Shown here piece after piece: positions 1 to 51,485 of a stretch of DNA of 51,485 bases. Source of the DNA: Candidatus Woesearchaeota archaeon (GTDB lineage: Archaea > Nanobdellota > Nanobdellia > Woesearchaeales > DSVV01); contig JAGVYW010000042.1 in NCBI GenBank assembly GCA_018303075.1, positions 1 through 51,485 of the forward strand. Reading direction: 5' to 3'. A program made the position numbers and the translations under genes. The notes beneath the pieces were generated by a model that was not told the origin of the DNA, made no database searches, and was given only the letters and a program-made list of their open reading frames with translations. How positions within the stretch are numbered: the first letter of the stretch is position 1; each line of letters opens with the position of its first letter.

Positions 1-1
1 T

Positions 2-703
2 GCAAAAGGAAAAGCAATTGTTAATCTCCTTGAACTGCCTGAGAATGAAAAGATAACTGCGTTTATCCCAATCAGCAAATTTGATGACAAACATTATCTG
101 CTAATGGTTACTAAAAAAGGAATTGTAAAAAAGACTAATTTAGATGCATACAGCAATGTTAGAGCAGGTGGAATTATTGCAATTACTGTCGAAGATGGAG
201 ATGAATTAGTCACTGTATTGCTGACAGATGGAAGCAAACAAATAATCCTTGCAACTGCAGAAGGGAATGCTGTCAAGTTTGAAGAAGAAGATGCACGACC
301 AATTGGAAGATCAGGAAAAGGAGTAATTGGTATAAGATTACAAGGCAATGATTGTGTAATTGGCGCAGTTATCGCCGATGAGAACAAAACTTTGTTGACA
401 ATCACTGAAAATGGTTATGGAAAAAGAACTGATATCAGTGAATATAGACTAATTAATCGCGGCGGTTCTGGAGTCATTAATATCCAGTGCTCTGAGAGAA
501 ATGGCAAGGTAGTTGCTATAAAACCAGTTGTTGATGATGATGAAATCATGCTTATCTCTAAAGATGGAATCGTGATAAGGATATTAAGCCATGATGTTTC
601 AGTCATTGGCAGAAATACGCAGGGAATGAGAATAATGCGGCTTGATGAAAAAGATAAGGTTGTGAGTGCAGCGAAGATTATTAATGAAGGAAATGAGATA
701 TAG
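2..703 (+). CDS. gyrA: DNA gyrase subunit A, C-terminal part (5' truncated by window edge)
   Basis: Frame open from base 2; repeated GyrA CTD blades such as TKKGIVKKT..., GYGKRTDISEYR..NRGGSGVINI, SKDGIVIRI..DVSVIGRNTQGMRIMRL. Confidence 0.93.
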   Translation, partial: AKGKAIVNLLELPENEKITAFIPISKFDDKHYLLMVTKKGIVKKTNLDAYSNVRAGGIIAITVEDGDELVTVLLTDGSKQIILATAEGNAVKFEEEDARPIGRSGKGVIGIRLQGNDCVIGAVIADENKTLLTITENGYGKRTDISEYRLINRGGSGVINIQCSERNGKVVAIKPVVDDDEIMLISKDGIVIRILSHDVSVIGRNTQGMRIMRLDEKDKVVSAAKIINEGNEI

Positions 704-704
704 A

Positions 705-726
705 ATGTATATACTATTTTATACAT
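705..726 (+). terminator. Short hairpin after gyrA (ATGTATA..TATACAT) followed by TTTTA
   Basis: Inverted repeat just after the gyrA stop. Confidence 0.35.
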
Positions 727-734
727 TTTATGGA

Positions 735-899
735 TTATCCAAACGCAATAATCACAAATTCAAATGATTCAATTACTGAGGTTAAACTTACATAACCAAT
801 ACTAAATGCATAGAATAATGCAAAGAAAAGCCATGTGTAGTTGACAATTTTCTTTGTTTTACTACAGAAGTTATTGAATATAAAACTGGAGCGTAACAT
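735..899 (-). CDS. Possible 54-aa hydrophobic small protein
   Basis: ATG..TAA on minus strand: MLRSSFIFNNFCSKTKKIVNYTWLFFALFYAFSIGYVSLTSVIESFEFVIIAFG; no clear RBS. Confidence 0.3.
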   Translation of the reverse strand: MLRSSFIFNNFCSKTKKIVNYTWLFFALFYAFSIGYVSLTSVIESFEFVIIAFG

Positions 900-901
900 T
901 T

Positions 902-919
902 AAATAACAGTTGTTATTT
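902..919. promoter_or_regulatory. Inverted repeat AAATAACA-GT-TGTTATTT, candidate operator of the MNT/HEPN operon
   Basis: Perfect 8-bp arms between a TATA-like ATTTAAATA and the ATG at 931. Confidence 0.45.
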
Positions 920-930
920 TTATAATACAC

Positions 931-1584
931 ATGTCACAAAAAAAAGACAATAAAATTAATGAATCCTTTACTAGAGTAGGAGATTATCCAAGTTATATAA
1001 ATAATAGAAAAGACTATAATCAATTTAATGTATTTGCTTGTGGCTCAACAGCAGAACTTATTGAATCGAAGATATTTAATAATCCCCACCAATCGTTTCA
1101 TCTCAGAGAATTATCCAGACTTACTAATTCGTCAACTACAGCTGTATCTAAAAGTATTGAAGAATTACAAAAACAACGTATTATAAAAGTTAACCAAGAT
1201 GCTATTACAAAAGAGATTATAGCTGATCTTGAATCACCTACTTATAGATATCACAAATTGATTTACAATCTTCACGAATTATTTAAGAATAATATAATAG
1301 ATCTCTTTAAGGTACATTTTCATAATCCAGAATGCATTGTATTATTTGGAAGTTTTGCAAAAGGAGAAGATATTGAAGAAAGCGATATTGATATTCTTCT
1401 AGTTAGTTCATTAAAAGAACCAAAATATAAGGAGTTATATAATAAATTTATGAAGTCCATTGAGAAAGAATTTAACCGAAAAATAAATCTTCATATCCTT
1501 CCTTCATTGGAGAAAAGCGAGAAAGAATTCAAAAATGCTGTTGCAAACGGTATTGTACTTTATGGTTATTTGAAAGTGATTTAA
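931..1584 (+). CDS. HTH + MNT-type nucleotidyltransferase domain protein
   Basis: Winged-HTH N-terminus and VLFGSFAKGEDIEESDIDILLVSS (GSFxxG..SDIDI NTase motif). Confidence 0.85.
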   Translation: MSQKKDNKINESFTRVGDYPSYINNRKDYNQFNVFACGSTAELIESKIFNNPHQSFHLRELSRLTNSSTTAVSKSIEELQKQRIIKVNQDAITKEIIADLESPTYRYHKLIYNLHELFKNNIIDLFKVHFHNPECIVLFGSFAKGEDIEESDIDILLVSSLKEPKYKELYNKFMKSIEKEFNRKINLHILPSLEKSEKEFKNAVANGIVLYGYLKVI

Positions 1585-1836
1585 ATGCTGGACAAATTTG
1601 AGCGGTATGTTGAATTAGGAAAAGTAAAGAAAAAAACACCTGATAGTGAAGAGGCAAGTAGTTTATTTAAAAAAGCTGAAAAAAGATTAAAATATATCAG
1701 AGTATTAAACGAAGATACTGCTGATTTAGTATTTGAAGATGCATATGAAGCAACACGAGAAGCTGCACGTAAATGTTCGCTGTTTTCTCAGCAGTTTGTT
1801 GAAAAGATTAGAGAAATTATGAAGGAGAAAAAATGA
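1585..1836 (+). CDS. HEPN-like small protein, apparently internally deleted
   Basis: Directly abuts the MNT gene; HEPN-like N-terminal helices (KKAEKRLKYI..EDAYEATREAA) fused to a C-terminal-helix-like KCSLFSQQFVEKIREI; no Rx4-6H motif. Confidence 0.5.
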   Translation: MLDKFERYVELGKVKKKTPDSEEASSLFKKAEKRLKYIRVLNEDTADLVFEDAYEATREAARKCSLFSQQFVEKIREIMKEKK

Positions 1837-2072
1837 ACCAGCAACAATTAGCAACACTTGGAATTTTAGTTATATTTATAGGTGCAGCTATAATCATCAT
1901 CAGCAGTTTTCTTGGCAATAAAGATAAAGAAAGTACAAGCAAAGTAAGTGTTGTTGGGTTTATTGGATTTATCCCTTTTGGATTTGGCAATAACAAGAAA
2001 TGGCTGTATGTTGGAATCATTTTGACTGTCTTGTTTATGGTTGTGAGTTATTGGTTATTTTATAGAAGATAA
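1833..2072 (+). CDS. DUF131-like small membrane protein (TIGR00304 type)
   Basis: 79 aa, two or more TM segments, GFIGFIPFGFGNNKKW motif; ATGA overlap with upstream gene. Confidence 0.65.
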   Translation: MNQQQLATLGILVIFIGAAIIIISSFLGNKDKESTSKVSVVGFIGFIPFGFGNNKKWLYVGIILTVLFMVVSYWLFYRR

Positions 2073-2121
2073 AAATTAATGAATATAATTATCTTTTTGT
2101 ACATTTAATCACCTATTTTTA

Positions 2122-2994
2122 TCAACATACAACTTCAATTGCATTCTCAACAACTTCAATCTTTACTGGAGTTGAGCCAATGATCTCTGCATCTGCATGA
2201 AGCATTACTTTCTCATCTGAAAATATCTCTAATTTCTTTGTCTTGAGAAATTTAACGTCGTCAAATCTTATATGCTGTTTTGTAAGAATGCCCAGCAAAT
2301 ATTTGAACTGAGAAATGATATCTTTTTTTGTGAATAATAATACATCAAGATAACCATTATTATAAGATGATTTCTTTACAAGCTCTAAAAAATGCGTAAA
2401 TTTTACTGTATTAAGCACCAGCACATAGTATGCTTTTTCTTCATGATTATCTGTCTTAACAAGCAATTCTTTTGGCTCATAATTAAAGATAGTCTTGATG
2501 AAGGAGATAGGATATGCAATCTCTCCAAAAATCTTTTTTATCTTTGGCTCTACGTTTTTGTAAGCGACTGCATCTAACCCAATGCCGCAGCCTATTGTAA
2601 AATAACGCTTTCTTTCATCTGAGATAAAACCAAGGTCTAAATCTTTTCTTCTATTCTCTGCAATTATATGAATTGCCTTTTGTATATTCTTTGGAATTCT
2701 TAAACTTCGTGCAAGCATATTTGATGTACCTATTGGAATTATTGCTAGCCTTGGTTTTATTGTTTTGTTTGACATGATCCCATTAATAACTTCATTAATT
2801 GTGCCATCGCCACCTAAAACTATAATTGTTTTTTTCTCTGCAGTTTGAGCAAAGTGCTGTGCATCTCCTGCTTTTGTCGTGTATCTTATATGATATTGCT
2901 TGTTATGTTCATCCAGCATTGAGGTTAATCTATTGGTTATGGATTTATGCTCCTTGTTGCCAGCATGAGGATTTACGATGATGAGGTAGGACAT
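2122..2994 (-). CDS. Diacylglycerol kinase/YegS-like lipid kinase
   Basis: MSYLIIVNPHAGNK..., IIVLGGDGTINEVINGI, GIGLDAVAY; ORF track start at 3033 is probably too long. Confidence 0.88.
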   Translation of the reverse strand: MSYLIIVNPHAGNKEHKSITNRLTSMLDEHNKQYHIRYTTKAGDAQHFAQTAEKKTIIVLGGDGTINEVINGIMSNKTIKPRLAIIPIGTSNMLARSLRIPKNIQKAIHIIAENRRKDLDLGFISDERKRYFTIGCGIGLDAVAYKNVEPKIKKIFGEIAYPISFIKTIFNYEPKELLVKTDNHEEKAYYVLVLNTVKFTHFLELVKKSSYNNGYLDVLLFTKKDIISQFKYLLGILTKQHIRFDDVKFLKTKKLEIFSDEKVMLHADAEIIGSTPVKIEVVENAIEVVC

Positions 2995-3038
2995 ATTACA
3001 TTTTAGAATGATTAGATTTATATATTTATTCACATCCC

Positions 3039-3087
3039 GTATGTGTTTAGCTCTCGACGAGAGTATCGTCGAGAGCTAAACACATAC
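3039..3087. repeat. Perfect 22-bp inverted repeat with 5-nt loop
   Basis: GTATGTGTTTAGCTCTCGACGA-GAGTA-TCGTCGAGAGCTAAACACATAC. Confidence 0.95.
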
Positions 3088-3150
3088 TGATTTTCTAAAA
3101 AGAGAATATTTTCCAGCAACAATAGAGAAATAAATATACTGAGAATAAGC

Positions 3151-4506
3151 TTATAACCCTGCAATCATTGCTTTGTTAAATCTTACTGCTTTTGGGCCAT
3201 TGTATCCGTCGGTAATCATTGTTTCTTTTGAAAGTGTTACATCTTGAAGAAGTGTGAATATATTGCCTGTAAACATGCCTCCACGAAATGGTTTTTTTAT
3301 GAGTTTTCCATTATTGTTTTTTATGATATAACCCAGTCTAATCTCTGCTGAGAAATCTCCTGAGATATAGTTTGGTGCAAATGAAGCAAAAGAAACAATC
3401 TCATAGCATTCTTGTTTGTTTAAATAAATCTCAGCTTCAGATATTTTTCCAGGCTTAACCTCTATTGAGCCTAATGCACCTGTTGGAAGAATATTCAGAT
3501 ATTGCGCATATCTGTTTGCAGCAAAATAATCTTTGAACAAATTGTCTTCTATCAGAATAATCTTTTTTGAGATTATACCATCACCATCGAATAACTGTGA
3601 TGAGAGATTGTTGTTCAAAAATGGATTTGATACTATTGTCAACTTGTCTCCTTTTACGTGATTTATTATAGGAGAATCTTTTTTATAAACTGATAAATCC
3701 ATGTACTTTAAGCGTGCAGAAGCATGAGCTATCAATGGATTTAATGATAAATGAGGAGCAAAGAATTCTTTCAATGCTTTCTGTGTAAGAATGACCTTCC
3801 TAATAACTGCTTTCGGAGATTCTGCTTGTAAAAGATCATTAACTGCAGAAACATTCTCTTTAATTATTTCAGGAATATTAATATCATCAAAGTTTATTAC
3901 GTCAAGTTCAAACAGAAATTCGTTTTCTACAAAATCTTTTTTTGCTGTGATTACACATTCAACATGGATATGCGACTTATTTTGTTCAAGATTGATACCA
4001 TTGCTGTTGAGAACAATGCAATTTGTCTTTTCTGTAAGAAACTCTAACCCATTCAGAAAGATATTGCTGTATCTTTTTAGATTTTGCTGGACTTGTGCAA
4101 ATAATTCTTCTATCTTCTGCTTTACTTTCAGCTGATCATCAAATATCGGATCATAGATATTTACTTTCTTGTATTCTTCTGAAAGATTTTCTGGAGATGG
4201 CAGCGAATAATACTTTTTCTTTGCATATTCACAAACAATTAATTGTTCTGCGATTTTTTTATTTACAGCTTCTTCTGTAATCTCATCAATAAGCATTGAA
4301 AAAGCTGCATCACCTATCTCTTTCTTGAATCTTTTGTAGATTGTAATCTCTATATTAACTCTCTTGCTCATCAAATGGCTTTCTTTCTCAAACTGTTTTG
4401 AACAATAAAGATTGTTTTTCTCACTCGATTGCAGATTGATCTTCCAGCCATCAAGCTGTTTGCAATTGTTTAATGTTTTTTTTAGCAACTCTATTTCTTT
4501 CATCAT
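3151..4506 (-). CDS. TldD/PmbA (TldE) family metalloprotease-like protein
   Basis: PmbA/TldE-like C-terminus (FxGGMFTGNIFTLL...), adjacent to tldD; ATG at 4504-4506 preferred over the TTG at 4521. Confidence 0.8.
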   Translation of the reverse strand: MMKEIELLKKTLNNCKQLDGWKINLQSSEKNNLYCSKQFEKESHLMSKRVNIEITIYKRFKKEIGDAAFSMLIDEITEEAVNKKIAEQLIVCEYAKKKYYSLPSPENLSEEYKKVNIYDPIFDDQLKVKQKIEELFAQVQQNLKRYSNIFLNGLEFLTEKTNCIVLNSNGINLEQNKSHIHVECVITAKKDFVENEFLFELDVINFDDINIPEIIKENVSAVNDLLQAESPKAVIRKVILTQKALKEFFAPHLSLNPLIAHASARLKYMDLSVYKKDSPIINHVKGDKLTIVSNPFLNNNLSSQLFDGDGIISKKIILIEDNLFKDYFAANRYAQYLNILPTGALGSIEVKPGKISEAEIYLNKQECYEIVSFASFAPNYISGDFSAEIRLGYIIKNNNGKLIKKPFRGGMFTGNIFTLLQDVTLSKETMITDGYNGPKAVRFNKAMIAGL

Positions 4507-4515
4507 AAAAACCTC

Positions 4516-4546
4516 TAACAAAAACTCCCTTCGGTCGTTTTTGTTA
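4516..4546. repeat. GA-core hairpin copy 1: TAACAAAAAC-TCCCTTCGGTC-GTTTTTGTTA
   Basis: 10-bp perfect stem; reverse strand core GA-CC-GAA-GG-GA. Confidence 0.85.
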
Positions 4547-4582
4547 ATACACAGTACTACGATTTTTGCTCAGTTATACGAA

Positions 4583-4654
4583 CTATGATAAATTTACATC
4601 CTTAACCAGCAGATATTGACCGCCTTCACTTACTCTTACCCATTCTTTGTGCCC
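4583..4654 (-). pseudogene. Orphan duplicate of the tldD 3' end
   Basis: Reverse strand encodes GHKEWVRVSEGGQYLLVKDVNLS* versus GHKEWVRVSEGGPYLLVKDVNLS* at the real tldD end. Confidence 0.85.
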
Positions 4655-4686
4655 CAATTCTTTCGCCAATTGGAAGCGATGCTTAA

Positions 4687-4714
4687 GTAAGGCATTCACT
4701 TCGTTCAGCCTTAC
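4687..4714. repeat. GA-core hairpin copy 2: GTAAGGC-ATTCACTTCGTTCA-GCCTTAC
   Basis: 7-bp stem; reverse strand core GA-AC-GAA-GT-GA. Confidence 0.8.
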
Positions 4715-4719
4715 GAATC

Positions 4720-6120
4720 TCACGAAAGATTCACATCTTTTACTAACAGATAAGGACCGCCTTCACTTACTCTTACCCATTCTTTATGCCCTTTGCCGCA
4801 GATGCCTGTACCTGGAACTTCGAATTCTTGTGATACTTCTTGAATATTGCCTAATAATTCAGGAAGATAGCCTGTCATACCTATCTCGTAAAATAATTCT
4901 CCTGTTAATCTGCCATCCTTGATTTTTTCTGCAACAATGCCTTGCACTTGAATACCCCAACCTTTTGGATCTTCCATACCTCCTGAGGGATAATGCAGGA
5001 AAAAACCATCTTTTATATTTTTCAACATATCAACTTTATTTGATTTGCCTGCTGCGAAATATGTATTGGACATTCTTGCATAAACTTTGTGATCATATGA
5101 TTCTGCTCTTGCATTTCCTGAACGAAGCATTTTTAAACGAGAAGCTGAAAAAGAATCAGTTATTGGATGATTTACAATACCCTCTTTTATTAAGTATGTT
5201 GATGATGTTATAAAACCTTCATCATCAAAAAAGAAACTGCCATTTCTCTTTGGAAAAGATGGATTATCAAGGATATTTATATAATCTGGAGCTATACTCT
5301 TTCCAAGATACTCTTGAGCTTTTGCCCTGCCTTTGTAGATAGTATCTGATTCCATACCATGTCCAAAACTCTCATGAGCCAATAATCCTGTAACGTCTGG
5401 CGAAAATAAACAAAGATATCTGCCAGGAATAATTTTATCTGCTTTTGCTATTTTTTTTGTAAAAGATATTATATCAATAATCTCTTTTTTTGAGATTTTT
5501 TGTTTTGCTTCATAGCCATTTGCGAAAAACGCCTTGTAATGATATCGAATATCACCATGGTCTGATTTTATGTAAGGTGAGATTATAAATATACAGCTCT
5601 GTATCCTTTGAGATAACTGCTTATATTTGTTAACAAAGATCCTTATTTCTGTTGATTCATCATAACGTATCCTGCAATTGGCAATCGCTGGCTCTTTTTT
5701 AAGTATCGCATTCATTATATTTTCAGTATCCTCTATTTTCTGAGATAAATCAATTGAATCTGCTGCAATTTCTGATTCTGATTCAAAATGTTTATTGATT
5801 TTCTGAGTATCTATTGCTAATGGAAAAATTAATCCAGCATCTTTCTTATCAAATGACTGTAATAATATATTTGCAGCTTCTATTATTTTTTCTTTGTTAA
5901 AACCTGTAATACCATATTCATGAAATTGTGCACCATCATAAGCTCTTAGTTTTACTCCATCACCTTTCCCTGAAGATATCTCTTTGTTTGCCTTGTCTAA
6001 ACCAATCTCTTGTGAAGAATCATAATAATATAAACAATCAGCATAAACAGCTTTTTGCTCTAATAATGCTGTAATTTCTGCAAAGAACTGCTTGATTTCA
6101 TCAATTTTATTTTTTTGCAT
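4720..6120 (-). CDS. tldD: TldD family metalloprotease
   Basis: HESFGHGMESD metal site, DDEGFITSSTYLIKEGIV, TldD-type C-terminus. Confidence 0.9.
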   Translation of the reverse strand: MQKNKIDEIKQFFAEITALLEQKAVYADCLYYYDSSQEIGLDKANKEISSGKGDGVKLRAYDGAQFHEYGITGFNKEKIIEAANILLQSFDKKDAGLIFPLAIDTQKINKHFESESEIAADSIDLSQKIEDTENIMNAILKKEPAIANCRIRYDESTEIRIFVNKYKQLSQRIQSCIFIISPYIKSDHGDIRYHYKAFFANGYEAKQKISKKEIIDIISFTKKIAKADKIIPGRYLCLFSPDVTGLLAHESFGHGMESDTIYKGRAKAQEYLGKSIAPDYINILDNPSFPKRNGSFFFDDEGFITSSTYLIKEGIVNHPITDSFSASRLKMLRSGNARAESYDHKVYARMSNTYFAAGKSNKVDMLKNIKDGFFLHYPSGGMEDPKGWGIQVQGIVAEKIKDGRLTGELFYEIGMTGYLPELLGNIQEVSQEFEVPGTGICGKGHKEWVRVSEGGPYLLVKDVNLS

Positions 6121-6153
6121 GATTTTTTAGAATAAGTGCATGTTTTTAAATTT

Positions 6154-6264
6154 TTACATTTCTTTGAAGATTTTCTCATATTTCTTAATAAAATTACGAT
6201 AGAGAAAATAAACAAGTATAATAAGAACTACTACAATAATACTAATAATTATGCCAATACCCAT
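6154..6264 (-). CDS. Small membrane protein, 36 aa
   Basis: MGIGIIISIIVVVLIILVYFLYRNFIKKYEKIFKEM*; GGTGG upstream; below ORF-track length cutoff. Confidence 0.5.
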   Translation of the reverse strand: MGIGIIISIIVVVLIILVYFLYRNFIKKYEKIFKEM

Positions 6265-6273
6265 ATGCCACCT

Positions 6274-6420
6274 TTATGCAATCCATAATACAAGCAATAC
6301 TATTAATGTAATTACTACTATTGCTATGACCGAATATAATGCATCTTTGTCATGCATAAATGAAACAAGCATTGAATTATCTTTTACTTTCTGCTGCTTT
6401 TTAACATTCTTTTTTGCCAT
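6274..6420 (-). CDS. Small membrane protein, 48 aa
   Basis: MAKKNVKKQQKVKDNSMLVSFMHDKDALYSVIAIVVITLIVLLVLWIA*; GGTG RBS upstream. Confidence 0.55.
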   Translation of the reverse strand: MAKKNVKKQQKVKDNSMLVSFMHDKDALYSVIAIVVITLIVLLVLWIA

Positions 6421-6594
6421 AATTCACACCTACTGCTTTTTCTGAATATATTTGTTGATGAAGAACTATATAAATTTATCTGTTCAGTTTTATTCTTGTT
6501 CAATTTCACGATAATGAAAATTGAAAATAGAAAGTATTATATATACAAATTAAATTATCTAAACAATTTTAATAGTACTGTGAGGTGAATAACT

Positions 6595-6642
6595 ATGTAT
6601 TGGTTTAATTATGGCGATGACGATGATGATGATATGGATTAG
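6595..6642 (+). CDS. Candidate 15-aa micropeptide MYWFNYGDDDDDDMD
   Basis: Preceded by GTGAGGTGAA RBS-like sequence and a TATA-like upstream region; clean start and stop. Confidence 0.4.
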   Translation: MYWFNYGDDDDDDMD

Positions 6643-6689
6643 CAAGAAAATATATTAGAATTAGATTCTAGTAGAAAAAAGGTGTTTTT

Positions 6690-6998
6690 ATGAATAACAG
6701 AGAAAATTATGTTCGAAAAGAAAGAGCATCTTTTGTTGGTGAAGGAAAGTCTAGCAAAAACTCTTCCCAAAGAAGAAGCCATCTTCCAGTATTTGCTGTA
6801 GGAAATGATATAGAAGTAACAATTAAAGAAATAGGAAAGCAAGGAGATGGTATAGGATATACTGATGGATGTACAATAATCGTACCAAATGCTAATATCA
6901 ATGAAACTGTTAAAGTTAAGATTGAGAAAGCAATTAACACTAATACTTTTAAAGCAAAAAGATTAGGTGAGATTAATAAAACAAAGGTATTTAGGTGA
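6690..6998 (+). CDS. TRAM domain protein
   Basis: VGNDIEVTIKEIGKQGDGIGYTDGCTIIVPNANINETVKVKI. Confidence 0.85.
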   Translation: MNNRENYVRKERASFVGEGKSSKNSSQRRSHLPVFAVGNDIEVTIKEIGKQGDGIGYTDGCTIIVPNANINETVKVKIEKAINTNTFKAKRLGEINKTKVFR

Positions 6999-7004
6999 AG
7001 AAAT

Positions 7005-7229
7005 ATGTATTATTATATCAAATATAAAAAACCAACAAGTTCAAAAACATTGTTGTTTAGAAGAAATGCAAGAATAGTTGTTTTCTCTAAAGATAATGCA
7101 GCTAAAACTGCTAAAAAAGAATTGGAAGAAAATGGAATGTTTAGTGTGAAAGTGCTACACTGCAACCATTCACCTGCAACAAGAGACTGCCAGCTTTTTG
7201 GAAGAAAATTTGAAAAAGTAGGATGGTAG
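7005..7229 (+). CDS. Small conserved-looking protein of unknown function
   Basis: 74 aa ORF with clean start/stop and RBS (GGTGAAG) immediately after the TRAM gene. Confidence 0.6.
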   Translation: MYYYIKYKKPTSSKTLLFRRNARIVVFSKDNAAKTAKKELEENGMFSVKVLHCNHSPATRDCQLFGRKFEKVGW

Positions 7230-7344
7230 AATCAACTAATTGCTTATTTTTTTATTAAACTTATATTTTATTTATTGATTATATACTTTTTCTAAACATT
7301 TATATATTCAACAGCTAACCTTAATTTTAAAAAAAAGAGGCACT

Positions 7345-9084
7345 ATGGAATTTGATTTAGTAACATTAGGTATATTATTTGTGTTTGCGCTATTTGGAGG
7401 AATAATCTCTGCTAAAACAAAGCAGCCTTTAGTCATAGGATTACTGGTTGTTGGAGCTTTGATTGGACCTAGTCTGCTTAATCTTGTAAATAGTCCTGAA
7501 CTAACTGATTTTATGATTGAAATGGGAGCGATTCTGCTGCTGTTTATAACAGGATTAGAATTTGAAGTAAGCAAATTATTTAAGATTGGAATTAAAGCTA
7601 TTATCACTACATTGCTGAAAGTAGGCATTGTCTTTTTTCTTGGATTTTTAGTAACTGTAATGCTTGGCTATAGCACAGGTGTTGGTATATTTATTGGTGT
7701 AATCATCTCTTTTTCAAGCACTGTTGTAATCTTGAAAGTGCTGCAAGAAAAGCAGATGATTGAGAGAAATGAAATTCCATTTTTAGTTGCAGTGCTTATT
7801 ATTGAGGATATTATTGCTGTAGCATTCTTAACATTTTTCTATGCATTGCAAAATAACTCATCTGGAATTAATGTTGCGAGTGTTGTAAATAATATTGTTG
7901 TTTCGATTATTATCTTAATCATTGTATATGCTGTTTGTCTGCGTATTATAAAGCCAATCATAGCTTGGGTGTTAAAGAATACTGCTGAAGATACTATTAT
8001 TTTCATTGATCTTGGAATAATGGTTGGATTTAGTTATTTAGCGTATTATCTAAACCTTTCAACAGCGCTTGGAGCATTTCTTGCAGGAAGTTTAGTTGCA
8101 TCATTGCCAAATGCAAAGCTTTTTGAAAAGACAATCACGCCATTTACTTTGATGTTCTCTTCTTTGTTCTTCATCAGTATAGGAACATTAATTGATTTTC
8201 GAGCGATTATTGAAAATTGGTTGTTAGTTATTGTTTTACTTGTTGTAACTGTCATCTCAAGATTCATAGGTATTGGATTAATAACAAATATTTTTGCAAA
8301 CTTTCAGAAAGAACAGATATTCTTCTCCAGCATTGCGATGTTTTCAGTTGGAGAATTTGCACTGCTTGTTGCAAGAGAAAGCAGAGGATTTAATCTAGGT
8401 GTTGATTTGGTGAGCATATCATCTGTCGTTATATTTGTCTCTGCATTGTTAATGTCACTTGCTATCAGAAAATATACACAAAGCTATGAATTTGTAAAGG
8501 CTGCAACACCATGGAGATTAAGGAAAATAAATATGAAGATGGAAAGCATCTCTAATTTTATCCATCTTGCATTTCAAGAGATTGATACTGAAAATGCACA
8601 TACAATACGATTGAAGAAATCAACAATTACAGCATTGCTCTCAATAATTAATGTTATCTTTGTGCATTATTTCTGGACGAAAATAGCTTATACATTACAC
8701 GGAACTGAATATTATGCTGCTTTTGGAATGTTTTTATTAATAGAGATAATATTAATCTATTTATTGTATGTCCACACAAGAATTGCTATAAGGACACTGC
8801 TTATTGTTTTTGTTAACATGAATCTGAGGGGCACATTGAAGAAAAGCAAACATTTGCTTTGGCATTTGTTTTTGTTTTTTGTGTTTTCAATCTCTGCTTT
8901 GTATTCGCCATTGCTGCTCTTTTTATTTGATCTACAACTCAAGTTATTAATAATCCCTGGTTTATTTATCCTATTAAGTATTTTTCTTCTAATTAAGATC
9001 ATTAAAGAGATTCATTCTGGATTTACTTATACGGGTGTTACAAATTATGCTCATTTTCAAAGGCTGAAAAGCAGAAATTTCTGA
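7345..9084 (+). CDS. CPA2-family cation:proton antiporter (Kef-type)
   Basis: Multi-TM; GILFVFALFGGIISAKTKQPLVIGLLVVGALIGP, LNLSTALGAFLAGS, FFISIGTLIDF. Confidence 0.88.
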   Translation: MEFDLVTLGILFVFALFGGIISAKTKQPLVIGLLVVGALIGPSLLNLVNSPELTDFMIEMGAILLLFITGLEFEVSKLFKIGIKAIITTLLKVGIVFFLGFLVTVMLGYSTGVGIFIGVIISFSSTVVILKVLQEKQMIERNEIPFLVAVLIIEDIIAVAFLTFFYALQNNSSGINVASVVNNIVVSIIILIIVYAVCLRIIKPIIAWVLKNTAEDTIIFIDLGIMVGFSYLAYYLNLSTALGAFLAGSLVASLPNAKLFEKTITPFTLMFSSLFFISIGTLIDFRAIIENWLLVIVLLVVTVISRFIGIGLITNIFANFQKEQIFFSSIAMFSVGEFALLVARESRGFNLGVDLVSISSVVIFVSALLMSLAIRKYTQSYEFVKAATPWRLRKINMKMESISNFIHLAFQEIDTENAHTIRLKKSTITALLSIINVIFVHYFWTKIAYTLHGTEYYAAFGMFLLIEIILIYLLYVHTRIAIRTLLIVFVNMNLRGTLKKSKHLLWHLFLFFVFSISALYSPLLLFLFDLQLKLLIIPGLFILLSIFLLIKIIKEIHSGFTYTGVTNYAHFQRLKSRNF

Positions 9085-9103
9085 TCAGATAGCTTAAAGA
9101 AGA

Positions 9104-9715
9104 TCAAATTATTTTATTTTTATCTATCTGCTTCTCTACTCTTAACTTTTGTATATAATGGTAAATAGCAGAACATAATCGTAAAAGCCATTCTATCATA
9201 ACTGCAAATAACAGATATTTTATAGTCGATGGAAGCTCTTTGCTGAATAAAACTGCTGTTGATTTTATTGTTATAAATGTGATTGATGTTGGATTTAATA
9301 ATAATATTGAAATCAATGTTAATGGCAATAATTTTGCAAGATCCTCTGAGAATTTCTCACTGATGTAACTTGCAACCCTAATCACTGAAACAAGAACTAT
9401 ACTGAAAAAGAAAATATCTGCTATCTTATAATCTTTAGACAATATTGCCAAAGAAAATGCAAAGATTAAGAACCAAATAAAAGTAAACAATGGAAATAAG
9501 ATTAAATATTTGAGAGTATAAGAAAGCTTATATAATCTAATCTTTGATTTTGAAAAATAATCTGCAATCTCCAAGTGAAATAAATCTCTTTTTGATAAAG
9601 AGATGTACATAATCCATGTTATTAATGCTATGCTGAAAAATGTAAGAGTTGTATAAAGCAATGTTAAGTATTGCTTATCTACAAAAAAGGTCTTTAATGA
9701 AATTATGTCAATCAT
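9104..9715 (-). CDS. Multi-pass membrane protein, unknown function
   Basis: Long ORF with several hydrophobic segments. Confidence 0.6.
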   Translation of the reverse strand: MIDIISLKTFFVDKQYLTLLYTTLTFFSIALITWIMYISLSKRDLFHLEIADYFSKSKIRLYKLSYTLKYLILFPLFTFIWFLIFAFSLAILSKDYKIADIFFFSIVLVSVIRVASYISEKFSEDLAKLLPLTLISILLLNPTSITFITIKSTAVLFSKELPSTIKYLLFAVMIEWLLRLCSAIYHYIQKLRVEKQIDKNKII

Positions 9716-9761
9716 AAGCAGATTAGAAACACAATACTTTATATAAGTTTACTTATTCTAA

Positions 9762-11108
9762 GTGGTTATGACAGTGAATAAGAAGAATCATGATGAAAAA
9801 TCAAAAGAAACAGCTGAAACAGTTACAGAAGGAGATTTAGTTAGAGTAGAGATACTAGGATTAGCGGCAACAGGAAAAGGAGTTGCTGCTATGAAAAAAG
9901 GAGAGTTTACTGCGCCAGTTTTTGTTGAATATAGCTGTCCAGGCGATGTTATTAATGCAAGAATAATCAAAAAAGAAAAAAAATATTATGAAGCTGAGAT
10001 TGCGAACTTCGTTCAGCAATCTCAGCAAAGAGTAATTGCGAAATGCAAGCATTATCAAATATGTGGTGCTTGCAACTTATTGCATATCAATTATGCTGCG
10101 CAGATTAGTGAAAAAGTAAAAATCCTGCGATTTCTGCTTGAGAAAAAAGAGATTGGTTTCTCTACAATCAAAACAATAATTGATGATAAACAATATAATT
10201 ATAAGGATAAAGCCAGATTTTATCTTAGAATAGATAATGGAAAATCATTATGCGGATTTATGAAACGAAAAAGCAATGAGATAGTTAAAGTTGAAGAGTG
10301 TCTTATTGTGAATAAAAAAATCCTTGCATTAATTCAGCTATTAAATATAACTGCTTTTGACAAACAAATCAATGATGCTGTTGAGATAAGCGCAGCAGAA
10401 GATATGATTGAACATAAACTTGTACTGCATTTTTCTTTGGAAAGCGGAAGTTATCTGCTTACCAATGCTTTTGAGCATTTTTTTGATGAGAATAAAGAAT
10501 TAATTAAAGGAGTGAATATTCAGGTTAAGAAAAAAACAAAGAGAATTGGTGATTATAGCTGTAAGTACAAATATAATAATATCACTTATTCTTTTCTTCC
10601 TGAAACATTCAGCCAAGGAAATTTTCAGACAAATCAGAAACTTGTTTCAGTTGTTTCTGAGCTATGTGGAAAAGGCAAAGAATTACTTGAGTTATATGCT
10701 GGATTTGGAAATTTCACACTGCAGCTTGCTAAGCATTTTGAGAGAATCACTGCAGTTGAAGGAGAATATAAAAGCGTGCATTTTGGATTGGAGAATATTG
10801 AATTAAACAAAATTAAAAATGTGAAATTTGTGAATAAAGATGTTGAGACTTTCTTAGAGAGTAAGTTTGGACAATCTAACTGCATATTACTAGATCCACC
10901 AAGAGACGGATGCAGCAGCTTTGTGCTGGATAAGATAAGCAAGCATACAGAACGGATTGTTTATGTGTCATGCAATCCTACTGCATTAGCAAGGGATTTG
11001 CTGCATCTTAATAAAAACAATTTTTTTGTGAGCGAGATTTATCTGGTTGATATGTTTGCACAGACCAATCATTTTGAGATTGTTGTGAAGATGGAGAAGA
11101 AGAAATAG
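9762..11108 (+). CDS. TRAM + class I RNA m5U methyltransferase (RumA/TrmA-like, archaeal tRNA m5U54-type)
   Basis: CKHYQICGACN FeS cysteines, LLELYAGFGNFTLQLA, LLDPPRDGC, VYVSCNPTALARDL. Confidence 0.88.
   Translation: MVMTVNKKNHDEKSKETAETVTEGDLVRVEILGLAATGKGVAAMKKGEFTAPVFVEYSCPGDVINARIIKKEKKYYEAEIANFVQQSQQRVIAKCKHYQICGACNLLHINYAAQISEKVKILRFLLEKKEIGFSTIKTIIDDKQYNYKDKARFYLRIDNGKSLCGFMKRKSNEIVKVEECLIVNKKILALIQLLNITAFDKQINDAVEISAAEDMIEHKLVLHFSLESGSYLLTNAFEHFFDENKELIKGVNIQVKKKTKRIGDYSCKYKYNNITYSFLPETFSQGNFQTNQKLVSVVSELCGKGKELLELYAGFGNFTLQLAKHFERITAVEGEYKSVHFGLENIELNKIKNVKFVNKDVETFLESKFGQSNCILLDPPRDGCSSFVLDKISKHTERIVYVSCNPTALARDLLHLNKNNFFVSEIYLVDMFAQTNHFEIVVKMEKKK
9993..10026. repeat. GA-core-like hairpin copy 3 inside the methyltransferase CDS
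   Basis: GCTGAGATTGC-GAACTTCGTTCA-GCAATCTCAGC, 11-bp perfect stem; AC-GAA-GT inner core. Confidence 0.75.
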
Positions 11109-11131
11109 AATATTGGCCAACAATCATATTT

Positions 11132-12448
11132 CTATTCAGGCATCACTTTATTTTTAGATAATTTAAATATAAATCTCTTTTGAACTTTCATTTTTTCAAA
11201 ATAACCTAGTTTTGTCAAATAAAGCAAATCATTTCTTGCAGTATCATAAGCAACACCATAAGTATTTATGATTTCATTAAGAACAAATGATTTATCTGGA
11301 TATTTTATAAATTCTTTCAAAATTTCAGCTTGTCTTAAATTAATATCTTTAATAGTTCTAATTAATCTAAGAGCATCAGATTGTTCTTTTTGTTTTCTTG
11401 TTATGTAATTCTCCATGTCGTGAAGTGCTTCTTCAATAGCAATCAGAATATAATCAATAAAATAAGTCAAATCATTTTCATCTGTTTCTGTGTATAGATA
11501 GGCTAAACCATATTTAGTTTTTGAACGTAGTATTATTCTAGAGATTGCCATATATTCAAACAACCAATATCCTTTTGAGAGTACATACCAATAAAAAATT
11601 GTTCTCGCAGTTCTTCCATTTCCATCTTCGAATGGATGGATGTAGCCAATCATGAAATGAAGCATAATGCCTTTAATTATTGGATGAATGAATTCCTCAG
11701 TCTCTGAATTAGCAAAAGCACATAATTCTTTAATTAATTCAGAAACCTCCTTGTAATCGGGAGGTTGATGATATATTCTTTCTGCTAATAATGGATCTCC
11801 AACTACAACTTCATTATTATCTCTAAATCTGCCTTCATATTTTTTATCTTTTAATGTGTCTTCAGTTATTTCACGATGAAGTTCTAAAATCATGTCTGGT
11901 GTAATGATCTTTTCTTTCATTGACACTATCTTCTGAATGGTCTTATATCCATTTACAATCATGTGTTCAGAATAGTTTTGGGGTTTCTTCTTGAAACGAA
12001 GCAATTCTTTAGCAACTTTTCGAGTTGTTGCAGCACCTTCTAATTGACTTGATGCAATGGCTTCTTCCATTAAAGAACTAATTATATGCCTTTCTCTTCC
12101 ACCAATGTTTATAGAATCTAAACTTGAATCTAATCTTCCAGCAGCACCTTTATCTAATATATGCAACTTTTTTTGAAACTCATCTAATAAAACATATTGA
12201 AATCCCCACTTACCAAATTTCAACATTCGATATTGACTAGCTCTAAATAATTTCATCAACACCCAAACATATTCTGGTTTTGAATCTCTAGGAATTTTTT
12301 TATATATTAATTCATCCCAATGAACATAATCTTTATTGCATTTTGCAACAAACTTCATAACTTCCTCATCTTTTAGAAGTTTAAGTACTTCAGAGGATTC
12401 TTTCTTCATAATCTCGTTTACATTTTTTGGTTTTTGTGGGATACGCAT
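11132..12448 (-). CDS. Fic family protein with C-terminal HTH
   Basis: HPFEDGNGRTAR Fic motif; SSQLEG class II inhibitory-type motif; ATG at 12446-12448 preferred over TTG at 12460. Confidence 0.9.
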   Translation of the reverse strand: MRIPQKPKNVNEIMKKESSEVLKLLKDEEVMKFVAKCNKDYVHWDELIYKKIPRDSKPEYVWVLMKLFRASQYRMLKFGKWGFQYVLLDEFQKKLHILDKGAAGRLDSSLDSINIGGRERHIISSLMEEAIASSQLEGAATTRKVAKELLRFKKKPQNYSEHMIVNGYKTIQKIVSMKEKIITPDMILELHREITEDTLKDKKYEGRFRDNNEVVVGDPLLAERIYHQPPDYKEVSELIKELCAFANSETEEFIHPIIKGIMLHFMIGYIHPFEDGNGRTARTIFYWYVLSKGYWLFEYMAISRIILRSKTKYGLAYLYTETDENDLTYFIDYILIAIEEALHDMENYITRKQKEQSDALRLIRTIKDINLRQAEILKEFIKYPDKSFVLNEIINTYGVAYDTARNDLLYLTKLGYFEKMKVQKRFIFKLSKNKVMPE

Positions 12449-12454
12449 CGTAAT

Positions 12455-12535
12455 TACCAATTCGTTAGATGTTGGTAGATATTGGTAGGAAGAAGTAGTT
12501 TATAAAGCTTTCTACCAAATTGGTAGATATTGGTA
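12455..12535. promoter_or_regulatory. Cluster of TTGGTA/TACCAA hexamers upstream of fic
   Basis: TTGGTAGATATTGGTA at 12472-12487 and 12520-12535; inverse TACCAA at 12455 and 12513 (CTACCAAATTGGTAG dyad). Confidence 0.65.
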
Positions 12536-12565
12536 ATTAGATTTAAATCTGATTGTATTGCTTGT

Positions 12566-13312
12566 CTAATCATTCTCCACTCTTGGCGCTAGAATAAATG
12601 TGATCATTACTTTGTCTATTGCTTTATACTCAAGCTTAAGCGGATAATCCTTGTTGAATTGTATCTTTACATTTGGTGCTATCTTGCTGCCTTCAATCAT
12701 CTTTTTGAGATATTCAATAGAATATTTTGCCTTGATCCTGTCCTTTGTTTCTGTGATAATCTTGATCTCTTCAGACTCTTCAATCGCAATTGTTGCTTCT
12801 GTTAAATCTCCCTCTGCAGACACAATGAACTTGCCATTGTCAACTGCAAATGAAACAGATTCACCAACAATATCAACATCACCAATTGCATCGTTTAATA
12901 CATCAGATGGAACTGCGATAATTATAGGAAATTGCAAGTCTGGAATTCTTTGTTCTTTTTCTTCTAAGTCAATGATTGGCAGTGAAAAAGTTCTTTTTGT
13001 GTTTCCTGTCAATGTTATCTGGAGCTTGTTTTTTGCAGTAAGTTCCAGTGAAAGAACATCATTTGGTTTTACCCTTTTCATGATCTGCTTGAAATTGTTC
13101 AAATTAATTGCGATCTCAACATCTTTTTCCAGTTGATACTCGACAAATGCACTTGAGAGAAGCTTAAAGATAACCATTGCAACATTTGCAGGATCCATTG
13201 CAATCAATTCAATTGCATTTGATGTTATTTTAAATCTAGCTTCTGTAACTAATTCAGAAATAATAGAAATACTGTCTTTGATATACTTTGGTTCTGCTAA
13301 TGTTAATTTCAT
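12566..13312 (-). CDS. pcn: DNA polymerase sliding clamp PCNA
   Basis: PCNA fold sequence, ITSNAIELIAMDPANVAMV, LKMI..PLKLEYKAIDKVMITFILAPRVE. Confidence 0.93.
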   Translation of the reverse strand: MKLTLAEPKYIKDSISIISELVTEARFKITSNAIELIAMDPANVAMVIFKLLSSAFVEYQLEKDVEIAINLNNFKQIMKRVKPNDVLSLELTAKNKLQITLTGNTKRTFSLPIIDLEEKEQRIPDLQFPIIIAVPSDVLNDAIGDVDIVGESVSFAVDNGKFIVSAEGDLTEATIAIEESEEIKIITETKDRIKAKYSIEYLKKMIEGSKIAPNVKIQFNKDYPLKLEYKAIDKVMITFILAPRVEND

Positions 13313-13379
13313 AAAAATCCTCCTTTGAATTGTTTCTTACTTAAAGAGTGAAAACTATTTTGTTTATAAAAGCTTCGAT

Positions 13380-13416
13380 TAAAATTTTGTATTTTTTATA
13401 AAAATACAAAATTTTA
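13380..13416. terminator. 17-bp AT-rich perfect inverted repeat, loop TAT
   Basis: TAAAATTTTGTATTTTT-TAT-AAAAATACAAAATTTTA, between RNase J 3' end and PCNA 5' end (both minus). Confidence 0.5.
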
Positions 13417-13463
13417 TGATAAGAAAGTAATGAAAAGGAAAAAATAATATTTCGTTCAATTAG

Positions 13464-14789
13464 TTATTTCAATTCTAACATCGAACCATCTCCCATCTGA
13501 TATAGATTAATACCTTGAATATAACCCATCTCCACAGCTAATGTTACCAAACCATCTGATAAAGATTTATTGCAATGGGAAGGAATGATGTTTTTTGGAT
13601 TAGTAAAGAGAATTAAATCTCGAATGTCTTCTTTTCCAGCATGGCCTGAGACGTGAATATCTTTAAAAATTCTGATATTCTTTTTTTGCAATAATGCTTC
13701 GAGCAATTCTCTGTTCTTCTTGTTCTCTGGTGTTGGAATCACTGTTGATGAGAATATAACAGCATCATTTGGCTGGAACTTGAATGCATAGGTGTCATTA
13801 GCAATCTTGCTTAATACTGACTTTGGCTCTCCTTGATGACCTGTGACAACCAGCAGATATTTTTCTTTATTACCTTCAACCAGCTTTAATGCTTTCTGCA
13901 CTTCATTAGGATATTTTGCCTGTTTAATATTCTTCGAGAATTCAACAAGTTTAATTAACTCTGCTGCTTCTACATATTTTGCCAATGAACGTCCTAAGAA
14001 AATTACTTTTCTGTTCATTTTTTTAGCAAGTTCTACTATTGTTTTTAATCGTGCAATATGAGAAGAAAATGTTGTTACAATAATTGCATTATTCTCTAAG
14101 TGAGAACCCTCTAAAATATCAGTAAGCATTTGTTTTGCAATTTGTTCTGATGGTGTTTTTTTTAGGTCTAAGCAACGAGTAGAATCACAGAATAATAATT
14201 TGATGTCTTTTAATGCCTGCAATTTCTTGACATCTGTTTTTTTACCTAACACAGGATATTGGTCAAATTTGAAATCATTTGTATACATCACTTGCCCTTC
14301 TGGTGTATGCAAGATTACGAAAACAGATTGCGGTGTTGAGTGAGTAACTGCAATGAATTCAATTGTAATGTTGTCATCAATCTTGTACTTTGTATTCGGC
14401 GATAGAGATTTTATTGTATTTGGCAGCTTGATTTTTTCATCTGTTAGAATTGCTTCAAGCACTGCTTTTGTAAATGGTGTACAGATGATTTCTGCATCAT
14501 AATTCTTTGCTAGAAAAGGTATTGCACCAATATGATCAAGATGAGCATGCGTTGGAATAATTGCTTTAACTTCATCTTTCCAATATTCTATTACCTTGTC
14601 ATTAGGGATGGCGCCTTGATAGATTAATTCCTGCAATGGAAATTTGTGGATATCGTCTTCATCAGCTAATTTGATGTAATTGCTTAAGTGAATGCCCATA
14701 TCTAAAATAACAGCAGTATCATTTACTTTTATTGCAGTCATGTTTCTTCCTATGTCTGAAAATCCTCCAACTGTGCAAATTTGAATCAT
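13464..14789 (-). CDS. Metallo-beta-lactamase RNase J-type ribonuclease
   Basis: THAHLDHIGAIPFL, VTGHQGEP, HVSGHAGKEDI..; SHCN. Confidence 0.88.
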   Translation of the reverse strand: MIQICTVGGFSDIGRNMTAIKVNDTAVILDMGIHLSNYIKLADEDDIHKFPLQELIYQGAIPNDKVIEYWKDEVKAIIPTHAHLDHIGAIPFLAKNYDAEIICTPFTKAVLEAILTDEKIKLPNTIKSLSPNTKYKIDDNITIEFIAVTHSTPQSVFVILHTPEGQVMYTNDFKFDQYPVLGKKTDVKKLQALKDIKLLFCDSTRCLDLKKTPSEQIAKQMLTDILEGSHLENNAIIVTTFSSHIARLKTIVELAKKMNRKVIFLGRSLAKYVEAAELIKLVEFSKNIKQAKYPNEVQKALKLVEGNKEKYLLVVTGHQGEPKSVLSKIANDTYAFKFQPNDAVIFSSTVIPTPENKKNRELLEALLQKKNIRIFKDIHVSGHAGKEDIRDLILFTNPKNIIPSHCNKSLSDGLVTLAVEMGYIQGINLYQMGDGSMLELK

Positions 14790-14803
14790 AATATCAATTC
14801 TCT

Positions 14804-15145
14804 TTAACCTACAATTACCTGAAATCTTTTTTTATCAAGAGGTTCAATAATAACTTGCTGGCCTTTTTTAATGTTTAAAAATTCAATAATCACTTTTGGA
14901 ATCTTTACATCTAAGGAATTTCCTGAAGTACCTATTGTTGTTTTTGCTGCAATACCCCATACACCTTGCTGCTTTGCCTTCTTTTCAATTTCTACCATTG
15001 TTTTTCCATCAAATATCGTTTCACCGCAATTTGCGCATACAAAAGCATCAAACTTTCCAAGATTAACACCAAGCACTTCATAATCTACTTTCTTTTTCTC
15101 TACTATACCTTTATTGCATTCATCACATTTTTCCATGAGTATCAC
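14804..15145 (-). CDS. YgiT/MqsA-type zinc finger + AbrB domain antitoxin
   Basis: CDEC...CANCGE plus AbrB-like TTIGTSGNSLDVKIPKVIIEFLNIKKGQQVIIEP. Confidence 0.7.
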   Translation of the reverse strand: MILMEKCDECNKGIVEKKKVDYEVLGVNLGKFDAFVCANCGETIFDGKTMVEIEKKAKQQGVWGIAAKTTIGTSGNSLDVKIPKVIIEFLNIKKGQQVIIEPLDKKRFQVIVG

Positions 15146-15146
15146 C

Positions 15147-15368
15147 TTATTTGTTTGTAAATACTGTTTTTATTTTATATTTCTCTCCAATTTTTTTATA
15201 AGCTATTGAAAAATAGGAATAAACACATAAATACCCATCTGTTTGTTGGAATCTTGAACCTTGTTCAAGCACTCTACTGATCTGAGCTACTGATATTCCT
15301 TCAACAACCATCTTGTTTGCTGCATGAGTTGTTATCCATAAATCTTCTTCATGAATCAAGTAGAACAC
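15147..15368 (-). CDS. DUF4258-like toxin
   Basis: ITTHAANKMVVEGISVAQISRVLEQG..., immediately upstream of the YgiT-AbrB gene. Confidence 0.7.
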   Translation of the reverse strand: MFYLIHEEDLWITTHAANKMVVEGISVAQISRVLEQGSRFQQTDGYLCVYSYFSIAYKKIGEKYKIKTVFTNK

Positions 15369-15430
15369 CTTAGTATAAGTACGAACAAGTACTATTTAAA
15401 TTTATCTAGTTATTTTAGCATTTCAACAAA

Positions 15431-15438
15431 TTTATAAA
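15431..15438 (+). promoter_or_regulatory. TATA box for tRNA-Leu
   Basis: TTTATAAA about 30 nt upstream of tRNA 5' end. Confidence 0.6.
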
Positions 15439-15463
15439 TAATTCTCAACTTTTGCTAAATTGC

Positions 15464-15546
15464 GCGGAGATTCCAGAGCGGTCAAATGGAAACGCCTCAA
15501 GAGCGTTTGGCTTAGTGCCTTCGCAGGTTCGATTCCTGCTCTCCGC
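15464..15546 (+). tRNA. tRNA-Leu (anticodon CAA)
   Basis: Acceptor GCGGAGA/TCTCCGC, anticodon arm AACGC-CTCAAGA-GCGTT, T arm GCAGG-TTCGATT-CCTGC, long variable arm. Confidence 0.95.
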
Positions 15547-15584
15547 ATTTTTTACTTGTTCGTTTCACTCACAATGTAAAAAAT
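15547..15584. repeat. GA-core hairpin copy 4 directly after tRNA-Leu
   Basis: ATTTTTTAC-TTGT-TCGTTTCACTC-ACAA-T-GTAAAAAAT; reverse core GA-GT-GAA-AC-GA. Confidence 0.85.
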
Positions 15585-15604
15585 TAATTAGAATAACTTA
15601 GAAT

Positions 15605-15991
15605 CTAAAATCCTCTCAACCTATCTTCAATTTCACCAATTGCTTTCTGCAAGTCTTTTAATTGGTTCATGTAATTTGGATTCATCTGCGATGCAGAATT
15701 TGAAGAAGATGATTGCTGCTGTGCTGTTGCCTGCTTTTCAATCCTTACTCTTGGAAGCGCGTGCTTTAACTGCGTATTCATTGTATTTATCTCCTTGAGA
15801 AGCAGTTTGACATTGTCTAGTGTTTGCTTTTTCTGCAATCGTAATGTCTTAATCTTTTCTGTTCGTTTTAATAAGAGAATTAAATCGTTTGATGTTGTCA
15901 ATACATCTTCTCGAATCTCCAATGGTCTTTTTACATTGATAAAATAATCAACAACATCTCTTGGCATTGTCCTAACCTCTGCCTGACTCAA
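15605..15991 (-). CDS. Coiled-coil protein, unknown function
   Basis: Third gene of a tight three-gene operon; overlaps the upstream gene. Confidence 0.7.
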   Translation of the reverse strand: MSQAEVRTMPRDVVDYFINVKRPLEIREDVLTTSNDLILLLKRTEKIKTLRLQKKQTLDNVKLLLKEINTMNTQLKHALPRVRIEKQATAQQQSSSSNSASQMNPNYMNQLKDLQKAIGEIEDRLRGF

Positions 15992-16298
15992 ATAATGTCT
16001 TGTTAATATCAGAAATCTTTGATTCGATATCTTTCAAAGTTTTATCCCAGATATCAAGCTCAGCATCTTCCTCTGCTTTCATGTCATTGAGTTTGTTTAA
16101 CAAATCTTTTGCATCATCAACTTTGTTTTTCATCTTTGTCAAGATAGTAAGAACTTCCTTGTACTCTTCTAATCTTATAAACATTGCATTGTCATTTGTT
16201 TGCGGCTGCATAGTATCACTCTTTTTAATAGAATTTTGTGGTAATTGCTCTGCAATTAATTTACCCGCAAAATTCTCTAATCTTGGCAATCCGGACAA
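15972..16298 (-). CDS. Coiled-coil protein, unknown function
   Basis: Second gene of three-gene operon; helical RLEEYKEVLTILTKMKNKVDDAKDLLNKL. Confidence 0.7.
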   Translation of the reverse strand: MSGLPRLENFAGKLIAEQLPQNSIKKSDTMQPQTNDNAMFIRLEEYKEVLTILTKMKNKVDDAKDLLNKLNDMKAEEDAELDIWDKTLKDIESKISDINKTLFESGRG

Positions 16299-16318
16299 GC
16301 GATATTTGGTAAATTAAT

Positions 16319-16774
16319 TTAACTGTACCTGAATAATGCTTTATCCAAATCTACCATATCTTCCTGCAAATGGTCTAATGTTCTTTGCCATTGTATATAA
16401 CACTGATCCATATCAGCATATAATTGAAAAAACCTGTAAATTGTATCACCTGCAATTGTAACATCATTGTATAATGTTTCTACATTATTCATTGCTCTTT
16501 TCACTTGCATTAATGAAACAAACATTGGCTTGTTTGGCAATCTTTGCATTGGCTGCTGTATAAACACCCTTATATCTGGAAAAGTCATTGAATGAACATC
16601 CATCTGCTGTGAAGTACTTTTCTGTATTGATTGCATCGATTGCTGCGATTGTAATGAAGGAATAGGCGGAAGATCTAAGTCTAAAGGTATAACTGGATTT
16701 GTCTGCATCTGCATTGGAGGAGGTGTATCTAATATAGAAGTATCTTTCTTCTTAAAAACTGATAATATTCCCAT
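16319..16774 (-). CDS. Helical protein with MGILSVFKKK N-terminus, Gln/Met/Pro-rich linker
   Basis: First gene of three-gene operon. Confidence 0.7.
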   Translation of the reverse strand: MGILSVFKKKDTSILDTPPPMQMQTNPVIPLDLDLPPIPSLQSQQSMQSIQKSTSQQMDVHSMTFPDIRVFIQQPMQRLPNKPMFVSLMQVKRAMNNVETLYNDVTIAGDTIYRFFQLYADMDQCYIQWQRTLDHLQEDMVDLDKALFRYS

Positions 16775-16835
16775 TATGTTACCCCCAATTGTTTTATTCT
16801 TGTAATAGAGAGTATTAAAACTTTTTGTACTACTA

Positions 16836-16868
16836 AAAAGTTGTATTTTTTGAAAAAATACAATTTTT
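16836..16868. repeat. AT-rich long inverted repeat in carA upstream region
   Basis: TTGTATTTTTT-G-AAAAAATACAA, extended by a G.T wobble and AAAA/TTTT. Confidence 0.7.
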
Positions 16869-16888
16869 AAATAACAAACTATTTAAAT

Positions 16889-16907
16889 AAAGTATAAGTT
16901 ATACTTT
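16889..16907. promoter_or_regulatory. Dyad AAAGTATAA-G-TTATACTTT upstream of carA, candidate operator
   Basis: Perfect 9-bp arms between TATA-like TTTAAATA and the ATG at 16916. Confidence 0.5.
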
Positions 16908-16915
16908 TTTTTGAT

Positions 16916-18082
16916 ATGTTTAAATCTGAAAAATCTGCAAAGCTGGTATTGGAGGATGGTTCAGAATTCTTTGGTATTTCTTTTGGAGCAGATGTAAGCA
17001 AAGCTGGAGAGGTTGTATTTAATACAGGTATGGTCGGATATCCAGAAACATTAACTGATCCAAGCTATAGAGGACAGATCCTTATTCTGACTTATCCACT
17101 TATAGGAAATTATGGCATCCCTTTTGATAAAATGCTAGACAAATTATTAATTGATTTTGAGTCTGCTGAGATTCATGTACAAGGTTTGGTAATAGCAGAC
17201 TATGCTATGCAGTATAATCATTGGAATAGTGTCAAATCACTTGGAGAATGGCTGCAATTACATAATATTCCTGCATTGTGTGATATTGATACTAGAGCAT
17301 TAACTAAAAAGATACGAGAAAAAGGAGTAATGCTTGGCAAGATTGTTGTAAATAATAATGATATACCTTTTGATGATCCTAATAAAAGAAATCTTGCTGC
17401 TGAAGTAAGCTGTAAAGAAGTAATTGAATATTCAAAAAATAATGTAAATAATGAAGCTAATGAAATTATAAATACAAATAAGAAAAAAATTCTGCTTGTC
17501 GATTGCGGTGTGAAAAATAATATTATCAGAAATCTTGTGGCCAGAAATCTGCATGTTATTCGAGTGCCATTGGATTATGATTTTTTAAAAGAAGAGTTTG
17601 ATGCTGTATTCTTAACAAACGGACCAGGAGATCCAAAGATGTGCGATATTACAATCAAGAATGTGAAAAAAGCACTGCAGCAGGATATAACTACATTTGG
17701 AATATGTTTAGGAAATCAACTGCTTGCATTAGCTGCAGGAGCAAATACTTACAAACTTAAATATGGTCATAGAGGACAAAATCAACCTTGCAATCTGATT
17801 GGAAGCAAGCGATGTTTTATTACTTCACAGAATCATGGCTTTGCTGTTGATGACGCAACATTGCCAGAAGGATGGAAAGCTTGGTTTGTAAATGCAAATG
17901 ACGGCAGCAATGAAGGAATTATTCATGATTCTGGATTGTTTAAATCAGTACAGTTTCATCCTGAAGCAGCACCTGGACCAACAGATACACAATTTTTATT
18001 TGATGAATTTTGTCAGATACTACAAGAGAAAAGAATTCAACCAGAAATCCTGCAGAAATTTGACAGAAATAGAGGTGATTAG
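16916..18082 (+). CDS. carA: Carbamoyl-phosphate synthase small subunit
   Basis: FLTNGPGDP, FGICLGNQLLALA, SQNHGFAVD, VQFHPEAAPGPTD. Confidence 0.95.
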   Translation: MFKSEKSAKLVLEDGSEFFGISFGADVSKAGEVVFNTGMVGYPETLTDPSYRGQILILTYPLIGNYGIPFDKMLDKLLIDFESAEIHVQGLVIADYAMQYNHWNSVKSLGEWLQLHNIPALCDIDTRALTKKIREKGVMLGKIVVNNNDIPFDDPNKRNLAAEVSCKEVIEYSKNNVNNEANEIINTNKKKILLVDCGVKNNIIRNLVARNLHVIRVPLDYDFLKEEFDAVFLTNGPGDPKMCDITIKNVKKALQQDITTFGICLGNQLLALAAGANTYKLKYGHRGQNQPCNLIGSKRCFITSQNHGFAVDDATLPEGWKAWFVNANDGSNEGIIHDSGLFKSVQFHPEAAPGPTDTQFLFDEFCQILQEKRIQPEILQKFDRNRGD

Positions 18083-18412
18083 ATGGATGCACCAGAAATA
18101 GATAAAACTGAATACCTTGATGTTGTTGATAATAATGATAAAGTTCTGTATCAGGAAAAAAGAACAGTCATTGACGAGAAAAAGTTATTACATCGATCAG
18201 TATTGTGTTTTGTTATGAACTCAAATAAAAAAATATTTGTGCATGTGAAACATGATGGAAAGATGAAACTGCAGAAAGAAGAAATTATTGACGGCAGATT
18301 TATGAGTATTGCAGAAATCGATGCAATGATTGCAAAAGGAGAGAAGTTTTGTCCTGATGAATTACAAATTTTTGAAAAATTTAAGATGATGATAAAAGAA
18401 GGAAAGGTATAA
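18083..18412 (+). pseudogene. Nudix hydrolase-like remnant lacking the Nudix box
   Basis: YLDVVDNNDKVLYQEKRTVIDEKKLLHRSVLCFVMNSNKKIFVHVKH joined to DGKMKLQKEEIIDGRFMSIAEIDAMI..EKFCPDELQIFEKF; no GX5EX7REUXEEXGU. Confidence 0.6.
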
Positions 18413-18438
18413 AGAAGTATTGAGAATAAGTGAACACT

Positions 18439-21400
18439 ATGCAGAAACCTAAAAAAATATTAGTAATTGGCAGCGGAGCATTGATGATAGGACAAGCAGG
18501 AGAATTTGATTTTTCTGCATCACAATGTTTAAAATCACTTAAAGAAGAGCAAATTGAAACAGTTTTAATCAACCCTAATATTGCTACTATCCAAACTAGC
18601 GAGGGAATGGCTGATAAAATATATTTTCTTCCAATAACGCCATACTTTGTTGAGAAAATTATCGAAAAAGAAAAACCAGAAGGGATTCTTCTAAGTTTTG
18701 GCGGGCAAACTGCATTGAACTGCGGATTAGATCTAGATAAAGCTGGAGTGTTTGCAAGATATGGCGTGCAAGTACTTGGCACTCCTGTTAAAAGTATCCG
18801 TGACACTGAAGATAGAGAATTATTTGTAAAAAAGCTACAAGAAATCAATGTAAAGACAGCAAAAAGCTTTGCCGTGAGAAATGTTGCTGATGCATTAAAA
18901 GCTGCACAACAAATAGGATATCCAGTTATGGTGCGATCGGGGTTTTCACTTGGTGGAAGAGGATCAGGTGTTGTTTATGATGAAACAGAGATATTTGAAA
19001 CCAGCCAAAAAGCATTAGCTAATGTTGAACAGATCTTAATTGAAGAATATCTAGGCAGCTGGAAAGAGATAGAATATGAAGTAGTCAGAGATTGTTATGA
19101 TAACTGCATCACTGTATGCAATATGGAAAATTTTGATCCTATGGGAATACATACAGGAGAAAGCATTGTTGTTGCGCCTTCACAGACATTAGATAATAAT
19201 GAATATCATATGCTGAGGGAGATTTCCCTTAAAGTGATACGCCATCTTGGCATCATTGGCGAATGCAATATCCAATATGCACTGCATCCTGAATCAAGAG
19301 AGTATAGAGTAATTGAGGTAAATGCAAGGCTTTCACGAAGTTCTGCACTTGCTTCTAAAGCAACAGGGTATCCATTAGCTTTTGTTGCTGCAAAATTAGC
19401 ATTAGGATATTCGCTGCTTGAGATAAAAAATAATATCACAAAAATAACAACTGCATGCTTTGAGCCTGCATTGGATTATATTGTTGTTAAAATCCCGCGC
19501 TGGGATCTAAAAAAGTTTAAAGATGTTGACAAGAGAATCGGAAGCGAGATGAAATCTGTCGGCGAAGTTATGGCTATAGGAAGATGCTTTGAAGAAACAA
19601 TCCAGAAAGCTATCAGAATGCTGAACATACAAGCAGAAGGATTGGTTTGCAATGGAAATGAATTTACTGAATTTAATGATATAAAGGATATAAGGAATGC
19701 ATTGAAACATCCTACAGATAGAAGAATCTTTGCGATTGTCGAAGCAATGAAACAAGAAATTCCTATCGATGAGATTGCATTATTGACTGGAATCGATAAA
19801 TTTTTTCTATATAAGATAATGAATATCATTAAGATGGAAAAGAGATTGTGTGAGGATATATTAACTCCTGAATTATTGATGCAAGCAAAAAAAATAGGAT
19901 TTAGTGATAAACAAATCGGAATATTGCTGCATAAAGAAGAAGCAGAGATCTGTACATATAGGATGCAGCACAAGATAATGCCATTTATCAAGCAAATAGA
20001 TACATTGGCTGCTGAATATCCCGCACAAACAAATTATCTTTATCTGACTTATAATGCTAACGAACATGATATTACACCATCTTCAGGGACTAATAATAAT
20101 TCTGTTCTTGTGCTTGGAAGCGGCGCATATAGAATAGGATCAAGCGTAGAATTTGATTGGTGCTGTGTAAGCTGTGTAAAAGCATTGAAAAAAATAGGTA
20201 AAGAAACAATAATGATAAACTGCAATCCAGAAACAGTGTCAACTGATTATGATGAATGTGATAGGCTTTATTTTGAAGAACTAACACTAGAAACAGTAAT
20301 GCAGATCCATTATTTTGAAAAACCTTATTGTGTTATTATATCAATGGGAGGGCAAATACCTAATAATTTAGCAATTGACCTTTATAAAAATAATATACAT
20401 ATTCTAGGAACTTCAGCTGAAAACATCGACTGTGCTGAAGATAGACATAAATTTTCAAAACTGCTTGATAGATTACAGATTGAACAACCACAATGGATTG
20501 AAACAGCATCGATAACTGAAGCTAAGAAGTTTGCAGAAGCAGTAACATATCCAATATTGATCAGACCAAGCTATGTATTGAGCGGAGCTGCAATGAATGT
20601 ATTGTATAATGAGGAATATCTTGATATTTATCTAAGAGAAGCAGTTGCACTTAATCCAAAACATCCTGTTGTGATAACAAAATTCATCGAACATGCAAAA
20701 GAGATTGAAATAGATGCAGTTGCACAGAATGGAGAAATAATCATCTTTGCAATAAGCGAGCATATTGAACATGCTGGAGTACATTCTGGTGATGCAACAA
20801 TGGTGCTGCCATGCCAAAAGATCTATGTTGAAACTTCCAGAAAAATAGAGGATTATGCAAGGAAGATCGCAAAAGCATTAGAAATCACAGGACCATTTAA
20901 TATCCAGTTTCTTGCACAGGATAATTATGTCAAGGTTATCGAATGTAATCTGCGAGCATCAAGGAGTTTTCCATTCTGCTCAAAGGTAACAAATTATAAT
21001 TTTATAGATATTGCTACTAAAGTAATGCTTAGAGAATTTGGTATGAATGTTGAATATATTGGAGATGCTACGAAAGACATAAATTATGTTGGTGTAAAAG
21101 CAGCACAATTCTCTTTTTCTAGGCTAAAGAAAACAGATCCTGTTGTTGGAGTAGAGATGCGCTCAACTGGAGAAGCTGCATGCTTTGGAAATGATATTGA
21201 TGAAGCATTGTTGAAATCATTAGCAGCAACTGGATTTTCAATACCGCAAAAAAGCATATTAGTCAGCATTTCTGGAGATAAAAATAGGTTTAGACTTATT
21301 AATGAATTAAGAAGGTTGTATGAGAATGGATATTTGCTGTATGCAACAGAACATACATCAGCATTTTTAACTGCAAATGGAATTGCAAATTACAGACTTT

Positions 21401-21675
21401 ATAAAATACAGGATAAGATAGAACCAAATGTGTTAAGCTATATCCGACAGCAAAGGGTTGATCTTGTAATCAGTATGCCTGAAGAGAGCGAAGGAGAACT
21501 AAAAACAGATAGTTTCATCATCAGAAGAACTGCAATTGATTTTTCTGTGCCTTTAATCAATAATGTACAGCTTGCAAAAGCAGTCATTGATGCAATACTT
21601 CGGAAAAAACAAGAGGAATTACTGCCATTGGCATTAGATGAATATGTTCCAAAAAGAACTATTGTGAATAATTGA
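18439..21675 (+). CDS. carB: Carbamoyl-phosphate synthase large subunit
   Basis: KKILVIGSGALMIGQAGEFDFSASQ and second half VLVLGSGAYRIGSSVEFDWCCV; full-length two-domain protein; start uncertain (ORF track 18430). Confidence 0.95.
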   Translation: MQKPKKILVIGSGALMIGQAGEFDFSASQCLKSLKEEQIETVLINPNIATIQTSEGMADKIYFLPITPYFVEKIIEKEKPEGILLSFGGQTALNCGLDLDKAGVFARYGVQVLGTPVKSIRDTEDRELFVKKLQEINVKTAKSFAVRNVADALKAAQQIGYPVMVRSGFSLGGRGSGVVYDETEIFETSQKALANVEQILIEEYLGSWKEIEYEVVRDCYDNCITVCNMENFDPMGIHTGESIVVAPSQTLDNNEYHMLREISLKVIRHLGIIGECNIQYALHPESREYRVIEVNARLSRSSALASKATGYPLAFVAAKLALGYSLLEIKNNITKITTACFEPALDYIVVKIPRWDLKKFKDVDKRIGSEMKSVGEVMAIGRCFEETIQKAIRMLNIQAEGLVCNGNEFTEFNDIKDIRNALKHPTDRRIFAIVEAMKQEIPIDEIALLTGIDKFFLYKIMNIIKMEKRLCEDILTPELLMQAKKIGFSDKQIGILLHKEEAEICTYRMQHKIMPFIKQIDTLAAEYPAQTNYLYLTYNANEHDITPSSGTNNNSVLVLGSGAYRIGSSVEFDWCCVSCVKALKKIGKETIMINCNPETVSTDYDECDRLYFEELTLETVMQIHYFEKPYCVIISMGGQIPNNLAIDLYKNNIHILGTSAENIDCAEDRHKFSKLLDRLQIEQPQWIETASITEAKKFAEAVTYPILIRPSYVLSGAAMNVLYNEEYLDIYLREAVALNPKHPVVITKFIEHAKEIEIDAVAQNGEIIIFAISEHIEHAGVHSGDATMVLPCQKIYVETSRKIEDYARKIAKALEITGPFNIQFLAQDNYVKVIECNLRASRSFPFCSKVTNYNFIDIATKVMLREFGMNVEYIGDATKDINYVGVKAAQFSFSRLKKTDPVVGVEMRSTGEAACFGNDIDEALLKSLAATGFSIPQKSILVSISGDKNRFRLINELRRLYENGYLLYATEHTSAFLTANGIANYRLYKIQDKIEPNVLSYIRQQRVDLVISMPEESEGELKTDSFIIRRTAIDFSVPLINNVQLAKAVIDAILRKKQEELLPLALDEYVPKRTIVNN

Positions 21676-21732
21676 ATATAAATAAATACGAATAATATGA
21701 ATAATTAAAATAACTAAAGAAGTGGTGATTGC

Positions 21733-21876
21733 ATGAACTTTATCAATAGAGACGTAATATCAATTAGTGATTTTTCAAAAGAAGAGATTCTTTTTATCTT
21801 AGAAACTGCAGAAAAAATCGAAAAGCAAGAAAGATTTGCAGACAGAAATGAATATGAAAAAGAGATTACAAAATAA
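21733..21876 (+). pseudogene. pyrB: Truncated aspartate carbamoyltransferase N-terminus
   Basis: MNFINRDVISISDFSKEEILFILETAEKIEKQERFADRNEYEKEITK*; RDVISIxDFSKE is the PyrB N-terminus; FEPSTRTR and the rest are missing. Confidence 0.75.
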
Positions 21877-21888
21877 ATTTATTTAGAT

Positions 21889-22845
21889 GTGAAAAAGATG
21901 AATGAAATAAAAAATAAATTTAAGACAAGTATTGCAGGATTTCAATTACATAATTATTTGTTTAATGCATCTGGACCAAGATGCATGACATTGGAAGAAT
22001 TAATTGCATTAGGAGAATCAAGAAGCAGTGTAATACTTTCAAAATCATGCACACTGCTTCCAAGAGAAGGTAATCCTGAGCCGCGATATTTTGATCTACC
22101 ACTTGGTTCAATCAATTCAATGGGCTTGCCAAATCTTGGATATAAGAAATATGTAGAGTTTGCTCCTCTGCTGAGAAGATATAATAAACCTTATTTTGTA
22201 AGTGTTTCTGGTTTGAGTTTAGCTGATAATATCACAATGATTTCTGAGCTATCTGAAGTTCCAGAGATAGATGCGTTTGAATTAAATCTTTCCTGTCCAA
22301 ATGTTATCGGAAAACCACAAATAGGATATGATTTTGAACAAACTAAGCAAGTATTAGATGAAGTTATGAAAATCACAAAAAAACCATTTGGTGTAAAACT
22401 GCCGCCGTATTTTGATTTTGTGCATTTTGAAGAAATGGCAAAGATACTTAATAAACATAATATAGCTTTTGTCACATGCATCAATTCAATAGGAAACGGG
22501 CTTTTTGTTGATGCTGATACTGAAAAAGCAGTAATAAAACCAAAAGGAGGATTTGGTGGATTAGGAGGAGAATACGTTAAGCCAACTGCATTAGCAAATG
22601 TAAAGAAATTTTATGAATTGCTACGAAAAGATATTGCAATTATTGGTGTAGGAGGCATTGCTAGTGGAATGGATGCGTTTGAATTTTTATTATGCGGGGC
22701 AAGCGCTGTGCAGATTGCAACTGCATATCAAAAAGAAGGAACTGCTGTATTTGCAAGAATTGAAAAAGAATTTATCGAGTTTTTAGAGAAGAAAGAATAC
22801 AATAGTCTTAGTGAAGCAAAAGGAAAGCTGAAGATTTACGAATGA
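21889..22845 (+). CDS. pyrD: Dihydroorotate dehydrogenase (class 1)
   Basis: NASGPRCMTLEEL, SINSMGLPNLG, ELNLSCPNV, IGVGGIASGMDAFEFLLCGASAVQI; start GTG 21889 or ATG 21898. Confidence 0.92.
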   Translation: MKKMNEIKNKFKTSIAGFQLHNYLFNASGPRCMTLEELIALGESRSSVILSKSCTLLPREGNPEPRYFDLPLGSINSMGLPNLGYKKYVEFAPLLRRYNKPYFVSVSGLSLADNITMISELSEVPEIDAFELNLSCPNVIGKPQIGYDFEQTKQVLDEVMKITKKPFGVKLPPYFDFVHFEEMAKILNKHNIAFVTCINSIGNGLFVDADTEKAVIKPKGGFGGLGGEYVKPTALANVKKFYELLRKDIAIIGVGGIASGMDAFEFLLCGASAVQIATAYQKEGTAVFARIEKEFIEFLEKKEYNSLSEAKGKLKIYE

Positions 22846-24818
22846 TTTGGGGTAACTCAATGGAAAATGATACAAGATTATTATTAGAGAATTGCACAGT
22901 TGTAAATACAGACGGAATGTTTTCAAAGAAAAATATCTTTATTGAAAATGGAAAGATTACAAAGATTGAAAGTAATAATTTTGTCAATAATGTTTCGTAT
23001 AAAGTTATTGACTGTACTGGGAAACTTGTACTGCCTGGATTAATCGACTGCCATGTACACTTTCGTGATCCTGGATTTCCAGAAAAAGAAGATTTTTTTA
23101 CTGGAAGCTCTGCTGCAGCTGCAGGAGGAGTAACTTCTGTGTTAGAAATGCCAAATACATCTCCTACGACGTTTAATCGAGAATTGCTTCAACAAAAGAG
23201 AGATATCGCAAACCATAAAAGTGCTGTGAATTATGGTTTTTACATAGGAGCAGCAGCTGATAATCTTGAAGAGCTACTGCTGGCTGAGAATATTGCCGGG
23301 ATAAAAGTGTATATGAATCTTACAACAGGAAAATTAATAATAGAAAATGATGCTAATCTGCAGAAAATATTTTCTCTAAACAATAAACTTTTTGCCGTGC
23401 ATGCTGAAGGAAAAACATTTGCAAAAGCATTATCTTTATTCCATGGAAATAATTCATCTAAATTATACTTGTGCCATACTTCTTTACAATCAGAAATTGA
23501 GATGATTAGAAAAGAGAAAGCAGCTGGAAAAATGGTTTATGGTGAGGTTTGTCCGCATCATCTTATTTTCACAAAAGATGATTTGACTAGACTTGGTGGA
23601 TATGGCGTTATGAAGCCTGCATTGGCAACTAATGTCGACAGAAATGCTCTTTGGGCAGCAATAAATGATGGCACAATTGATGTGCTCGCAACTGACCATG
23701 CACCGCATACAAGAGCTGAGAAGAATTGTGATAATCCTGCGTTTGGAGTTATTGGGATTGAATTATTGCTGCCATTAGCATTGACATGGTATCATGAAGG
23801 AAGATTAAGCCTTAGAAAAATAATAGAATTGTGCTGCGAGAATCCTTGCAGAATCTTTGAGATAAAAAACAAAGGTTATCTTAGAGAAGGATATGATGCT
23901 GATATTGTCATTGTTGATCTAGCTGCTGAGAAGATTGTCAATGATGAACTTCTTTTTTCAAAAGCAAAAGGTTCTCCATATAATTGGATGAAATTAAAAG
24001 GATTGCCTGTGATAACAATTGTTAATGGCAATATTGTGTTTGAAGACGGCAGAATCAATGAATCAATAAAAGGAAAAGAATTGATTTTTGAACAAGATGA
24101 AACTGAAAAAGAAAATAAAACTAGGGTAAAAAGCGATTCAAATGTAGATATTGGAGAGAGTATTGCAGTTGGAGAAGATATAACTGAAAAGACTGCAGAG
24201 ATATTATTAGATACAAAAGCAATAATTGTCAATGCAGAAAAACCATATAGATATGTATCTGGAATACTAAGCCCTATCTATTGCGATAATAGAATCCTGC
24301 TGTCTTATCCTGACAAAAGAAAAATTATAGTTGAGAGCTATCTTGCATTGCTTGAAAGAGAAGATGTACAATTTGATGTTGTTGCCGGGGTTGCAACTGC
24401 AGGAATACCTTGGGCAGCAATGATAGCAAACAGATTGGATAAGCCATTGATATATGTCAGAGCTGAGAAGAAAGAACATGGAAAGCAGAATGCAATAGAG
24501 GGTGAGTTGGGAATCGGACAAAGAGTATTGGTTGTTGAAGATTTGATATCTACTGGAGGAAGCAGCTTGAAAGCAGTGCAGCAGATTAGAGATGCACAAG
24601 GCATTGTTGACAATTGTATTGCAATAATGAATTATGAATTTGAGGATAGCAGAAATAAATTTAATGAGAAAGGCTGTACTTTGCTGTCATTAACTAATTT
24701 CTCTGCTCTCAGCAAAAAGGTATTGGATAGAAAATATATTAATCTAGCTGACTATAACAAAATAAAAGAATGGAATACAATACCAAAAGAATGGGGAAAG
24801 AAATTTGGGTTTGAATGA
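22842..24818 (+). CDS. pyrC-pyrE: Fused dihydroorotase - orotate phosphoribosyltransferase
   Basis: N-half DCHVHFRDPGFPEKEDF, ATDHAPHT; C-half GVATAGIPWAAMIANRLDKPLIYVRAEKKEHG, VLVVEDLISTGGSS; start may be ATG 22860. Confidence 0.92.
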   Translation: MIWGNSMENDTRLLLENCTVVNTDGMFSKKNIFIENGKITKIESNNFVNNVSYKVIDCTGKLVLPGLIDCHVHFRDPGFPEKEDFFTGSSAAAAGGVTSVLEMPNTSPTTFNRELLQQKRDIANHKSAVNYGFYIGAAADNLEELLLAENIAGIKVYMNLTTGKLIIENDANLQKIFSLNNKLFAVHAEGKTFAKALSLFHGNNSSKLYLCHTSLQSEIEMIRKEKAAGKMVYGEVCPHHLIFTKDDLTRLGGYGVMKPALATNVDRNALWAAINDGTIDVLATDHAPHTRAEKNCDNPAFGVIGIELLLPLALTWYHEGRLSLRKIIELCCENPCRIFEIKNKGYLREGYDADIVIVDLAAEKIVNDELLFSKAKGSPYNWMKLKGLPVITIVNGNIVFEDGRINESIKGKELIFEQDETEKENKTRVKSDSNVDIGESIAVGEDITEKTAEILLDTKAIIVNAEKPYRYVSGILSPIYCDNRILLSYPDKRKIIVESYLALLEREDVQFDVVAGVATAGIPWAAMIANRLDKPLIYVRAEKKEHGKQNAIEGELGIGQRVLVVEDLISTGGSSLKAVQQIRDAQGIVDNCIAIMNYEFEDSRNKFNEKGCTLLSLTNFSALSKKVLDRKYINLADYNKIKEWNTIPKEWGKKFGFE

Positions 24819-24833
24819 GAGTGTCAAAGCAAA

Positions 24834-25223
24834 TTATTTTATCAGTATAACCTCTTTCAAAATCTTAAAATAATAATCTCCTGTGACTATCTTTGCGCCT
24901 ATCTTCTTTGCAGTTAGAATTATAAAAACATCTGCTAAACTTATTTTTTTATTTAACCCTCTCATCTGAAGGTATAATTCTCCAATTTCATCTGCAAATG
25001 CCAAATCAGGATAATAAATTGCTGAGAGCGAGATAATCACTTTTCTGGCTTCACTAAACATCACTTTTTTCCTCTTAAAATGACATGAAAGTTCTGCAAT
25101 AGTAATTATATTTGTATAAATTACATTATTATTGCTTTCAACAATTGACTTTACTCTTTCACCTGCTTCTGTTCCAGAAAAATATTCAACCCATGCACTT
25201 GCATCTATGACAAAGTTATTCAT
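24834..25223 (-). CDS. PIN-domain toxin (VapC-like)
   Basis: FVIDASAWVEYFSG..., SLADVFIILTAKKIGAKIVTGDYYF. Confidence 0.88.
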   Translation of the reverse strand: MNNFVIDASAWVEYFSGTEAGERVKSIVESNNNVIYTNIITIAELSCHFKRKKVMFSEARKVIISLSAIYYPDLAFADEIGELYLQMRGLNKKISLADVFIILTAKKIGAKIVTGDYYFKILKEVILIK

Positions 25224-25423
25224 TTTTCCAATTGCCCCTTAAATGCATCTTCTTTAGTAAAAGGTACTAAACCTTTGTGTAAACCAAAGCCACTCTTTCT
25301 TATTTTTTCTATTTCTATCTTTATTATCTGATTTTCTATTAATCCTTCTTTCTCTACAATATTTCTTGGAATAGTAACCATTAATGAACCGCCTATCTTC
25401 CTTGTTTTAGTAATTGCTTCCAT
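25220..25423 (-). CDS. AbrB-type antitoxin (VapB-like)
   Basis: KTRKIGGSLMVTIPRNIVEKEGLIENQIIKIEI; ATGA overlap with PIN gene. Confidence 0.85.
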   Translation of the reverse strand: MEAITKTRKIGGSLMVTIPRNIVEKEGLIENQIIKIEIEKIRKSGFGLHKGLVPFTKEDAFKGQLEK

Positions 25424-25519
25424 ATAATATTAAATATAATTAAGTTATATATAAAGTTTTCTCTTGTTTATTTGCAAATATTTTTATACACCTGCCTGTT
25501 TCTTTAATTAGGTGATTAT

Positions 25520-26395
25520 ATGACTCAACAAGAAACTTATGCTGAAAAATTAACACGATTAGCAAAAGAAAGAAAAAGCATCATCTGTGTTGGGTTAGAT
25601 CCTGAGATTGATAAGATTCCTTTGCATGGAGAGATTGAAGATGTTGTGTTTACATTCTACAGAAATATTCTTCAGGCAATGATTGATGAGAATGTAAAGC
25701 CAGCGATTGTCAAGCCAAATTATGCTTTTTATTTTCAGCATGGCTTTGAAGGATTAAAAGCATTGCAAAGGATTGTTGGATTCTGCCATGAGAATGATAT
25801 CCCTATAATATTAGATGCAAAAGTTGGTGACATAAATAAAACAGCACAAGCTTATGCAAAAGGAATATTTGACTGGTTGAAAGTAGACGCTGTTACTGTT
25901 AATGCTTATATGGGCAGAGATGTGCTTGAGCCATTTTTTCCATATTGCAGAGAAGGAAAAGGAGTATATGGATTATTGAAAACATCAAATGAAAGTTCCG
26001 GAGAATTACAAGATTTAGAGTTGAAAGACGGCAAAAAGGTTTATCTGGCAGCTGCTGATATTCTTGCTGGAATTTATTCAAAAAAAGAGGTTACTTCTGG
26101 ATCATTAGGGGGTGTTGTTGGAGCAACTTATCCTATTCAGCTGCAAGAATTGAATGATTATTTTGTTTCTCGGAATGTTGTTGTACCACTACTGATTCCA
26201 GGTGTAGGAAAACAAGGTGGAAGTGCTGCAGATGTTGTTCAAGCACTTGGCGGAAAAAAGAATGAAAATATCTGGATGCATAGAATAAATGTTTCTTCTG
26301 GATTTAGTGAAGCATACATTGCACAGAAAACAACAGATTATGCTGGAGCTGCTGTGAAAGAATTGAAGCGATTGAATAAAGAAGTTGGGCCGTAA
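25520..26395 (+). CDS. pyrF: Orotidine 5'-phosphate decarboxylase (type 2 subfamily)
   Basis: IICVGLDPEIDKIP, IILDAKVGDINKTAQAYA, VNAYMGRDVLEPF. Confidence 0.92.
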   Translation: MTQQETYAEKLTRLAKERKSIICVGLDPEIDKIPLHGEIEDVVFTFYRNILQAMIDENVKPAIVKPNYAFYFQHGFEGLKALQRIVGFCHENDIPIILDAKVGDINKTAQAYAKGIFDWLKVDAVTVNAYMGRDVLEPFFPYCREGKGVYGLLKTSNESSGELQDLELKDGKKVYLAAADILAGIYSKKEVTSGSLGGVVGATYPIQLQELNDYFVSRNVVVPLLIPGVGKQGGSAADVVQALGGKKNENIWMHRINVSSGFSEAYIAQKTTDYAGAAVKELKRLNKEVGP

Positions 26396-26426
26396 GAAGA
26401 GAAAAATAAAAAAAATAAAAAAATGT

Positions 26427-29400
26427 TTATTTTTGTTTCTTTTTATAATATACTACTCCTACAATAATCACAACAATCAGTACAAGTACAACTAATGCAC
26501 CCATTCCTGAACCTGCTCCTCCAAATAATTGGTCAAATGCTTTTCCAGCTAAATCTCTTTTTGTTTTTTTGTCAACTTTCTTTGCAGTTTCTCTTGTCTC
26601 TCTTCTCTCTGCTTTTACAGAAGTTTCAGTTGTTGTTTCTGCTACAACTGAAGCAGGTGTAGTTTCTTTAGCTACTTCTTTTTTAGGTGTTGGTTCAGCT
26701 GGCACTGCAGGTGCTACTGGAGTTGCTACAGGAGGTGTTACTATAGGAGTACTGCTTCCTCCACCGCTACCTCCATTGTTGTTATCTCCTCCACCTGAAT
26801 ATACATTTATATAATGTCCTGAGTAACCAATAGATGTTGGAATCTTACATTCTGTTTCTGTTGTGTTTCCTGTGCAATTTACATAAGCTGTGCTGTCTGT
26901 ACAATCAGAGATGTTATCTTCATCACAATGCTTAAATATATTGTTTGCATTGTATGCAACTGGAAATTCTTCAATTATATAATCATTAGCTCCACCCATA
27001 CCAAAACTAAACAAGTTTTCTGACCATGCTTCTTCATCTGAATCCATACCAATCATTTTTTGGGTAGTATTACATACTAATTTATTTTGCAAGTCAATGT
27101 CTTGCGGCTGTGTAATATCTACTCCAACAAAAGTCATGTCATAATTGCCATCGTCACATTCAATTGTCATATTACAGTTTTTTGTTATAGATGTATTTAC
27201 TTTAATTGCATAACTTCCATTCCAATTTGTTTTATTATATCCATTGCACATCAAGTCAACTTCATAACCTGCGTCTAAATCCAAATCAAATAAAACTTTT
27301 TTAGTTTCTGTTTTTGTTGTAAAATTCAAACATGCACTTTTTGCTGTATTATTAGATGGATCAATTACTCTTGTCTTAAAGAAATAATCAGTTCCTGTTT
27401 GTAATGAATAACCAAGAATGTTATAGTCCAGATTTATTCCATGAAATGGTTTGTAGTCATCAAAAGTAAATGATGGATCTCCTAAATCATCTAATGTTGC
27501 GTTTACTGTAACACATGAAGAGTCATTGAAATAAAACAATACTGCTCCTTTTGCCGGCTCATCTGTATCAAATTTAATAAATGCACCATCTGACCATTCA
27601 TCAACCATCTGGAATAATACCATTGGTGATTTCTTATCATTTGCATTAGCTATAAAATTAAATGAACCTCCGCATTTAGGCATTGGTGTACAGATTGGGT
27701 CATCACAGTCAACTAAATCATCATTATTGTCATCTTTATTATTAAAGCAGTCTTCAAATGACATAAATCCTTTATCCTTGATAAACGCACATTCTTCATC
27801 TGTACTTGCAGGTTTTCCATCTCCATCTATATCAGGATCTCCTGGACAGAAACAACACTCTGGTTTCCAATCAACTGTGCCTTTTGTATAATAACCAGGT
27901 CCAGCAGAATCTGTGATAAATGTAGCATTATGCCCTGATATAACAAATACCCTCATAACTTCACTTGCATTGTACATTGTTGTGTAACTCTCTAAATCTT
28001 CATAACTAACAGCGATACCAGCACCACCAACCATCTGACATGAAATTCCCCTATCAACATATAATGCCACACTTGTTGGCGACCAGCTTCCACCTGAACA
28101 TTTATAGAATGTTTTTGTATCAGTTGTCTTGTTTTGTGTTGACCATTGCTCTAAATAATTTATCATAAACTCAAAACCTTGCAATTTATTTCCGTCTTGG
28201 TCAGTTGCATTACAGTTATTTGATGAGTTTCCATCAGTATCTAAATACCAAATAAATCTTGTAGTATTAGTTCCATTGTTTACTGCAGTAGGCAAACCCA
28301 TTTCATTATAAAAATGAGTTGGTTTTCCATTACACATAGCTGCTTTTTTTGTTTGTGTTACTCCAATTCCAAAACCAAGTTCTTGTCCTAAATCCTTAAT
28401 ACCAAAATATCTTATATCTACTGCTTCTAATGTATCATTTTGCTCTGTTGTACTTGTTCCCCAACCTGTTGGTGTATTCCAGTCTTGTTTACCTGGCTCA
28501 GAAGGAATTGGCCCAACATCAGTATCATCTCCTAAATGGAAAAACTCCATGTTATTAAAAATTCCTTGTGCATTTTGAATAGGCCCCATCATTATTCCCC
28601 CACCAAAAGGATTTGCTGCTCCGCCTCCACCAAAACCAGCACCCGCAAATTTATCCCCTCCTGATTTTGGGTCACAAAGCTCTTCTCCTGTACTATTATA
28701 ATATTGACAAGATGGTTTTTCTTCACAAGCTGTTATATTTCCATCATAGTCTGCGCAATCTGCATAGAATGAAGGATCACATGCAGTTTCTACCCATTCA
28801 CACATAGGTTTACTATCAACACATCCTGTACTGTTAAAATTAGAGTTGAAACAATTTGGCTCACAATGTCCACCCATTCCTTCCATCATTGGCCCCATAA
28901 AATCATTTGACCATGTACAATTTCCATTAGCACTACAACTTGATGAGTTCCATAATTGATGACATTGTGTAAAGATTGAAAAATCACAAAATCCTGGTCC
29001 TCCACCAACACCATCTGGATCACTCCAACTACAATATTGGTTTTGACTACAATTTGTAGTATTTAACCCATTACATACTTTTCCAGTTGATTTCTTTACA
29101 TCACACCATCCAGCGCCTGGTCCGTCTTCTACTGTTAAATTAACCCATCTACAACCAGATGTAGCATTACACATTACTTCATTTTCTTCAAATGACCAGC
29201 ATTGCTCTCCTGGATTTGCACATCTTAATGAATTTGACCAAGTATCAGATATCCATGTACAATTATAGTTCTGCCCAGCTAATATTACTTGTCCATTAGC
29301 GCATGTAGCATTGGAATTATATTGTCCACAATTTCCAAATGAATCTCCTCCGCATGCTTTATCAAATGAGCAATCTTTATCATTACAATCAGTGCTATCA

Positions 29401-31370
29401 TCTCCGTCATTATCTATACCATCAAAGCAAACCTCTCCATCAAATCCAGTAGGTTTACAATAATAATATGTGCTGTCCCATGTACAAGATAAAGGATTTG
29501 ATAAATTAGCTGTGTTTAAACAATCAGTTTCAGTTGGGCATGACATACAATCTTGACTGCAGACTTTCTTTGAATTACCTACACAAAAACCACCATAAGA
29601 ATCAGTAATCCATTTACAACCTGCATTACTTTGCTCGCATTTTTCCTGTTGAATATTAACATCAGTTGAGACTATGCCACAACTTTTACAGTCAGTATTA
29701 CAATCTCCTCCACCAAACTTAAATTGCTGTGGCGGAAGACAAGTTCCGTATCCATTTGCAGCATTTGTATTATTTTGATACTGACAGTATCCTAAACTAG
29801 AAGCAAGACAAGCTATCTGAGCATCACTAACTGAGCTAACTTCTGTACCATTTTGATAAAACCATTCGCATGCTCCGCAAAAACTATTACAGTTTTCAAA
29901 CATTCCTCCACCTGATGTTGTACCTTGTTTACAGAAACAATCATTTTTAATACTGCCATCGAAATCTTCATATTGCTCACATGACCATATTCCTTTTGCA
30001 GCTTGACAAGCACTTTCTCCCCCATTAGTATTATCAATCTCCCAGAAATCTCCAATTGGACCTCCTTTAAACACAGAGTCAAACATAAATTTACATTTGT
30101 TTGATGTATTATCCCAGTTACAAGGCATATTAAATGTAGTTGCCAGCCATGTACAGTTATCTGCAGTCGTAATCTTTGAATCTTCACAAAACTTTATCTC
30201 TTCACCTCCTATTTTTGGTGTACATATTGACATTTCATCTGTTGTTTTAGTTCTATTTATTTTTTGACAATAATTACCAGTTAATGCAGAAGAATTGCCC
30301 CATTTACATCCAGGAAATGGCCCGCAATCACAAGAATTTTTTACTCTTACATCACTGCATTCTATATTATCAGTTGCCAATGTAACATTAAAATATGTTT
30401 TGCTTGCAGTAAATTCTATACCTGAAGCATCTGATTGATGACCTTCACAATACCCTTCTGGTTTATTATAACAAAAACTAGTGCTTTTGCTTATATTTCC
30501 TCCTCCATTTTGAACATTTATTAATCCATTAGTATTCGAACAATAAACACATCCACTGACATTCATACAAACACCAGGATTCATATCTGCAAACCAGCAA
30601 TGCTCTGCTCCTCCACCTTCACCAACAAAATCAGAAGAAGGCGGCATACAACCACCATTGCTTGGATTATAATTACAGCCATTGCCTAAACAATCATTTG
30701 AATTATTATTATATAACTCACAACCAGCTGCTCCACAAGTTTGTGAGCCATTGTTCCAATTACATGGAAACATCAATGATTCAGCTGTCTTGCATTTGCT
30801 TTGATTTCCATTAAAATTATTACATGGCGGGACAACGCAGCATCCAACTGAATCCATACACCAAGGATCATAATCTAATTGATTAGATGCGTTCTTATGA
30901 TGCCATTCACAGATTCCATTTAGATAAGTTGGGTCTTCGCAATAAGTTTCATTTGTGCTGTCTCTATTCCAACAACCCTGCATCTGACAACAACCAACAT
31001 CACTAATATTATCTATTTGTCCAGAAGGACTCCAATCTCCAACTGATTTAAAAGGACACCATGAATTTTGATTTTTATCATTTGCTTCCCATCCACAAGT
31101 TAAGTTATAAGTAGAAACAGCATTATTACATCCACTTTGATCTCCATCAAAATTCCAACAATTTAATTGATCACAACAACCTACAGAATCCATACACCAT
31201 GTATTATTCTCTGCAGGTTTCCATAAACATTTGCCACTCTGCGCATTACACTGCGACTGATTTCCTTGATACTGCCAGCAATTGACAAATTCATCTGCTG
31301 CAACAATTCCAGCAAGAGATAGACAGATTAATAAACTTAACACTAACAAAACAGACCTTTTTGATTCCAT
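26427..31370 (-). CDS. Giant Cys-rich secreted, membrane-anchored surface protein (1647 aa)
   Basis: Signal peptide, many CW..GNQSQCN..GCxW..C..GCC-like modules, Pro/Thr-rich stalk, C-terminal TM + KKKQK. Confidence 0.85.
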   Translation of the reverse strand: MESKRSVLLVLSLLICLSLAGIVAADEFVNCWQYQGNQSQCNAQSGKCLWKPAENNTWCMDSVGCCDQLNCWNFDGDQSGCNNAVSTYNLTCGWEANDKNQNSWCPFKSVGDWSPSGQIDNISDVGCCQMQGCWNRDSTNETYCEDPTYLNGICEWHHKNASNQLDYDPWCMDSVGCCVVPPCNNFNGNQSKCKTAESLMFPCNWNNGSQTCGAAGCELYNNNSNDCLGNGCNYNPSNGGCMPPSSDFVGEGGGAEHCWFADMNPGVCMNVSGCVYCSNTNGLINVQNGGGNISKSTSFCYNKPEGYCEGHQSDASGIEFTASKTYFNVTLATDNIECSDVRVKNSCDCGPFPGCKWGNSSALTGNYCQKINRTKTTDEMSICTPKIGGEEIKFCEDSKITTADNCTWLATTFNMPCNWDNTSNKCKFMFDSVFKGGPIGDFWEIDNTNGGESACQAAKGIWSCEQYEDFDGSIKNDCFCKQGTTSGGGMFENCNSFCGACEWFYQNGTEVSSVSDAQIACLASSLGYCQYQNNTNAANGYGTCLPPQQFKFGGGDCNTDCKSCGIVSTDVNIQQEKCEQSNAGCKWITDSYGGFCVGNSKKVCSQDCMSCPTETDCLNTANLSNPLSCTWDSTYYYCKPTGFDGEVCFDGIDNDGDDSTDCNDKDCSFDKACGGDSFGNCGQYNSNATCANGQVILAGQNYNCTWISDTWSNSLRCANPGEQCWSFEENEVMCNATSGCRWVNLTVEDGPGAGWCDVKKSTGKVCNGLNTTNCSQNQYCSWSDPDGVGGGPGFCDFSIFTQCHQLWNSSSCSANGNCTWSNDFMGPMMEGMGGHCEPNCFNSNFNSTGCVDSKPMCEWVETACDPSFYADCADYDGNITACEEKPSCQYYNSTGEELCDPKSGGDKFAGAGFGGGGAANPFGGGIMMGPIQNAQGIFNNMEFFHLGDDTDVGPIPSEPGKQDWNTPTGWGTSTTEQNDTLEAVDIRYFGIKDLGQELGFGIGVTQTKKAAMCNGKPTHFYNEMGLPTAVNNGTNTTRFIWYLDTDGNSSNNCNATDQDGNKLQGFEFMINYLEQWSTQNKTTDTKTFYKCSGGSWSPTSVALYVDRGISCQMVGGAGIAVSYEDLESYTTMYNASEVMRVFVISGHNATFITDSAGPGYYTKGTVDWKPECCFCPGDPDIDGDGKPASTDEECAFIKDKGFMSFEDCFNNKDDNNDDLVDCDDPICTPMPKCGGSFNFIANANDKKSPMVLFQMVDEWSDGAFIKFDTDEPAKGAVLFYFNDSSCVTVNATLDDLGDPSFTFDDYKPFHGINLDYNILGYSLQTGTDYFFKTRVIDPSNNTAKSACLNFTTKTETKKVLFDLDLDAGYEVDLMCNGYNKTNWNGSYAIKVNTSITKNCNMTIECDDGNYDMTFVGVDITQPQDIDLQNKLVCNTTQKMIGMDSDEEAWSENLFSFGMGGANDYIIEEFPVAYNANNIFKHCDEDNISDCTDSTAYVNCTGNTTETECKIPTSIGYSGHYINVYSGGGDNNNGGSGGGSSTPIVTPPVATPVAPAVPAEPTPKKEVAKETTPASVVAETTTETSVKAERRETRETAKKVDKKTKRDLAGKAFDQLFGGAGSGMGALVVLVLIVVIIVGVVYYKKKQK

Positions 31371-31509
31371 TTTCCTACACCCTTTTTTAATCTCATCTTA
31401 TTTAAAAAACAATCAAAAAGCAGATTAATTAGAACAAAAACTAAAATTTGCTTTAATAAAATTGTTTTTTATATTTTATATCATAACTTATATTTAAATA
31501 TTTATAATT

Positions 31510-34500
31510 TCATCCCCTATTATACACCAAACTATAACTGTTTTTGCTTGGACGTATCTCATAACCTTCTCCTGGTTCAAAGCAGGCAAAGTTGCCTGAC
31601 CATAATCCTGCTGCTGAGCTGTACTGCACATACACATAACTTGCAGAGGTTGTGTTGTACTTGTAGATCCTGTCACCTGAAGCTGGAGATGCTGATGAGA
31701 TGAAAATAGTCGAGAAATTACATTGTTGTATTGCAGAGAAATAACCAAACATATTTATTTCAGCTGATGTTGTGTTTCCTGCTGAATTTGTTGCAGCTGT
31801 GATTGAAACTGTGTAATTGTTTAATGGAACTTCTCCAACTAATGTAATATTATATGCAGCTGAAACTGGCGAAAAGATGTATGATCTTCCATATTCAAAT
31901 AATGCAAAATCACCCAACCAGCCACTGCTTGAAAAAAACTGCACTAACATTGATGTCTTTGAGGTTGTATTGTATGAATAAATAATATCATTTTCTGCAG
32001 GTGATGTTAAATTTGATATGTTAAGATCATTGACTATAACTGGCAAAGAGATGAGATTTAACTGCACTCCTGCTGTTGGGTTTCCAGAAGCTGCTTTGAT
32101 CAATAAATTGAATTTTGAAACAGTTATATCTGTGAGATTATAATTTGTGCCATTTGCTGCTGCAATACGATAAAATCTTTTGTCAACATTTATTGCATTA
32201 TTATCAATGTAATATAACTGTGTTGTTGTTGCATTTGCCGTCGGAAGTGCTGCTGAGGAAAGAACGAGAATATAAGATGCATTGTCTGAAAAAAATAAAT
32301 CATATTGCGAAGCATCTTTAGCTGAATCCCATGAAATGTTTATTGAATTGTTTGCAAGTTTCTTAATTGAGAGATTGCCTGGCATAGATGGCTGTACATT
32401 TGTTGAGTTGAAAATAGTCGTTGTATTTGTTAGAGTTTGATTGATGAAATTTGTTTCATTGCAAGTAATGTTATAATTGTAGGTTGCAGCTGCAGCAAAT
32501 GTCCTTGTGTATTCAAACAATGCTTTTGTCGTGTTGTAGATTAAGCTTGCTGTGCTGTCTGTAAATTTGATGCTGCAATTTGCAGCTGTAACTGTAGTTT
32601 GCGAAGTTGCATTTGTGTAATTTGCAAAAAAGTTTACTTGCTGATTCTCATATGTTATACCAAGGCGATAAGGCACAGAATCATCTGTTGAATCCCAGAT
32701 AACTAATGAAGAATTTTCTCGTGCAGTTATATTAGCTAGACCTATTGTGTAAAAAGTAAGGTTTGCAGCAGTTGCTGAGAGAATTGTACAGCCTGTATTT
32801 GTGCTGTTTCCTGTTTCACAAACAGAACCATTTCTTATAGGTACAGGAGCTGCATAACCTGTGTTGTATAATGAAAAGGTTATATTGCTGTTTAATGTAC
32901 TGTGAAGATGTGAGTTGTTGAAAATAATATTATTTCTGCTGATGTTTACATTTTTATCAAAATCTTGGAATGCAACTGCAACAAAATCATTAAAAATTAT
33001 TTTTCCATTTGATGTGTTTTCGAGGACAAAACTTGATGTATTGTATAATGTTGAGATGAAAAGTGGATATGTGGTGATACCATCAAATGTCTTTATCTCT
33101 GGAGAAGCGTTTAAGCCAGCTGAAATAACTAATGCAAATGGCTGTGAACCTTGTGCAATGTTATATGCTGAGATGTTTATTTTATAGCTTCCTGTCTGTG
33201 TATTGTTTGTATGAATGAGAACTTGCTCAACTGTGTTTCTGTCGTCAGAATAAGTGTTAAAAGGAAATGAAAAATCATTGCCATAAAACTCTGTTCCATT
33301 TGGTGATGTTACAATAATGTTGAGATCATTTACTAATGAAATTGCTGCATTTGATGTGCCTTTGTAATCTGTCCAGACTAAAGTTATCTTGATTGGAGCT
33401 GATGAGTTAATAACTGTAAAATTATAGACTGAAGATTGAGAAGTTGTTAATCCTGTATCATTTTCAATATAGGTAAGATATGCTGGCTCTTGAGGCATTA
33501 ATGTGTTTGTCATGTTTACTCTGCCCCAACCAGTTGTATTGCTTGGAAACCCATAACCTATCTCTTGGGCACCATTAATCAATGCTGCTTTTAATAATGC
33601 TGCTGAAACATTGCTGTAGAATTTGTTGAGCATAAAATCCTGGCGTAATAATACAAGCATACCTGCTGCAGAGGGTGTTGCCATGCTTGTACCAGAACAA
33701 TATGAGTAATAACTATTTGAAGGAAATGCTGAACTACATGATGGAGATGAAGAACTAATCACTGTTGATCTTGTTGAAACAACATTTGTACCAATAACTA
33801 CAACATCTGGCTTTGTTCTGTTGTCTGCTGCAGGACCAAGACTACTTGTCGAGGAGATTAATGCAGGATTGCCTGAGCTTCTGCTACTTTGAAGATTGCC
33901 AATAGAGATTATATTCTTTGCAGTTGCTGGATAATTGACTGTATTTGTACCTGAAAGACCTGAGTTTCCTGCTGCAAAAACAAGTAGAATATCTTTTCTG
34001 TTCCACATAAAATCATCAACTGTTACTGCAAGTGATTCATATACATTTGTATCACCACCATAGCTATTGCTATGCACCCTAACACCATCTAAATACTGAT
34101 CATGAAGAATTGTCTTGTATGTTGAAGTTGTCCCTAAATAAATTGAATGTGTACCATCATCATCTCCTGCTGCATAGAATGAAATGTTTGCTAAGTATGC
34201 CATTCCTTTAAATTGACCAGCTGATAATGTACCATTGCCAGCAGCTGAGCCTGTAACGTGAGTGCCATGACCGTTTTGATCATTTGGCGATGAACATGCT
34301 GCACCGCTCATTTGGCAAACTGAGTCATTTGTCTTAACATTAATAACACGATTATCAAAATCCAACAAAGTATCATTAAATACAGAAAGATTGTCAATGC
34401 CAGTGTCTAAACCAGTATCTAATATACCTATTATCTGATTTTTTCCATTAAGATTTAAGAAATTCCATACAGGAATTACCTCATGGTGTGTTGCTACTAA

Positions 34501-35283
34501 ATCATTTAAGACATGCACTGGTGATGGCGTATCAATTATCTGAACTTCTTCAACTGCAGAAATCTGCTGAATATTTTCTATTGCTGTCTTTACTCTGATA
34601 ACTTCATTATCAGAGTAAATTATTTTTGTACCACTTACTTTTTTTAATTCCTCGGCTATTGCTACTGCGTTTTCATTATCATATAAATAAAGATCGAGTG
34701 TTACTTTGTTATCTTTATCTGGAACAATCGCTGCAATTGTATCTGTGTTTATTTTATACTCTGGCTTGTAATTAATAATTGCTTTAACAAAATCAAATGA
34801 GCGTATTTTGTTTAAGTTTACTGCGGGTATTTTTACAATAAATGAAAACTGCGGGATGTACGAATAGAATTTGACGTCGTATGCCTGCAAAGCTTTTTTC
34901 CATGAATCTCTAACTGGAGCTGCAAATTGAAGAACATAGTATGACTCATTATAAAAGACTTCGCTTTGCTCGTCTTTTATTTGATCTATGTTCTGAAGCT
35001 GCTGTTTTTGCTGTTCTTTTTCTGATTCAGTAATTGTCTGCGACTTAAAATAGATATTTGTATCTGCTTTTTTGTATTCTTCTGGATGATAATCTGCAAG
35101 AGCTGTTTTGACTGAGTTATATTGATGTATTTCTTTTTTATATACAAAAGATAATGAAACAATGATAGTAATGAATAAGAGAACTACAACTATTGCTGCT
35201 AACCCAACTTTTTTCATTATAAAATCATTTACTGCATGAATGATTTTATATAGTTTTGTATTTTTCGAATTCGCTTTGCTCAT
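31510..35283 (-). CDS. Subtilisin-like (S8) serine protease, membrane-associated/secreted
   Basis: GILDTGLDTG (Asp), NGHGTHVTGSAAG (His), SGTSMATPSAAG (Ser); N-terminal TM. Confidence 0.93.
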   Translation of the reverse strand: MSKANSKNTKLYKIIHAVNDFIMKKVGLAAIVVVLLFITIIVSLSFVYKKEIHQYNSVKTALADYHPEEYKKADTNIYFKSQTITESEKEQQKQQLQNIDQIKDEQSEVFYNESYYVLQFAAPVRDSWKKALQAYDVKFYSYIPQFSFIVKIPAVNLNKIRSFDFVKAIINYKPEYKINTDTIAAIVPDKDNKVTLDLYLYDNENAVAIAEELKKVSGTKIIYSDNEVIRVKTAIENIQQISAVEEVQIIDTPSPVHVLNDLVATHHEVIPVWNFLNLNGKNQIIGILDTGLDTGIDNLSVFNDTLLDFDNRVINVKTNDSVCQMSGAACSSPNDQNGHGTHVTGSAAGNGTLSAGQFKGMAYLANISFYAAGDDDGTHSIYLGTTSTYKTILHDQYLDGVRVHSNSYGGDTNVYESLAVTVDDFMWNRKDILLVFAAGNSGLSGTNTVNYPATAKNIISIGNLQSSRSSGNPALISSTSSLGPAADNRTKPDVVVIGTNVVSTRSTVISSSSPSCSSAFPSNSYYSYCSGTSMATPSAAGMLVLLRQDFMLNKFYSNVSAALLKAALINGAQEIGYGFPSNTTGWGRVNMTNTLMPQEPAYLTYIENDTGLTTSQSSVYNFTVINSSAPIKITLVWTDYKGTSNAAISLVNDLNIIVTSPNGTEFYGNDFSFPFNTYSDDRNTVEQVLIHTNNTQTGSYKINISAYNIAQGSQPFALVISAGLNASPEIKTFDGITTYPLFISTLYNTSSFVLENTSNGKIIFNDFVAVAFQDFDKNVNISRNNIIFNNSHLHSTLNSNITFSLYNTGYAAPVPIRNGSVCETGNSTNTGCTILSATAANLTFYTIGLANITARENSSLVIWDSTDDSVPYRLGITYENQQVNFFANYTNATSQTTVTAANCSIKFTDSTASLIYNTTKALFEYTRTFAAAATYNYNITCNETNFINQTLTNTTTIFNSTNVQPSMPGNLSIKKLANNSINISWDSAKDASQYDLFFSDNASYILVLSSAALPTANATTTQLYYIDNNAINVDKRFYRIAAANGTNYNLTDITVSKFNLLIKAASGNPTAGVQLNLISLPVIVNDLNISNLTSPAENDIIYSYNTTSKTSMLVQFFSSSGWLGDFALFEYGRSYIFSPVSAAYNITLVGEVPLNNYTVSITAATNSAGNTTSAEINMFGYFSAIQQCNFSTIFISSASPASGDRIYKYNTTSASYVYVQYSSAAGLWSGNFACFEPGEGYEIRPSKNSYSLVYNRG
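34951..34980. repeat. GA-core hairpin copy 5 inside the subtilase CDS
   Basis: ATAAAAGAC-TTCGCTTTGCTC-GTCTTTTAT; sense strand core GA-GC-AAA-GC-GA. Confidence 0.85.
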
Positions 35284-35296
35284 TCAGAAAAATACA
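35257..35296. repeat. GA-core hairpin copy 6 overlapping subtilase start codon
   Basis: TGTATTTTTC-GAAT-TCGCTTTGCTC-ATTC-A-GAAAAATACA; sense strand core GA-GC-AAA-GC-GA. Confidence 0.85.
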
Positions 35297-35337
35297 CTTG
35301 TAAAGATTTATATACTAGTGGAAGCTAAAATTGATAG

Positions 35338-35853
35338 ATGGAAGCAAAAGTTGCCATATTAGAACCTTTTTTTCAGAAACCAAGAGAGGCATTTCATATA
35401 AGAGAAGCTGCAAAACTTACAAGCATAAACCATACAACTGTCAGAAAATATCTGCAGGAGATGGTTAAAGAAGGGATATTAACAATCAAAGAGGATAAGT
35501 TATATGATATGTATATGGCAGCTGATTCTCCTGCATTTCGTAATATACATTTATATTATACTCTTGAAATAATACGAAAATCAAAGTTTCTTGCAGAAAT
35601 TGAGAAAAATGATAAAGATGCAGCTGTTGTGCTTTCTGCTTTTACAGAATCTATAGAATTATGCATGATCTATCAGAAAAAGAAAGAATATCCTACTCAG
35701 GAATTAGAGAAAGCTTTTGGAAAGAATATTGCTGTACAATATTATGATATTAAAAAGCTGCAAAATTGTCTGAAAAAGGATGCATTGCTGTTTCAGAAAA
35801 TTATTAATGGCATTGTTATCAATGGTAAGATTACAGTTACTGATTTTTTATGA
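35338..35853 (+). CDS. Winged-HTH regulator with degenerate nucleotidyltransferase domain
   Basis: Same layout as 931..1584; VVLSAFTESIELCMIY in place of VLFGSFAKG...SDIDI; shared FQKIINGIVINGKI ending. Confidence 0.7.
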   Translation: MEAKVAILEPFFQKPREAFHIREAAKLTSINHTTVRKYLQEMVKEGILTIKEDKLYDMYMAADSPAFRNIHLYYTLEIIRKSKFLAEIEKNDKDAAVVLSAFTESIELCMIYQKKKEYPTQELEKAFGKNIAVQYYDIKKLQNCLKKDALLFQKIINGIVINGKITVTDFL

Positions 35854-35870
35854 ACGGAGTGTAAAAAATA

Positions 35871-37027
35871 TGAATAAGAAAGCAATTAAATTAACAAGCG
35901 AGGCATTGATTGAAGCAGTATTGATTACAATTGTAATCATAGCATTTGCCTTTTATATCAGCTCATTAAAAGAAGACACACTAATTGAAAAAACAGCAAT
36001 TATCAGAGAATTGTCAATGCTTGCAAATACTGTACAAACAAGCCCACAGGATGTGATAGTGATATATAATAAAAATAATCTGAACAAATATCATTTTTCA
36101 TTTAAGGAGAATTATGTACAGATTAAACAACAGGATTATGCAACTGTGCTGTATCCTTATTACACAGATATGATGCTTTTAATGATGCTGCAAGAGATTG
36201 ATAAAAAAGAGCAAATTGTACTTTCAAGCTTCAAAGATAGTTTTGTTGTTTCTCCTGAAACAATTGTCGGCTTTGCTTCTCAGAGAGGATACAGTTTTAA
36301 TCCTATAAGCGCAGGAGGTAATGGAGTTGTTCAGAACAATGGTCTACAGAAAAATGCACAATCAGCACTTAGCCTTATTAACTGCCCACTTGCAAAGTCA
36401 ACAGCTGCATTGACTACAATTGTACTTGATGCTGGCAAAGGAGATTATGCTGCAATGCCTGATGAGAATGAGCAAGAGATTTTTGTGCTTGATACTGGTG
36501 CAGAGAATAAAGCATTAGGTATCAAGGAACATGAACTTACCATAAAAACAGCGATCATGCTTGAGACAGCACTGCGATTAAAGATTAAGAATGCATTTAT
36601 CAAAAAAACAAGAACACAAAATGAAGATGAAAGTTTTACTTATTATGAAAGACTGCAAAGATTTAGTGCAGATGATAATCTTGTGATTAGCATTCGTATG
36701 TATCAGGCAGAAGAGAATGAAAACAAAATAATTTTGTATATCTTATCTGGAAAAAATGAGCTGCAGAACCAAAAGATTGCATGCCTGCTAATGAATGAAC
36801 TACAAACAAAGGTATCAGGATTAACACATAAAGTTGAGATAAGATACTTGCCTAAAACTGATGATTATTACCCAATATTAGAAAAGAACAGCAAAGAAAA
36901 TGATAATCTAGCTGTTTTATTAGAGCTTGGAAATATTAACAATAAAGACAATGCTTTGTACAGCCAACCAGATGCTACGGTGGATGCAATAGCTGCAGCA
37001 ACTGCTGCATATAATGAGGATAGGTAA
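35871..37027 (+). CDS. Pilin-like N-terminus + degenerate N-acetylmuramoyl-L-alanine amidase (amidase_3)-like domain
   Basis: Start at MNKKAIKLTSEALIEAVLITIVIIAF; VLDAGKGD for VLDAGHGG, KEHELTIKTA, KKTRTQNED.FTYYERLQRF, LVISIRMY for ISIHxN. Confidence 0.6.
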
Positions 37028-37645
37028 ATGAAAAAAACAAAAATAACTCATTTTTTTTTACAAAAAAATAAAAAAAAAGGTTTTGCCTATTTTCAGATCA
37101 TCTTTGCTTTTTACAGAGCGTTTGTGCTGATGCTTGTTGTATTATCAATCATAATGATAACGAAATTGTTTATCAAAGTAACATTTGATACACAAAAAGC
37201 AGAGATGGAACTGTTTAAAGAACAATTGTTATACTCTAAAGACGGAATTTCGCTGTATGACAGAGAAACGCAGCTGCTTTATCCAGGAGTTATTGATTAT
37301 AACCTCTTAAAGAATAAAGCATTGTTTGAAAGCAAACTTCTGCAAGGATTTTATTTTAAAGATAAACCCCTTGTAGCTGCAAAGCTTGAATTTTCCCTTC
37401 CTACTGAAATTATTGAACTAACTGATCCTACTTATGAAATATTTGAACCAATATTTTATCATGAAGATTATTTTAAAGAGCTAGCTGTGCTTGCAAATAC
37501 AAAGTTGATAGGAGCAGGAGGAGCAAAGATGATCAAACGAGAAACTCCTGTGTTAATTAAGAAAATTATTGTAGAAAATAATCTTGCAGTTGAAAAATAT
37601 ATTCCTGCATATCTGACAATCACGATTGTAAGTTCAAATAGTTGA
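37028..37645 (+). CDS. Pseudopilin-like membrane protein, unknown function
   Basis: Basic N-terminus followed by one hydrophobic helix; in envelope operon. Confidence 0.6.
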   Translation: MKKTKITHFFLQKNKKKGFAYFQIIFAFYRAFVLMLVVLSIIMITKLFIKVTFDTQKAEMELFKEQLLYSKDGISLYDRETQLLYPGVIDYNLLKNKALFESKLLQGFYFKDKPLVAAKLEFSLPTEIIELTDPTYEIFEPIFYHEDYFKELAVLANTKLIGAGGAKMIKRETPVLIKKIIVENNLAVEKYIPAYLTITIVSSNS

Positions 37646-37664
37646 TCAGAAAATAATTGATGGT

Positions 37665-38243
37665 ATGAAAAAGATGAATAAAAATAATCAGTTTAAAAAT
37701 AGAATATCGAATAAAAAAGCTGCGACACCATCACAGATATTAATAGACTTTTGGGCAACATTGGTTATTGTAATCATCTTAGCAATATTCTTTTTTATCT
37801 TATATATATCACAAGACAATAGAGAGATTGCAATCAAAGCACAAGCAGCTGAGTTTGAGGTTAATGATGAATTACTCCATCTGCTGCAATATCCTGTTAT
37901 TATTGACGGAAAGACGATGAGCTTTTCTGAAGCAATTGCTGTTTCTGTTCAGAAAGATGATTTTACTGAACTTGAACAAGCATTTGTCAAAGTAAAATCA
38001 TTAATCCAAACAAGATTATATTTTCAATCTAATGGATGTATTGAAATAAATATTGAATATTCTGGTGGAAAAAGAACAATTCCTGCTACTATTAATTGTG
38101 AAGAATACAGCAAATATGAACGTAGTACTGAAAAGATATACAAAAGTAAGGTAGAAATACCATCTTTTGAAGGTGAAAGCATCAGTGTTACTTATTCAGC
38201 AAGTAAAATTACCAATGAAGTTAAACGGAAGTATGAATCATAA
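37665..38243 (+). CDS. Pseudopilin-like membrane protein, unknown function
   Basis: ISNKKAATPSQILIDFWATLVIVIILAIFFFILYI. Confidence 0.6.
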   Translation: MKKMNKNNQFKNRISNKKAATPSQILIDFWATLVIVIILAIFFFILYISQDNREIAIKAQAAEFEVNDELLHLLQYPVIIDGKTMSFSEAIAVSVQKDDFTELEQAFVKVKSLIQTRLYFQSNGCIEINIEYSGGKRTIPATINCEEYSKYERSTEKIYKSKVEIPSFEGESISVTYSASKITNEVKRKYES

Positions 38244-38299
38244 GTAGAATAATGAGTCATAAGTAAAATAATATATATGAATAATAGGTAGGAATAAAC

Positions 38300-40480
38300 A
38301 TGGAAATAGAAATCAGAGAAACAACAAAAAGAAGAAGAATAAACAAGAAATCACAGATATTCATGATGTTATTAGTCTTTGTTACTCTAACAACTATAAT
38401 TTCTATCTATTTTGTACTTTCTGAAAAAAGAGCAAATGTTAAAAATGATTTTGGAAAAGAAAGCATGAATCTTATAAGTGGATATCAAGAAGAACAGAAA
38501 TTACTGCATACAATCCAACTGCAAGCTAAATTTGCATATTATCAATCAGTATATGACCTTGGATTGTCTGGAGGAGTTGGGATTGAAAATAATTGCGGTA
38601 AATACAGAGGATTTATCAATTATTATAATGATCCTGAACTTCAGCAATGTTTACCTTTGACTCCAGAAAAAGAATTGGCTGCGCTGATGAATAAAGAGAT
38701 GAGATTTGTTGAAGAAGGAATTGATGGAAACAAAGTAAGTGTATTTTATAATACTGAACTGAAAGATAATTATATAATTGGAAAGGCAAATGGATCAATT
38801 GCATATACATATGATAGTACAAATCAAGTATTAAATCTTGGTTCAATTGAAGTCAAACAATTATCTCCAGATGAATATGCACAGTTATACCATCCTAATA
38901 CAATTGGAAGTCCAAGCGGCAGTGGTGTTAAACAATTTCCAACTTGCGATAAAACAGAAGATGTAATCATTGAGCTTTCTAATGAAAAAGAAAAGCCAGA
39001 AAACCAAGTGAATTATGGAAGAATATGGATTCCAGCTGAAGCTTTGTGCGGAGGAGAATTTCCATTGCTAATAATGCTGCACGGACATTCACGACCAGAA
39101 ATTGCTTATATTGGAGAAAAGGCAGGATACCGTGTTGATAAAGATGTAAGGATATTAATAAACGAAAGGAAGATTTATCCTGTAATCCTTGCTGCACCTC
39201 TTGGAATAAAAACAACTAAAGGCACTCCTTGGCCAGCTGGACAATTAGATATTGACAAATATATTGCAAGAATACAAGAAGAAGTAAAAAAACATAATCC
39301 TAAAATTGCAATAAGCAAAGTTGGAATGACAGGACATAGTGCTGCAAATTGTTATACAAATACGGCATTACAATATTATCCCGCAAAATATAATTTTTAT
39401 TTTGTTGGTTCTGCAGATGGAACATGCGGTAATTTTAAGAATGCAGTTGGAACTGATAATTATGCACAGGAGATCACACAAAAGATTGGAAAAAAGGATA
39501 CAATATATGTTTTAATGCATCGCAATAGCGAGAGAGGAGACCAATCATCAGAAGCATTTATGACAGAAAACAGCGCTGATGATTCAGCTGATAGTATTGC
39601 AAAAGATAATTATGTTTCTGTTGTAAAGAAAAATAATAGGGAATATTATAGATATCTGCTAGACCCACAGAAATATAGACATGATACTGTACCAAAAATT
39701 ATGATAATTGAGATTTTGCAGAGGTTTTTTACATTAGAAAAGGTTGGTAGCATTGCTCCTTATGCTGCTGTTTATCAGGATATACAATTAGGAAGTTTGG
39801 GATGTAAGAGAACACAATATAATATAAATAGTGAATCAATTGGTACACCTAATTGCGGTGCTTTGAAGAATGCAGTTTTGTTTGTAAGGAATACAGATTA
39901 TTATAAATCTGATCACGACACTAAAAAAGCATATGCAACTGTTGAATTAGTTAATATTATTGAGGATATTGGCTGTGTGCTGACTGCAAAAAGTAACTAT
40001 GGGCCGCAAGGAAAAGTTGCTGTTGGACAAACAAGCTATGAATATGGAGGAAAATTATATGCTCATTCGTCGCATCAGAGCGGAAGGGATGCCGATATTG
40101 GATTTTTCTTCAGAGATAAAAAACAGCAATTGGTTAGTATGCAGACTGTGATGGTTAATACAAAGACAAATGCTGTTGATCCACGTTTTGACTTAGAAGC
40201 TAATTGGCTGTTCGTAAGAGAATTTTTTAAACATGATTTAGCAGAGAGTATTTTTATTTATGGTGCATTAGAAGACGCACTTATTGCTTATGCAGAACAA
40301 CATAATGAAGATAAATCATTGATTGAAAAAGCTAAACAAAAAATGGTTGGCGGGTATGAAGAATTAGGTCATGATCATAGAGATCATTATCATATCAGGA
40401 TTAAATGCCCACACGGAGATAATTTATGTAAAACTAAATATAAGAAATGTGATAATTATTATATTGCTCAGGCGAAATGA
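38300..40480 (+). CDS. Membrane-anchored alpha/beta hydrolase + M74 (MepA-like) murein endopeptidase fusion
   Basis: LLIMLHGHSRPE, VGMTGHSAANCYT (hydrolase); HSSHQSGRDADIGFFF, HDHRDHYHIRIKCP (M74). Confidence 0.75.
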   Translation: MEIEIRETTKRRRINKKSQIFMMLLVFVTLTTIISIYFVLSEKRANVKNDFGKESMNLISGYQEEQKLLHTIQLQAKFAYYQSVYDLGLSGGVGIENNCGKYRGFINYYNDPELQQCLPLTPEKELAALMNKEMRFVEEGIDGNKVSVFYNTELKDNYIIGKANGSIAYTYDSTNQVLNLGSIEVKQLSPDEYAQLYHPNTIGSPSGSGVKQFPTCDKTEDVIIELSNEKEKPENQVNYGRIWIPAEALCGGEFPLLIMLHGHSRPEIAYIGEKAGYRVDKDVRILINERKIYPVILAAPLGIKTTKGTPWPAGQLDIDKYIARIQEEVKKHNPKIAISKVGMTGHSAANCYTNTALQYYPAKYNFYFVGSADGTCGNFKNAVGTDNYAQEITQKIGKKDTIYVLMHRNSERGDQSSEAFMTENSADDSADSIAKDNYVSVVKKNNREYYRYLLDPQKYRHDTVPKIMIIEILQRFFTLEKVGSIAPYAAVYQDIQLGSLGCKRTQYNINSESIGTPNCGALKNAVLFVRNTDYYKSDHDTKKAYATVELVNIIEDIGCVLTAKSNYGPQGKVAVGQTSYEYGGKLYAHSSHQSGRDADIGFFFRDKKQQLVSMQTVMVNTKTNAVDPRFDLEANWLFVREFFKHDLAESIFIYGALEDALIAYAEQHNEDKSLIEKAKQKMVGGYEELGHDHRDHYHIRIKCPHGDNLCKTKYKKCDNYYIAQAK

Positions 40481-41586
40481 AAATGAAAAAAAACAACCAG
40501 AAAAAAAGAATAAGCAGGCATATCACACTATTGTCAATTATACTTCTCTTCCCTATGACTCTGTTTTTATCTCATATTGTTTCTGCTGAACCACAACTGT
40601 TAATTAGCATTGATAATGATAATCATCTTGAAGATTTCCAAGTAATTGCAAACAATGATTATTATGGAGAAAAATATTATCCTTTGCTTGCTGAAGAATA
40701 TGGTGAGGAGATTTTAGTAGAGCCTAAGAAATTTCATTATAGAGCAAGATTAAACAATGTAGAATTTTCTCAACTAAATAACAGATTTGCATTATCATTA
40801 AATCCGAAAACAACAACCATAAAAATATTTGATGATAATCTTGTTGTGAGTAATAATGATAATAATAAGAATGCAATTTTCATCAAACAAATCTCTTTCT
40901 GCAACAACAATAATATTTGTGAACCTTGCGAAGGTGTTGATTGTAATCTAATGGAATCTTCTTTGACGTGCAGTGATTGTAAAACAGGGGAGAAAGATTT
41001 AGTTTGTGATTTAATATATGATGGAATATGTGATCCGGATTGTGAAGATAAGGATAAAGACTGCAGCAGCTGCAATGAGAATGAAAATAATTGCTATGAA
41101 TATAACGAAGAAACACAATGCTCTGAAGAATATAATGGAAAAACATGTTTTTTTGGAAAAAGCTGCGCTGAAGGAGATGGTGTAACAATTGGAGATACTT
41201 TGTGCTGTCCAAACAGTTATTGTATAACTTCTTTTTTTTCAATGAATGAAAAAAAAGAGATTGAGAAAACAGAAGAAAAACAAAATGAAGAAAAAGAGAT
41301 ACAATTTACAGATCAAACTGCAATAAATAAAAAACAATCATTTATTGTTTATTTTGTGCTTATTGGAGTGTTAATTGCTGCAGTATTATCATTATCCATC
41401 TATTTTATCAGAAAGCTGTACAAATCAAAAATGCTAGTGATTGAGATTCAACGATTGAAAAATATAAACAGATATAGTTATGCAGAGATTAAAGTATATC
41501 TAGAGAAGCAAGGATATAAAAAAGGAGATATTGATTTAGCAATACAACAACATTATCTGTATGATAAGAATGTTAAGAATCACTAA
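40477..41586 (+). CDS. Secreted Cys-rich protein with C-terminal TM and cytoplasmic tail
   Basis: Signal peptide; CNNNNICEPCEGVDCNLM...CSDC; TM; SYAEIKVYLEKQGYKKGDIDLAIQQH. Confidence 0.65.
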   Translation: MKMKKNNQKKRISRHITLLSIILLFPMTLFLSHIVSAEPQLLISIDNDNHLEDFQVIANNDYYGEKYYPLLAEEYGEEILVEPKKFHYRARLNNVEFSQLNNRFALSLNPKTTTIKIFDDNLVVSNNDNNKNAIFIKQISFCNNNNICEPCEGVDCNLMESSLTCSDCKTGEKDLVCDLIYDGICDPDCEDKDKDCSSCNENENNCYEYNEETQCSEEYNGKTCFFGKSCAEGDGVTIGDTLCCPNSYCITSFFSMNEKKEIEKTEEKQNEEKEIQFTDQTAINKKQSFIVYFVLIGVLIAAVLSLSIYFIRKLYKSKMLVIEIQRLKNINRYSYAEIKVYLEKQGYKKGDIDLAIQQHYLYDKNVKNH

Positions 41587-41625
41587 TCGTGCTTTTTAAC
41601 ATTACTTTGAAAAAGGACCGAAAAC

Positions 41626-44600
41626 ATGAAATATAGCTTTGAGACAAATAGCTTCAAGACAAAAACAAGAAAAATACTGCAATTTTTGTTAGCTACTGCT
41701 TTCCTGCTATTATGTACTGCTTTTGCCATAGCAGATGATTTTAATTTTGCTGTAATTACAGATACAAATATTGGTATAGGAAGTATTGTATTAGCTAAAC
41801 AAAGTGATGCAGTTGTCAGTTCTATTATTCATTCTCCACAAAAGATTGATTTTGTCATTCACTTAGGCAATATGGTTGCTGGAAGCAGCAGTACAACAGC
41901 AGAAGATGCTGAGAAGATGTGGCAGGAATATAATCAAAAAATTGTTTCACAACTTTCTGATAAACAAATAGGAATATTGCTTATCGCTAATCAACAAGAC
42001 AAAGCAAATGTAGCATCAGAAAATAATTATATCAATATGTTTAAGTCAACAAAACATGATTTTGCATCCTCAGCAGCTGTAAAAGAGAATTACGCATTTG
42101 TGTATAAGGATAATTTATTTATTGTCTTACAATATGATAAGAATATTGACAAAAGCTGGCTGAAAGAGCAACTAGAAAAGAATTATCAAACAGTTGATCA
42201 TGTGTTTGTATTCTCTGTAAATGAATTTGCTGCAATTGCAAAAGAAAAAACAGCTGCTATTAGCTGCAATAACTGCAATGAGCTATTTGCTGCACTTGAC
42301 AGCTATAGCAATAAATATGGCAATAAAATAACCTTGTTTACATCATCATCTCAAGTATATTTTAAAGGAGATTACAAAGGATATGATGTTGTCTCTGTCG
42401 GAGCAATTGATGAACCACACACAATAATTGGTGTCAATGAACGGCAGAAAGCTGTGTATAGTGTTGTTGCTGTCAATGATAAGAATAAAATTATCTATGG
42501 TGTTGAAGAACCATTTGACCATTGGTTTTATGAATGCAGAAATCTGCCATTAATACAGCCAAAAGGATATGATAAATTTAATGGGATTATCACTGGATGC
42601 CAGCAGATTGAAGGAGAAAGTGAGGATGGAAAAGGAATCAATAAAAAATATGGTTTGACACAGTCACCATGCATTATTCCACCACAATTTGAGGGATATG
42701 AAGAATATACCAGAAAAAGAGGATTGAACATAAACAGCTTTAATGAAAAACATCCTGAATATGATGCAATTATATTAGAGGCATCACAGAAATTTAATGT
42801 ACCTTTTGAATTGATCAAAGCAATCATAATGGAAGAATCTGGAGGAAATCCATTTCCATCAAAAGAATCTCTTGGTGGAAAAATATGCAATAAGAATGGA
42901 TGCTTATGCAATGAACAAGGATATTGTGGATTGATGGGAACTGGATTAGATTATGTTTGCTTGACTCAAGCAGAATGTAATAAAGAAGCATTTATCAAAG
43001 GAAGTGTTAAAGACCAGATTTTTGCAGGAACAGCAATCCTTCAAAGAATAATAAAGAAAAAAAGCTGCAAACTTGATAATAAAAATCTGCTTGAAGATAT
43101 TAATAACCCGCAATATATTATGCATTTATTTGGATGCTATGGAAAAGGTATTGCTGATAATAAAGAATATTGTGAAAGAGAAAAAAAGCCGTGCGGTTAT
43201 CCTGTTTTCCTTCGCAGAGCAATGCAAAAAAACGGTAAACCTTTGGAAAAGATTACTCCAATAGATATTGCCACTGTAACAACAACTGCAAATGCTATTG
43301 TGCATAGTTACATAAAAGAGATCAAATTAGACCTATGTAAAAAAGGAGTTATCAATGATCAAATAACACATCCTATTAATCAGAATCTTATTGCAGTACA
43401 AGGCCAGTCCGCATTAGCTAAGGTAGGAGTAGCAAAAGGAGTTTCAACTGTGTATTATCTAACACCAAACTTTAGAATTCCTATTGATAATTCACTTAAT
43501 GATTATAAAACAATACGAGAGGCAGCAACTCAGCTAGTAACTGAAATCAATGACTGCAGAAGCCATGGTAATAATGTTGAGAATTGTTTTAGTATAAGCA
43601 TCAATAATCAAAAATATAAAACACTTGGAATTACAGCTGACAATCTACTATGTAAAGAGAATAAACTTGACAAATTCATCTATGATTCAATCGAGAATAT
43701 GAAAACATGCTCTAAATTAATTAATAAAAAGTGCTCTATAAATATTCCTTTACAATATCCTGGGGATGCAAAACTTGATGAAAATGAAATTGCATTTGTT
43801 TTTTCATCAGCAGATGAAAAAACAACTCTTGTTTCTGTGTTTGTCAATAATATTCTATATACTACTGATAAAATAAGCGGAAGTTTGGCTTTGTTTGAAG
43901 ACTTAATTGCACAACCTGAGTTTAAAGATGTAAAAAATGCAACAATATTATTGCAGTATGATAAATATCAATTTAAGAGAAGTATATTAGCATTTACTTT
44001 TGAAAATAAAAATACTAATCTTGATGAGAATAAAGAAGAGAATAAAGATTATAATTATCAGTTTGCTCTTCGAGACAAAATAATCTCATTTGTTTTTGAT
44101 CAAGATAATAAATTGAGTTTCTTTAGTGATAAACTGACACAACCATATATTGCTTTTGCTGAAGCACAACAGCAAGAAATTGAAGAGCTACAAAATCTAA
44201 AGAAAGGATTTAAGTTATGCTATTTGAGCAGAAATACAATGTATGCAAATAGTATGTTTGATGCTACTGCTGAAGATACTGCTTATTATGAAAAGAATCT
44301 ACGCTATCCTACAAGACTAAGAAATCTTGTGTACAGATTTGCACTGCTGTTTGATATTTCACAAGCAATTCCACATACAAGTATTGTTGTAAGTGATCTG
44401 CAAAAAGCAGAAAAAACTGTGCTTGTGAAGTTTAATAAACCTAGTACTCCTGTCAAATATTATACATTGTTTTTTTCTGCTGATAAAAATAGTTTAGAGC
44501 TGCCTACTAATGAATTGATGAAAAAAGATAGTGTTATGAAGATTATTCTTGATCCAAGCACAGCAAAAACAGCAAGCGTTGATGATTATACTTTGCCTGG

Positions 44601-45207
44601 AAATGAAATCATTGCTGGCAGATTGTATTATAATTTTATAGAGAATATGTATTTCATTGCAATTACTGTTGATGATGAATCCAAACAATATTATTTTGCT
44701 GTTGCTGGAATGAGTGTTAATAATAAAGAACCAAATAATGTTGATGCTGATCAAAAACTTGAGATTGTTGAAGGAAGTTCTGCTGATGACTTAGCACCAA
44801 TGCCTCCTGAAGTTGTTGTAATTGAAGGAAATATTGCTGCAGATGAATATGAAGAACAAGAGGAAGAACAGGAGGAGATTAACAGTAATATTATAATTGC
44901 TGCTCCAATGCAAGGAAAGATTACAGCTGCTTTGGATAGTGTTATAGATAATAGCAATCCTAACTATCTGCTTACTGATTTAGATGGATATTTTGCTGTG
45001 ATATATGAAAATAAAGCTGATGCTTCATTGAAGCTTACTAAAGAAAATTGTAATACTGAAAATAACTGCCAATTAGTCTCTGCTGTGCTGCCTGAAAATA
45101 AAGATAGATTTGAGATAGAATTTAATGGATTAAATGATGATACTAAATATATGGTTGTTGTGTATGCTGTTGATACTTCTGGAAATTATTTAGAGATTGC
45201 TAAATAA
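41626..45207 (+). CDS. Secreted degenerate calcineurin-like phosphoesterase + SLT lytic transglycosylase domain protein
   Basis: FAVITDTNIG..DFVIHLGNMV..LIANQQD; ILEASQKFNVPFELIKAIIMEESGGNPF...YCGLMG..QIFAGTAILQRI. Confidence 0.7.
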   Translation: MKYSFETNSFKTKTRKILQFLLATAFLLLCTAFAIADDFNFAVITDTNIGIGSIVLAKQSDAVVSSIIHSPQKIDFVIHLGNMVAGSSSTTAEDAEKMWQEYNQKIVSQLSDKQIGILLIANQQDKANVASENNYINMFKSTKHDFASSAAVKENYAFVYKDNLFIVLQYDKNIDKSWLKEQLEKNYQTVDHVFVFSVNEFAAIAKEKTAAISCNNCNELFAALDSYSNKYGNKITLFTSSSQVYFKGDYKGYDVVSVGAIDEPHTIIGVNERQKAVYSVVAVNDKNKIIYGVEEPFDHWFYECRNLPLIQPKGYDKFNGIITGCQQIEGESEDGKGINKKYGLTQSPCIIPPQFEGYEEYTRKRGLNINSFNEKHPEYDAIILEASQKFNVPFELIKAIIMEESGGNPFPSKESLGGKICNKNGCLCNEQGYCGLMGTGLDYVCLTQAECNKEAFIKGSVKDQIFAGTAILQRIIKKKSCKLDNKNLLEDINNPQYIMHLFGCYGKGIADNKEYCEREKKPCGYPVFLRRAMQKNGKPLEKITPIDIATVTTTANAIVHSYIKEIKLDLCKKGVINDQITHPINQNLIAVQGQSALAKVGVAKGVSTVYYLTPNFRIPIDNSLNDYKTIREAATQLVTEINDCRSHGNNVENCFSISINNQKYKTLGITADNLLCKENKLDKFIYDSIENMKTCSKLINKKCSINIPLQYPGDAKLDENEIAFVFSSADEKTTLVSVFVNNILYTTDKISGSLALFEDLIAQPEFKDVKNATILLQYDKYQFKRSILAFTFENKNTNLDENKEENKDYNYQFALRDKIISFVFDQDNKLSFFSDKLTQPYIAFAEAQQQEIEELQNLKKGFKLCYLSRNTMYANSMFDATAEDTAYYEKNLRYPTRLRNLVYRFALLFDISQAIPHTSIVVSDLQKAEKTVLVKFNKPSTPVKYYTLFFSADKNSLELPTNELMKKDSVMKIILDPSTAKTASVDDYTLPGNEIIAGRLYYNFIENMYFIAITVDDESKQYYFAVAGMSVNNKEPNNVDADQKLEIVEGSSADDLAPMPPEVVVIEGNIAADEYEEQEEEQEEINSNIIIAAPMQGKITAALDSVIDNSNPNYLLTDLDGYFAVIYENKADASLKLTKENCNTENNCQLVSAVLPENKDRFEIEFNGLNDDTKYMVVVYAVDTSGNYLEIAK

Positions 45208-45266
45208 GAATTGATAAAGCAACTAGAATCTGAATATTACAATAAACATGTGTTTTGAATAACATA

Positions 45267-45295
45267 ATAAAAAACTCCCTTCGGTCGTTTTTTAT
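45267..45295. repeat. GA-core hairpin copy 7 (convergent intergenic)
   Basis: ATAAAAAAC-TCCCTTCGGTC-GTTTTTTAT; same loop as copy 1. Confidence 0.85.
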
Positions 45296-45300
45296 CAGTA

Positions 45301-45320
45301 AAATGAGCGAAGCGTGATTT
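45301..45320. repeat. Degenerate GA-core hairpin copy 8
   Basis: AAAT-GAGCGAAGCGTG-ATTT; inner GCGAAGC. Confidence 0.45.
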
Positions 45321-45334
45321 CTTATATTCTTATC

Positions 45335-46402
45335 TTATAGATTAGTAATTGAAGGCATATTAGGGATATTGTTTGGCATAGATTGTAATTCTTTTTCGAG
45401 CTTTTTCATCTCATCCTCAGGATTAATATCTGTGAAAACAAAATTGCTGATAAATTCCAGACGATCAAACATCATGTTCTTTGAGGTTTTGCCTACCACT
45501 TTAATCATCTCACCCAGCAGATCATTCTTTACTTTTGCAAATGATTCAGGAGATTCTTTGAATAAAAGAATCTCCTCTTCCTCTTTTTTGAGAAGCTTTT
45601 TTACCTGATTTTTAAAAAAAACAACCCTGATATTATCTGTACCATCATCAAGGAAAAGATTAACAACATAGGAATACCCGTGCTGTACTGTACCATGTTC
45701 ATTACAGACAAAACCAGATTCTTTTGCTGAAACTTTTTTGCCACAATTAGGACATATCTCAAAAAACTTTATATCAAACACCTGTACAATAGTACCAACC
45801 AACTCAATATTTGTTTCATTTTCTTTTAGATCATGTATCCTTTTCCTTGTAAAATCATACTTCTTTTGCTGCTGCTGCGAAAGCTGAGCAACTGCCACAT
45901 TTGGTGGATTGATAAAAAGCTTGCTTTTTTCATTGAGATGCAGTTCTTTAAAGCCATTGTTCTCTTTAATATAACCTGAAAGCAATTTGATTACATCATT
46001 TTCCTTAAGAACATCAAAGTCTTTTGTAAGAGCATGCCAAAGAACTACTCTTATCTGACCTGTTTCATCTGCTGCAAGAAAACTTGCAACTTTGCCTTGT
46101 ATCTCTCCTCTTTGGAATTCCCTTAAAGTATATTTCTTTGCTACACGAGCATTTAATTCAATGTTACGCATACCTGCAACAAGATCTTTTATCTTGATTG
46201 CGCCAGATGCTTGAACTAGACGTATACCTAAGTCATTTGCAACAATATGTGCAGCACCTTCTTCAGAAATTAAACCAGCCAATTGTGTCATCTTTTGCTT
46301 GATTTTTTCACGAATCTCATCTTCTGAAAGCTGTGATTTTTCCTTAATCTTTTCAATAATTGTATGTAAAGGCATCGATGTCATAGTAAAGCACTTTTTC
46401 AA
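45335..46402 (-). CDS. Replication protein A-like OB-fold ssDNA-binding protein with zinc finger
   Basis: OB-fold GKVASFLAADETGQIRVVLWHALT, CPNCGKKVSAKESGFVCNEHG; likely start MPLHT near 46375. Confidence 0.88.
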   Translation of the reverse strand: MKKCFTMTSMPLHTIIEKIKEKSQLSEDEIREKIKQKMTQLAGLISEEGAAHIVANDLGIRLVQASGAIKIKDLVAGMRNIELNARVAKKYTLREFQRGEIQGKVASFLAADETGQIRVVLWHALTKDFDVLKENDVIKLLSGYIKENNGFKELHLNEKSKLFINPPNVAVAQLSQQQQKKYDFTRKRIHDLKENETNIELVGTIVQVFDIKFFEICPNCGKKVSAKESGFVCNEHGTVQHGYSYVVNLFLDDGTDNIRVVFFKNQVKKLLKKEEEEILLFKESPESFAKVKNDLLGEMIKVVGKTSKNMMFDRLEFISNFVFTDINPEDEMKKLEKELQSMPNNIPNMPSITNL

Positions 46403-46452
46403 ATTTATTTCAATTGTATAAAAGTAGAATTCTTGGAATGTTTATATAGTTT

Positions 46453-46534
46453 ATTAATTTTGAGCAAGAGCCATAATTTGGTAAGACAAATTAATTTTGA
46501 GCAAGAGCCATAATTTGGTAAGACAAATTAATTT
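46453..46534. repeat. 37-bp perfect tandem repeat, about 2.2 copies
   Basis: ATTAATTTTGAGCAAGAGCCATAATTTGGTAAGACAA at 46453-46489 and 46490-46526 plus ATTAATTT. Confidence 0.97.
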
Positions 46535-46998
46535 ACGGCTTCTTCAACTTCTGCTTTTATATGATGTACTATTTGTTTTAGGTGCTGGCAAAGCTGCAAT
46601 GCCTGCTCAGTATCATCCTGCTTATTAGCTTCAATTTCCTGGATTAATGCATTAGACTGCTTGAGCTTTGCCATGAGATCGTCTTTGTTAAGAGATTTCT
46701 TATCATAGATTGCAGCAATCTCGTCATATTGCTTTGAAATTGCTGCGAGCATTGCATTTGCTTCATCAAGAACATCATCAATATCTGATGCTAATAACTT
46801 TCTTACTTTCTTTTCCTCTTGCTCTGCTTTTTTATAGTCTTCTTTTTTTATCTGTTTTTTTATTATATCATCTTCTTTTTCATACTGAGAATTGTTTTTT
46901 GCAAGATTCTCATCTTTCTCCTGCTTTTCTAATTTTTTTAAACGTTCTTCTTCCTCTTTGAGCTTCTCTTTTTTACTGAATATGCTGAAAATGCCCAT
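46528..46998 (-). CDS. Coiled-coil protein with MGIFSIFSKKEK N-terminus
   Basis: Lys/Glu-rich helical protein, clean ORF. Confidence 0.7.
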   Translation of the reverse strand: MGIFSIFSKKEKLKEEEERLKKLEKQEKDENLAKNNSQYEKEDDIIKKQIKKEDYKKAEQEEKKVRKLLASDIDDVLDEANAMLAAISKQYDEIAAIYDKKSLNKDDLMAKLKQSNALIQEIEANKQDDTEQALQLCQHLKQIVHHIKAEVEEAVN

Positions 46999-47019
46999 AT
47001 TGAAGATACCCTTATATTT

Positions 47020-47490
47020 CTATCTAATTAAATAATATCTATTCTTGACAAATAAGTATGATATTAATCCATAGAGTATAATTATCATCAATTGAGTTAT
47101 CAAGAAAAGGTTTGCTATCTGATCAATTGAAAGCAGAGCTGAAAATGACTGCAAGTAATAGTGCTTTATATTGAATATAACTTCATTCTTTAATATAAAA
47201 TAACTTATTAATGAAAGGATAGTATTTATTCCTAGAACAATAAAAAGATAATTTGCAAAATAAGCTAGTTTATTTTTTTGCAATATCAAATAAATGGAAA
47301 TTAATAATAATGCTGTTAAAACATAAATAATCGCTGAAGCTGTGAATCCTTTATAAAAGATAATTCCAGCAAAAATGAAAAAAGGGGATCTTAATAGATG
47401 AAGAAAGATTATAACTGCTATGAAAAGCAAAAATATCAATAATTTTGTTTCTTTGGGAATCTTTTTATCTGAATTGAATAATTTCATCAT
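47020..47490 (-). CDS. Multi-pass membrane protein, unknown function
   Basis: Several hydrophobic segments; ATGA overlap with next gene. Confidence 0.6.
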   Translation of the reverse strand: MMKLFNSDKKIPKETKLLIFLLFIAVIIFLHLLRSPFFIFAGIIFYKGFTASAIIYVLTALLLISIYLILQKNKLAYFANYLFIVLGINTILSLISYFILKNEVIFNIKHYYLQSFSALLSIDQIANLFLITQLMIIILYGLISYLFVKNRYYLIR

Positions 47491-48050
47491 ATAATCATAT
47501 ATTTATCCTGCTCTTTTTTAATCTTTTGCTCTTCTATCAACTTTTCAAGGAAAAATGTTATCTGACTTTGCGGAACACCTAAAGCAAGTTCTAACTCATC
47601 AATTGTCTTTGGAGCATTTCTTAACTCTATCTTTATGAAATTCCTTAGAAGAATTGTGAGATTTTTCTTAAACAATTCATTCTCAACCTTGTATTTCTTA
47701 TAAAGCATGTCTAAGGTATGCAGTTTTGTGAGAATCTCATTAAAGAAACTTGTTACATCACGAGCCTGGAAAGCAAGCTCTTCTGGCTCAACAACTTCAA
47801 CAGAAGCAGGCATATAATCATAACAAAACCAGATTAATTTGTCTAGTTTTTCAACTTTTAATTCTAGCTCGACAAAAGTTGAATACAGCTCATCTTTAAG
47901 TATAGGCTCCTCATATTTTTCTGAAACTACTGTAATCTCTTTTTCAGTCTTTAACCTATCAATATAACCATGCAATGTTTCCATCAAATGTTCTTTAGGA
48001 TTGCCTAACATCTCAATGATTGCACGTACAATAATGGTTTGTTTTGCCAT
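47487..48050 (-). CDS. Cytoplasmic helical protein, unknown function
   Basis: MAKQTIIVRAIIEMLGNPKEHLMETLHGYIDRLK...; start at 48050 preferred over 48119. Confidence 0.65.
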   Translation of the reverse strand: MAKQTIIVRAIIEMLGNPKEHLMETLHGYIDRLKTEKEITVVSEKYEEPILKDELYSTFVELELKVEKLDKLIWFCYDYMPASVEVVEPEELAFQARDVTSFFNEILTKLHTLDMLYKKYKVENELFKKNLTILLRNFIKIELRNAPKTIDELELALGVPQSQITFFLEKLIEEQKIKKEQDKYMII

Positions 48051-48072
48051 AGCCGTAAGAAAAATGCTTTGT

Positions 48073-48990
48073 TTAAAAAGGTAATTGTTTTTTGTAATAA
48101 CTGAAAAAAACAACTGCAATGATTATTACAAATAAAATAAGAATATAAGGTATTACTGCTGAGATCTTCTTTGTTTTTGATTGATAGATGATTGTATTGT
48201 TTTGTATTTGTAAATCTATGTCTTTTTTATCTATTGAACTATCTGTTGGTTTTATATAATTTTCAGCAGGATTAGATGGATTATTATCAATAATAACAGA
48301 CAACTTCTGCTTTTTTTCAGGCTCTGTTATCTTTTTAGTTGAAATGTTTTTTGCAGAAAGTTTTTCTTTGGGATTATTCTGCGGAAGAAATTGTTGAACA
48401 TTGTCTTTATCTTTATCAGTTAGTTTTTTTATAGCTGGTTCATTTTTTGTTTTGCTTTTTTCTGTTATTGGATTGCTGGCTACTTCATCTTTAGTGATTT
48501 TTGCGCGTAATGCTTCTGTATCTATGATTATAGGAAGCAACACAGTGATTCCGCAGCCAGATATAACAAATGTAAAACTGCTTTGAGATTGAGCTGCTTT
48601 GTTTTTCTTAATATCATCCCATGTGATAGAAATATTCAATTGGTGGGAAACTACTATATTCTTACCACGAATATGAATTGTCTGTTTTTTCTTGATTACC
48701 TTATTGTTAATATCAGCAATATAATAATAAAACGCATATTTGGTTGTATTGAATTTTGTAATGGTTGTATTTACTGCGAATGTACAATTATCAGAGATGT
48801 CATTGAATTTACAATGCTGCTGTTCTTTATTATTTATCTCTATAGTACATAAAACAGTATTGGTAATATTTTCATCAGTTTCATCAATAGCTGCAATTAC
48901 AAGGCTTGAAGAGAATATTATGCTTGAAATCATAACTAAAATAAATATAAACATTGATATAATCATTGACAGCATTATCGGCTTTTCCAT
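48073..48990 (-). CDS. Secreted protein with C-terminal TM anchor, unknown function
   Basis: N-terminal signal, Lys-rich linker, C-terminal VIPYILILFVIIIAVVFFSYYKKQLPF. Confidence 0.6.
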   Translation of the reverse strand: MEKPIMLSMIISMFIFILVMISSIIFSSSLVIAAIDETDENITNTVLCTIEINNKEQQHCKFNDISDNCTFAVNTTITKFNTTKYAFYYYIADINNKVIKKKQTIHIRGKNIVVSHQLNISITWDDIKKNKAAQSQSSFTFVISGCGITVLLPIIIDTEALRAKITKDEVASNPITEKSKTKNEPAIKKLTDKDKDNVQQFLPQNNPKEKLSAKNISTKKITEPEKKQKLSVIIDNNPSNPAENYIKPTDSSIDKKDIDLQIQNNTIIYQSKTKKISAVIPYILILFVIIIAVVFFSYYKKQLPF

Positions 48991-49093
48991 AAAATTATTA
49001 TGCCATTTTTCTTAAAAAGTGTTTCCTAGAAAAATAGAGAAGATTTTCGGAGCTATTGGAGAGATATCCGGAAATAATGAAAAAAAGAAGGAT

Positions 49094-49546
49094 TTATTCC
49101 AATTCTTTGTATTTTCCTTTGTATTTATCGAAATATATTGGGTGGGTTTCTATAAACTGGCGAAAACCTGGCGGCAGCTGCTCATCTTTTTCAAGATCTT
49201 TGCAAACAATTTTTGTACCATCTAGATATTTTCCTTCATTAATCCACTTTATGGTACTGTTGTATAAAGAATTGTCAGTATTCAACTCAGGTTTTACAAA
49301 CCAGCCGCCTGTTTCAATATTGCGCTTAAAGATTGCAAAATCTGAATAGATATACTCTCCACTATCTGGCGGAGGATTTGAGAAATAGATGAAACCATCT
49401 TTTATGTATTGTATTTTTTTACTAACAATATCGCATTGTTTTAAAGAAGAAGGTAATTTTGTAGTTTGTGTAGAAATGTAATTATAACCAACTACAGATA
49501 CTACAATAATTGCAATAAGCAATACTAACACAAAGATTTTTTTCAT
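49094..49546 (-). CDS. Small exported protein, unknown function
   Basis: Signal/TM MKKIFVLVLLIAIIVVSVVGYNYI and polar C-terminus. Confidence 0.6.
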   Translation of the reverse strand: MKKIFVLVLLIAIIVVSVVGYNYISTQTTKLPSSLKQCDIVSKKIQYIKDGFIYFSNPPPDSGEYIYSDFAIFKRNIETGGWFVKPELNTDNSLYNSTIKWINEGKYLDGTKIVCKDLEKDEQLPPGFRQFIETHPIYFDKYKGKYKELE

Positions 49547-49646
49547 GATTATGCACCTTAGAATTGATTGGAGTATTGATTATTTTATAAAGATTATGGA
49601 ACTATTTGCGAATTGTACTAAGAAGATTATGAGGTATCATAAAAGA

Positions 49647-49796
49647 TCATTCCTCCAAACCAAGACATTTCACTATCTCATGCTTGCATTTATTACACTG
49701 AGAAACAAAATATTCCACATCACCTGAAAAACGAGAGCCTTTGTTTTCAAGTATCCCATCACATTTCGGGCATTTCTTTTTTATTTCAAGATCCAT
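49647..49796 (-). CDS. Small zinc-ribbon protein, 49 aa
   Basis: MDLEIKKKCPKCDGILENKGSRFSGDVEYFVSQCNKCKHEIVKCLGLEE*. Confidence 0.65.
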   Translation of the reverse strand: MDLEIKKKCPKCDGILENKGSRFSGDVEYFVSQCNKCKHEIVKCLGLEE

Positions 49797-49940
49797 ATGA
49801 AATGGGAATAATCGTGTATTAATAAATATTTTGCATTATCTTAATATACATACAAAGATATTTAAATATAAAAAACTATTTATGAGATATATTTAAAAAT
49901 TGAGCATTTATTTAGAACATTTATCAAAAAAGAGGTCATT

Positions 49941-51158
49941 ATGAGCACACTAATCATCATATTACTTTGTCTGTTTTTGGCATATATATTCTCTAATCTA
50001 TGCAGACATCTAAATATACCTAGAGTAATCGGACAGATTGCAGTAGGTTTACTGCTTGGAATACCTGTTATAAAAACAATGATGTTTGATAATACTTCAC
50101 TTTCAATGATTGAAAGTTTAGCACAAATTGGGGTAATATTATTGTTCTTTTTCATTGGATTGGAGATTGATATGGGTATCTTTAAAAGAGATTTTAAGGA
50201 AGCAAGCTATATCTCCTTGTTTAATACAACACTTCCATTACTGCTTGGTTTTGTTGTGTGTAACTTTCTGCTCGGTTTTTCTGTAACTGCAAGCTTAGTT
50301 ATAGCGATATCATTATCTGTCAGCGCACAAAGTGTCAGTATTGATTTTCTTGAAGAATTACGACTATTGAAAACAAGAATAGGAAATCTTATAATTACAG
50401 GCGGAGCTGTTGATGATATCTTTGAGCTTTTGTTAATCAGTATTGTTTTTTTGTTTATTGAAGGAACAACTTCACAATATGGGTTTCTCAAGCTGATAGT
50501 TGAATTATTTATATTTACAATAATAATCCTTATCTTTAAGATATATGTTATTCCAATGATTCTTCATTCTGCAGAAAGCGAGAAATCAACTGCTACATTG
50601 TTTATGGGAGCTTTGATAATTGTATTATTAATGGCAGCATTAGCTGAATTTCTTCATGTCGGTGCATTGGTTGGAGCATTGTTTGCTGGACTGACTGTCA
50701 GAAGAATCCTATTAGATGGCAAAGATAAAAAACCATGGGAAGAACATTTGATTTCTAATACTATCCATATTATCGCATTTGGATTTCTCGTACCTATGTT
50801 TTTTATCTGGATTGGATTAACAACAGATGTTCCATCAATTATTGATAATATCTGGTTAGCAATAATATTCTTTGCAATTGCCTGTGTTGGAACAATAGGC
50901 GGCACAATACTTGGAGTAATGCGCGCAAAAGGAAGCTTTAATGAAGGATTATTAATTGGAATTGGACTAAACCCAAAAGGAGATGTTGAATTAGTACTTG
51001 CTGCGTTTGCATTGCAAGCTGGAATCATCTCAAAAGGTGTGTTTTCAGCATTGGTATTAATGGCAATTGCTACTACGCTGATTTCACCTGTTTTATTCCG
51101 CTATATAATTATGAAAGAGCATATATTAAAGAAGATTAAAGCAGGATTGAAATTGTAA
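49941..51158 (+). CDS. CPA2-family cation:proton antiporter (shorter paralogue)
   Basis: LNIPRVIGQIAVGLLLGIP, LLFFFIGLEIDMGIFK, EFLHVGALVGALFAGL, LNPKGDVELVLAAFALQAGII. Confidence 0.9.
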   Translation: MSTLIIILLCLFLAYIFSNLCRHLNIPRVIGQIAVGLLLGIPVIKTMMFDNTSLSMIESLAQIGVILLFFFIGLEIDMGIFKRDFKEASYISLFNTTLPLLLGFVVCNFLLGFSVTASLVIAISLSVSAQSVSIDFLEELRLLKTRIGNLIITGGAVDDIFELLLISIVFLFIEGTTSQYGFLKLIVELFIFTIIILIFKIYVIPMILHSAESEKSTATLFMGALIIVLLMAALAEFLHVGALVGALFAGLTVRRILLDGKDKKPWEEHLISNTIHIIAFGFLVPMFFIWIGLTTDVPSIIDNIWLAIIFFAIACVGTIGGTILGVMRAKGSFNEGLLIGIGLNPKGDVELVLAAFALQAGIISKGVFSALVLMAIATTLISPVLFRYIIMKEHILKKIKAGLKL

Positions 51159-51485
51159 AATGCTGATACCTACTAACGCTAAAAAAGTATTCTCCTGATA
51201 TTACTTTAATGTCTGGCAGTGGAAGCAAGTTTTGATGAATTTCTACAGCTATGCAGGAATCCAGCGTTTGCTGCACCTAATAAATTAATATTTAGGATGT
51301 ATGAATGTTTAATTGATAAGAAGAAGAAAGAAGAATTTAGAAAAAAGATATTTGGATAGTGTATTTGAATAAAAGATTTAAAAAATTCAGCCTGTCCCAC
51401 AATTCGTAAGATATAAATACTTGTTCTCGTCAGTAAATTGATAGTTTCTCGTCGTTAGAAGAGGTGATTATTGTGGCATATAAAC

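What the first reader, a model, noticed from the sequence alone, without database searches (positions are those of the whole stretch)
35338..45207. Candidate archaeal murein-hydrolase/pilin-like secretion cluster
Sequence shows a co-directional run: HTH regulator, amidase_3-like protein, two single-helix pseudopilin-like proteins, an alpha/beta hydrolase fused to an M74/MepA-like endopeptidase, a Cys-rich membrane protein, and a secreted SLT-domain protein. In bacteria amidase_3, M74 and SLT domains all act on peptidoglycan, which archaea of this type are not expected to make. Inference: a system acting on the walls of neighbouring or host bacteria, or bacterial enzymes repurposed for envelope remodelling. 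A subtilase and a giant Cys-rich surface protein lie directly alongside.
Basis: partly seen in the sequence, partly recalled or inferred. Interest (0 to 1): 0.82.

Follow-up and report, generated by a model that had tools for sequence, protein, structure and literature searches.

The report
Archaeal pilin-like carrier for wall-cutting enzymes
A tiny, wall-less archaeon carries a conserved set of pilin-like surface proteins whose ends hold bacterial cell-wall-cutting enzymes; relatives keep the same holder but swap the cutter, which suggests a device for breaching the walls of bacteria.

Summary
The gene run is real. A-F are co-directional in 35870-45207: pseudo-amidase, two pilin-like proteins, MepA/M74 endopeptidase, Cys-rich membrane protein, metallophosphoesterase-like plus SLT protein. 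The host is a Woesearchaeota archaeon. The same six genes, next to RPA, occur in four other genomes of its family at only 22-35% identity outside the genus. The deeper finding is that genes A-D are a prepilin-like tetrad conserved across Nanoarchaeota: B is in 204 of 382 phylum genomes, single copy, and A-B-C-D-RPA order is nearly fixed. Its C-termini are swappable slots. In 51 D proteins the cargo includes M23, SLT, M74, NlpC/P60, Amidase_2/3, M15 and glucosaminidase; A and downstream genes add muramidase, GH25 and NAGPA. Across 149 relatives, 31 of 89 M23 and 27 of 122 SLT hits lie within 5 kb of B (about 1 expected each). The genome has no PBP transpeptidase; its one Mur-ligase hit looks like FolC. 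It has a prepilin peptidase and an orphan, intein-split secretion ATPase. Best reading: a pilin-like surface device displaying bacterial-wall hydrolases. Caveats: the window amidase and phosphoesterase have lost metal ligands, its SLT is sub-threshold, no pilin fold match was found, and activity is untested.

The parts
35338..35853 (+). wHTH regulator; conserved in the sister genome G001 but not seen in the other neighbourhoods, so optional
35870..37027 (+). Gene A: prepilin-like N-terminus (NKKA) plus Amidase_3 domain with both zinc His replaced (GKGD, SIR); probable pseudo-enzyme
   Evidence: Pfam 3.7e-7; alignment A1; motif survey
37028..37645 (+). Gene B: single-copy pilin-like core protein, 66-residue N-terminal helix plus alpha/beta head
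   Evidence: phylum-wide; AF2 pLDDT 78; no PDB fold match
37665..38243 (+). Gene C: pilin-like protein (NKKA motif)
38300..40480 (+). Gene D: prepilin-like N-terminal scaffold (about residues 1-195), serine-hydrolase-like segment, C-terminal MepA/M74 endopeptidase
39836..40444 (+). M74 catalytic domain of D; H589, H592, D599, H693, H696, H698 invariant in five genomes and aligned to the MepA metal/active-site residues
40477..41586 (+). Gene E: Sec-type signal, Cys-rich ectodomain, C-terminal TM and short cytoplasmic tail
41626..45207 (+). Gene F: Sec-type signal, metallophosphoesterase-like domain (metal motifs degenerate here), SLT-like segment with conserved Glu
45335..46402 (-). RPA homologue: syntenic landmark beside the unit in most neighbourhoods; not itself part of the unit

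Best explanation
The locus encodes a pilin-like surface complex. Four prepilin-type proteins (A, B, C, D) form the conserved core. The extracellular C-termini of D, often of A, and of the companion secreted proteins (F and others) carry exchangeable bacterial-cell-wall hydrolases. Shown: the conserved order, the prepilin-like N-termini, the slot-like position of the cargo, its enrichment in peptidoglycan-hydrolase families, and the lack of a PBP transpeptidase and of a recognisable Mur ligase in this genome. Inferred: the prepilin peptidase processes A-D, the orphan CpaF/FlaI-type ATPase with its 8-TM partner assembles or moves them, and the complex presses the hydrolases against the peptidoglycan of bacteria that the archaeon contacts. 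Purposes could be attachment and penetration, killing, or nutrient release. In this genome the working cutters would be the MepA-type endopeptidase in D and probably the SLT in F; the decayed amidase and phosphoesterase would be kept as structural or binding modules.
For: Synteny in five family members and about 45 further neighbourhoods. B in 204/382 phylum genomes, one copy each with one exception. Cargo tallies: D set M23 8, SLT 6, M74 6, NlpC/P60 2, Amidase_2/3, M15, glucosaminidase; A set Amidase_3 9, muramidase, Amidase_2, M15, SLT; downstream set SLT, M15, GDSL, metallophosphoesterase, NAGPA, M23, GH25, deacetylase. Cargo starts just after the scaffold, about residue 175-255, whichever enzyme it is. 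M23 and SLT enriched 25-40 fold near B. One scaffold clade (99/96 support) carries M15, M74 or CapA+M74. MepA residues invariant. NKK[GAS]-type N-termini in 52/54 D, 54/61 A, 47/56 B and 90/98 C hits against 253/717 other ORFs. Prepilin peptidase, ATPase and platform in the genome. No PBP transpeptidase; the lone Mur-ligase hit carries a FolC-like GTNGKGS motif.
Against: B has no fold match to solved pilins, and pilin membership rests on the N-terminal motif and the long helix. The ATPase is not linked to the locus. Class-level relatives have the tetrad without recognisable cargo, so wall cutting cannot be its original role. In this genome the amidase and phosphoesterase metal sites are degenerate and the SLT is sub-threshold. 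Two family members (G006, G010) do carry a PBP-transpeptidase-like protein. No activity, localisation or host data.
Confidence: 0.66

Rival explanations
1. The hydrolases act on the archaeon's own envelope or glycan coat, or help surface assembly; bacterial enzymes were domesticated for self-remodelling.
For: The locus is chromosomal and vertically kept beside a housekeeping gene, unlike typical weapon genes; some modules are dead enzymes; two family members have a PBP-like protein.
Against: No PBP transpeptidase in G000 and the only Mur-type ligase looks like FolC. Cargo spans nearly every peptidoglycan bond class and swaps among close relatives, which fits changing targets better than a fixed self-substrate.
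Confidence: 0.13
2. The tetrad is an ordinary adhesion or DNA-uptake type IV pilus, and the enzymes merely clear a path through biofilm or debris peptidoglycan; no attack on living cells.
For: Prepilin peptidase, secretion ATPase and platform are present; the tetrad exists without cargo in class-level relatives.
Against: Enzymes are fused to the pilin-like proteins themselves and occupy the same slot, which implies contact-dependent delivery; this does not exclude scavenging.
Confidence: 0.15
3. The N-terminal helices are plain membrane anchors, not pilins; A-F are independent surface hydrolases that happen to be clustered.
For: No PDB fold match for B, no ATPase gene in the locus, and 253/717 other ORFs also pass the loose N-terminal test.
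Against: Fixed A-B-C-D order in nearly all neighbourhoods, including cargo-less forms; single-copy B; a long uninterrupted helix in the model; the motif found in nearly all A-D.
Confidence: 0.2
4. The contig is bacterial contamination or a mobile element.
For: The enzyme families are bacterial in origin.
Against: PCNA, RPA and archaeal RNase J are on the same contig; the same locus beside RPA is found in dozens of independent archaeal genomes.
Confidence: 0.01

Closest known systems
Archaeal peptidoglycan hydrolases (Strock et al. 2025, PLoS Biol, PMC12352652)
   Same: Archaea without peptidoglycan encode hydrolases for bacterial walls; the paper notes that they are prominent and diverse in Nanoarchaeota
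   Different: That survey required a cell-wall-binding domain plus a catalytic domain and found patchy, plasmid-enriched genes in about 5% of genomes. Here no wall-binding domain appears in the cargo tallies; the targeting part is a fixed pilin-like scaffold at one chromosomal locus, and about half of the scaffold-bearing relatives carry M23, SLT or M74 there.
Woesearchaeota lytic transglycosylases, 'vampiristic' DPANN (Vigneron et al. 2022, PMC9723730)
   Same: Murein-degrading enzymes in Woesearchaeota read as predation
   Different: Single GH23 genes; no linked scaffold or locus described in the passages read
Archaeal type IV pili (Makarova et al. 2016, PMC4858521)
   Same: Prepilin-like genes, CpaF/FlaI-type ATPase, TadC-like platform, prepilin peptidase. 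[quoted passage not shown]
   Different: Neither 'peptidoglycan' nor 'transglycosylase' occurs in that paper; A-D are unlinked to the ATPase; fold membership not shown
MepA, peptidase family M74 (PDB 1TZP)
   Same: Same profile and same metal/active-site residues
   Different: Here it is the C-terminal cargo of a membrane-anchored prepilin-like protein in an archaeon
Polymorphic effector tips (VgrG/PAAR/Rhs-type, phage tail lysins), from general knowledge
   Same: Constant delivery part with swappable enzymatic end
   Different: Unrelated delivery proteins; analogy only, not tested

Membership tests
Peptidase M74 (MepA) | Profile match above curated cut-off | tested here: met
   59.6 bits against 25
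Peptidase M74 (MepA) | Metal and active-site His/Asp pattern HxxH...GxDxD...HxxHxH | tested here: met
   invariant in five genomes and aligned to 1TZP
Peptidase M74 (MepA) | DD/LD endopeptidase activity on murein | not testable with these tools
   no assay possible
Amidase_3 | Profile match above cut-off | tested here: met
   30.8 bits against 27
Amidase_3 | Zinc ligands (His in GHGG, His in SxH) | tested here: not met
   K and R in the window; also lost in the four family relatives; the first motif is intact in some other families (L160, L161, L169) and both motifs in L032
SLT/GH23 lytic transglycosylase (gene F) | Profile match above cut-off | tested here: inconclusive
   14.9 bits against 21.3 in the window; 54.5 bits in the G002 orthologue
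SLT/GH23 lytic transglycosylase (gene F) | Catalytic Glu | tested here: met
   E404 invariant in alignment A6
SLT/GH23 lytic transglycosylase (gene F) | Lysozyme-like fold | tested here: inconclusive
   AF2 mean pLDDT 38; the SLT part was not resolved
Type IV pilin-like proteins (A-D) | Class III-type N-terminus next to a hydrophobic helix | tested here: met
   own motif scan, loose criterion
Type IV pilin-like proteins (A-D) | Long N-terminal helix with small head | tested here: met
   helix 4-69, pLDDT 78, gene B only
Type IV pilin-like proteins (A-D) | Fold match of the head to known pilins | tested here: not met
   no PDB match with E <= 0.001, best are ribosomal proteins
Type IV pilin-like proteins (A-D) | Prepilin peptidase, assembly ATPase and platform in the genome | tested here: met
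   A24 peptidase, T2SSE-type ATPase with intein, T2SSF proteins; all unlinked
Type IV pilin-like proteins (A-D) | Filament or pseudopilus assembly | not testable with these tools
   needs experiment
Modular archaeal PGHs sensu Strock 2025 | Catalytic domain plus cell-wall-binding domain | tested here: not met
   no LysM, SH3 or PG_binding domain in the tallies of A, D and F sets
Own murein synthesis | PBP transpeptidase and Mur ligases | tested here: not met
   no PF00905 in G000; sole Mur_ligase_M hit judged FolC-like by motif; MraY, MurG, MurJ not tested

The most novel reading that the evidence does not exclude
A previously undescribed class of contact-dependent antibacterial machine: a phylum-wide archaeal pilin-like tip complex (A-D), driven by the orphan nanoarchaeal secretion ATPase, with a polymorphic cargo slot that has sampled most known peptidoglycan-hydrolase families, letting wall-less DPANN archaea bore into bacterial hosts or prey.
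Probability: 0.4. Interest if true: 0.93.

Novelty: new variant of a known kind. Interest (0 to 1): 0.82.

Why it matters
What Woesearchaeota and other uncultured DPANN archaea live on is an open question, and the cultured DPANN archaea all depend on archaeal hosts (PMC11291902). A fixed surface apparatus that keeps acquiring bacterial-wall hydrolases predicts bacterial hosts or prey for about half of the relatives tested, gives the orphan nanoarchaeal secretion ATPase candidate pilins, and makes both ideas testable with a handful of recombinant domains. It also supplies a genomic marker (gene B beside RPA) and a pool of natural wall-cutting enzymes.

Tried and rejected
Missing pilus motor: an early T2SSE search suggested that G000 lacks an assembly ATPase; this was wrong, because the gene is split by an intein. 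Own murein pathway: the single Mur-ligase hit has the FolC-type GTNGKGS motif. Regex sorting of cargo domains was unreliable and was replaced by Pfam and genome-wide coordinates. AF2 of F gave a poor model (pLDDT 38); only the N-terminal phosphoesterase part was usable. Fold search of B found nothing. A profile search of gene A against the PDB found nothing. The alpha/beta hydrolase segment had no PDB support. Contamination or provirus was rejected by the phylum-wide synteny. Paper searches combining Woesearchaeota or DPANN with pilin and peptidoglycan terms found no description of this locus; subscription papers and preprints are not covered.
Full report
WHAT IS THERE. I label the core A to F: A 35870-37027 (Amidase_3), B 37028-37645, C 37665-38243, D 38300-40480 (ending in Peptidase_M74), E 40477-41586 (Cys-rich, one C-terminal TM) and F 41626-45207. 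Pfam supports Amidase_3 (3.7e-7 for the trimmed protein) and M74 (4.7e-16). A profile of D finds E. coli MepA (1TZP) at 3e-13, and the six His/Asp residues of the MepA active site are invariant in the five genomes compared. The SLT match of the window's F is weak (E 0.02), but its orthologue in G002 scores 1.1e-14, a weak MltC match exists, and the catalytic Glu is invariant. F starts with a metallophosphoesterase fold (purple acid phosphatase/GpdQ matches, E about 1e-8, from a low-confidence model).

WHAT IS BROKEN. In the window and its four family relatives, gene A has lost both zinc-binding His (GHGG to GKGD, SxH to SIR). The phosphoesterase part of the window's F lacks the metal motifs that L008 keeps (read from alignment A6). 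In other families the first zinc motif of A is present (L160, L161, L169), and L032 A keeps both His motifs (EPGHY, SLHIG). So decay of individual enzyme modules is recurrent while the proteins are kept.

WHOSE GENOME. The window is contig C12 of a 1.24-Mb, 95% complete genome. A genus-mate is JACRKF010000033.1, a groundwater Candidatus Woesearchaeota archaeon. PCNA, RPA and archaeal RNase J lie on the contig. No PBP transpeptidase was found; the only Mur-ligase hit is a 416-aa protein with Mur_ligase M and C domains and the GTNGKGS signature that I read as FolC. Two other family members do have a transpeptidase-like protein (G006, G010), which I cannot explain.

THE FAMILY LEVEL. M74 occurs in 5 of 149 relatives, all in the window's own family. 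In all five the six genes lie in the same order, with F next to RPA, at 22-35% identity outside the genus. Cargo differs even within a genus: G005 and G008 share scaffold and M74, but G008 has a CapA domain in D and an M15 peptidase at the end of A, while G005's F has an intact phosphoesterase, NAGPA and GDSL-like parts. G004 has M15 instead of M74 in D, G003 has NlpC/P60, and G006 has M23+SLT. The subtilase is shared with G001 only; the giant gene 26427-31370 is not in G001 at that spot. The wHTH gene is genus-level.

THE PHYLUM LEVEL. A profile of B finds 204 of 382 phylum genomes and 112 of 149 relatives, one copy per genome with one exception. In about 45 fetched neighbourhoods the order A-B-C-D, usually followed by RPA, is nearly constant. 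In most of the same-class, other-order genomes the four proteins are small (A about 125, B about 160, C about 170, D about 240 aa) and no Pfam cargo was noted. In the window's order D is commonly 300-1300 aa. Domain tallies: D (51 proteins) M23 8, SLT 6, M74 6, NlpC/P60 2, one each of Amidase_2, Amidase_3, M15, glucosaminidase, CapA and GDSL. A (48) Amidase_3 9, one each of muramidase (6e-34), Amidase_2, M15 and SLT. Downstream secreted proteins (26) SLT 4, GDSL 4, M15 4, phosphoesterase 4, C39-like 4, NAGPA 3, M23 3, GH25 1 (1e-48), deacetylase 1. The first cargo domain in D begins at about residue 175-255 whichever enzyme it is: a slot behind a constant scaffold. In the scaffold tree, the clade G004/G005/G008 (99/96) carries three different cargos (the tree is otherwise weakly resolved).

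TEST AGAINST CHANCE. In the 112 relatives with B, 31 of 89 genome-wide M23 hits and 27 of 122 listed SLT hits lie within 5 kb of B, against 0.7 and 1.0 expected for uniform placement over 1.2 Mb; 5 of 5 M74 do. Fifty-five of 112 genomes have at least one of the three within 8 kb. Nominal P values are below 1e-29 for M23 and SLT; genomes are related, so they should be read as 'very strong' only. The SLT list was truncated in output and many contigs end near B, so the counts are lower bounds.

PILIN-LIKE OR NOT. A-D nearly always start with an NKK[G/A/S]-type motif before a hydrophobic helix (54/61, 47/56, 90/98, 52/54, against 253/717 other ORFs under the same loose rule), whereas E and F less often do (5/23, 6/10) and the window's E and F do not. 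The B model has one 66-residue N-terminal helix and an alpha/beta head (pLDDT 78), but no solved pilin matches and profile searches find none. The genome has an A24 prepilin peptidase, two TadC-like proteins, and a CpaF/FlaI/GspE-type ATPase (PDB 2OAP, 1e-26 for the G005 orthologue) followed by an 8-TM protein. This ATPase is single copy in most of the 142/149 relatives that have it and has no pilin genes beside it in the three loci examined. An archaeal pilus census noted nanoarchaeal ATPases without identifiable pilins (PMC4858521). A-D are my candidates; the link is inference.

MECHANISM. Shown: constant tetrad, swappable wall-hydrolase cargo, no detected PBP or Mur ligase in this genome. 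Inferred: assembly by the orphan ATPase, display at the cell surface, action on bacteria in contact. Self-remodelling, path-clearing by an ordinary pilus, and unrelated anchored enzymes remain rivals. The accessory domains (NAGPA, GDSL, CapA, phosphoesterase, deacetylase) would fit removal of wall decorations; this is a guess.

NOVELTY. Archaeal wall hydrolases that kill bacteria are known (PMC12352652), and murein enzymes in Woesearchaeota have been read as predation (PMC9723730). The first of these surveys required a wall-binding domain, so scaffold-borne enzymes like these would be missed. I found no paper describing the locus. I file it as a new variant of a known kind because activity and pilin membership are unproven.

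Noticed in passing
G000:C29:56550-60377 (L199 6548-10390); also G001, G002, G007, G017, G062, G072, G113: The near-universal nanoarchaeal secretion ATPase carries an intein in several genomes (splicing and LAGLIDADG domains confirmed in G000); open frames of about 1260-1330 aa and match breaks suggest two insertion sites, near residues 501 and 555.
   Followed up: partly
L195 1264-2583 (G000:C35): A 439-aa protein with a twin-arginine-like N-terminus fusing a beta-lactamase-family domain (PF13354, 4e-9) to an SLT domain (1e-15); a second SLT protein sits at G000:C5 (L196 1768-2730).
   Followed up: partly
window 40477-41586, C-terminal about 80 aa: The C-terminal TM plus tail of gene E ('Y..I...L...GY....I..AI') recurs at the end of many other proteins in relatives, possibly a shared sorting or anchoring tail.
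   Followed up: no
window 26427-31370: Giant 1647-aa protein without any Pfam match, absent from the corresponding place in the sister genome G001.
   Followed up: no
window 22842-24818: Dihydroorotase-like amidohydrolase fused to a phosphoribosyltransferase domain inside a pyrimidine operon (CarA, CarB, PyrD, PyrF-like neighbours).
   Followed up: no
G015:C2 and C7; G006:C19; G010:C129: G015 carries three strong Mur-ligase hits, and G006 and G010 carry PBP-transpeptidase-like proteins; contamination or real partial murein genes in Woesearchaeota.
   Followed up: no
L150 (G024:C2) 5519-9632: G024 holds two copies of D and several E-like genes in a row, a duplicated-cargo version of the locus.
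   Followed up: no
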